A DNA stretch of 64,000 nucleotides, from NCBI RefSeq assembly GCF_022458985.1, contig NC_061783.1, positions 3,068,413 to 3,132,412 on the forward strand. Reading direction: 5' to 3'. This DNA comes from Mugil cephalus (taxonomy: Eukaryota; Chordata; Actinopteri; Mugiliformes; Mugilidae). A program made the position numbers and the translations under genes. The notes below the pieces were generated by a model, which made no database searches, had not been told where the DNA came from, and saw only the letters and a program-made list of their open reading frames with translations. Positions 1-64,000 of the stretch are shown in pieces (the stretch's first letter is position 1; the number at the start of each line of letters is the position of its first letter).

Positions 1-3000
1 TAGTGTGAGTGCACCCTGATTATTGAACTGTTTTGGTGGGTTTTATGTAGTGATGGACAGCAGAGTAACAGCGTGTCATCTGAAAGCAATGGAGTTGAAC
101 ATAATAGCTCTGATTAGTTATAGACCAATTATTCTGTATCTTATACAGATCTTATTCTGAAGGGTTTTGTTCTTTGTACTGGTGGAAACATTCCTTATAA
201 TGAAATCTAAATTGTGTGTTACCAGAGCCACATCCATACTCTATAGTAGTTGCCAGGTTAGGCAACTACTATAGTATTAATGAAAAAATCTTGTGACTCC
301 TTATGATCATCTGATTCAGTACATTGCGTACATTTCATTTTCGGTGCAGCAACTCCAGAATAAAGAACAGTGACACAGGGGCTCACAGCATTACAGCATT
401 TTCAATTCAGTCACAGGATTTAATACACAAGAAGCACAATCACATACTATAACTCATTATTACATGACTCATATTGAAATTTCACTCGTGACAGAGAAAT
501 CAGGCATGGTCCTGATGAATTTCCCCGCCATTGAAAAAAGCATTGCTGCTGTTCCTGCGTTTTACAATGATGTCTTCATCATGAGATAACAGGCTACCCC
601 TGCAATGTGCAGCTGTATTAGGATTGCACCAAAGGAGTGGCCCAGCGGCACTCCAAAGAACACAGCTTTACGCTGATTAGACCACATTCAGAAAGTTTAC
701 AACAGTGACAGTCACTGACAACCAGTCAAACGCTGCGGTTGAATGTGGCCAAAAATATCCTTTTCTTCTCCCTTTGGTGGACGTCAGTCCATCGACCGAG
801 CGGAGAAACAGCCCATCCAATTTACGAAGAAACAGTTGGACACTCGTGCCATTTTAAAAGGCTTCCATATGTTCCTGCTGTGCTACAAGAACGCCTGCCT
901 TTGCATCTCAAAGACAAAACCGTCAGCATTCAGCAAGAGGTTGCATGTCATGTGACTCAGGGAATATGAGTAATTAAACATCAATAGCACATGAGCAGCT
1001 AGATTCCACATGATGTCAGCATATGGTGTATTCAGGAACACCTGGGTGTCACTGTTACCAGAACCCAGTTAGCAATCATTGTACAGCAGCTGCATGTAAA
1101 ACTTAAAATAAGCCAAGCCATGTTTATTAAAATACAAAACTTTTGGTCCGGAAAAATAGATCCTCTTTATATGGCCTCTGGACTGACAAATCCAGTTGAG
1201 GAAAATCCTCACATGCTTCTGAGTAAGGCAAACCCTGCAAGGAGTCTATTCAGTGACCAGCAGTGGAAAGCTTAACCTTGCAGTGGTAGATCCTACTGCA
1301 AATGTGCACAACTGTATGAAAAACAAACTAGGGAAATGTTTGCAAGGAGCACACACGCCTCTTCAGAAATAAATAAATAAATAAAGCTGAAGGTTAAAAA
1401 TATATGTGTAACTGTCATTGGTGTCGTATTTGAACCGTTGACAGCTGTTGGTTTGGTATTTTCAGTAACCAGAGGTTAGATTTCTTTCAACATGAAAGGC
1501 TTTTTTTTTTTTAGCGAGCTGCAACCCTACTGAGGCGGATGATGATGGAAAGGGGAGTAAATAGAAAAATTTACAAGAAGACGGAGGAGGGTATGGGGAG
1601 GGGGGTTAAAAAGAAAACATATGTAGCTCAGAGCCTCCAAGGAGGGTGCGCCTTTGCTTATTTTACTTGAACCTGTTGTTGTTCATTTGAGGAGTCGCCA
1701 GATGCTGCTGAGAGCTGCTCTGAATTATGAGAAAAGTAAGTTGGGGGGGGAAGGGGGTGCGACAAATCCTTTGTGGAAATTCTTATCTGACTGGAGGAAA
1801 GGGGGACCAAGGCCCTGACAGATTCAGGGCACAGCGTGTCATTGTGTGCCTCGAAGTGTGTGTGTGTGTGCGTGTTCCTTTTATTTGTACTGTGAAATAG
1901 GACATGGTAAAATGCTTCCTGCTCATCTTCACCTTTGTTATTATTTCAAGGGCATATAACCTATTTGGCTGAACCCGAATCCTTATTTAGATACACACCA
2001 AAAGTGTGTGCACACATTTTGCAAGACAAATCAGAGGACTGGAGGCAAAGCAAATTTCTCATATGTTCGCCCAGATCCTCCAGTTTGCTGCCAGTCTGAA
2101 GGTAACCTTTCCCTTCGTCCCTTTATCTTCATCTCTGCAACACCCTCTCCCCACTTTGTTTCTCACCTCCTTTCTCCCGTCGCACAAAAGGACACCTCGC
2201 TCTACGGTGAGCCTGGCAATGAGGTGAAATTTAATCAGACACGGGGGGGGGGGACCCTTCATAGAAAGTGGGAACAAATGAGCACTTTTTCTCGGCTCCC
2301 TTAACAGTTGGAGTGGCACCGGGCTCGCCAGAAAATGCTCGTAATCAACGCATAAACCGCGGCCGTCCGTGCAACAAAGTAATGACCGTCGACAAATTGA
2401 ATTGCATACTTTTCATGCCACTTGTGTCATCAAGTGTTTTGTGAGGCAACTAAAATAGCTGGGGAAAGGCGTTTACTGAGGCGGCGGACGGCCTGTGCAG
2501 TCAGCGAAAAAGGTGGCAGGTCATGAATTCTGTTTTTTCCACAGGGGGTGGGAAAAAAAAAGAGGATGAAAAACACTTCTGAGGGAATGAATGATAGAAG
2601 AGCCACGCTGACCTCAAAGCCTGACGCTGCCAGAACACACCGCTGTCTGCTTACGCATGTCTGTGAATGGGACTGAGGGTGTGACTGGATATGTGTGTTT
2701 GTGAGGGTGTGAAGAAAGGCTTGTAAGCTTGTACTGTACTGTATGGACATGAATGCGGTGTGTGCATGTGAGTGTGCAACCACAGAACTTAATCCCTTGC
2801 TGGTCTTTGGTGGTGACTTTGACTGCCAAGTGGGACCAGGAGAGTGTTGATTTGTTTTTGTGTCTTTTATCTTTATTTTATTTATTTAGTGTTGTTAGCA
2901 AGGGGGGCTCACAAGAATTTCACTGTCTGGCCTGAAGTCTGGCCTGCATGTTTTACTCCATATGATAAGAAACATCTTGAATTAAATGAGAATAAAACAT

Positions 3001-3870
3001 ATTCAAAACCTTAAACCTAAAGCAAGATATGGGACAACAGATCGCCTCCTTTCCACATGTGAGAGGGAGTGCTCACAAGATGGCCACCACTCTTCTTCTT
3101 CTGTTCCAGTTCACTGTGTACTGGATTCTAGAAGAAGATTCTCACTCTTTTAATCAGTAACAACCAAAATTGCTATATTTCTTCAAGGGATATACTTCCA
3201 AGCAAATAAACTGTTCAACCACATTTAGATATCTAGTTTAGGCCGTGGAAAAATGTCCAGCTTTTATGTTACTGTTGGATGTTAAATTGAAGGAAATGGC
3301 ATAATTAACCAACAACTGAGAAGCTGTTTTACCAAATTCTAACCAAGTTGAATTTGGTATATCACAGCAAGTAAACATTCTCTTAAACTAACGCAGGAGT
3401 GGCGTTAACTCAAGCTAACTATCGGGTGAAGAAAAAGACACCTTTTATTTTTATTTATGTCGATCAAGTAATTACAATAAATGTTTGGGGTGTAGAATGT
3501 AGGGGATGTGCAGTGCACAATGGTGACATGGTAATATGATGTGTAAAGTAAGAAAACAGAGTGAACAAACATCTGTCACACTGGTAGGCAGGAGGGATTT
3601 CACAACAGCTCACCTGAAGAAAAACATAGATTCATCGGCTGAAAATAATATCTGTATATTTATACAGAGACACCATCCAAACACCATACAAACACAACCA
3701 TTGTTTTAAAAACATTTTTGGAAGCCAACAGGGTAAAAAACCTGTGACTGCATATTGTACAGAAGTGTAAATGTGACACACTGTTCCAGCACTGAGTACA
3801 TGTTGTTTCCTCGTAGAGACGCTACACAGCAGTAAGTTTAAAAATATTTAGCATAGTGTAGTGGTATGAG
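1..3870. other. Gene-free spacer
   Basis: I see no coding gene here. The short reading frames lack recognisable domains, conserved splice partners or codon structure. The stretch contains a 14-bp perfect hairpin near 241-274, short poly-T and (AAAT) tracts around 1,370 and 1,500, and a GT-rich patch near 1,855-1,870. The rest is ordinary AT-rich teleost spacer. Confidence 0.6.
241..274. repeat. Perfect 14-bp hairpin
   Basis: The arm at 241-254 is exactly complementary to the arm at 261-274, with a 6-base loop. I see no flanking gene. It could be a remnant of a small inverted-repeat element; no function is implied. Confidence 0.6.
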
Positions 3871-5520
3871 GCACCACTGTCCTGAATACTTCCGGTTCAC
3901 CCTGCCCTCTCTGGCCAATCATTAGTCACACAGAGAGGATAAAAGTAGGAGAGGTTTCTCCCCCCTGTCCTCTCGCTTCCTGCCTCGTCGGCCCGCCCAC
4001 TTCCAGGTTGTCCCCGCTGCTCACCGCATCGGACAGGTAGGCACGCATTAGCATGCCGGTAAAAGTGCACACTTGTTAGTGTCAGTTAATTCAAACATAA
4101 CCTTTCCGATAGATCCGGCATCACGCGGTCCTGGCAGGGCACTGGGGTCGCTATCACTGGCGTTTAGGTGAGTTGCGGTGTGCTGCTGCTGCTAATTGTC
4201 TTGGCCAGGTGTTGAGCCTCCTCCTTTCTCCACTCCTCTCCCTCTAACAGTGCTGGTTGTTGGTGTTGTGGTGGCTGTCCCCCGCCGCTACGTCGACCCT
4301 CTTCACCCCTCTCCCTTTTTGGTAGAGACCGAAACCGACCGGATAAAAGGCCGGTAGTTTGGACGCCAAGCAGAGTAAGACTGGTACTGAATAATCCCGG
4401 CTGATTAGCCACGGCTGCCTCGCCACTTCGCTACTGCTACCTTGCTACTGCTACTTCGTTGTTCCTGTTATTTCGCTGCTCCTGTTATTTCGCTGCTCCT
4501 GACTTTGGGTTCTTGACGGCCGTTTTGGGTCGACCTGCTTCGCGCTGCTGGCCCGGGTTTTCTGCTGCTATTGCACGTGTGGCGGTGCGCGTTCGTGGGT
4601 GTGTGGCTACCGCTTGTGCTGGACATTACGAGCCCAGTCCGGACCCCCAGCCCCTAGTTTGGATTGCGTGTGTGTGTGAGTGTTTGCGTGTGTGTGCGTT
4701 TTAAATGTAATTCTCAAGGTGTGGTGTAATTTTGTTTATTCATTTATTTGTATTTTGTTTCTTTTTCTGATTTAATAGTAAAGTTTATTGTGGTTATTTA
4801 TTTTTTGGTTAAGTGGTTTGCTTTGCTTGAGTAAGGTGTCATTTTGGGAGTTTATTGTAATTATTTACGTTCTATTTGGGGGGAAAACTTCTTAATTTCA
4901 GCCCTCAGTTACCTGTCAGAAATGGATTAGTTACGATTACTGTTGAGTAGATATCTCTGGCCAGAGACTCTTTAATCTGTTTGTTAATTTGTTTGATTTT
5001 TGATTAATCTAATTGTATTATTCCTTAGTGTATTAATTGATTATTCTTTAATTCGTTTATATTGTGGGATATGTTTGTTTTCCTTTAATTGTGAGCCCTG
5101 TTAACTGTGCTTTATTTTCCCTAGAGCTGGAGGTGGACGGTGGTGGTGGTTCTTCCCCGGGTGGTGTTGGTCCCCTGTGTGTGTGTGTGGTGGTCCCTGC
5201 TTATTTTGTGCGCTCCTCACGTTTTTTTGGTTGTGTGAGTGGGGTGCCCCCCTTTTCATTTTTATTGTGGACGTCACTCCCCATGTTGGTTCCTCCTCCA
5301 GCCGGTAAGCCCCAGCTCATATCCTTTTTCTCAGTTGGCTCCGTTTTTTTATTATTTTCATTTTGTCCCATGCCTTGTTTATTTTAGAGTGCCAAAATAA
5401 AGTTTTTGTATGTGATAATTGAACTCCGTCTCCTATTCTCCCTGATTGAACGAACCTGTGTCCTTTTGTAATAGTTGGTAATTGACCTTTAATACGGGTC
5501 CTTGGGCCCTAACCCAAGGT
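3870..5520 (+). mobile_element. Candidate long LTR (retroelement promoter to poly(A) signal)
   Basis: A CCAAT box at 3,914-3,918 is followed about 25 bp later by a TATA-like GATAAAAG (from about 3,938). A CT-rich initiator-like stretch and a splice-donor-like GTAGGC follow near 4,036, and an AATAAA lies at 5,396-5,401. After a CA at about 5,518 comes TGGCGTTGTCGG, placed where a primer-binding site would sit. Together these suggest a solo or 5' LTR of an LTR retroelement. I see no gag or pol frames downstream, and the family cannot be named. The main alternative is a host promoter with non-coding exons. The left border is approximate. Confidence 0.35.
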
Positions 5521-5523
5521 GGC

Positions 5524-5676
5524 GTTGTCGGTTGTATACAAAAGAGAAAAGAGTTTTGAGACATAACTGAGTAAATTATCCCTCGTGTTGCCACAAACTT
5601 GATGTTGTCGGCAGGATACAAAAGAGAAAAGAGTTTTGAGACATAACTGAGTAAATTATCCCTCGTGTTGCCACAA
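5524..5676 (+). repeat. 80-bp tandem duplication
   Basis: Two nearly identical copies with an 80-bp period start at 5,524 and 5,604 and share the core AAAAGAGAAAAGAGTTTTGA. The copies differ only in a few bases near GTTGTCGG. The duplication begins at the putative primer-binding site of the adjacent LTR candidate, so it may be a duplicated leader segment of that element. Confidence 0.85.
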
Positions 5677-6599
5677 TAGCGTAGCATTTTTTCCTCTTGT
5701 ACTTTTTAGCAGCACATCTGCTATACCAAAGCAAGATTTCTGATCTCCACTATCATAAATATGAGCGGGACTATGACACAAACGCAACTTAAAAGTGGGA
5801 TTGTCAGAGCTTGATATTAACACCCACCAACCAGCCAAAAGTGGGCGAATTTCAGCAGTAGCACAGCCACTCCCACTAGCCACTTTGGCAGGCTGAATTT
5901 TATATAAATTTTTTAATTGTAGAAATAATCGGAACTACAACACTAAAACTCCCATGAGCACTGCGTGTTCAGTGTTTGCTCATTGGTCCATTCTTGACCA
6001 ACGTCACTATAGTCAGGTGTTCTCTTCGCAACCGGTTGTGAAGCGGTGAAGTGATAATGTGGAGGCAAGAACACGGCTCTCTCCTGAATACTCGATTCTG
6101 ATTGGCAAATCGCCAGTATTCAATGCTGATTATTTCTCATTGGACCTCCGCTGCCCCTGGCAACGAGATAGACAATGTTGCCCCTGCCAACCAACAACAC
6201 TTAGCTCACTTAATAACTAGGAATATGGAGTATTTTTTGAATATAACATTTATTTTATTTAGAGAGGACAAAACACTGGATACATGTCTGAAGAATAATA
6301 TGTCCCCAGCAAAGAAGAAGAAAAGAAAAGCGTGTAGAATGGGTAAGAGAGGTGACAATAACTAGGAAGCTCGTTTTACATGAATAAAATCTCCTTGAAT
6401 CATTATTTTGAGTCACATTATTGAATAATTTAGTTGTACTCCGTGTTCTAAACGGGCTTTTAATATGTGAAAAGAAACAACACTTTTTATTACTATAGAC
6501 GGCATATTTTCATATAAAAGGAGCTTTAGGCCTACACAGAACCTCATCGGAGCTGAATACTTGATAACTGCCTGCAGTGTTAAACATTTCTTGATATAT

Positions 6600-9500
6600 A
6601 CTCATTGATTGACTGTTTATGCAACACGCCTTCGTAGCCTCTTCCTCTGCTGCTACTTTGACAGTTCCTCCCAGCACCTCTATGGGTAACACTGCCCCCT
6701 ACTGGCCTTGGCCATCATTAACCTCTCCTACTGAAGCAGTACCAATTCAAACAATTATTACAACCAGATCCTGTCGCTCATCTGGTGTTCTCAAAGCTGC
6801 AAATATTAACAACCTCTTCCATTTCAATTTCAGTGCTACTGCTTCTCCGCCGCTTGGTATTCTGTGTAACCTGGCCCTGCTGAATATGAGGTCTCTCTCA
6901 AATAAGACTTTTATTCTTAATGATTTCATTTCATCCACTCAGCTGGACTTCCTGTTTTTGACAGGAACCTGGTTGAAGCCTGGTGAATACAGTCAGCTTC
7001 TGGAATTGTGTCTCCCTCAAAACGAATTCTATAACTCCCCTTGGCTTTGCGGCCGTGGGCGAGGTCTAGATGTTGTCTATAGAAACTTCCACAAGTGTAT
7101 CCATATTGGTACCAACAGCCATCCTAGTTTTGAGGTCCTCATGTTAAAGTATGGTGGCCCAAGTCCAGTCCTCTTTTTACTGGTGTATCGTCCCCCAGGC
7201 TGGAGGCTACGTTCCTCACTGAGTTTCCTGAGTTTCTGTCCTCACTTATGATGAGCTATGACAGAATTCTGATCTCTGGTGATTTTAATTTTAATGTTGA
7301 TGTTACATCTAACAGCAAAGCCACTGAATTCCTCACCATTATGGATTCCCTCAATTTTGTGCAGTCTGTCTCTGGCCAAACCCATAACCATGTTCATACA
7401 TTAGACTTTGTGTTCAAGCTTGGTCTGAATATTCCCTCTCTAGATATGGAAGACATGGGGATCAGATCATCTGTGCATTGGATTGTCCATCACCTGCTTC
7501 ATTTTATTGGCAAACCTCAGTCATCTGTCTTACACTCTTGCACAATAAACACACACACACACAAATTTGCCGAGGCCTTCGCAGCCTCTTTATCTCACAA
7601 TGTCCTGGCCAGTTCCCCTTATATCAATACTGAGGAGCTTTTAAGCCAGTTCAACTCTACCTGTGCTCTTATTTTAGATGCTGTTTCCGCCCTTAAGACG
7701 AGGAAATCTAAAATTAAAACTCAGCCCTGGCATAATGCTGACAGCCGCGCACTGAGGCAGTCATGTAGGGAAAGCTGAAAGTAGATGGAAAAGCGACAGG
7801 CTACAAGTCTCATACGACATCATGAGGGGCTGTCTTAACACTTACCAGCTGTTAAGGCAGCGAGGACAACATATTTTGCCGACATCATCTCCAGAAACTC
7901 ACACTCCTCAAAATCACAATTCAGAACAATTAACACAACTCTAAACCCTGTTGCTAACCCCTGCCCTGTGCCTCCCACAGTAAGTTGTGAAGATTTCCTA
8001 CATTTCTTCATAAACAAAATTGAGAACCTCTGATCTGCCGTCTCACTTTCAACTTTTGACCCCTCTTCCTTCTGGCCTTGCTCTGCTGTTCTAACTAAGT
8101 TTGAGCCTGTATCCGTCTCTCAGATTGTTGACATTATCTCCCATACTAGGCAAACTACCCGTACCACAAACATTGTTCCCACCCACCTGCTGAGGCAAGT
8201 TTTTAATACCTTAGGTCCCACAGTCTCACTCTTCCTCAACAGTAGCCTGGTTAGTGGTTCTGTTCCATCATGCTTCAAACACGCAGTTGTTCAGCCAATC
8301 ATCAAAAAAAAAAAAAAAAAAAAAACCTAGATCCTGCTGTCCTAAATAATTTTCGGCCAATCTCAAAGCTCCTTTTTCTATCGAAGGTCTTGGAAAAAAC
8401 TGTCTACTCCCAGCTTCTGCCTTTCTTAGTTAAAAACCATATCATGGATAAATTTCAGTCAGGTTTCGGGTTACAGCATAGCACGGACTCAGAACTGCTA
8501 AAAGTCACGAACGACCTGCTGCTCTCCCTCGACTCTGGTAAACCCGCCATATTAATCCCCTTAGACCTCAGCTTGATACTGTCGACCACTCCCTCCTGCT
8601 GAACCGGCTTGAGCATCAGGTCGGTACCCAAGGCAGCACCCTCCAGTGGTTTGCCTCCTACCTTTCAAACTGATCTTTTTCTGTTAAGATTGGTAATCTC
8701 TACTCCTCATCTGCTCCAATCACATGCGGTGTACCCCAAGGCTCCATCTTAGGCCCCATCCTACTTGCCCTATATTTGCTCCCATTAGGCTTCATTTTCC
8801 AAAAGCACAACATCTCATATCATTGCTACACCAATGATACGCAGTTATACCTCCCACTTGAACCTGGTCATAGTAATAACTCCACCTTGGAGTCCATTCT
8901 TGAATGCATCCAAGACGCCAAACTACGGATGGCAAATAACTACCTCCAACTGAATGACGGGAAGACAGAAGTGGTCCTTTTTGCCCCCCCAAACTCCTCT
9001 AAAGGTATAAAAAATCCCTTAGGTCCCCTGTCGCCCAATCTTCACACTCAGGCTAGAAATCTTGGGGTGATCTTTGATCAAGATTTAAAATTCGATAAAC
9101 ACATAAAGTTGTTTTTTTCAACTACGAAATATTGCAAAAACTAAAATTAGTTCTCTCCCTCTGTGACCTTAAAACAGTTACCAACACCTTGATCACCTCT
9201 AGATTAGATTATTGCAACTCACTCTACTTAGGAATCAGCCAGGCATCTCTATCCTACTTGCAGTTGATCCAGGATTGTGCTGCCAGAGTGCTAACAGGCA
9301 CTAGGAGGAGAGAACATATAACACCAATGCTAGCGTCCCTTCACTGACTCTCTGTCAAATCCAGGACAGAGTTTAAGGTTCTTTGTTTTTCAAGCAGTAC
9401 CTTGGCCTAGCCCCCCAATACATCTGCGACCCACTCTCCCCCCTCTCCAACCCAAGATCTCTTAGATCTTCCATTCAGCTGCTCCTGACCGTTCCCCGGT

Positions 9501-9777
9501 CTAGGCTACAAGGAAAGGGTGATTGTGCCTTCGCCATAGCTGTGGAACAGCTTACCCTTCACAATCAGATGCTCCTCCTCTATAAACACCTTCAAGACCA
9601 ATCTTAAAACTTTTATGTTCTCCCAGGACTTTAACTGTCCTTAATTAGTCTCAGGTGTCATCTCCCCATATGTGTCCTTTTGACTCTTGACATTGACTTG
9701 TACAGCACTTTGGGTTGTACAGCACTTTGATTTCATTTGATGTGTGTACAAGGGTCATTTACATTTAAAATGTTTGT

Positions 9778-9813
<36 letters not shown>

Positions 9814-9815
9814 GT
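6600..9815 (+). mobile_element. Decayed non-LTR retrotransposon (L2/CR1-like LINE)
   Basis: The plus-strand fragments appear in the order of a LINE ORF2. An endonuclease-like N-terminal part (6,840-7,251) is followed by a GDFNFNVD endonuclease motif (7,248-7,320). Reverse-transcriptase motifs NNFRPIS (about 8,345) and [10 protein letters not shown] (about 8,730) come next, then a damaged catalytic box reading CYTNDTQLY instead of the expected Y-A/V-D-D (about 8,825), then RLDYCNSL and ARVLTGTRRREHI in the C-terminal part (9,205-9,320). The frame breaks repeatedly through stops and frameshifts, and an A tract interrupts it at 8,305-8,326. The 3' end has the repeated CAGCACTTTG motif and a poly-T run (9,781-9,811). 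It is non-functional. Assignment to L2 rather than Rex1 is by motif memory only. Confidence 0.85.
8305..8326 (+). repeat. Poly-A tract inside the LINE
   Basis: A run of about 22 A residues interrupts the reverse-transcriptase reading frame of the LINE and is one of the lesions that kill it. Confidence 0.9.
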
Positions 9816-12800
9816 TTGGGGATTTATCTTCTGTATTAGATATGGACAACTGAAAAAAGGCAGTAATCACACCCATCCAAAATATGGAATCGTCTGTCAC
9901 ACACACATCAACACTAAATCTAACAAAATAAAATAAAACACAAGAAAGACTAAGGCCAGTGAAATTGTTGTGGTGGGATCATTGACTGTCACTGACTTTC
10001 ACATTTCTTTGTACCCCAAACATCTCCTGAGACTGATATGGTATGGGACATGATGTTATGAGTGATTCAGTTTGCTATCTGGTTCTGCTTTTGCCAGAAG
10101 ATGTCAGTGAATTTTGAATTAGTATAATGAATTATTTATTTAATATACAGTAGTACTGGCCGATATCAGTATTATATATGGCCCTTTAAAGAAAAAATCA
10201 CTCTAATGGATTAACAGATAAATATTTTTAAGAGAAAGGGTTTATTTATTTTAAACATTATTTGGTGTTACTAGCCTTTGCATTCAAACCAGCAGCAATT
10301 CTTTCTGGTGCACTTGCAGATAGTCAGTTAGGTGTGCCGGGACACAGCCTCACTGAGCTGTTTACCTGTCTGTGGCTGTTTGGCTGTGGTATATAATGTG
10401 TGGTGACTTTTTCGTGCATAGTTAAGTCTCTCGGCCTTGTTTCCATGTCAGAGGAAGTTTGGCTGCAACTCTTCCAAGACAGTAGATGGGTGTACCTGGG
10501 TCCCACTGCTTTCTGTCAGTTCTGAGCAGACAGCTCTGTTGGACATCTTGTGAGTTTTCATTTATTTATTTTTTTCCAGGTCAATAACGTTAACCCATCA
10601 GTCTGCATGTAACTGTTGCTTCTTCTTGCTGAAGATGAATAGAAGTCTAAAGGTGTGGCTGCCAGGTGGGTGGCTCTCTTTCAAGTAGCTGACTTGCCTG
10701 ACATGCAGTCTGTCATCAGCCATATCCTGCGCATACCAGCATCTGCTGGATATGTAGAAAGGATATTTTCCAGAATGGACCACAAATGTAGTGACCGAGA
10801 AGCGAGTTCCTGATCACTCTCAGCTTTGAGCAGTCCTGTTCTGAGTTCTACCACTGCACTTTGAAAGACAAAGTGTTACTCAGTGCTGCAAGGAGTAACT
10901 TGGAAAAATAAGTAACTCAGTGAGCTAGAGTTTCTGATGTATCTAATATTGTTGAGGGAAGGAGTGATGTTTCACCCTTTTCTTATTTGAGCAATCAGAG
11001 AAACAAATTTACAAGTGTTTTTTTTTTCTATTTTAAAATGTCCCTAGGGTTCACAAAGTGTCCTCACAGCAAGAATAGTTATGTACCTTAAGATTTACAT
11101 GAAGTTCTCTGTTTATTTAGTTTATATTTTAAAAGTTCATCTATTGCACAAAAATGGGATAATTTTTACAAACATATTTAAAGCTTTAGGTATGACTAAT
11201 TGCTTTGTTGATCACCCCTTTACTAAAAACACTTGCAGAAAATGAAACATACCACTGCTGTGGGCGCCCCATCTCACAGGTCCTCAGGCCTGTGAGTGGT
11301 CATGCCCCCCAGGAGCTGTGGTGGACGTCCATATCTTCATTTCTGAAAGATGGCAACCCTAGGGACAGCTAGCTTGACTTTGGGCACCATGAACATTCAA
11401 GTGCACTCGTTTTACACAGAGTATCTCATTTGACAAATGGACACAAAGAAATATAAAAAACAATCATTTGTGTTCTGAGATTACTTTACATTCCATAACT
11501 TTTATTTCCTAACAAGTCTGTGCTCTGTGGTGTGTCTCAGTGTGATCTGCTTACTACGCACAGCATTGCGGGTTTAGTGTAAGTTATGGTCAACAATCAC
11601 CTAGTATTGCTGACAATTGTCCACACATTATTTTTTAAATGATACTTGACATACATACTGTACATGGACATCAGTGATTTCAGTTTTACTAAAATGATGT
11701 TGCCTGATCTCAGCACAAATATTCTTAATTTAAATATCTTCTTGCATCCTTTTATAGTGGTGTCTGGTCTGACCATTACCAACATTATTACTGCCTTTGC
11801 CACAATCTACTTATTTATTTATTTATAACTGGGTAGCTGTTCCACAGTCCTTTACATGCATTGGTGATCCAAATCAGATTACGAAAAACGTATTAAAAGC
11901 AAAACTGTTTGATATGGGCCCTAAAATTAGTTAAGATTGACATTTGCTCTGCATAAATCGATTGAACAAACGCACATCCAAATGCAGTAGAGTCTGTACC
12001 AAGTTTAATGTAGCAGATGGTTGCAGTTTTACTGCTGCGCCATTATTCACGGAATGCCAGACGACGAGAAAAACTTAGGGAGCTGTGCTAATTTGACTTG
12101 CAAATACGTCAGTGTGATGTCTGACACTGTCAGATTGTCTTAAACCTGTTGGAGCAGGCAAAACAAACGTGACGAGCTAAACAGAAACAAATCCCTCTAC
12201 TTATAAAGTCAGTCTTAACACACTATTCATGCAAGTTAACTTTTTTTTTCTTAAAAGCTGGAATTTAAAATGAGACACTCGACTTCGTTATTGCAGCTGG
12301 ATGGAGGATGGACAATTTGAGCTGTTTCCAGCGCTCAACAATCAACAGTAGACAATGTCTCCCCCGTGTGGCTAAAAGTAGGGATGGCAAACAGATACTG
12401 AAACCGCTCCGTCAGAAACGTTCCATAGCATCCAACCTATTATGGGTGTTAAACCTGCAAGCATTCACACATTTGTTCTTATTTAAATGACAGACTAAAC
12501 CACCTGGAGTAGCTGCAGCCGTCAGCCTCAACACTGAACTTTCAACATAAAGCAGCATTATGATGATTATGATTTTTTTTTTAACATGTTGCCATTAAAT
12601 TACATCAGTCAACATGTCCGCAGGCAGTAGAAGCTGCAGTGATGAATAATTTTCCTTTAACAATTTAAATTTGGCTCCTTCTGCACCGTAGGGTTTCTGC
12701 ACACTGCTCAACAAATTGTAACGTTTTATTTTGTGTCATGAGCATGACGCATGAACTCATCTTCAAATAAAGCAGCCACAAGCACATACTAGACTAAATC

Positions 12801-13363
12801 CTGTATATTAGATACATATTTTTATACATAACTGCCACTCTCAGTGACGTCCATCCATTTCATACAATGGAAAAATCCTGTAAACATGTCAAACCTGTAC
12901 TCACAGCTGTACATATTTTGCTATCTGTGCAGATAATGTTGTTGTGTCTAAGCAACACTTTGCTGAAGTACTGTCACCTCTGTAGATACCTGCACTTAGA
13001 TACCTTCACAGTGAAGTTGAATCTAATAACACAGTCTGTGATTCACAGTGACGTTTTAATTGCATGCTTACTGGCTCCTAGCGCTATTTTAATGTTTTAA
13101 GAGTATTGTTTAACGTTTGTCTTGGACAACTGCTCTGAATATTACAGCAGTATTTCCTACAGGAAATTGTCTCAGTCTATTTTAAAAATGTTCCTGGGCT
13201 CCATTCACATATTTTTCAGGCTGTATATTTGTTCTTTTTCACATGTATGTCACATTTCTTGGAGGGATCGATAAGCGACAATGCTGCCACCTTGTGATGG
13301 GAAAAGGCAGCTCCACGTAGGAGAAATGCAAGTATTCACAAAGTGTCAATGAATATTTATATT
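9816..13363. other. Gene-free spacer with a hAT scrap
   Basis: Apart from the hAT transposase fragment near 10.7 kb I see only AT-rich sequence, short open frames without domains, and mono- or tetranucleotide runs. No splice-consistent exon chain was found on either strand. Confidence 0.55.
10682..10813 (+). pseudogene. hAT transposase C-terminal fragment
   Basis: One frame reads a segment with the core ILRIPASAGYVERIFSRM and then CSDRE before a stop at 10,811-10,813. This matches the C-terminal dimerisation region of hAT transposases, where a hydrophobic helix is followed by P-A-S...E-R-x-F-S. Nothing upstream continues the frame, so it is a dead remnant of a few tens of codons. The identification is from the motif alone. 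Confidence 0.6.
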
Positions 13364-13902
13364 TACACCGAACAGACAAAACATTATGACCACCTTCCTA
13401 ATATTGTGTAGGTTTCCCTTGTGCCTCCAAAACAGTTGGGACTCGTCAGAGAACGGACATGGGTCTCCTGAGGGTGTCTGTAGTGTCTGGTAACAGAATG
13501 TTGTTAGTGGGGGCCTTTGGGTCCCATGAGTTGAGGGGAGGGGTCTCTGTGGATTACCCCACAGATACTTGATCAGTTTGGGATCTAGTGAATTGGGAGG
13601 CCAGGTCAACACCTTGTGCTGTTGTGTGCTCCTGTTTATTTTTAGTTGTTCCTCAACTGTTGTTGTGTGTGTCTGTGTCAGGCTGCATCCTGCTGGGGAT
13701 GGCTGCTGCCATCAAGTTGTGTCATTGCTATGGGGTGGGGGTGTCAGGTCTGGTCTAGGTGGGTGATACATGTCTCAGTAACATCCACACAAATGAATGT
13801 CAGGTCCATCACATCAGAACATATTGGATTAATGCATTGGCACAAGATGATTAATGTTACTAACTTCTCCTGTCAGTGGTCATAATGTTGTGGCTGGTGT
13901 AT
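13364..13902 (-). mobile_element. Tc1/mariner-type deletion derivative
   Basis: The ends are imperfect terminal inverted repeats sharing AACATTATGACCAC: TACACCGAACAG... at the left, and the reverse complement TACACCAGCCAC... at the right. Flanking TA is consistent with TA target duplication. Internally the minus strand encodes a decayed transposase C-terminal piece (LTWPPNSLDPKLIKYLWG), the family's usual WP..SPDLNPIE..W block, at 13,540-13,612. The element is about 540 bp, well short of a full Tc1-like element, so it cannot be autonomous. Confidence 0.75.
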
Positions 13903-16096
13903 ATTCTATATAGGTTATACTGTTTGATATGTCAACATTTATTTTATGCTTGTTCTACAAGCTGATGGTACCATCCAAACCAATCATTTTTAGTCTATAT
14001 ATGTGGGGACAGGTCATTTTAATATTTTTCCATGCTGTAAAACATATTGAGCTCCATCAGTTATCTCTGAGAATGTACTCTAATAGATATTGACACAGTG
14101 CTGGCACTTCTCTGGAGACCTGCTCTGAATGCATTCTACACTCGTTTAGTCTAGCACTGAACTAAAGGGTGATAATTACACCGTGATCATTGAGCTCTAC
14201 ATGCCGACAGGGTGAAGAAACGCTGCCTTGTTTAAGTCAGGTTTCACCATCTCACTGCACATTCCAGAAGCAAAGCCCTTAAAAACAAACGGGATGGGAG
14301 ACATGTCTGATTGTGTACAATTTTATTGTTATTGTTTTCCCTTGTCGGATAAAAGCAGATAAAGAGGAGCATAATCCATCAGAAATGACGTGCAGCTTTG
14401 GGGGTTCCTGTCCGAAGCTGGACGAGAGAACTGTCTGAGGTGAGTGTACCTGTGAACGGCACAGGGTGGACCCCCCCACTGTCATAAATGCTACGTTACA
14501 TAGTCCACGGCATGAACGGTCACGACTGGCCGCTGTCTGCGTCTCAGCAACAGCCGGCCTGTGACACGCTCATGACACACAGTTTATTCTGAGGTAAGCT
14601 AGAGTTGGCTAGTGTTGTACTGAGCAACTAAACATGTATTACATCTGTACGTCTATAGTGTTGTGACTGTCATATCCTGTAGCTCTTCTCTACCTTGGCA
14701 TAGCTTTGGCATTAGGAGGTAACACGGTAGCACCCTGTTGAGGGGGGCATTTGAGAACAAGCATGTTCGTTCATTATATGAACATCTAGGAGGTAACTCC
14801 GTAGGCCTTGGGCCAGACAATATAAGGGACTATGTAATGCAAAGTTTAACTCAGCTATTTCAAGTTTGACAAATAACAGTTTCTATATACTGCTAGTGTA
14901 AGTGAACAGAAAGCACCCACAGACGTGTATATTTTCTGGATATGGGTTATGTACATGGCTCAAACGCATGTACAGTCTGGAAAGCTCCCCTCTTACAGTT
15001 AGAGTGACATCCCACTTTGAAGTGCAGCTTTGCAGTCATACAAACTTACATGAGCTTAAGCTTTAGCTTATCTCAATAGGAGAGAAGGTGCTTGTAGCAT
15101 TTACACTGACACATTATGATATTTGATCACATCTCTTTTAGCGTTCTTTCAAACGATATTAAAAAAAAAAAAAAAGAAAAAAAAGAAGGAGGAAAAAGTC
15201 TGGGTAGACTTTTTTAACTAGTCTAGCTTCACTGGCTGAGGTTTGAGGTGACTACAAAAATGACCCAACAGCAGCATTCAGTATAAGAAAGAAGACGGAT
15301 GATGAAGAGATACTAGGAGATAGTGTCCTAGGCTTGTCTGGCTAATATATAAAGGTATAAATAACATCATGTTTTGGTTAAACACAGATAAGATGCAAAA
15401 AATAAAGCACATGTTGAAAGGAACCTGGTGCAACTCTTCACCGTCTTTGTCCATGATTTGTTGGGATTACCTGAGATTCCAGTTGTCCCTCAGGGCTTTA
15501 CGGATTCGATGGAAACAGCACTCGTTGACTGATCGACTGATTTAATCAATCGACTGATTGAGGTTAGAGTCTTGTGAACCATATGGGGGTTAAAGACATT
15601 CAAGCGAGCAGCGGGCATTTGATTCACCGCACACTAGATCCTCGATGCCGCCCGTTCTCCCCACACCCAAACACACCTGACCTGCAGGCTCAGCACATTC
15701 ATGTCACCACAGTCCATCAAACAGGCACCTTTTGAAAAAGCCAAAAGAAGGCATGTAGCAAAAAAAGCAGAAGAAGCTTAGCTTAAAATGGACGAGGTAT
15801 CCTTTACATAATTCTCCCTCTAAGGAATTTAGGAATTTAATACCATCTTGGAATGCACTATATATTGATATATATATATTGTATATTGCCATTAATATAA
15901 GCAGGATTACTGTTGATAAATACAGTGGCCTCCTTACCATCTGAGGCACCTTAGCGAGTTTCAGCGACCTCCTCCCTTTGCCTTTTGGGTGTCATATGCC
16001 TGAAAGGCCCTGGGTGGGGCAGGAGACACTTATTGTTTTCTTATTTCATATGATTAAAATTCAAATATGGCGATCCACTGGCTGCACCGGCTTTGG
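13903..16096 (-). other. Probable 3' UTR and downstream flank of hmbox1
   Basis: No gene is visible here. The minus strand follows the hmbox1 stop at 16,097, and a candidate minus-strand AATAAA lies at 14,322-14,327. A long 3' UTR of about 1.8 kb would fit, but no transcript evidence is available. A poly-A/purine run lies around 15,163-15,195. Confidence 0.4.
14322..14327 (-). terminator. Candidate hmbox1 poly(A) signal
   Basis: TTTATT on the plus strand reads AATAAA on the minus strand, about 1.77 kb beyond the hmbox1 stop. A second match lies at 14,583-14,588. The choice between them is uncertain. Confidence 0.35.
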
Positions 16097-19000
16097 TCAC
16101 TCTTCGTCCACAGTCTCCCTTTTTGAATCCTCGTCTTTCTGTTCCAGGACCTGAGTGCTGGGGCTGGGTAGGGCTGCCACCTCTGTGCTGGCCAACGAGG
16201 AGGGATCATGTTGGTCGACAATCCTCTGGGAAGGCGTGTCTTCCTGTTACAAACCATACAGAGCATGTATGAGCGAAATATATGGATATTATTATACATC
16301 CTGTTGGGATAAAGGGGCCCCACCTTGGCCTTACAGCAGCTTGGATTGTTTCAGGCCTCAAAGGGTTCCTGTCAGTCTTAAGGCCAGTGAAGCAACTGTC
16401 CAGATTTTGTCTCTGACCTACTTCTTAGTGTTCTTAGGGCCAACATCTGGGCCCGCTTACATCCAGTTGTTTGGAACGTGCCATAACACTAACTGTTACA
16501 CTAAGTCTACACAGAAAATGTAAAAGTTGGCCAGAGTGACTATTAGGACGCCCTCATTTTGTAAGTGCAGAGAGTCCAACACAATAGCACCTATTTACAA
16601 ATACAGTTCTAACCAGGCTAAGTGTGTGTAATCACAGCCTGTTGAGACATACAGGTTTTGATTAAGATAAAATCATCTCTTTTTCATGAGATGCTCGTCC
16701 AACTTTTCCTTATTTGTCCACAAGAATGTGAAATAGAAAACGATATTGATATTGCTGAGATAAGAACCACTCTTGCATTGTTCAAGGCACAAAACAATCA
16801 GCTTCCGTGCTGCATTCAGAAAACGTTGTCACCCAGAGAATGCCAGTATGAAATTAAGGGAACGAATATGTTTAAAATTATAAAGGTTAGGACTCATTTT
16901 CGAAGTCTGTGCATCTCAGTTAAAGGAGTAAACTTGTGGAACAGTCTCTATGACTTCAAATCAAGTACTTACCTACCATCTATAATAAGTATATCATTTC
17001 TGAATCATGTATTTGATCCTCTATCTATGATTTTACGCTCAGATCAAAGCTAAGGAATTTGAAAACGGGGCCCAGTGATTTCTTTTTTTTTTTCTCAGCG
17101 TCAAGTTATTCATCAACTTCCCTATGTTGCTTTTGGAAGACTATTGAGTCAACAAAACCAATAACTCACAAATGTAGGTGTACTGTGTCTGCATTCTGCA
17201 ATGTGTGTGCTAGTGCAAGTGTGCAGTTTTGCGCATGCCGTCTCACTACCATAGGTTACTCAGGGCTTCAGCAAGAATTTTCTTCCCAGTCAGGGATGCT
17301 GGACTCATATTATGCGTGTCAGTGGAGGAACTGCTTAAAAACAAGCTTGTAATCGTAACAGACAGGGCTATTAATATTCACACTGTTGTGTGTGTGTGTT
17401 ACATTAACTCAGACATGTTGACACTCTGAGGCCCAACTACTTTAACAGTAATGTGTTATATTACCTGTTTCTATTTATTGATCCAAGACCTGATTAATAG
17501 TTTTAAAGCAACATGATCGGTGCCAACACATCTTGCTATTATCAGTCTGGTTTTGGATCTTCTTCAGCCCAAGCTGGTAACGTGTCTCTATGCTGACTTA
17601 CTTGCTCTGAGAATCGATGAGTCACCTGTTCCGCAAACTCTTGCATCTCTCCATCCTCTCCGTTTGAGTGGCAGCTTGGACTTGGCACCTCAATTCCATG
17701 GCTTTCTAAAATGGCAGCTTCTGATTGTGTGAAAAAGGGAAGCAAATGTGCATGTAAATCGGTGGGTGTCCATAGACAGAGACGTGGGGAAAAGCCTGTT
17801 TGTCAGCATGTCAAGTCTCACCAATATTCGCTCGTCTCTTCATCTCCTTCCTACGGTTGGCAAACCAGTTGTACACCTTCAAAGCTGTCACACGCTCAAA
17901 CTCAGACAGCTTACAGCCTGAGGAAGGAAACAAAGAAAACAAACAACAGTGATCCTCCAAGCTGCAGAAGCAGACCTCCCTGCGTTTAGCTCCAAGTAAA
18001 AGACACGTCCGAATACAGTCTCAACAGTCACATTTAGAAACGGGATCTTTTTCCAAATCCTGGTGTCTGAAGCAGGGAATTATTCATTCTGTATAAAAAC
18101 AACCTCACTGTGCACCTGAAACTCAACACTAGTGTGAAAATGCTGTAGACTGATAAAATGCTGGTTGAATTATTTGGAAGAACCCATATACTACATACTG
18201 TATATGGGATTAACATAACTCATCAATAAATACCTATCTGTGTGGTCAGATTTACAAGATTTTAAATCTGCAACATACAGTCATTCACTGGAAGAATTCT
18301 CTAACTGTGTTTGAGAAACACTGTAAAAACAAGGTGGAAGTAGATAAATAATGTTTACTGAGAGTTGACTTTCAAAACAACCCTTGGATTCTGGCATGGT
18401 TCAAATCCATATTATATTTAAGAAAAAAGGGTTTTCCAGAATTTATCATGGTGTCTTAATGGAAAATCCCAAAAGGCTGTCCCACTGAAGCTCAGTAGAA
18501 CATTAGATTAAAGCTGTCGTGTGCGTTCATTAGTATAATCAGTATAATCACGTTGTGTTGTGTCTATACTCGTGACTTTAGATCTTGACACAACAAGTGG
18601 AAGGTTTTCCCTTGGATTTTCAGCTCGTACACTGTGTTGAATTAAGGTAGAATGTGCTGATCACAGAGATCCCTCTGATTGGCTGAAGTTTATCTCATGT
18701 TACATTCTCATCACAGACTCTATCACCTGGAATTAATAAGCTGTAGACCAACCGCTCAGCATGATTCAGCTGGTACAGTACAATTCATAGCTAACAATAG
18801 CTCTTCCTGTTTCCCTTTTGAATGACGACTAGACTAATGCTTGTATGGAGACATATTTCCTTTCACACAGGGAGAGAACATACACTGATCAGACATAACA
18901 TTATGACCACCTTCCTCATATTACGTACGTCTCCCTTGTACCTCTAAAACAGTTGTGACTCATCAGAGTTACCAGTTACACTTTTTCTTGTACATTTCCA

Positions 19001-19924
19001 AAGAAAACACTTGAGAAATCAAGTTGAAAACTTGCTTAATAAATGACTGAATTAATCATGAGCGGCTCAAAATAATTATTTGTCAACTGACATATTGATT
19101 TGGCAAACAGATCAACTGTACAGCAGAACGGCGTTTCACTTCAAAGGCTTTATTTCAGCTGTCCTAAGACCTTCCCATCAGGAACCGGCCCTGACACAGT
19201 TAATTAAAGAATGCCTCTTGCTACCTGGTTTCTGGATGACGGAGTTACAGGCGTTGGCGATCTCCTCTCGCTTGGCCTCATCTGGGTACTGGTTCTCCAT
19301 GAAGAAGCTGAAAGAGATGAACGCCCACAGTGTTGGAAACAGTTAAATCATACTGCATCACAGGCTCCGTGTTCATTAGAGGAGGGCACCAGCCAGAGCA
19401 GGGCTAGTTACGCCCTAATTTTACACCTCATCAACTTTTAGTTCACGCATCGAACCACGGGAGGGTAAGAGAAATATTTATACAGTGAAGGAGCATCGGG
19501 GAGGGTCTTCACTGGAAGGCAATGGATCAATGAATCCATCATGAGGATTCATTTGGGCAGCTCAAGCTTTGTACACTAACCGTGTCTTCCTAGGCTTATA
19601 AATATGGAAATGATTTGGTAAAAGCTGCAAGTTTCTATGATTATGAAATAATCGTACAGAGCTGACTCTGACTCTGGTTACACATTGCTTTCAGTGTACT
19701 TAAACAGATACATACAGCAGGTCAGACAAAAAACACAACAACGAGGTGGATGCATACAGACGGTGTGTACAGGACTGTTAAATGCAAGCTAAACTATTTC
19801 TGTGCCTTGTTTTTTTCTGTCCCCGCATGGCTGAAAAAAAAAGTCATTATCTCACATTACAAAACACACAGATATCAATTTCTTCCAGACCTCTTATCCT
19901 CTCACCCTCTGAGTTGCCCTATCA

Positions 19925-19970
<46 letters not shown>

Positions 19971-22900
19971 TTCACCTCTACTGTATCGTCCTTGACTCTC
20001 AACCAGCTCATAAGGATCAGCATTGCGGTAGGATTGCGTAATCCGGGGGCTCTGCTGGTGAGCGTCGTCTGTGTGGTCTTATTACTGTGAGTGCCCAGAC
20101 TGCGCCCTGTACTTACAGCAACCATGTAACAGAGAAATCAATTGCACGCAGCGGGCACTGTGCTCCTCTTTCTCAGCATCCTTCTAGGTTACTGAGAAGA
20201 CTGTCTGGGACAAATATGCTACAGAGATGCAGGGTCACAGTACGCAGAAAGAAAAAAGAAAAGAAAGAAAAACAGCTGCAGCACACACTGAATGGGTTCC
20301 GACCCACACCACCAAAGGCAGGAAGTGACAGCTGCGAGGCAGTGAAGGACACAAACACAACGAAGGTTGTTGAAACATTCACACATGTTAAAACTCACCG
20401 GGGCTGATGAAAGTTTTTCTGTAAACTCCTTATGTATATAGTTCAGTGCAAAATATCAACTAAATGAAAGGGATGAACTGGCCAAGCAGCGTTATGGTCA
20501 TTTTAAAACTAACCTGGTTGAGAGTTTTGACCAAAGTGGTGAGATGTTGGTGCAGTGATTAGCACTGTCGCTTTACCCTCTACAGGATGTAAGTGGTGAC
20601 AGATGATGGGAGGATTTGTATACATTTAGATTTGAGTAACACTGTTTCAGTACAGACAGCTACCACCTGTTGGTAAGTTAGAGCTTTTATCCTTTCAAGC
20701 AGAAGCAGAACATGTGTGCTAGTTGACAGTAGGGAGGCACCGAGTACAACAATCTTAAAAAGGTCATCAGCTTCACATACTTGGTCAAACAGGTAAAAAA
20801 TAACAAAACTTCTCCTGGTTCGGTCAGTGCAATTGGGAGTATAACTCCAAATGTAAAATAAATAAAAAAAGGAGCTGAAATTGGGGTAAAAAACAACAAC
20901 AACAACAACAAAAAGCAATAGCTTAATTAGTTCGGTTGGTAGACCTGGTAATGTTTAGTGTTTAGTGCAAAAAGGAATGAAAAATCCATTACAAAAGTAA
21001 CTGAAAAAAACAAAAGCTTCACTAGCTTGGCCCCAATATGTAAAAAAAATAAATAAATAACAAACCATACACACTAACGGGGCCGATACCAATACCAGAT
21101 TGGTGCATCCCTAGTTTGCAGTCTGCCTCTGTTGCCGCTAGTTCTTTGATTTTAGTAAAGTGTGTCAGGACTTGGTTGGTGACTAATCTGGTTTTAATAT
21201 AATGTTGTCCACACCTCAGTGGACCAGAGCTGTTTCAGAAATCCTAATGACTTGCCATTTCCATCAGCACATGCTCCATTTATTAAACAAATCTGATACA
21301 GCAGCTCACCTCTCCATAATTGATTGGCACTCCTTCCTCCAGGTGAACCTGCTTCCCCTCCGCAGCCTCAGTGGACCGGCGACGATCCCCGCTCTGTCCC
21401 CGGCAATGATCCCCGTCCTCCAGTCAGGCTCCTCCTTCACCAGAGACCGCATTGATAAGGTGGCGCCTGAAGAAGAGATAAGGAGCAGCTATTCGGTAAA
21501 GATTTCTACCAACTTGATTTAGCCTCCAGCTGCCCAATGCACCAGCTAAGTTGGATCTGCAACTGGTTAGTTTGTCGTCTGTAAATTTAAGTGAACTAAG
21601 TTGGCCTTCATCACAGTATTGTCAAAGCAGAGTGGATGGAAAGAAAGACAATACCAACTAGTAACAGAGAGTAGGACATATATAAGAAAGCTGTATGTGA
21701 GGAACAAGGTACTGTACATTATCAGATGTGAACTAACTAATAAAGGTCCAATTAAATCATAAAAATTATGTATTGCTCTGCAGTGATTTGATTTACGATG
21801 GATGTGGCTGCCTCACGCATAAATATGGTCATTCAAATTTAAAGTTTCACAGTGACAGCAGCCAGTGTCCAAAAGCCAGGTGAGAGGATGAGATCTATAA
21901 TGATTTAGAATTGTATGACATTGTTTGACCTTCCTGTCAGGACATACCAACTCCAAACAATACGTTTAGTCAAATGATTGTGCTTTGAGTTGTTTTAAGT
22001 GTCAGCGAATGGAATGTTGAATGGATGTTCAAAAGGTGTTAGAAAAAAACCCAACTGGACTTCAAGAGACTTTAAATGCCTTGTGAATTACCGCGACCTG
22101 GATGACTGAGAACCTTCACAGACATATTGAATGGATGGAAAAATAGACACTAACCCACTCTAACAAGCTTCCTGGCTACTCCAGCAGGCAGTGGTATTTT
22201 TAATTTAGAAATGTGCGTGCTCCCCTGCCATGTTCCAACCAACCTACAACTGAAGTGACACGTAGCTGCTGCATCAGTCTGCTGGTACAATAGCAAGGTC
22301 AAGCGGATATTACTTAATTATAGCATTAGAGGGATAGGAATCCTCCAGTTGATGGCTGCCATCTGAGACAGTTGCAATGCATCCCAAGAAAGAGTGATAG
22401 ATGAGTGGCATGCAGGCCAGCTGATCTGCGGGTGTCTCCTGTGGCAGGCTGCTGAGGCCGGGGCGCGGGGGGCGCGGAGGGCACGGTTACCTGGCTGGAC
22501 CTGGGCAGCCGCTGCAGCAGCAGTGTACCACGGCAGCAAGTGCATCAGCAGCTCTCTCTGCCTGCTCCACGATGGGTTGGGGTTGAGGTTGGTGTTGGGG
22601 TTGGGGAGGCTGCCACTTGCCCCTGCCACTGTCCCGTCTCTGTCCCCTCCCCTGGCCCTGGTCATGGGGCTCACGCTGTGCTGGCTTTCACTCCACCTCA
22701 GCCCTTCAGTCGGGACAAAACCAATAGTCAGGCAGGCCACAGCCGAGGAGTTGTGGCATTAATTGGAGGCTGATACTTTACATTTGCATATGTGTCTCTG
22801 GATTAAGTGACACACTCCTGTAGACCTGCCTTGAACTTTTCAGCAATCAGTCATTTGATGTGTGCTTAGTCGCAAATTTCAGTGTATATGTTTTAGGAGT

Positions 22901-25900
22901 CACTGATTCTTTGGAGATTCATGATGGACAGGTCAATAGGAGCCAATAAGAAGCGAAGCATCGGTGGCAATTTGGATCGGAAACATTGCAGAAAAGGGAG
23001 TTATTGTTAGTATCACTGTTGATAGCTGTTTGTTAGCCATGTAGGAATGAAAACCAGCACCAGAGCGCCTCCAGCATCAGGGCTGAGAACTACAGAGGAG
23101 CTAAAGCAAAGCTTGGGTGGGTCAGCGGGGCAGAAAGAAATAAAGCATTAGGATGGAGGGAGACGGCAGGGACAGCAGATGGTCCTTCAGCGGCTTTGTT
23201 TATTTCATAGGCTAATAACGCAAAACAATGTGACTTTTGGACATGATTTACTATGAATGCATGCTGTTTGACACGAATCAATAAAATCTGTGAGCATCTT
23301 GTGCAGCTACTCGTTTGCCGTGTTGCAGCTGTTTGAACGCATGCTGGATTTCTATCCTAGGACACTGAGAGGTCAGTACAGACCCAAGCTGTTACTGTAG
23401 CCCGTGCAGACAAACCGCATTCACCCACTAAAGTTTCATTTCCTAACCAGAAGCCTTAACATTATTGATTAGAATCTCCTGTGACGGGACTACCTTTATC
23501 ATTTGTCTTTCCTCTGAAATTATAGATTTGTCTCTCGTCCTTCCTCGACTTACAGCCCTTGAGGACCAGCTCGGAGTTAGCGTGAGGACTTGGAGGTGTG
23601 TGAGTTTACCATGCGGGAGGATGGGGTCACAGAGGAGGTAGATGGATGTGAAAAGGGTTAGCAAGCAGTGGTTCACATTCACAACACACACACAATATAT
23701 CCCTTTTTAATACAAGCCTCCCATTATCTAATCTGTAATCTATCATCATTAACCTGACATTCAACCTTGATCTTGATCTTTCTAATTATTCTTTCCGTAG
23801 CTCGATCACCCACGTGAGCGTCTACGTCCCACTTCTCAGCTTTGTTAAAGTCAAATTAGACGGTAGATCTGAAACGTATCCCTCGTACATCCAGCCCTCA
23901 TGCCGTCGCCCGGAGCCTCACCTGGGTTGTTCCTCTCCAGCAGGTACCAGCGGTAGAAGGCTCTGCGTTTGGAGTCGCTCATCTCCAGGCCTTGCTGCAG
24001 CAGCCACTGGGAGATGTAGCTCTGGCTGATGCCTGTGTGCAAGGAGTCCAGACATGTTACTTAAACACGTTGAAGGACCTGATTTATTTCACGGAGCGCC
24101 AGCAGCATGGGTATTATTGAGGTCGGCTGTGTTCCAGCACTGGAATACTACTGTTAAGCTAATGAAGCCATCCCAACATCAATACCTGAATTAATGACAT
24201 GTCATTTAATGGAATACATTTTCAAGGAAGGGGTGGAGGGAAGTTTACTGATGTGAATTTGCATCTATTATTAGTGCACGGCCGCTAACGGGCTCGGCTG
24301 GAAAAATATGTCTTACCTAGGAGAGTTAATCTCAAACCCAAAGACCCTGCAGCACATTTCATGTTTTATTCATAACACAAAAAGCCTGTCCATAAAGAGT
24401 TACTCCACCGTAGGTTGTATGTGACCGTGTTAAACCTTAGACGCCAACTATGATATAGCATGGGCATTTCATCTGCCTGCCTCCACCTCTACCCAACGTC
24501 CACTTTGCTCTTTATCAACCCAAGCACAAAGAGGACCAAACAAAAACACTTTGAAAAATCGCATGTAGATCAAATAAGTTGGAAAACAACAGAAGCAGAA
24601 CCAACTTGAAAATAAATAAAACACACAGACAAATAAATTATCTTGTCAGTCATTGTGACAAGAGAGGCAGGGACTCAGGAACAAGGAGTTCTGATGTTTC
24701 ACTGCATTTCACTAAGCAAAGCTGGGTTTTTAAGTAAGCGTTAGGTGCGTTTCCATTACAGTTTTTCGCTAAATAGATATTTCTGAAAGTACAGTTGCAC
24801 TTTGTACGTGTTTCCATTGAAAGGTGTTTTGCAAATGAGCTGTAACTCTGAGGAAAATGGACTTAAAATGAACTAGTCACATGACCCCGGAGGTCATCTC
24901 CACCGACGCCGGTGATGGGGAAACACCATTATCTGCACTTTTGTGACAAACTTTTATATCAATACATATGAAAAACCACCTCTCATGCTCACCTAATGTG
25001 GCTCAAGTCTACTCCACCAGAATAACGCATTAGGTTTCATCACCTTAAGACCTGCTCGCTATGGACACATGCAGGTCTGAGTGCCACCAGAAAGTGCAGT
25101 ATGCTACACAGTGACAGCAGAGAGATTCAAACAGGCGGAACTGTTTCCTGGACATATTTGTATCTCTGTATTACAGAGTGATGATTTCATCTGTCAGAAC
25201 AGAGCAAAAACTACAATTTTTCACATTTGAGAAATTGGACCTGTGACTATTTAGTATACAAGACACACATCAAAGTGGAGCAAAAAACTATTTGTAAAGA
25301 AGCTTGGCGAAGGCTGTGACTGCAAGCTTCATATTCTCAGGTGGCCTGTACGTACAGAACATTCCTCACAATCTTGTGGAAACAATATCACAGAAACGCC
25401 ATCAGGGAATTTTTCGAACTTCGCACCAACATTCACTTGGACTCAAGAGAGGACTAATTTCATTTTTCAAGTTTACTGTGACCTCACAAAACATGTTATG
25501 GCTATATTAACTCATTTCCACAATGTGTCGAGGGAATGTGTTCAAATTTTGCACAAACATGGAGCAATTTAACACAGATGCCTAAAGGCACGCACACACA
25601 AGAACAAATTAGAAATGATGTGGTGTAAACAGACCATAGAATTTAATAAAATAAATCTGTAGCCATACAAGTAGAAGGTAGCCATGTACCGACTTGGTTG
25701 AGGTTGACTGACATATGACCCAAACACATAACTTCCTAAATGTTTACCATCCATGACTTTGGTTACTACCACCAAATTCACCATGTTGATAGCTTGGAGT
25801 GTTGCTGGTACACAGATGGAGCCGCAGCGACTTTGGCTGTATTTTATTTTCAAACAGACAGCGGAGACTGTCCAACTCTGACTATACACTACCAATATTT

Positions 25901-27759
25901 TTAAATTACACTTCTTCCTGGAATATACAACAGTTACCGAGGCGGCAATAACCTAGAATGTCCACTCACTCTACAGAGTGTTGAGATACAAGCAAATTGC
26001 TTTAATGTGGGCAAGGCTTTATAGGATAATGAAGAAGAGTCAAAGGTCAATTTAGATGTGACATGCTCGTGTTTTTAACACATCTGTTTCATCACAGTCC
26101 TAACAGTCCATATGCTGCTGTAACATGGCAAATTCCTCCAGTGTAGGATAAATTAAGGGATTATTTTATTTTATAGAGTCTGATCAGACGTGGGCGTAAA
26201 CTCCAACTTCACTGTCTGAAGGAGGTATGTGGGGGAGTACTCCACTGAATTCTCATGAATTCTCATGTTAAACAAATAGTTTTACATACGTCTATTTTTG
26301 GCATCTGGTATATTTTTGACTCTAACTTACAAATATGCTTTACAAGACTTAGCAAGTACTTTGTGAACACACTGTACACCATCGGTCTGAGGCTGCTGTC
26401 AGCAAGAGCAAACAAACGATCAAAGTACCGCACACAATGAAACACTTGACAACTTTTTCAGCACTGTGAACATTCATAGGATTGTGGATGACAATGGGAT
26501 TCCCTGGGCAAAAGCACAGATTACTCTGTACTGCTTAAACTGACTTCTGTTTCTACACAAGAACCTAGACCAGCGGTCAGTAAATGTTTCACTTGAAGCT
26601 CCCTTTTCTTTTATTTTCTGTTAAACTGAGTCTTTCATCAGAACCAATTGACTTAGCAGCCAGTTAAGTTTCCCATTGCAATTTAGTTGCCCAGAAACAC
26701 AAGTGATTAGGTCAGGAGGAAGTGGACTAGAGCGAAAAGCCCGAACGTGACTCCCTTGTCCTGCTTTATTCAATCAAGAATCTATTTAGTGTCTGCACTA
26801 AATAATCTATTAGCCAGAATCTAATTAACATTTTCAACCCCTTTACGTCAATACTGTATATAATTGCCCACTAGAGACAGTTTAATAAACGAATGACTTG
26901 GTAATAATGTCAAAGAGAAAGTGGAGTACCTGTGACTTGGCCCACGATCGCCTGAGAGATCCTGCGATTGTTGAGGAAGGTTTTGATCTCTTCTTTCACC
27001 AGGTTGCTGTCTCTCCTGTAAAAGAAGCACAACCCCACCGTGACACAAGAACCATTACACGGTGGTTAAAGCATCCGCCCTTGCTCTGACTAACCTTATT
27101 CACTGATGCTTCTCTCTTTTTTTTTCAGGCCTCCCTAAACACCTGACCTGAATTAACTCCACTCAAATTCTGGAGAATAAGCCTGCGCCTCTGGGGACAG
27201 CAACTGTCATTATCTGATGTTATAATAGCCTCTCATATTCCTTTAGCATTTCTTACCAGCTCATCTTCACCCAACACTAATTCATTCCTCTGGCTCTTTG
27301 ATAACACTAAGCAGGCCCCTCTTCCCTCCGCCTTTCTCACCTCATGTACTCCTCAACCTTCTCCTCCAGGTCCCACTCCTCCTCCCCCATCATGTCGTAG
27401 CTGAACGACCGCTGAACCGCCACGCTGGGAGGGTAGAGGGGCGGAGGCGAGGCCTCGTAGCTGTTGCTGGGGGACAGAGCGGCGCCGTCCAGGCCTGAGG
27501 TCTGCGTGGTAGCGGAGGCAAGGGAGAGCGAGGAGGAGGAGGACGAAGACGAAGACGGGGCTGGAGCGGCGGCGGCCGGGGCGTTGTTGGACGGGGCAGG
27601 GTGAGAGTCACAGTGCGACGGGCGGTGATCGGGGTCGAGTCTCTCCAGGGACTCCAAAGCGTGGATGATCTGAGGTTTGGTCATGCCGGACAGACGCAGG
27701 CGCTGGAGGAGGTCGATCTGTTCGATGGTGTATCGCGGCTCCACCTCACAGCACTCCAT
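16097..27759 (-). CDS. hmbox1: Homeobox-containing protein 1 (HMBOX1/HOT1)
   Basis: This is the atypical homeodomain protein that binds vertebrate TTAGGG telomere repeats and also acts as a transcription factor in the nucleus. Coding exons, 5' to 3' on the minus strand: 27,759-27,341; 27,015-26,930; 24,032-23,922; 21,466-21,310; 19,307-19,225; 17,917-17,822; 17,720-17,602; 16,243-16,097. All junctions are GT-AG and the phases agree, giving 405 residues (human is about 420). The N-terminal HNF1-like dimerisation segment (PRYTIEQIDLLQRL, residues 7-40) is followed by a Ser/Ala-rich linker. The POU-like helices are at 141-206 (ISQAIVGQVTG, SYISQWLLQQG). The atypical homeodomain is at about 240-318, starting RLRRGSRFTWRKE and ending with recognition helix KVYNWFANRRKEMKRRAN. 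The C-terminus is acidic (VDEE). ATG at 27,759 has A at -3 and G at +4. Teleosts carry a and b copies, and I cannot say which this is. Confidence 0.95.
16700..17053 (+). pseudogene. LINE C-terminal fragment in the last hmbox1 intron
   Basis: The plus-strand frame ends with YEIKGTNMFKIIKVRTHFRS and CISVKGVNLWNSL. This is the pattern seen at the extreme C-terminus of CR1/L2/Rex-type LINE proteins, where a basic R-T segment precedes G-x-x-L/I-W-N-S-L. There is no reverse-transcriptase core upstream, so it is a 5'-truncated insertion antisense to hmbox1. Family assignment is tentative. Confidence 0.55.
18891..18970 (+). mobile_element. Truncated copy of the Tc1/mariner-type element
   Basis: The left terminal repeat TACACTGATCAGACATAACA, followed by TTATGACCACCTTCCT, matches the left end of the element at 13,364 and continues for about 80 bp before the similarity stops. 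Only one end is present. It lies in hmbox1 intron 5. Confidence 0.75.
19934..19967. repeat. (CA)n microsatellite
   Basis: About 17 uninterrupted CA units, in an hmbox1 intron. Confidence 0.97.
20538..20585 (+). repeat. tRNA-derived SINE fragment
   Basis: GGTGCAGTGATTAGCACTGTC resembles the start of a common fish tRNA-related repeat (GGTGCAGTGGTTAGCACTGTCGCC), with a box-A-like core. No convincing box B follows, so it is a short remnant. The match is recalled rather than searched. Confidence 0.4.
20730..21113. mobile_element. Non-autonomous hAT-like element (MITE)
   Basis: The left end reads TAGGGAGGCACCGAGT and the right end, reverse-complemented, reads TAGGGATGCACCAATC, a typical hAT terminal repeat. 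The flanking 8-bp sequences GTTGACAG and GTTTGCAG match at 6 of 8 positions, consistent with a decayed 8-bp target-site duplication. The 384-bp interior has no transposase frame. An (AAC)n run lies inside at 20,891-20,911. Confidence 0.7.
22491..22703 (-). CDS. hmbox1: Candidate 71-codon cassette exon of hmbox1
   Basis: Between hmbox1 coding exons 3 and 4 there is a stop-free minus-strand segment. It is flanked by an acceptor (CCCGACTGAAG before 22,703) and a donor (CAG|GTAACC after 22,491). Its length is 213 bp, an exact multiple of three. Its entry and exit phases (2 bases in, 1 base out) match the junction it would interrupt (..NNP-G|ATLSMR..). It would insert 71 residues between the POU-like region and the homeodomain. 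The segment is GC- and CpG-rich compared with the intron around it. It contains a basic Gly/Arg part, an Asn-Pro repeat (PNPNTNLNPNP), a helix-like RQRELLMHLLPWY and an Ala run. I do not know a counterpart in the human protein. Expression is unproven. Confidence 0.5.
24744..24850. repeat. Possible dispersed repeat fragment
   Basis: The stretch has GTTTCCATTACAG and, about 65 bp on, GTTTCCATTGAAAGG. Such GCGTTTCCATT sequences occur in dispersed fish repeats. I could not find paired ends, so it is only a weak call. Confidence 0.25.
25295..25600. repeat. Dispersed fish repeat fragment
   Basis: The segment carries ACTTCGCACCAACATTCACTTGGACTCAAG and then CTGTGACCTCACAAAACATG. This wording recurs in an interspersed fish repeat I remember by sequence, not by name. 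It lies in hmbox1 intron 2. Borders are approximate. Confidence 0.4.
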
Positions 27760-28377
27760 CCTGGCATCTGCATGCACACCACAGAGGGGTACACTTTATC
27801 AAAGCCAACCAACACTGGTGACTTGACTGAATCACAAGACCCAATATGTTAGTCAGTATGAGTGTCACCCTATTAATACACCTAAGAGTGGCATGTCTGT
27901 GATGATTTCTGGGCAGATAAACAGCACCACAAGACTTCACAAAGTGCTATCAAGATAAACAACGCTATATTTATCTCTACTACGCCCCGGCCTTAAATTT
28001 AGATAACACGTGGCAGACATTTTCAGAACCTGCCGCAAACTGATAAAGGATGAAAGGATTATTAATAGATAAAAAAAAGAAAAATCTGCAGCTCAATTTA
28101 AAACATTTCATCTCAAATATGACACTTTTAATGGAGATCTGATAAAAAATGTTCAGTCATGTTAATAGCAAATAACTAAGATCAGTTTATAGAATTGCAA
28201 AACATAGCAGACTGCATTCTCCTCTGAGAACCCGTGGGTCATTCAAGTTTGGCAACCTTTCAAACACTTGGCACAGACACTTGGGGCTAACCTTGCTCTA
28301 TTTGTCCAGGGTGGAATTAAAGTAAGATCACCCTGGCATGCATAACCTGACATCAAGTCCTGTCAGCGGAGTCATAC

Positions 28378-28415
28378 CCATCCATCCATCCATCCATCCA
28401 TCCATCCATCCATCC
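28378..28415. repeat. (CCAT)n microsatellite
   Basis: About nine tandem CATC/CCAT units in the 5' intron of hmbox1. Confidence 0.95.
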
Positions 28416-28934
28416 TTTTTACTTTACATACCTGGTTGTCCTGCAAGGCTGCAGAGTCTGATCTTAATAATTGTGCAGACTAGAGAAAAGATCACACTGA
28501 GCAATCTGGCATTGACCTTTCATACTTGAAAAGGCAGACACAGTGGGCATTATTTATTTATTTATTTTAACAAATCATGTTGGGGTTATTTTCTACGCAC
28601 GCTTGCGTAACTCCAAAATACACAATGGTGAGCAACAACACAGATAGGTTCACATATAAAAAGTTCAACTTGACAAATGGGATGCATGCCGAATTTACTG
28701 CAGGGGGACAAAGATTTCCAATACAGGTCAAGTTCAATGCTGTCCCGCATGTACCCTTAACGACAAAGTGGGTAAAGTTCACTTGCTGGATTTTTAAATC
28801 GAGTTCTGCCCCAAGTTTGGACAGCAGACTACTTTGGTTTGAGGTATCCCGGGAGGATTGAGTGCGAAAATGAAAGACTCCGAACTAAAGCGAACCCAAA
28901 GAATAAAAACATGTCTCGTGTTTGACTCTCTTAC

Positions 28935-29237
28935 CTGGTGGAGGGGGGGACACGGACAGGCGCCCCGGGAGTGGTTCGGTGCGTGGGGTCGCAGCGGGGA
29001 CACACCACTGTCGCATGGCTCAGCGGGGTTCGGCTCGACTGGACCTCTAGGGGTCAGACGGGAGACTTGCTGCAGTGAGTTGCAGGTTAAACCGCGTCTC
29101 TTAGCATTCTGGCTACCCTACAAACGACAGGCAGCTCGCTAGCGTGCTACACTGGTTAAGCTAGCGCCGTCAACTCTTGTTGGTTGTTTCCTTTGAGCAC
29201 CGCCGATAGCTGCTCTCTCTGCCGTCTCATTAGCCAA
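28935..29237 (-). other. hmbox1: Proximal 5' non-coding exon of hmbox1 (alternative first exon)
   Basis: On the minus strand a GC- and CpG-rich stretch ends with a strong donor, CACCAG|GTAAGA (exon edge 28,935). This lies about 1.2 kb upstream of the acceptor of the first coding exon (27,767). No coding frame continues, so it would be 5' UTR. The upstream edge is unknown; it is limited here by the transposon boundary at 29,238. Confidence 0.5.
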
Positions 29238-30593
29238 TAGTGATGTGCGGATCGATACTGGAATATCGATACCACCGATACCAGATCTTCACGCTCTAAA
29301 ATCGACTCTCAAATTAAAATATCAATACGTATGATAATTCAGTCATTTGAGGTAAAGTATATCATTAGTCAGCAACAAGAAAACAGTGGAAAGTAAACTA
29401 CTGAGTGGTGGAAACACAACTTTGTGGGCTTTGTGCGCAGTGGCTGCATAGAATATTAAGGACGGGATTTTCGTGACCAAACATGCATAGTTGTGCAGCC
29501 GACATTTCAAAAATGTCGAGATTCACATCCCTCCTAAGGGTAGGCGACTTTTAGCTGCAAGCGCCATGCTGTCATTGTTCAAATGGAACAACTTCATGTA
29601 CAGTAAGACACGGCCAGTGTTTGGGAGTGCTGGAGTTGTCCTACATCAAGTCCGTTGTACTAAGGTGGAGACCGAAGAGATAGAAGAACCTATGGTTCCA
29701 GTGGTTGTGGAACATGATTACACAGCTAGTGGCATTGTGTGTGTCGGCCGGGGGAAATATGAGAAAATGCATGATGAATTATTTAAATTTCAACAAATAA
29801 ATGCCTGAAATATTTCACTTTGTGTGTAATCTATTAAGAGTTTCACTTTCTGAATTGGATTATTGAAATAAATGAACTTTTCCATGATATTATAATTTAC
29901 TGAGCTGTACCTGTAGTGTTAAAAGTATAATCAGGTAACATTTAAAGAATAAAATAGATCAAATAAAATTCTCACTTATAGTCATTCATCTGTATTAACC
30001 ATAGAAGAGTGACTCATGACAGCTGATTTTTTTTGTTTCTATTAAGAGTTTAAGAAGGCAGTCATCTGATGTTCCATACAGTAAATACGCTGTAATGTGA
30101 ATGAACTGTTACACAGTCAGCATTACATCATAAATCCACGCAAGTTCAAAATAAACATATTTACATTGCTGGCTGTGACTGGATTTGAGCAAATTACATG
30201 CATTTCTGCATGCAGACATGGAAATACTGATACTTTAGGAGACTTTTGGAGACATCTTCAGAAAATCAAGTACGACACGAGGCTTGTGCACAGGGTCAAT
30301 AAAGATTTAAGTTTGTATGATCGTGGCCTCTGTTTGGTTTTCCAGTTGTTGTATTACCTCAGCTGTACATGAAATGAGGCCACTAAATCAATATACTCCA
30401 GAGATTGAAATAAATAAATGACTCTGATGTCTTCTATTCTTCATGAAGCTGTGATTTGAAATAGACTACTTCCTTTAGATTTACCAGACAAATTTGGTGT
30501 ATTTGCACAGTATCGGTTTGGTATCGCCGATACCTGCCTGACTTTTACTCAGTATCGGGTCGGAAAGGAAATCGGTGGTATCGAACATCACTA
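29238..30593. mobile_element. hAT-like DNA transposon with ATCGATAC-rich ends
   Basis: The element starts TAGTGATGTGCGGATCGATA and ends with the exact 8-bp inverse CATCACTA. The subterminal parts are rich in CGATACC/GGTATCG repeats in inverted arrangement. The flanks TTAGCCAA and TTAGCTCG share their first five bases, so a target duplication may be present but has decayed. Two internal open frames (29,491-29,808 and 30,097-30,372) have no domain I recognise, and no hAT catalytic or dimerisation motif is visible. It looks like a non-autonomous 1.36-kb element. It sits between two candidate first exons of hmbox1. Confidence 0.65.
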
Positions 30594-31336
30594 TTAGCTC
30601 GTACGGGACGAGGGAGCACAAGTAGAGAAGGGAACCTTCATAATAAAATACCTTACAAAAATAAGCCGTGCTAAGTGAAGAAATACTGTTTTACTAATAA
30701 TAATACATATCCTCAGTAAAATGGAAGCGACAAACCCTTATTTAAAAGTAGGCATAGGCATTTATGTTGTCTGTCATAACACATTACACCTCCATTACAA
30801 CGCTTTTAATTTGTATTAGATAGGCCAGCATTTGACTCAAAACATCAGTTTTGCGTTAAGGTATGGAACGTGCATAGAAAGTGGAACGTGCAAAGATTAA
30901 AATAAATCTATATAAAATAAAAATATATCTTTCCATGGTTCATGTTAAACCTTTAGAAACAAATTTCACCACTACTTTCAGTCATATTACAGCTTCATTC
31001 GTTACCCTGGAGTGGCACAGTTTCATGAAGAGCAAACGCGGCGCTTTTATTTTGAAGGATACAGGAAGCGACATTGTTAAATCTGGCTACAGTGACACTT
31101 CAGTCGGTGCTGTCTCGGCTAACAACTTGCTCAAACTTGTACTGTGAAGGTTACGCTGACAGCATTTCAAATGTGCTGCCGCCTACGAGATAGCAACTGC
31201 CCTACGTGGCAACAAGCACACATATGTTGAATATAGGTCTTCTTGCACGGTCGGCCGCCAACGACTTAGCTCGCTAGCCTGCTAGGTTAGCTGGCAGCTA
31301 GCGGCGGGGTGTCCCACCGCGGAGCAGCTTCCTTAC

Positions 31337-31490
31337 CTCCCGCTGCTGTGGAGAGACAGCTGCAGCCGACTGGACGGACACGGGGGGTGCAAAGATATTG
31401 CAAAGTGTAGAGAAAGTGTCGGTCCAGACCCACCCCGCTGCGGAAAGTGCCCCCTGCTCCGGCGCTGACGATTAATTAACGAGCGGAGGC
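31337..31490 (-). other. hmbox1: Distal 5' non-coding exon of hmbox1 with CpG-rich promoter region
   Basis: The minus strand has a strong donor, GGGAG|GTAAGG (exon edge 31,337), downstream of a CpG-rich stretch (about 31,190-31,490). No coding frame continues. Together with 28,935-29,237 it suggests two alternative hmbox1 first exons. The transcription start is not defined by the sequence. Confidence 0.45.
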
Positions 31491-32120
31491 TGAGCGGTGT
31501 GGGCTCATACTGTCTTTCAGATATGCAGTGGGGAAATAGTGAATGCAAATGTATGTGGGCTCTGTCTCAATTTGTGCCCCCCTCCTACTCTTTCCTTCCA
31601 TCTAACACCGTTGTGAAGGCAGCAGGAATTATAACTCTCATTTCCGGTCATATTGTACCTACTAAACATACCATACCAGAAAGTGAAGCTGACATTCAAC
31701 TAAAATATATATTACAGATAGATACAGGGCGCCCAAGTTTTGAACTTAGCTTGGAATGAGATTTTTTTTTTTTTTTTTTTGAGCGAGCACATTCGTTTAA
31801 ATCAAATAAATTGTTTTACTTGCGTCGTTTATTTGAAATTCAAATTTAATTTGATCGCTTCGTTTGTGGAACGATTGGAACGTGATTGCGGCGGTGCTAT
31901 TTCACCTGGCAACGAGAAAACCTATTTTCTGATTGGCTGATAGTTTCAAGCAGAGTATCCTGTCTTTGCCTCATTCATTCATAGATTACTAATCTCTTTT
32001 ATACAGTCTATGTCACTGATGTGCAAGTTTTATCATTTCTCAGTTGAAAAATTATATGCCCGACCTGTGAGGGTGTGAACTTATTGAAATGCTCAATGGT
32101 GAGACCTGAGAGCCCTGTAC

Positions 32121-32197
<77 letters not shown>
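32121..32197. repeat. (TAGA)n microsatellite
   Basis: About 19 uninterrupted tetranucleotide units between hmbox1 and the first connexin. Confidence 0.98.
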
Positions 32198-33119
32198 GCC
32201 TGCAAAGCCATGGTGCAATCATTGTGGGTTACACTGCATCCTTGTTTCAGTCTCTGAACAGCTTCATACTAGTTGCTCAATCTGTAACACTCACTAGACT
32301 TGAGCGCCCCACTTGCATCGTTGCACTTTTGTACCAACTGCTGAGTAATCTAATATAGCTATATTTGATTGCCGGATTGATGCAGACAAGTTCGGACGAA
32401 GCCCAGACTGTATTACACGGTTTGTGTTCCTAACCCTAAGGAGTACTTGATTCTGAATGATGCACTCTCAAGAAGTTATCGGCCACTGCAGACAACGGAC
32501 GGGCCAGCGGGTTTAACTGTGTGGGTCGATGCGTGAGGAAATCATTGAGAACAAGTGCTCTGGTGGAATAAAATGGATAGTTTTTTGACTGAATTAAATG
32601 AATAGATCTCACATCTGTCTGTTGAAAATGAAGAAATGAAAAATTTGGTGCACTTGGTTGCTTTATCTGTTCTTAGGAAACATGCTGGACACCTTGGAAG
32701 AGGGCCCCCTTAGTATTAAGGTCTTATTGTAAGCTAGTAACAACACAACAGCTCTTATTTTTCGGCAATAAACAGATGAAAAATTATTCATACTATGTAG
32801 CATTTCTTCCTAAAGGTTGCCCTAAATATCAGGCACTGTGCTGTTAACTTTATTTTGTGATTCAGTTTCCTGTCTGCCAGTTCCACCTGTGACTGTAGCT
32901 AAAGTATGAGTCTCTGTTTGCTTTCTTCACTAGCTCTCCCTCCCCTTCAACCTGTGCCAAGAAGGCAGCATGATTAAGTACAATATTAAAAAGCCTCTGT
33001 GCCTCACAAGCCTAGTTCAGAGCACACCCAAGCCAACTAGATTTGAGCACACAGCAGAGTGTGCGCCACATTGCGGGGTTGTTTGTGTCCAAGGGGGTCC
33101 AACCTGACAGCTCAACACC

Positions 33120-34034
33120 ATGAACTGGGCCTTCCTCGAGGGGCTCCTCAGCGGGGTCAACAAGTACTCCACTGCGTTTGGTCGCATCTGGCTCGCCATC
33201 GTTTTCATCTTCAGACTTTTGGTCTTTCTGGTGGCCTGCGAGAAGGTCTGGGGGGACGAGCAGAAGGACTTTGACTGCAACACCCGTCAGCCCGGTTGTC
33301 AGAATGTCTGCTACGACCACTACTACCCCATCTCCTACACCAGACTATGGGCTCTCCAGCTGATCTTTGTCACTTGTCCATCCCTCCTCGTGACTCTCCA
33401 TGTGTCCTACAGAAATGACCGGGAGCGCAAACACAAACTGAAGTATGGAGAAGACTGCGTCCCTCTGTATGATAACACCGGGAAGAAACGAGGGGGGCTG
33501 TGGTGGACATACTTCTTCAGTCTGCTGTTCAAGATAACAGTGGACGCCGTGTTTGTCTTCCTGCTTTTCTACATCTACGAAGCCGCCTTTTTCCCTCCAT
33601 TGGTGAAGTGCACTGAAGATCCATGTCCCAATGTGGTGGACTGCTACATTGCTAGGTAAGGGATTCCTTCAAGGTTCTAAATGGTGAAAGATTAAGAAAT
33701 TTCAGTCTCTATAATGTGCCTTATCTTATGTGTGTTTCACAGGCCCACTGAGAAGAAAATATTCACCGTCTTTATGGTGGTGACCAGCTTCGTATGCATA
33801 TTTCTTACCCTTTGCGAGGTCTTCTACCTGTGCGGAAAGAGGTTCTGGGAGTGCTGCTGCGGAGGATCCCGCTCCCTCAGGGGGGACTCCTTCATGATGA
33901 CCAGAACCCCTCTGACTGGGAAGGAAAACTCTGTGTACAACGAGCCCGTCCTGGACAAGAAGCCCAAGGTGGACGACAACATACAATCAAGCAACGAGAC
34001 TTCAGCCCCACCGTACACATTAGTGGTCACCTGA
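33120..34034 (+). CDS. Beta-type connexin, GJB4/GJB3-like, with a coding intron
   Basis: This is a gap-junction hemichannel subunit of the plasma membrane; six subunits make a connexon. Exons 33,120-33,655 and 33,743-34,034 are joined across an 87-bp GT-AG intron, giving 275 residues. The N-terminus [20 protein letters not shown] is typical of beta connexins. Extracellular loop 1 has C53, C60 and C64 in the C-x6-C-x3-C pattern. Loop 2 has C-x4-C-x5-C ([12 protein letters not shown]). Four membrane segments are visible. The intron splits the Arg codon in YIA-R-PTEK, just before the fourth membrane helix; most connexin coding regions are uninterrupted. The cytoplasmic tail is about 70 residues and ends PPYTLVVT. 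It lies 1.7 kb upstream of a second connexin in the same direction, evidently a tandem duplicate pair. The exact fish orthologue name is uncertain. Confidence 0.96.
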
Positions 34035-34209
34035 GAGACGTAATGAGCTTCAGAATAAATCTTAGCAAGAATTATCCGCAAATGCTGAAATAACAAGAAA
34101 TGCTTGTAAATATAGGTCATGTCACTTTTTTAAAGCAATTTTACATTCAAACTATTTTGTGTTTTTGTCCTTTAATTTTATTGTGCTTAATGGATATCTG
34201 CTGCTTTGT

Positions 34210-34215
34210 AATAAA
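34210..34215 (+). terminator. Poly(A) signal of the first connexin
   Basis: AATAAA about 176 bp after the stop codon, in an AT-rich 3' UTR. Confidence 0.65.
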
Positions 34216-35204
34216 CCTTTAATCTGAAATGATTGATACTGAGCAGAAATGATTTATTTTGATGACATGATTATGTGTTATCTATTTCTATCATACATGG
34301 AAGAAAATTGTGCATTGTGAGCATTCACAAACTGGAATTAGTCATAAACAGAGAATGAAACACTAGCATTAGAACCATGTTAAAGTTCTGAAACCACACT
34401 TACTGAACATATGTAATGTAATAAAAAGATTTTTTTAAATCATTTTTTTTGCCCGCATATGTGTAAGCACGCAGCAGTATGCAAGAAAGACAAAAATGAA
34501 TGAAGAAGTATCGCAAACTGAACCAATAGAAATCCAGCCTACGAGGTAAAACATTCAGAAGTAATCAGCACAATCACATACCAAAATGATGGCTATGGGT
34601 GTGTATGGGCTATTATTGATTAAAAAAAAAAAAACACCACTCCTACTGTACACTATCGTTTCAGACCACCTCATTGACAAACAACCTGGTTTCTGCTAAG
34701 TTCAGAATAATAGGCTGAGAGTTGATTTGTAAAAGGACACTATCAGGAAAATGTGGGTGTACCTGGAAAGTGTGCTGGAAATTCTCCTATCTGAGAAAAA
34801 GAACAAGGATATATTTGACTTTATAATATTGACTTTACGTATCTTTGGTGCATTTTTGCTCTACAGCGTTTGCGCAGTCAAACGTTAGGTGTTGGCCTTC
34901 TTTAATCCCGATTAACCAAAGGCTGCAAAGAACATATCTCCACATCAGCATTAGCCTGCAGAAAAGATAAGAAACATGCTGATTAGTCTTAGTGTATACA
35001 CAAACACATTTAAAAGGACTCTATTAAAGTCAACATCCATTTACTAGAGTCACACCTGGAAACTAAATTCAGACTTTCTGTATTAGTCATTTTCAGAAAC
35101 AGGAGTTGGTAACAGTAGAAGTTAGCAAGAAAAAGAAAAATTGTAAGTTTAACATTAATTGTTCTTGCAGTTTTAGACGTAGCTTGGCGTTTTAAGATAA
35201 CATG

Positions 35205-35405
35205 AAGCTGACAACAAGAAAGGAGTTTGTTTTAAGTACACAGAAGTTTGAAGGGACATTCTGGGTGGACGCCATGAGTGGCCACGCCTCGAGTTTCTGG
35301 CCAAGGTTTGATTCTTCTACCAACCAAAGCTACCTCCTGAATCACAGTGAGTCTATTTCCCAGACAGGGCAGAGGATGGACTGAGAGGAAACCAGAAATC
35401 TAAGG
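35205..35405 (+). other. Probable 5' non-coding exon of the second connexin
   Basis: A strong donor TAAGG|GTAAGT at 35,405/35,406 pairs naturally with the acceptor CTGTCCACAG|TTTC at 35,658/35,659, just upstream of the connexin start codon. Connexin genes usually have one 5' non-coding exon, so this fits the family. The 5' edge is unknown. A 60-codon frame inside it (35,202-35,384) looks fortuitous. Confidence 0.5.
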
Positions 35406-35704
35406 GTAAGTTTTAGTTGTGACTAACTTAAAGTCAGAATTAGGTGTAAATCACTACATTTGGCAGCAGAATGAGCTGGAACTCAAAGTAACTTGCTTTC
35501 CAGCTCCAGCTTAAACTTTCTTAAAGTAAAATATTGTAGAGCTGTTTGCACAAGTGAACCTTTACTTCAGAGTGAACCACTTTACAGAGAGGTGGGAGAA
35601 TATTTCACTCACATATGAATGATTGGATAACTTTATTTGTTGTGTTCTCTGTCCACAGTTTCTTAACATTACCAGGTTAAAAGAAATCAACCAAAGCAGA
35701 ACTC

Positions 35705-36436
35705 ATGGACTGGAAGTTCCTCGAGGGTCTCCTCAGTGGAGTCAACAAATATTCCACTGCCTTCGGACGGATCTGGCTATCAGTGGTCTTCGTCTTCCGG
35801 GTGTTGGTCTTCGTGGTGGCTGCAGAGCGGGTCTGGAGTGACGACCAGGGCAACTTTGACTGCAACACTCGGCAGCCTGGTTGCACCAACATCTGCTACG
35901 ATTACTTCTTCCCCATCTCTCACATTCGCCTCTGGGCCCTCCAGCTCATCTTTGTCACTTGCCCTTCCTTCATGGTGGTGCTGCACGTAGCTTACAGGGA
36001 AGAGCGGGAACGCAAGTACAAGGCCAAGCACGGCGAGAACTGCCGGCTTTACGACAACCCGGGCCAGAAGCACGGTGGGCTGTGGTGGACCTACCTGATG
36101 AGCCTCTTCATCAAAACCAGCGTCGAGGTCACTTTCCTCTACTTGCTCCACTACATCTACGACAGCTTCAAGCTGCCCAGGAAGGTCCAGTGTGATGTCA
36201 GCCCCTGTCCAAATTTGGTGGACTGCTACATAGCCCGACCGACTGAGAAGACCATTTTCACCTACTTTATGGTGGGGGCATCTGTGTTGTGTGTGATACT
36301 CAACATTTGTGAGATTTTCTATCTGATTGCTTCCCGGGTGGTGAATCTCAAGCATCGAGGCATCGTCCACACCACACCTAGGAGGGTCCACCCTGACGTG
36401 GACTGTGATGGCTGCAAGTCCTCTCTTGCATCATAG
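35705..36436 (+). CDS. gjb3: Beta-type connexin, GJB3 (Cx31)-like
   Basis: This is a gap-junction subunit of 243 residues in one uninterrupted coding exon. It begins [20 protein letters not shown] and has the loop-1 cysteines ([16 protein letters not shown]) and loop-2 cysteines ([12 protein letters not shown]) at the canonical spacing. The stretch [20 protein letters not shown] strongly resembles mammalian connexin 31. The intracellular loop is basic ([16 protein letters not shown]). The C-terminal tail is short, about 35 residues, and rich in Arg and His. The coding exon starts after the acceptor at 35,658. It is highly similar to the connexin 1.7 kb upstream but lacks its intron, so the pair are diverged tandem duplicates. 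Fish annotations often call this group Cx35.4-like; the gjb3 symbol is by similarity only. Confidence 0.95.
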
Positions 36437-36488
36437 CTGGAGACTCAAGTCTTTCTATGCTCTAGATAACCAAGCATTGGGAAATCTG

Positions 36489-36517
36489 TTTTTTTTTTTT
36501 TTGTTGTTGTTGTTGTT
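36489..36517 (+). repeat. Poly-T/(GTT)n tract in connexin 3' UTR
   Basis: A T run followed by several GTT units and more T, 53 bp after the stop. A similar T/GTTT tract recurs at 36,763-36,797. Confidence 0.85.
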
Positions 36518-36889
36518 TTTTTTTCACTGTAATTGTTCCTCAAATGTAAGACATCCTCAGTCAGCTGTAGCCTGATATTAGCTCTTTACCTCTGCCGTCT
36601 GGACTGACTGACTGGAGGCATGATTATAGAAACCAGTGATTCCTTCAATGCACACATAGTATTGTTTATCAAGTATTGTCATTAGACAGCCTCGAGGGTA
36701 TCCTCTGAGGGTACATTTATACATTGTATAGGATATAACAGACATTTTCTATTATCTCAGTTTTTTTTTTTTTTGTTGTTTTGTTTTTTGTTTTTTTTAA
36801 ATATTATTATGATACAACTATGTAATGAAATCATCACAGAATGATTGGTCAAGTGATGAAAGTGTATGCATTCTCTCCACAGCAATGAC

Positions 36890-36895
36890 AATAAA
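36890..36895 (+). terminator. Poly(A) signal of the second connexin
   Basis: AATAAA about 450 bp after the stop codon; the sequence beyond it is no longer 3' UTR-like. Confidence 0.65.
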
Positions 36896-37287
36896 GGTTT
36901 TGTCTTACTATGATGCAACCAGAGAACTTGATTTAGATCGGCTTCAATCTCTCCTTCTTCACTAGCGTCCTGTCACCACGTGGTGGCACCAAACGCACAA
37001 TCATGTGATAAGCAAGAAGCCTTCAGAGAAAAACAGCTCCCGGATTTCTATTATTTTATATTAGTTTATCGTTTGAATTATTAATTCCTACCAGATTCTT
37101 AATCCTCTGTCGTGGTCATTTTTTATTTTTTATTTTTATAGATTCCACAGTGACCTTTGACTTTTTAACAGCAATTATATTTGATAATAATAAATGTTAA
37201 TAAACACATATATTATTAATAATGAATAAAGTGAACTGACTATAGTGTTGCATGTATACACGTTGTTGCAACCACACACAAAACAAA

Positions 37288-37325
37288 AGGTTAGGTTAGG
37301 TTAGGCTTGGTTAGGTAAGCCTAAC
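37288..37325. repeat. Short TTAGG-type repeat
   Basis: Four TTAGG units (GGTTAGGTTAGGTTAGG plus a degenerate continuation) followed by an inverted GCCTAAC. It is too short to be telomeric and is not the vertebrate hexamer. Confidence 0.7.
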
Positions 37326-37683
37326 AGGTGCATCTCGTTTGCTAATTAGCAACCATCACCTTCAAAATAAAAGTCTGAGACAATATGAGGAGTATTATGG
37401 AGTACATGGAGTATTTTCTTGGAATATTTGAATACATTTTGAGCTTCAGTTTGCAAAACAGTCCTAATTATGATAAGTGTTTTTTAATATAAACTTTTTC
37501 TGATAATCTCACGCCCTTTGAGATAAGGTTTTATTTTGAAAAAGCAGTGTGCAGAAGTGTCCTGTGTGTCACTATCTGCTCTGACAGTGGCGAGCGTGTG
37601 TTTGGTTTGAAGAGGACGCTCCGACCAGGCCGACAACGCGCAGGGCTCGCTGTCATTTCAACTGAATGGTGACCTAAACAGAG

Positions 37684-40600
37684 ATGTCCGGTACAGGTAA
37701 TGAACTAGTCCGTGGAGTTCATGTGTTTACAAGTATGTAAAGTGTTCAACAGTGTTCGTTTCAAACTTTCGCGAAGTTTGGTTGGGCGTGGTGTGACACG
37801 GCAGTAGCAGCGTGGAGGTGATAATCATTAGGATAGAAGCAATATTTGTTTTGTGAGTAATTAAATAAAATGTCCTTATGGCTTTCTGCCAAGTTAGAAC
37901 TAAACTGTCAACCCTTTCGTTTGAAAGTCTACAATGATGATGTTCTGATAACTCTGATCTGAATGATTTCAATCTGCAGCCTTTGCCCCTGTGGTTAAAT
38001 TATCCGGCTCAGCAGCTTTGTGGACTGTCACCCCTGCATAAGGGGTTGAGTGGGATTCCCCAAATGTTAGGTCTTGAAATACCTTGTCCTGTCAAGGTGG
38101 GAGAGGTAGCATTTTTTAATGTAGACTTGTCCTCACGTGTCACCTATAACTATAACCACACAAAACACATGAGTAAGGATCAGTTTCATGGTCCGTTCCA
38201 TCAATCAGTTCAGACCCTTATGTTTTGTGAGACCTAACCTTCTTTTCCACATGTGGTGTGAATTGAGAGCATCTTGAAAACTTGTTTATATGGCACATGT
38301 TTGTGCAGTCTACAATGTGGAGCTATGTGCCCGGCAGCTAATCATTAGGATAATATGGAGACTTGTCCTCTGTCTCACACATACACCAGTATCTATTTGC
38401 CTTCTCAAACACAGATCGAGATCAGCATCGTGTGATTGGACACATCAGTTAAGATATGTTACGTTAGTCAAGCCAAGTCAAGTTTGAGACATTTTCTGAC
38501 TATGGCGTGAACTGAATCCTTTTTGTTCCTCTTTATTGGACTTTAAGATGCTGGTTTGTACAGTCTGCACTGTAGCTATGTGCTCAGCAGCTAATCATTA
38601 ACACAGGTGACATATCTGCTGTGGCTTTGACCTGGCTCCCTAGCCTCCGATCAATAGCAGTAGCAACATGGCCGATGTAAGGTTATCTGAAATCACTGAA
38701 ACTCTATGTTGTGGAAGGCTAGCTTGCTTTTCTCCTCCGTCCGTCCTCCCACCCCGCTCTCCTCTCCTCAGGAGTGTGTTGTTCCAGCCTGGAGGAGCCT
38801 AAGGCCCTGATGAAGATGGGTCTGAGCGTGGTCCTCGTCGGTCACGTTAACTTCCTGTTGGGAGCGCTGATGCACGGCGTGGTGCTCAGACACATCAACC
38901 TCCACAAGCAGGCCCGGGCCATGGAGTACGCCATCTCCAACGTGATCGCCCTCACGTCCGGACTAGTGGTGAGTGCACGGCGGACAGATTTTGCGGTAGT
39001 GTCAAGGATGGAAATAGGTGACGTCTCTTTGGAGCTTTTGGGTGTGAGGTTCAACATTCTCTGTGTTACCATTCCAGAAATAAGTCACAAGTCATGGTTC
39101 GCTGCATGTGCATTGTTTTCCTACAGGGCTATGATGCCGTAAGTTCAACACTGTGACAAAAAAGTATGTGAACCCTTTGGAACAACATGTTTTTGTTTTT
39201 GCATAGGCCATAAAATGTTTCGACTATGGACTTAAGCTAACTTTTCATTTCCATTCCACTCCACTGGTCTTTTTGAAGTGGCACTACGTTCCACTGTTAA
39301 TGTGAATATGACAGTACTCAGAATTTGATAAGGATCGTATTCCATTTTGATATTCAGAATGAGGCCCCAGTGGGATATGTGGAATATGCACATGGTTTTA
39401 GATGTAGTCTTTAAATGTCTACAGCGTATGTGTCTCAGTCAAGTTTTTTTTCAGTTTACCACATCCAGATTATTGCCTCTTCCCGCTCAGCGCTCTCTGT
39501 TTTGTACACAAACCAACCAGCCAACAGTTTCTAAGGCTGTGGTAGAAACTCATGTCCAAATGTCACACATTTGTGATGGAAAGGAAAAACACAAGACGCA
39601 GCTCTAACCTATTCTAAATGTTTGTATGGTCGAGCATGACCTAAGTTTTATGTCAGTCTGAGAATGCACCGATCTATGTAAATGGGAATAGGAGTGCAAG
39701 ATAAATTTTTAGTAGACATGTTAATATCCCAGTCAGAAATCTGTCTTTTTTTGAAAAAGGGACAAAAAACTGAATGTTTATAAAAATAGCATCGACAATA
39801 TTTCTGCAATCTGAAATCATTCTCTCGTCCCCTCAATCTGGTTTAACTGTTTACATTAACGCAAAGTGGAATGATCTGATAAGCTGTGTGTGTATACATG
39901 CTTCACGACATTAGTCAGAGTAGAATTTTTTGACATGCGCAGTGTCATCTGCTGCTTTGGACGACCAAATTGTGTGGAACCAGAAACTGCGTCTTCTCTC
40001 GCCAACTTTATTGACCAAGACAGGCCCACATCACTTCCGGCATCATTTATGTTTCCACACAGCTCATTTCAAGCGTTTTGACCATTGAGGCGTCCAATAA
40101 CTATTGACTCTTAAAACACTGATCAAAAAAAAAAAAAAAAAAGAGCGCTCAGCCACAGACTTCTCTAACTCCCAAAAACTCGCCTCACCACCTGACCTTT
40201 CCATATATTTGTCCCCACATATACGTCAAACGTAGGCAGAAAGAATGTCTTCCCATTAGATCAAGCGTTAACATTGTTATTAGGTGCTAGTATTTTTTTC
40301 ACCCTTGAATGATTCGTCAAATGTCTGTACCACCCCTCTGAGTCTGATGCCTTATGATCTGTACAAACACTGAGCTCTATGTTTGCCAATTCTCAACTCC
40401 TGTATCCTGTAGGGGAAGGATGTATTCAGTATGGGAGGAAAAATCAATGATATGTGTATTATTCCTGAAGGTAGATTCAGTTTGAAGCTCTGGCTTGCAG
40501 ACACAAATGCAGATAATTCCAAAGGGTTCACTTTTAGCCATTGTGCAGCTTCCTCTTCTAGAAATGCTACACTAATAGATTGTTTGGGTTTGTGCCAGAA

Positions 40601-43600
40601 AAGATCCTAATTGCTGCGGGAATAAGCCTTTCACGAGGATGCAATGAGATCATGTGTTAAAATGTCCCAACTAAGCCCCTTAAAATTGTGTCAAACATGT
40701 TTGAAACCTGCAAAACAACATCGGCCTTTGTTGGAATCATCGAGACTTTGGGGTCGTCTTGTTAAACCACTTTCCCTCAATGAAGAATAACTGTAAATTC
40801 CCCTATTTAGAAAGGCAGACATAGTTGTATCTTGTAATGATTTTGTACTTTAAGCCTTACAAAACCAACTTTGACACACACGGGTACTTGAAGGCATGTT
40901 TTAAATGCTTTTGTTCTTGGCACCGCTGTGGTGTTGAGTCTGTAAGAGACGCGTATGACATGAAAAAGTGTTGTAGTTTAGTTATAGTTTAGTAGTTTCT
41001 TTTCAGTGTGTTGTCATGGACACACGGTAGCTGATGTGAATGTTTTTTTTTTGTTTCTTCTTTGCAGGGAATTGTTGTTGGGATTCTGGCTATCATACTG
41101 TCTAAGAATAAGAAGAGCAAAGGCCTGGTTAGTATCCCTTCTGCTTTCACTCTCTCCTCTCTGCTTGTCTTGTTGATCTGTTGTCACTGTGCCAAACTGC
41201 CTATTTTTCCTCTCAACATATCCATCTACCCGCGCTGCTCTTTCAGCTTTGTTGCTCTTTCTTCTCAGCTTTCTCGTGACTTAAAAAGCCTGCACGTTGC
41301 CTCAGGTGTCTGGATCCAGCCTCATGGAGCCGGAACAGCCTCTTGTTTGTTAACCCTCTACCTCCGCTCCTATAGTTTGGCATCTCCTCTCTGTTTATTC
41401 AGTCAGCTGTCGGGCTGATCAGACGGGACTGACGAGGCAGTCGGCTGAATGAGTGTGCCGGAGAGCTCGATAAGCCACACCTTGCTCCCTTTGTTAGCAA
41501 GGGCCACTCTGAGACGGGCAGGGCCGAGCTAACACAGACCAGTCTGACTAAACTGTCTTCAGTCAGGCATCTGGAGGCATCTGGAGGGAAACCTGTTGAA
41601 TGAAAACATAGGCCTTTATCGCATGTTTCTGACCTACATCTTCTAATCTCGCTGACAAATTGCAGCACTTATTGTTGTCCTTATCCAGGTCACTCAGTCA
41701 TCTTCATAGTCATAGGTCTAGACAACATGTGTGCTCCATCACATGTGTCATTTATCATTATAAGTAGCAGAATATTTCTGATTGGAGTATAACTGCAGTG
41801 TGTGGTATTGTGACGTTTTTATCAGTCTAACTTCTCAGCACTTCCAGTCATCTCAGTGCTGATTGTGGCCAACTCAAACACAGTCACACACGGTTCAGTT
41901 TTTTTTTTTTTAAAGGTCAATTAATTCCTGAACGCTAACGTGCACTGTGATTTGTATCAAATGGTTCTGTATTTAAACGTCACTTTTCTCACTAATGGTA
42001 CTTTAAAGCACTTTACATGAACTTCACGTTCAGACTCGCAGAGGAATTAGGAACAAAGTCATCCTAGTTTGCAAGATCTATCCATTGCTCTTGGGACCTT
42101 TTCATGTTATTTAAAATGATGCCAGCTATCAGCAACCCTATCTTAATCGCAGCCAAGTGACACTTAAATGTCGTACCAAACACATGTATACAAGGGGGAT
42201 TTAACCAAGACTGGTCAAACCAGCGCAGCAGATATTAGGTAACATTTAACGTCAAAATAAAATCTGGATTAACTTGATTCTGCCCACACTGTGATCAAAA
42301 GTGATTTTCCAAAGCAAAGCAACACATGATGAATATTATTATTATTATTAAGTTGTATTTTATTTTATTTTTTTGCCGCAGCAGACTTTACTTGTAAGAG
42401 TTTTCCAATCTGAACATAAAGAATCTCTCTTCTTTTTCTAGGAAAGTCCTTCCATGAATGCTAAATGCTCATAGATGCTTTCAAATTTCACTCTATGCTG
42501 AAGTAAATCTGTGGAATTGTAAAATGGATTATCCATAAAGCTGCTTTAAAGCGTGTTTTTGATATTAAGTTACTTCTTTATTTCTTCTTTTTTGTTCTCT
42601 TCGTGGTTAAATGTCCCAGTTTCATGCTGCAGCTGTACCATTAAAGCTACTCTATGTGCTCTGACAGTTTAACATTAAGTGTCCCAGAGAAAGTCATGAC
42701 AATAGCAGGGAGAGCTGAAACCCAGCCGTTGCAACACCTGCGCTTTTCCTGCTATGACATGTCAAAATATCTTTTGTTTACTCTGTGTCATTCATTTGTT
42801 TATTCACTTTTGCACACGCCCCACTTTCCCAGATTGAGGCTTCGTCCTGTCGGCCTTCAAGAATTTCTTCCCTGATTATTACTCGTATTACTGATATTAT
42901 TGTCCCTCTCCCTCCCCAGACGTGGTCTCTCTTCTCCATCAGCCTGCTGTCAGCCCTCATGGCGGCAGCTTCGACCATCGGGCTCTTCGTGTCTGCGGTC
43001 AGGGCCATCATTCACGGTGGGCGGAGCCTCTTGACACACTGCCGCTTCCCCGACGCCATCAGCTACTCCAGCGTCACCAACGAGTGTCCCTTTGACCCCA
43101 CGCGCATCTATGTGAGTGCACAACTGCGCACGGCAGATGCTGAGGCGAAAGGCATCGACTGACCTTTTCTGCAGCAGCCAGCTCTTTGTACAGCTGACCG
43201 TTGCCACTGCTGCGTAAACACGAGAGAGCAGGGCGAGGCTACTGTGTTCGTTTTGTGCGTGTACATAAGGGTGGGAGTGGGAGAAGAGGTGGGAAGTTGG
43301 GTGTCTATCTTTTCTGTCACTCAGTCACTTTCACCCTGGTGACAGAAACGCTGACCTGACCCTGACCCCTCCAGGCTGTGTCCTGCTCCAGTGTGCTACA
43401 GATGGACTGTCAGGCCTGCTCAGCCTCACAGCTGCCTCCATGCGCCGGCACCACTGTGGCATTGTTAGCTGACAATTTGTCAGCTGAGTGACCTTTGTCT
43501 TAAGCTGGATTTAGTCATGGCACGGGGGGGTTAATGGCAGAGCCGCTACAGATGCACGCAGCGTATGTTCCGATTTGAGTCGGATTTCAGCTGTTCAGCT

Positions 43601-45095
43601 GCACAAATGCAACCATAAGTCAGTATTAGACCCCACAGAATCTGTTTATATTGTGTACATCACTTGTGTGAGGGCATCAGTGGAAACTCTCGACTTGACC
43701 TTCCGGGCAGCCATGAATAAACTGGCTATTTACCAATCGCTACACAGACATGTTTTATTTTGAGCGGACTGTCCAAGTGTGTTCTTTCTCATTTACTCCG
43801 CTGTATGCTCTGGCCACTGGATACCAAAACACTGGTGACCTATGCTTAGTGCTTGTACCTGAATGCATCCTGATGCGCAACTAATTCTACTTCTGCTTTT
43901 TAGCTAAAATATTTCTTCGCTCTCAGTGTCCTCAGCTGTTAAAGTGTTTAGGCAACCACAAAACTTACAAATAACTTTGTCCTTGTTCACTGAGACTGCA
44001 GGTTCTGTTCCCCCACAGCTGCCTATTAGCTGGGAGGCTCCACTACTACTGCTGGAGGGTGTATTACATCACCTGAAAAGTGTGTTCTGGTCTTCTGGTT
44101 CTGACACTCCTGGTTGCTTGAAGGCAGTAATGATTTTCATGCCAGGTTTATTCGCTTTGCTTTCTGCATTTTTCATCAAGATTTCCAAACTCAGAGCTGT
44201 ACCTTTCATTCTGTTTGTAGCCTGAAAGTCAGCGCGTCTAACGAAAGGCAGCTCTTTTACTTTCAAGTCCCTCTGTGCACTTTGATACGTTTCTGCTATG
44301 CATATTTTATCGTCAGTGCTGACTCTCTTGTGCAAACTGAACACTTGCTGGTGTTTGTTTTGCAGCACTACGCCGCCGTCAGAGAATGAGTCACATTCTA
44401 GATCTAGGTCTCGTTCTAGGTCTCTTGCACTCCAATTGCACTCTGCATGGTCCAGCTGGTGTTCCACTAACTCCTCTCCTCTGCCTCCCCAGAGTACCAC
44501 TCTGATCCTTTGGACACCTCTGATCGTGACCTGTGTCATCCAGATGGTGTTTTCTGCTCGTTGCTTTGCTGTGTGCGTTTCATTCCTGGGTCTGCCTTGC
44601 TGCCCTACCAGGAAGAGACGCAGAAACTATACCAAAGCGGTGAGGTTTCAACCCAAACACACAATTAGCTCCTTTGAAAACTGAATTCCTGGTCTGGTGT
44701 TGATCAGAAAACTGAAATCACATTTAAAATTCTCTGTGTAGGTCAATGTGGTGAGGCCAGCGGAGGTAGCTGCTCCCTCTCGCTATACTGAACCTCCTCG
44801 GAGCAGCAGCCAACCTGTAGCACGCCGTACTGAGCCTCCAAGAAGTTCCAGTGAACCTCCAAGATGGAACACTGGGCCTCCAAGACAGGAGCACCGACAG
44901 GAGCACCGACCGCAGCACGTCCCCCGCCAGCACCAGAGCCTTCCTCCTTCAGAGAGACGACCTCTTAACAAGCCACACAGGGAAAGGTCAAACCGAGAAA
45001 GGCCACAGTCGAGGCCTGGCACCCAGCAAAGGGCACCAGAGCAGCACCAGCTGCTGGAGAGGGGTACACTGGAAAGGTCCAGCTTCTGGATTTAG
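37684..45095 (+). CDS. tmem54: Four-span membrane protein, TMEM54/KRTCAP3 family
   Basis: Six coding exons (37,684-37,696; 38,772-38,968; 41,068-41,127; 42,920-43,111; 44,493-44,639; 44,742-45,095) join at GT-AG sites in frame to give 320 residues. The first exon carries only ATG plus three codons and one base. Membrane segments lie at about 20-44 (VVLVGHVNFLLGALMHGVVL), 60-82, 92-116 and 156-182. The extracellular NECPFDPTRIY box at 144-154 is the family hallmark shared with mammalian TMEM54 and KRTCAP3. A Cys-rich juxtamembrane CCPTRKRRR follows the last helix. The final exon adds a 117-residue Pro/Arg/Gln-rich tail with two TEPPRSSS repeats and QEHRQEHRP. That is much longer than in human, where the whole protein is only about 220 residues. 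KRTCAP3 similarity is also high, and adjacency to hpca favours tmem54. Molecular function is not established. Confidence 0.88.
37995..38065 (+). repeat. Possible tRNA-derived SINE remnant
   Basis: An A-box-like GGCTCAGCAGC is followed about 40 bp later by a B-box-like GGTTGAGTGGGATTCCC, the spacing expected for an internal Pol III promoter. It lies in tmem54 intron 1. Weak call. Confidence 0.35.
38301..38600 (+). repeat. Spaced imperfect direct repeat in tmem54 intron 1
   Basis: Two copies of about 46 bp (38,301-38,347 and 38,556-38,600) share CAGTCTRCA, then GTAGCTATGTGC or a close variant, and CAGCTAATCATTA. They lie about 255 bp apart. Confidence 0.8.
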
Positions 45096-45923
45096 CCACA
45101 TGCCATATCTTCTTCATCTATGCAGTCGTTACTGTTACAGTGCTTGAAGTCAAACTTTATATTCACAACACTCATTTCCAGTCAGTACGTCAAGTTATGA
45201 CGTCGGAGGCAGGAAATGTTTTTAGTAGATCATGTGTCAGTTTTCTAAGTTTCAGATTGTCCATATTTATCATTATCCTTGTTATGTGAGTTTGTTCTTG
45301 TCTTTCTACTTATGCAAGACTAATTATTTATGTCAACAGCTAAATCCTGTAAATACGAGGCATGTAGGCTGTTCTTAAGGGAATAGTTTGTCCTGATGAG
45401 AAGTAACTTGTTACATTCTGCCCGTTTTGGGTGAGAAGATAGCCACATCTCTGTTGTCTATGTTAAATGTGAAGCCGTACTGATGGTATAGTTAGCTTAA
45501 CTTAACATGACTAAAAGCATGTAGGAATAGCTTGCACTCACCATTTATTTATGAAAAGTGTAAAAATGACAAGTTGCTGTCTTTTGGTAGGCAGGTAAAG
45601 TGGAAAGATCCAAGTGTTTCCATTGTGCTTAAGCTTTAGTGCTACTCTCCTTATCTCACAGCCTAAACAAACTTCCTTGAGTTTTTGTTATGTTCAGATT
45701 TGTTGCTATTCGTCACCAGATTAAACTAGGTCAGTACAGACTGCCAACAGCTATATTAACGATGTAATGTGAAAGCACTTTAACAAAACTCGTTTTTGTT
45801 TTAAGTGTTGTTGTTTTCTACCAATTTGGAGCTTAGCATTGCTTAGGGCATGACTGGAAACACCTTGTTTGATACAACATATGTCTATCAGCCCCACTAA
45901 ATCTCACTTACCAACACTACATT

Positions 45924-46271
45924 CCTCTTTTTTATCCTAATACAAGCAGAAATGGCTTGGCTGTTTTAACCTGCTTCAGTCAGTATGCTAACTTAAGCTA
46001 ATGGTCAAGTGGCTCTAACTAAAGGCCATGTGGTTGTGCTCCTTTTTTTTGGTCCATACATGAGCAGAAACGGCCAAGTAAGCTGATTTAATCTGCTTTA
46101 GTTGGTTTGCTAAGCAAATGGTCTCATGGCCCTAGTTATTGTCTCAGGACAACATTCCTGTTTTTGGTTCACACATAAGCACCAATAGCCAAGCTAGCTA
46201 TTTTAACCTGCTATAAATGGTATGCTAAGCTAAGCCAATAGGTCTCATGGCTCCAGCTTCAATATTTGGCA
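45924..46271 (+). repeat. Three diverged tandem copies of a unit of about 116 bp
   Basis: Units start at about 45,924, 46,041 and 46,157. Each runs CCT-T-rich, (T/C)CATA-CA.GAGCAGAAA-like, GCCAAG..AGCT.TTTTAA(C/T)CTGCT, GTATGCTAA-like, AATGGTC and CATGGC. Identity between units is moderate. They sit in the 3' UTR of tmem54. Confidence 0.8.
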
Positions 46272-46537
46272 TGAACACAAGGGAATAGTTCTTAACTTCT
46301 GCCTAAATCGTTGCAAGACAAGTGTTTCCCCCATTAAGTATTTCTTTTAATGTTTGGTTTTATGTGTATAATGGAGACCGGTATTGTATAAATATAAGTA
46401 TGTATGGACCATGGACTATATATTAGGGTGGACGTTTCTTTTACTTCAGGCAGGATAGACTGACAATTAAGAGGAATATATCTGCTGTTAGGTCAATGGA
46501 AACGATATTGCAAGTTTTTGTATTTATTTCCCTGGTA

Positions 46538-46543
46538 AATAAA
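46538..46543 (+). terminator. tmem54: Poly(A) signal of tmem54
   Basis: GTAAATAAATATT 1.44 kb beyond the stop contains AATAAA and is followed by a T/GT-rich stretch, which is the usual downstream element. Confidence 0.6.
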
Positions 46544-46549
46544 TATTTT

Positions 46550-47990
46550 TTTTGTTGTTTTTACTGAAAACTATCCAACTGTCTGCTGTCTTTCCTCATA
46601 TGTGTTTTTCATGTGCATTCACAGCAGCAGCTGACCTGACAGGTATGACTGGTTGCACACATGTAGCAATCCTGGCTGCTTGGTGGAAACACTCCTGTCA
46701 GGCGCATGTTAATAAGCAGTGTGCTGTGACCCGCTGTAGACCTGTGACAGCAACGTTCAGCTGTCGGACCCAGACACAGACCCAGGCGGTTCATTCCGCA
46801 CATATTGCGAACAGAAATGAGGACACGGCTCAATCGTGCAGCTTTGAAACACATAGGTATATTTCAGGTCCAACAGAACAAACATGACATCCTCACATGA
46901 GGTTTTCATGCAACAGAAAAATAGGAAGGAGGGGGCAGTTGGGAAGGAAGGAAGAAAGAAGGGGGCATATTTGTCCAACACAGGTACCAGTTCATCAGGC
47001 AGTGAGAATAGAAAAGGATTAAACTGCAGTAGACCAGGGAATAGCAACTGTTGTTCCTTATCCTACCAGCAGAAGGCAGTGACACTAAAGGATCCCCGAA
47101 GCAGAGGTGCGGCTGGTTAGGAAGCTCCTGTGCAAATGTTTGGTACAAGTTAACTTTAGATCAGTCTTATTGTCGTGTGAGTGAAGCTGCACCGGGACAA
47201 GTCTCAGGCTCTCACTTTGCCCTCATAGCACAGAAAAATTCAGTGTGTGAGGTCATGAAATATTGGGCATATCATATAAACCGGTACTAAACAGCGGCCT
47301 GATGTTAGCCTATTGCGAACCTCAGATGTTTTTTAGCCTCTTAAAAAATAAATCAATTGCATAAAATGATATTAAATATAAAAACGGATGAATATGGTAT
47401 GGTCTAATGAAGGAAAAAGCGTCTGCTTTGCTATTTAATGAGCATTTAATAGTTTTTATAACGCTCCTTGGTAATCCATTATCACATGTAAAAGCCTTGC
47501 TTTTCTTGATCAAACTATCTTACGAGCACTGAAGTTTTTTTTTTCCAGTTTGCCCAATGCTTAGCCACCTCAAATACTGAATTTGAGAGTGTGTGGTTAA
47601 CCTTCAAAACAGAAGATGGCAATAAAGATCCATTCATGGGGGCATTAAGGTGTGACCCACAGTATGAGAGTGGTGCTGGGCCGGCTGTGCTGCAGCCAGT
47701 GGCCACGTTTACATGTGCACAGTATTTTGGTTTTATTTGCGTTTGCATGGTCCATTGACTCAACCGGAAGTTTTTTTGTTCTCCCCCAGAGACGTAGATT
47801 CGAAATTATTTGACATTCTTGGATCACAAATGAGATCAAATAAGATAATAGGAGTGCCACTGTAAATGCAGCCACTGACGTCTGTCGGTCAGGACGCGTG
47901 TCTGAGCTCGCTGCTGCGTCACGAACCACGTCGTAGCTGCTCAGCAACCAGGTTAGTCCAGGAGGTCAGGAGAGCGTTCAGCTAGAAGAG
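46550..47990. other. Spacer between tmem54 and hpca
   Basis: No gene is recognised here. At 47,697-47,740 there is GTGGCCACGTTTACATGTGC followed by ACAGTATTTTGG. This resembles the terminal wording of fish DNA transposons, but no matching opposite end was found. CpG density rises from about 47,870. Confidence 0.5.
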
Positions 47991-47992
47991 TG

Positions 47993-48136
47993 ATGGACGA
48001 GCCCTTAGTGAGTTCTCTGTCTGTCAGAGGAAAAAGAAAGCGAGGGGGTGGGAGGGCAGGGCAGAGAAATATTTCTGCCCGGGTCCAGGACTTGAGGAGG
48101 ACGCTGCAGAACTACAAAAAGATACCACGTGCGTAA
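47993..48136 (+). CDS. Orphan CpG-rich small ORF or first exon
   Basis: ATG at 47,993 opens a 47-codon frame, rich in Arg, Lys and Gly at first (RGKRKRGGGRAGQR), then helix-like (ARVQDLRRTLQNYKKIP), and ending at TAA 48,134-48,136. A possible splice donor (CAC|GTGCGT at 48,129) would remove the stop, so it could be a first coding exon of a plus-strand gene. It lies in a CpG-rich patch. The nearby transposon-like sequence at 47.7 kb suggests it might instead belong to a DNA transposon. I do not recognise the protein. Confidence 0.3.
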   Translation: MDEPLVSSLSVRGKRKRGGGRAGQRNISARVQDLRRTLQNYKKIPRA

Positions 48137-48139
48137 ACT

Positions 48140-48187
48140 GTTTTTTTTGTTTGTTTGTTTGTTTGTTTTTTTTTTTGTTTTTTTTCT
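48140..48187 (+). repeat. (GTTT)n/poly-T tract
   Basis: T-rich tract with five GTTT units directly after the orphan ORF. Confidence 0.9.
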
Positions 48188-48594
48188 GTGGATTTTGTCA
48201 TCATCAGGTCATGCAGTATGGTGAGAGGTTACAACTACCTTAAATTTACTGCTCATTGTTAGAGAACTTTAAAATACTTACAAATTAAGAAACAACACAA
48301 CATGGTAATACTGTAAAAGTTAGCCCCAAGCATACGCTTTTACATTCACATGCACGCACACGCATTCAGACCAAATAATGCACAGCCGTGCTTCAGAAAC
48401 ACATGGCGGCTCAAACGATATGTGCTACTGGTGTCGTCGCTCAAATGCATCAAGGTATCCCTCCCCTCGCTTCACTGGAATTCCATATACCTCCTCTGTA
48501 ATTAATCCACACATCTCAAAGACTTCAACATTTTCTCTTGCTCTCACTGTAAACTGGAATATGATCATCTTAAACAACAAAGTAAAAGCACAAC

Positions 48595-48646
<52 letters not shown>

Positions 48647-48647
48647 T
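48595..48647. repeat. (AAT)n microsatellite
   Basis: About 17 uninterrupted AAT units, downstream of hpca. Confidence 0.97.
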
Positions 48648-49373
48648 TACAATGAATAAATAAAACCACATGGAAGAGGAAAACAGTATGTACACATGAA
48701 CAAAAAATAAGCATTTAAATTTAAAAAATCAACAAAATGCAAGTCGATATCAATATAAACCTAATGGGATCTTAGGCCTTCTTTTTCTCAGCGAAAGATC
48801 ATATAGCAATAAAATCCCAAGAACCCCACCCTCAATCCCAACCGACCGACTGGATCAGAACCAGGAAAGCTACGCTACATAATACTGCCTTTCACCGCCA
48901 GAGAGTGTGCACCATACATGAAGACAATTGTACTTCATCTTATGATATACATGGACGAACAGTATATACATGATATACATGTGTGTGTGTATAGCAATCC
49001 CCACCCAGCAACAAAAAAAAAAAACACATTTTGTCACAAGCTCCATGGAAATCCGACATTCCAGAGACAGAATGAGAAATACGGGAACGTCGACGGGCGC
49101 TTCTGTTGAGTGATCGTTAAACGTGCACTAAATGTCCATTAAGTTTCCCAAATTAAAAAAAAAAAACAAAATAAAACAGAATTATGAAATGAAAGCGATG
49201 ACTTTTCTCGCTCTTCTCCCTCCATCCTTGCTCACAACGACAACAACAACAACAGAAAGATGATATGAGAAACGAGAACCATCATGCATCGATTTGAGTG
49301 ACTGTTTCAACAGCAACAGAGAGAGGGTGAGGCGGAGAAAAAAAAAGAGGAGAGAAAAGAAATTAAAAAGGGC

Positions 49374-58038
<8,665 letters not shown>

Positions 58039-58116
58039 GGCAACGGGACGGGACTCTCGGTTTCCTTGGCGACAACAGCGGCTATACTGTAGCTCTGGCC
58101 CGGCCGCTTTTCACAC
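58039..58116 (-). other. hpca: 5' UTR part of the first hpca coding exon
   Basis: The minus-strand polypyrimidine and CTGATTGACAG|GTGTGAAA suggest an acceptor at 58,117/58,116. hpca would then have a further non-coding first exon upstream, which I could not place. Confidence 0.5.
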
Positions 58117-58692
58117 CTGTCAATCAGAGATAAGGGAACAGGAGCAGGTCAGCACCAATTAAGGAGAGAGGATGTCGAACTCTGGTGACGAATGGGAAGT
58201 AAAATGCAGTTGGTCAGCAAACAGCGGAACATGACTGGGACCGGCAGATAAAAAAAAAAAAGGATTCCTCAGGCAAGACTAAACACAGTAGAAAAACTAA
58301 TTAAAACGTTTTTATTTCTTCTATTATCGGCCAGCGGCATTAGACAGGAATTTAGCTTGCTAAAGTAACATAAACAAGCATTATAAATTATTACCAATTA
58401 CCACTAACAAATTGATGAGTTGTCCACTCACTTGACTTACTACTTTTTTTTAATCTTTTTTTGTTTTTTTGTTTTTTTAATGAAATCAAACAGGGCTTGT
58501 GACAGTTCTGCTTCCCAATCCCCTGGACACGAGATGTTATGCAACTCAGCAAGTCCTTAAACTGCCGCATCGCAGTCACAAAACATAAAATAATCCCAAA
58601 CACACCGGCTGACGTCAAGCACTAGCCCACTGATCACATTTTTATGGGTTTATCTGCCCAGCTGTGTGTTTGTGTGTCAAATCAGCTGTGTG

Positions 58693-58693
<1 letters not shown>

Positions 58694-58725
<32 letters not shown>
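58694..58725. repeat. (GT)n microsatellite
   Basis: About 16 GT units. Confidence 0.97.
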
Positions 58726-58726
<1 letters not shown>

Positions 58727-59111
58727 ATGTGTTCAGATCTCCTAATCTTCATCTCAGCTCAACCTGCCTGGCAAAATGCGATTTCAGTGATTTAAAAATG
58801 AAACCGTTACTATGAGATGGATTACATAACATCTTGAAAATTATGGGAATTCACCTAGTATTATGCAGTTATGTGGTTGATTGCTATGATTTCTGTTATG
58901 GATTAGAAGAGGCATTTAAAATGTAAAAACCTGAAAAATGTGCTTTACTTTATACCATAATAATGGCTTAATAATCAATTCTTTTTTCCCACTATATACC
59001 GTGACTGCTTTGAATAGAAAAAGTGCTTTGCCAACTTTCCTGTTTTAGACAGCTAATTAGCTTGTGCTCAGCCATCAAAGTGTTTGCTACTGTTTGTGTG
59101 TGAGCGTGAGT

Positions 59112-59113
<2 letters not shown>

Positions 59114-59145
<32 letters not shown>
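59114..59145. repeat. (GT)n microsatellite
   Basis: About 16 GT units, 270 bp before a (CA)n tract, so the two could pair as an inverted structure. Confidence 0.97.
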
Positions 59146-59146
<1 letters not shown>

Positions 59147-59410
59147 TACGTGTGTGTGAATGGTAATTTAAAGTACAAGATCAGAGGGTTATGAAACACC
59201 TCCGATGAGACTCTCTGACCCTTCCGACCTCCAGTCTCGATCGTGATGGGTAATTGCACCAGCTGCTTTGTGTGTACGAGAAACTGAGCACAAGCACAGG
59301 CCTGCTTGCATTCATACGAACCCGAGAAAGCCTCAGCGTATGCGTGACAGGTACGAGGTGGACGGTGTCTACGCTGCAGGTGTTCGGCACCGCAGAGCTC
59401 CACAAACACA

Positions 59411-59413
<3 letters not shown>

Positions 59414-59447
<34 letters not shown>
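59414..59447. repeat. (CA)n microsatellite
   Basis: About 17 CA units, complementary to the (GT)n tract at 59,114. Confidence 0.97.
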
Positions 59448-60370
59448 CCATCTGTTTGCTGGGCTAACAAAATTTCAACTCAGATTAAGACCCTCATTGT
59501 GAAGGCATTGCTTGTACACTAACAGTGATGCCTGCAGACAGTTCCCAGACTACTGGAGAGAGAATTGTAGCCATCAATAATAATATTCTCCTCTGTGTTT
59601 GGAGACTGGTGAAACTTGCACACACAGACGATTAGGAAGTAATATAATGGCCATTTGCCACCTGGCATAAAAACTGCACTTATATTCAGGCTAGAGACAC
59701 TGTGTGGGGCCTGGTTGTTGGCTGAATGGAGGAAAAGGTGAGGAACTGACATTATATCGTGGCAGTACACATCTCATTTATGTTTAGATTCTTGTCCACC
59801 ACTCCTGACCTTGAGGAAACATAGGATTTACACCAAACTTACTCTGCAGTATAAAAATGATTTGACAGCTTATTGACAAAAAAACAAACAAACCGTCGAT
59901 TAAAGCTGTCTTGCTTTAATGTTAAGGTTAGGGTTAGGGGTCCTAAAACATAATTGTTCATTTTTTTATCTATGTCTCTGAGTACACTACCATACAGTAT
60001 TTCATGACATATATCTTTCCTGCTATCATATATATGCTCATGGTCGCAGCACAGGTTAAGCGTGCACTGCTCCATAGTTTGTTCTGATTCTCAATGGACA
60101 GATGTGCCATCTCCAGTGTTGTCTTTTAGCCGACACAAGAATGAACCTTCTCTACAAGTTTATAAGAAGTAGCTGACATCAGCCACATTTCCCAGAAGAG
60201 TGTACGTTTGTAAGATATGTCTTCCTGACTTCAAACTTTGACCTAGTAAATTACTTGAATGTTTATAGAGGCTGGATTGAGGAAATTCAGGTGACAAATT
60301 TTCCTTCCTGACATTTTCATGCTCTGGTTCTGTTTTTAAAATATCTAAATTATGCCACAAAGACTAATTC

Positions 60371-60408
60371 TTCCTCCTCCTCCTCCTCCCCCTCCTCCTC
60401 CTCATCAT
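60371..60408. repeat. (TCC)n low-complexity tract
   Basis: About twelve TCC/CTC units with one interruption. Confidence 0.9.
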
Positions 60409-61514
60409 CACTGGCCCCAGGTACATGCTTATTTGCAGAACTGCTATCATCAAAAACCTTAGACAAAATGCAGTTCTGCACTAAACTTGTAACCAGCTGT
60501 GGTCATCACATTACTGCTGTCATCATATTAGAGACACAACAAGGCCAAATTACAACACTGTCTTAAAATCCTATTACATACCTGTACACCAATATTCTGA
60601 CACCAGTGAACAACCTGAAATGTGCCTTTGCGTTTTAATGTGGCATATAAGGAATAAAGTGATCCAATGTTCCACGCTCTTTTTGGTTTCCGCCACTGAG
60701 ACGCCCAGCAATGCTCAGACGGTCTTGAGCACAATACATAATCTAAGGACAAAGGCAGACAAATTAATTTCTCCTCTAGGCGTAATTGAGCGGAGTCTGC
60801 CCTGCTGAAAGCTATATGTGAAATCAGTAGGTGCTCTCTGGAACCAGTAATTTGTAGCTGTGCAGGCTGAGAACGGACTGAGTGCACTGCTGTGCCTTAG
60901 ATGAGTGTTTGGAAAACACACCGCCGTCACACTTGGAATGACGCACATACGTTTAGTACCTGGTGAAATTAATAATCGCCTCCCACGCTTTGCTATTGTC
61001 ATTTGGAGAGCACAGCCAAACCAAACAGTCTTTATGTCTCTGTGTGTTTGTCTCTCTTTGTCTCTCTCTCTCTCTGTGTGCTCGTGGGGAGCACGTGGGT
61101 TGGCGCATCGGGGGGGGATAAGAAAAAAATTGAAAGAGAGGGTGAGATTTAATTGGAGGGACAAAGATTCTTTAATTAAAGCTAGAGACAAATGCAAACA
61201 CACAAAGCAAATAAGTGCTTTAATTGGCCTGTGGGTACATTAAATACCCAGAAAGTAGCGTTTCTACCATTGTTAGGGCTGGGATCACGCCAAAGCACTC
61301 AGATAAAGAAGTGGTTTGAGTTCGTACTGAAAGGCCTGGGTACCACTTTTCCACCACAGACATTCTGAAAACAGACCTTGTGCTTTTCTGAAACCACTGT
61401 GAAAGCAATGGTGCAACATGTAGCAGAATCATTGCATCATCACAACAATGACATTTTTCTGCTCTAATAGTAGTCTGCTATGCAAAAAACAAGCTGAATC
61501 AAAGGCAGCTTCAC

Positions 61515-61680
61515 TTGCAGCGTTTCTTAAAGACGTTTCACAGCTCATTCAAATAGCTTCTTCAGTTCTAAGGAACTGGTGGGGAGTTGGAGTTTGATAG
61601 GCACAACTATGGGTGGTGCCCACTTGAACCCCGCATGACTAGGGTCTGTTAATGACCAGATACTTACCTGTAGCTGACAG
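61515..61680 (+). repeat. Dispersed fish repeat fragment
   Basis: AAGACGTTTCACAGCTCATTC and AGCTTCTTCAGTTCTAAGGA, followed by CTGGTGGGGAGTTGGAGTTT, match a fish interspersed repeat I recall by its wording. Borders are approximate and the family is not named. Confidence 0.45.
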
Positions 61681-64000
61681 AAAAAGGGTTTGATCTTGTC
61701 TTCTTTCCTTGACAAATGGCACTCTAATGACCCTAGACTCTGAGACTAGCACCATTCTACTAATGCAAGAATATGGGTGGACATAGAGGAAAGTTGTAGA
61801 TTGCAGGAACCTAAACCTAAAATGAAGGAGAGACAAGATAATTCCCACTAGTTTATGCCTAAATTGCACAAAGAAGAGCCATGGAGCAGTACAAATTCTC
61901 TACAATGCCCCAAATCAGCTGCTCAATGAGAAAGTAAGTCAGGTTCACTTCCCCATTGATCCTCCTAAGTCAGAAGCTGAAAAAATGCTCAACACCTACC
62001 AGTGGGCATTCTGGAGAAAGTGTCTAAGTTAGTGGAAATGTCGCAGATCTCCAAACCATTAAAGGTCAGCAGAAACACCGTGGGTTGATTAGAGCATTAG
62101 AGTAGCATAGGGGCAAAGACAAAGAGTCTCCTCCAACAGCAGGAAAGTATCTGATTGTTAAAAGATATTCATATTTAGACCCCTGTAGAACTATAGAAGC
62201 TACTTGACTGAGTGGTGAAACGGCATCAAGAAACTCTGCAAGTCTAGTTGCCCTTATTACAGCTTTGGCTTTTGGATATAGCATGATCTGTATGACTTGA
62301 AGAACCTTCACAGGCAGTGTTCCTTTTATAATTTTATGGACAATGGACACATTTTCCATAGTTTTTCCCATGAGCATCAATGTGATGTACTTATTCTTGG
62401 TAGAAAGGCTCAGAATTAGACTGAATTAGGCCCCAGAACCAGAACAGAAATGAGATACAATGAGAACTGTACTTTGTTTGCATTTGTGGCATGTTGTCAT
62501 CATAGAGGGAGTTATTAAGGCTCCTAGTCCAGTCATATAATCACTCATAGCTTTCTTTCACCTCCTCTCTGCATAGCTCTGTATATGCCTGACAAACAAC
62601 AAATCTGAAGACAGACTGTGAGTGTAAACCGACAGGCACGCTGTCAGCATTAGCTACATCCATACAACAAATTCTATTCTAACACACTGACCTTTTCACT
62701 GCACTCACCACTCCTAGATTTTTTTTTCCTTTCCTCACCCCAGCTGTGACCCCTGAAAGCTCTCTGAGCACTTCCCAGTACGTCTGAAAATCACAGCATG
62801 GTAAAAATACTTCTGTCCTCACCACCCACACTTCTTTTAATTCCAGTGTGGCCCACAAAACCCAAACCCTAGTTCCAATCCCTCCAAACAGTCTCTTTAT
62901 CGTTCATCCCTTCATCCTGAAGCATAAATCACTAATCCATCTCCCCAGTCTAAGTGCCCGGCCCTTGTTAGTTGTCGTCGTCAGTAGACGCGCACACATG
63001 CACAGGCCCTAAGAACATCTGTTCCAGAGCTGCTAAGCGGGTCACCGACCTCCGGACTGATCATCAGTGCACAGAGACAAACCATGCAAACCAATGTCAA
63101 AACAAAAACAGAACAAAAGAGAAATTGAGCTATGGAGAAAAAAATTCTGAGCAAAGGGAGAACAGTTAAACCAGAGAGATAAATTGTGTTATTAAGTGGA
63201 AGAAGGTAATTTAGAGTCTCAGAAACTGTGAGACAGCCCTTTTCTAAAAAATAAATGGCTGACAGTCTTTTAGGTACTCAAAAGGTCACTGAACTACACT
63301 TAAGACCAGCAGTTTTGACAAACTGCAGCTCCACTGTGTTTCCAAAAGATGACAGCCAGCAGCATTGTCGGTGCTACTCCTTATTTTTATTTGGTTTTTT
63401 TTGTTTGTTTTTTAAAATTAAAAATGAAACTTAATTTACTAATCACTGCAACAATCTCTCTGATAACCTTGATAGCTGTTTTACCAAAAGATTGACGGAA
63501 GTGTTGGTATCGATTTTGTCTTCTTCTGGAAACAAACAAAAAAAAAAGTCTATAGATTGCATCTGTCAGAGATAGATGAAGTGATGATGGCTTAAGTTCA
63601 AGAACAAGACCGCACCCCACGTCATTCTATTTCCTATGCTTACCTATAAAGTTGTGTCTAAATCCCCCTCATCTCGGTTCTCAACCCCCACCTCCCCATT
63701 CTTCTATTTTCTTGTCTTCCTCTTCCAACTTTCATTTTACAGGAACCAGGGGACGAGACATCTAAGCCTCTTGAGATGTGCTCCCACCCTGGGTCATATT
63801 CCCTCTGTCCCTCTGCGTCTGCAGATCATCCTCCATTCCACCCCCTTATTCCCTCCTTTCAATCCCTCGACCCCTTCATCCGTTTCTCTGACATCTTATC
63901 TACCAATAAATTTCCTTGCATCAATCAGGCGTGGTCTGTGCTCGTGAGTTCCTATGTAAGTCTTATACTTTGCAAGGGAAAGTAATCTGATGTCTGGTAT

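Follow-up and report, generated by a model that had tools for sequence, protein, structure and literature searches.

The linker variant of HNF1B arises through use of an alternative splice donor and not through a separate exon. In the B variant of this factor, a 26-residue segment lies between POUS and POUH (PMC7940219). For the HMBOX1 family, zebrafish Hmbox1b is reported to be enriched on TTAGGG (PMC11846949), and subtelomeric variant repeats are reported not to be recognised by HOT1, or TTAGGG to be preferred over them (PMC5452029). The HMBOX1 event described in PMC4912780 is an alternative first exon. Among the literature matches listed, no title or abstract opening referred to a linker cassette in HMBOX1, which does not establish its absence from print.

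Here, a stretch of 64,000 nucleotides from Mugil cephalus (the window) was analysed, in which a first-pass annotation had proposed an unrecognised, in-frame cassette exon of 71 codons between the two DNA-binding modules of an hmbox1 gene. The candidate has the features of a borderline exon: its decent donor, exact phase, long open frame and high composition-based coding score stand against an acceptor that is weak, content that stems from a repeat and little coding signal beyond composition.

Results

Gene model and genomic neighbourhood

Seven coding exons of an hmbox1-type gene were placed on the minus strand, using a human HMBOX1 sequence as the query and reading the junctions:

27341..27759, minus strand: first of the coding exons placed within the window (MECCEVEPRYTIEQ...)
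26930..27015, minus strand: exon
23922..24032, minus strand: exon upstream of the candidate, end of the POU-like/HNF-1_N region (...RWYLLERNNPG)
21310..21466, minus strand: exon downstream of the candidate, GATLSMRS... being the start of the homeodomain
19225..19307, minus strand: homeodomain exon
17822..17917, minus strand: homeodomain exon
17626..17720, minus strand: exon past the homeodomain (AAILESHGIEV...), with the GT after EFAEQ as putative 3' limit

The joined product comprises 349 residues without the candidate segment and 420 residues with it, and the gene may continue beyond exon 17720-17626. The identity of the gene, and the presence of a POU-like domain and a homeodomain on either side of the candidate, were borne out by Pfam matches of the 420-residue protein (cassette included) to HNF-1_N (PF04814, E=1.8e-60) and the homeodomain (PF00046, E=1.6e-8), as well as by a match to PDB 4j19 (Homeobox-containing protein 1, E=2.8e-47); PDB 2h8r (HNF1B) was also among the matches. 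At the junction equivalent to 23922/21466, the human HMBOX1 protein reads TNPG-ATLSMR.

Neighbours of the gene are connexins, BCLP-family exons and an EF-hand exon (33108-33968, 35681-36433, 38723-39139, 42758-43159, 44286-44681 and 55509-55790). The BCLP-family exons are TMEM54-type and the EF-hand exon looks like hippocalcin, and this neighbourhood matches human 1p34-35, not the 8p21 region around HMBOX1. Because of this correspondence, the gene may represent an old duplicate lost in mammals and not a direct HMBOX1 orthologue. Upstream of its first coding exon, a minus-strand open interval with good splice-like ends (28935-29117) lies in a GC-rich island (28870-29172, CpG o/e 0.88) and could be a 5' exon or a promoter island; its first 60 residues gave no Pfam match. 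Elsewhere in the window, plus-strand fragments at 8674-9141 and 56772-57176 match reverse transcriptase (PF00078), the latter below the curated cut-off, and are probably retrotransposon remnants.

Anatomy and splice signals of the candidate

The candidate and its putative splice signals are located as follows, a slash marking each proposed junction:

22491..22703, minus strand: candidate (cassette exon or pseudoexon) of 213 bp in phase 1-1, which would add 71 residues (GLRWSESQ...AAAAAAQVQP)
22704..22760, minus strand: putative acceptor region, with a CTGAC branch-point-like site (A at -25) followed by GACTGAAG/GG
22485..22493, minus strand: putative donor CAG/GTAACC, matrix score 7.8

The coordinates, the length, the AG/GT bounds and the open phase-1 frame given by the first-pass annotation all proved exact, and the phase fits on both sides, between exons 24032-23922 and 21466-21310. 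Considered as a coding cassette, the segment is open, phase-symmetric and AG/GT-bounded, with CTGAAG directly before it and GTAACC directly after it. The stop-to-stop frame around it spans 146 codons (22758-22321) and so runs beyond both proposed ends, by 18 codons upstream and 57 downstream. The plus strand is likewise open, with a frame of 131 codons.

Splice sites were scored with approximate vertebrate matrices. On these matrices, the candidate acceptor (AAG, with A at -3) scored 4.1, compared with 5.6-14.7 for the six real hmbox1 acceptors, and pyrimidines accounted for 60% of the 20 bases before its AG, compared with 65-95% in the real acceptors. The candidate donor, at 7.8, was the top donor-like site found in 23900-21467, the seven real donors scoring 4.5-12.1. 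Between 22758 and this donor, the only in-phase acceptors with a positive score were 22703 (4.1) and 22511 (4.4), of which the latter would leave just 21 bp before the donor.

The GC-rich island and its hexamer array

The candidate lies within a compositionally distinct region that harbours a short tandem array:

22322..22782, no strand assigned: GC-rich, CpG-poor island of 461 bp, with the 146-codon minus-strand and 131-codon plus-strand frames
22574..22606, minus strand: CCCAAC hexamer array (plus strand: GGGTTG x 5.5), detected by Tandem Repeats Finder

GC content in the island peaks at 0.70 in 150 bp, and the GC richness ascribed to the candidate was corroborated (0.65-0.67 in 200-bp windows), compared with 0.42 over the whole window. 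At a cut-off of 0.58, 24 islands were listed in the window, four of them within hmbox1 (17626-27797); three of these four cover exons, leaving 22322-22782 as the sole such island in the introns of this gene. Its CpG o/e is 0.33, compared with 0.53-0.73 in the islands that cover e1, e3 and e4, all exons of this gene. The Asn-Pro repeat reported in the first-pass annotation is indeed present in the translation, where it reads out the hexamer array in the DNA.

No sign of a repeat family was seen within the window, where the best blastn match to the island had E=0.087. A search for G-quadruplexes (runs of at least three G, loops of 1-7) returned three sites in the window, none of them in the hexamer array, and an Rfam scan of the whole window yielded no family reaching its gathering score. 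That a telomere-binder gene of the HMBOX1 family should contain an array of TTGGGG-like (GGGTTG) units, read on the plus strand, is probably a coincidence. Autoregulation via these telomere-like repeats (GGGTTG/TTGGGG) was considered; HOT1 is reported not to recognise such variant repeats, or to bind them less well (PMC5452029).

Exon-like score rankings

An exon-like score was calculated as the sum of acceptor, donor and codon scores, the codon term contrasting a human codon table with the intron trinucleotides of this gene. The gene-wide set consisted of 47 rows, namely the frame-compatible symmetric intronic intervals of 30-350 bp (with an acceptor score of 0 or more and a donor score of 2 or more) and the six real internal exons. 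The candidate ranked third of 47 (37.4), amid real exons, with the next intronic interval at 13.0. On acceptor plus donor alone it ranked seventh: at 11.8 it fell short of every real internal exon (the six scored 13.3-24.5) and barely exceeded the intronic interval that came next, at 11.5; its exon-like score is mostly composition.

Among non-overlapping intervals on both strands of the window, the candidate ranked ninth, and all eight intervals above it lie in homology-supported exons (hmbox1, connexin, BCLP and EF-hand). The ranks below it are shared by real exons, intervals lying antisense to exons and unassigned intervals, and rank 16 (score 32.6) went to an interval opposite the candidate on the other strand.

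Chance and composition controls

The reading frame of the candidate had the best codon score among its six frames. Compared with those of its own dinucleotide shuffles that stayed open (1,500 shuffles), its codon score gave P=0.15, in a test that has little power at 213 bp, as e4 and e7, both real exons, fail it too (P=0.13 and P=0.36, respectively). The composition-controlled codon score was -0.345, compared with -0.19 to +0.145 across all seven real exons. An excess of GC3 was observed in the candidate (P=0.003 against shuffles), an excess that real exon e7 does not show; by Fisher's test it gave P=0.006, and P=0.05 without the hexamer array. Read in the same frame, the sequence between the proposed bounds had a GC3 of 0.77, and both flanks had one of 0.61.

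Of the dinucleotide shuffles of the candidate, 19% stayed open in its frame. When 213-bp segments matched for GC were taken from the window (310 in all, overlapping one another and including the real exons and the candidate itself), 64 were open in the frame taken, so that the open frame of the candidate owes much to GC content; 23% of these 64 matched its GC3 excess.

When the 2,455-bp intron was shuffled in 300-bp blocks (n=1,000), a comparable symmetric open phase-1 interval arose in 22.2% of shuffles, and one of at least 200 bp in 1.9%; with a looser donor cut-off, these values were 62.3% (any length) and 6.9% (at least 200 bp), the splice cut-offs having been set post hoc near the candidate's own scores. 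In shuffles restricted to the island (blocks of 461, 231 and 116 bp; n=1,000 each), the total exon score of the candidate was reached in 3.6%, 1.1% and 7.6%, respectively, and that of real exon e2 in 21%, 15% and 37%; real exon e3, as a control for this test, gave P=0.001. The candidate thus exceeds chance somewhat, not overwhelmingly.

Search for relatives of the 71 residues

The 71-residue cassette matched nothing in PDB or Pfam at E up to 10. In phmmer, the POU-domain match to 2h8r (HNF1B) extended about 15 residues into the cassette, and an L-L...P pattern shared with the HNF1B linker insert looked alike by eye. Homology with that insert was nevertheless rejected, as the scores were no better than those of shuffles: local alignment of the cassette with the HNF1B linker/insert gave shuffle P values of 0.33-0.68 in four settings, and between 65 and 125 of the 206 other open frames in the window did as well. 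Searches of viral and prokaryotic contig collections with the homeodomain exons and the cassette returned no confirmed relative, a result that says nothing on fish.

Discussion

On balance, we lean slightly towards the candidate being a pseudoexon, located in the intron between the POU-like and homeodomain exons of hmbox1, within an island that is rich in GC, poor in CpG and carries simple repeats. Under this explanation, the high GC content would suppress stop codons across the island, an open, symmetric interval would happen to be bracketed by an AAG acceptor that arose by chance and a decent CAG/GTAACC donor, and splicing would normally join 24032-23922 straight to 21466-21310, presumably skipping the candidate, to give NNPG-ATLSMR. 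The pseudoexon is favoured because the acceptor lies under all six real acceptors, because the splice-only score is under all real internal exons and because the codon score falls short of those of the seven real exons and is not significant compared with open shuffles. The dependence of the GC3 excess on the hexamer array and the open frames in matched segments point the same way, as do the overrun of the frame at both proposed ends, the open plus strand with its own ranking interval, a CpG o/e that differs from that of the exon islands, and the lack of a Pfam or PDB relative. Against it stand the third and ninth ranks obtained with the codon term, the scarcity of intron shuffles giving a comparable interval of at least 200 bp, the CTGAC at -25 and the higher GC3 inside the bounds than outside, together with the low power of the codon test. 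The weighting also takes it as improbable a priori that any particular intron harbours a coding exon not yet recognised, which is our judgement and was not computed.

The serious rival is a real coding cassette exon, which we hold less likely. Such an exon would be included at a low level or in restricted tissues owing to its weak acceptor, and would add 71 residues to the linker that joins POU-like domain and homeodomain, altering domain spacing or contributing a candidate protein-binding segment (RELLMHLLPWY). It is consistent with the exact 1-1 phase fit over 213 bp, the exon-like scores, the peak of GC3 excess within the proposed bounds and a donor that is the best donor-like site of the intron. 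The six Ala codons of the Ala run are moreover spread over all four third bases, and the superfamily offers a precedent in the POUS-POUH segment of one HNF1B variant (PMC7940219). Against the coding exon stand an acceptor weaker than six out of six real ones, codon usage no better than that of open shuffles and low-complexity content derived from a DNA repeat; the 71 residues are without a known relative in Pfam or PDB, and their similarity to the HNF1B linker/insert is not significant. Quite unlikely, in our estimate, is a third explanation, in which the island is functional yet non-coding, for example as an intronic regulatory element or as a first exon that is non-coding or alternative, and owes its GC content to that role. 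The sharp confinement of GC richness to 461 bp in a window of 42% GC agrees with such a role, as do long frames on both strands, by which no strand is clearly favoured, but the CpG o/e is unlike that of a CpG-island promoter, and the Rfam scan of the whole window gave no family at or above its gathering score.

If the candidate is indeed a pseudoexon, it illustrates that GC-rich intronic islands can yield convincing open cassettes. If instead the exon is used, it would provide a natural isoform pair for testing the effect of POU-like/homeodomain spacing on telomere-repeat binding, and would extend linker splicing to a second HNF1-type factor. By analogy, one might then picture a teleost hmbox1 paralogue with a regulated 71-residue linker cassette, an independent parallel to the HNF1B variant in which splicing tunes telomere or promoter binding; we regard this scenario as unlikely.

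Two known systems come closest to the candidate. The flanking exons described here encode a clear HMBOX1-type protein, as in HMBOX1/HOT1 (PDB 4j19 and 2cuf); the chains of these two structures are without the 71 residues, but both start after the insertion point and are uninformative in this respect. The HNF1B variant, a relative of the hmbox1 protein of the window, resembles the proposed cassette in carrying its extra segment at the same position, between two DNA-binding modules, but differs in that its segment, unlike that of the candidate, is reported in transcripts (PMC7940219), and in that the two linkers share no significant similarity.
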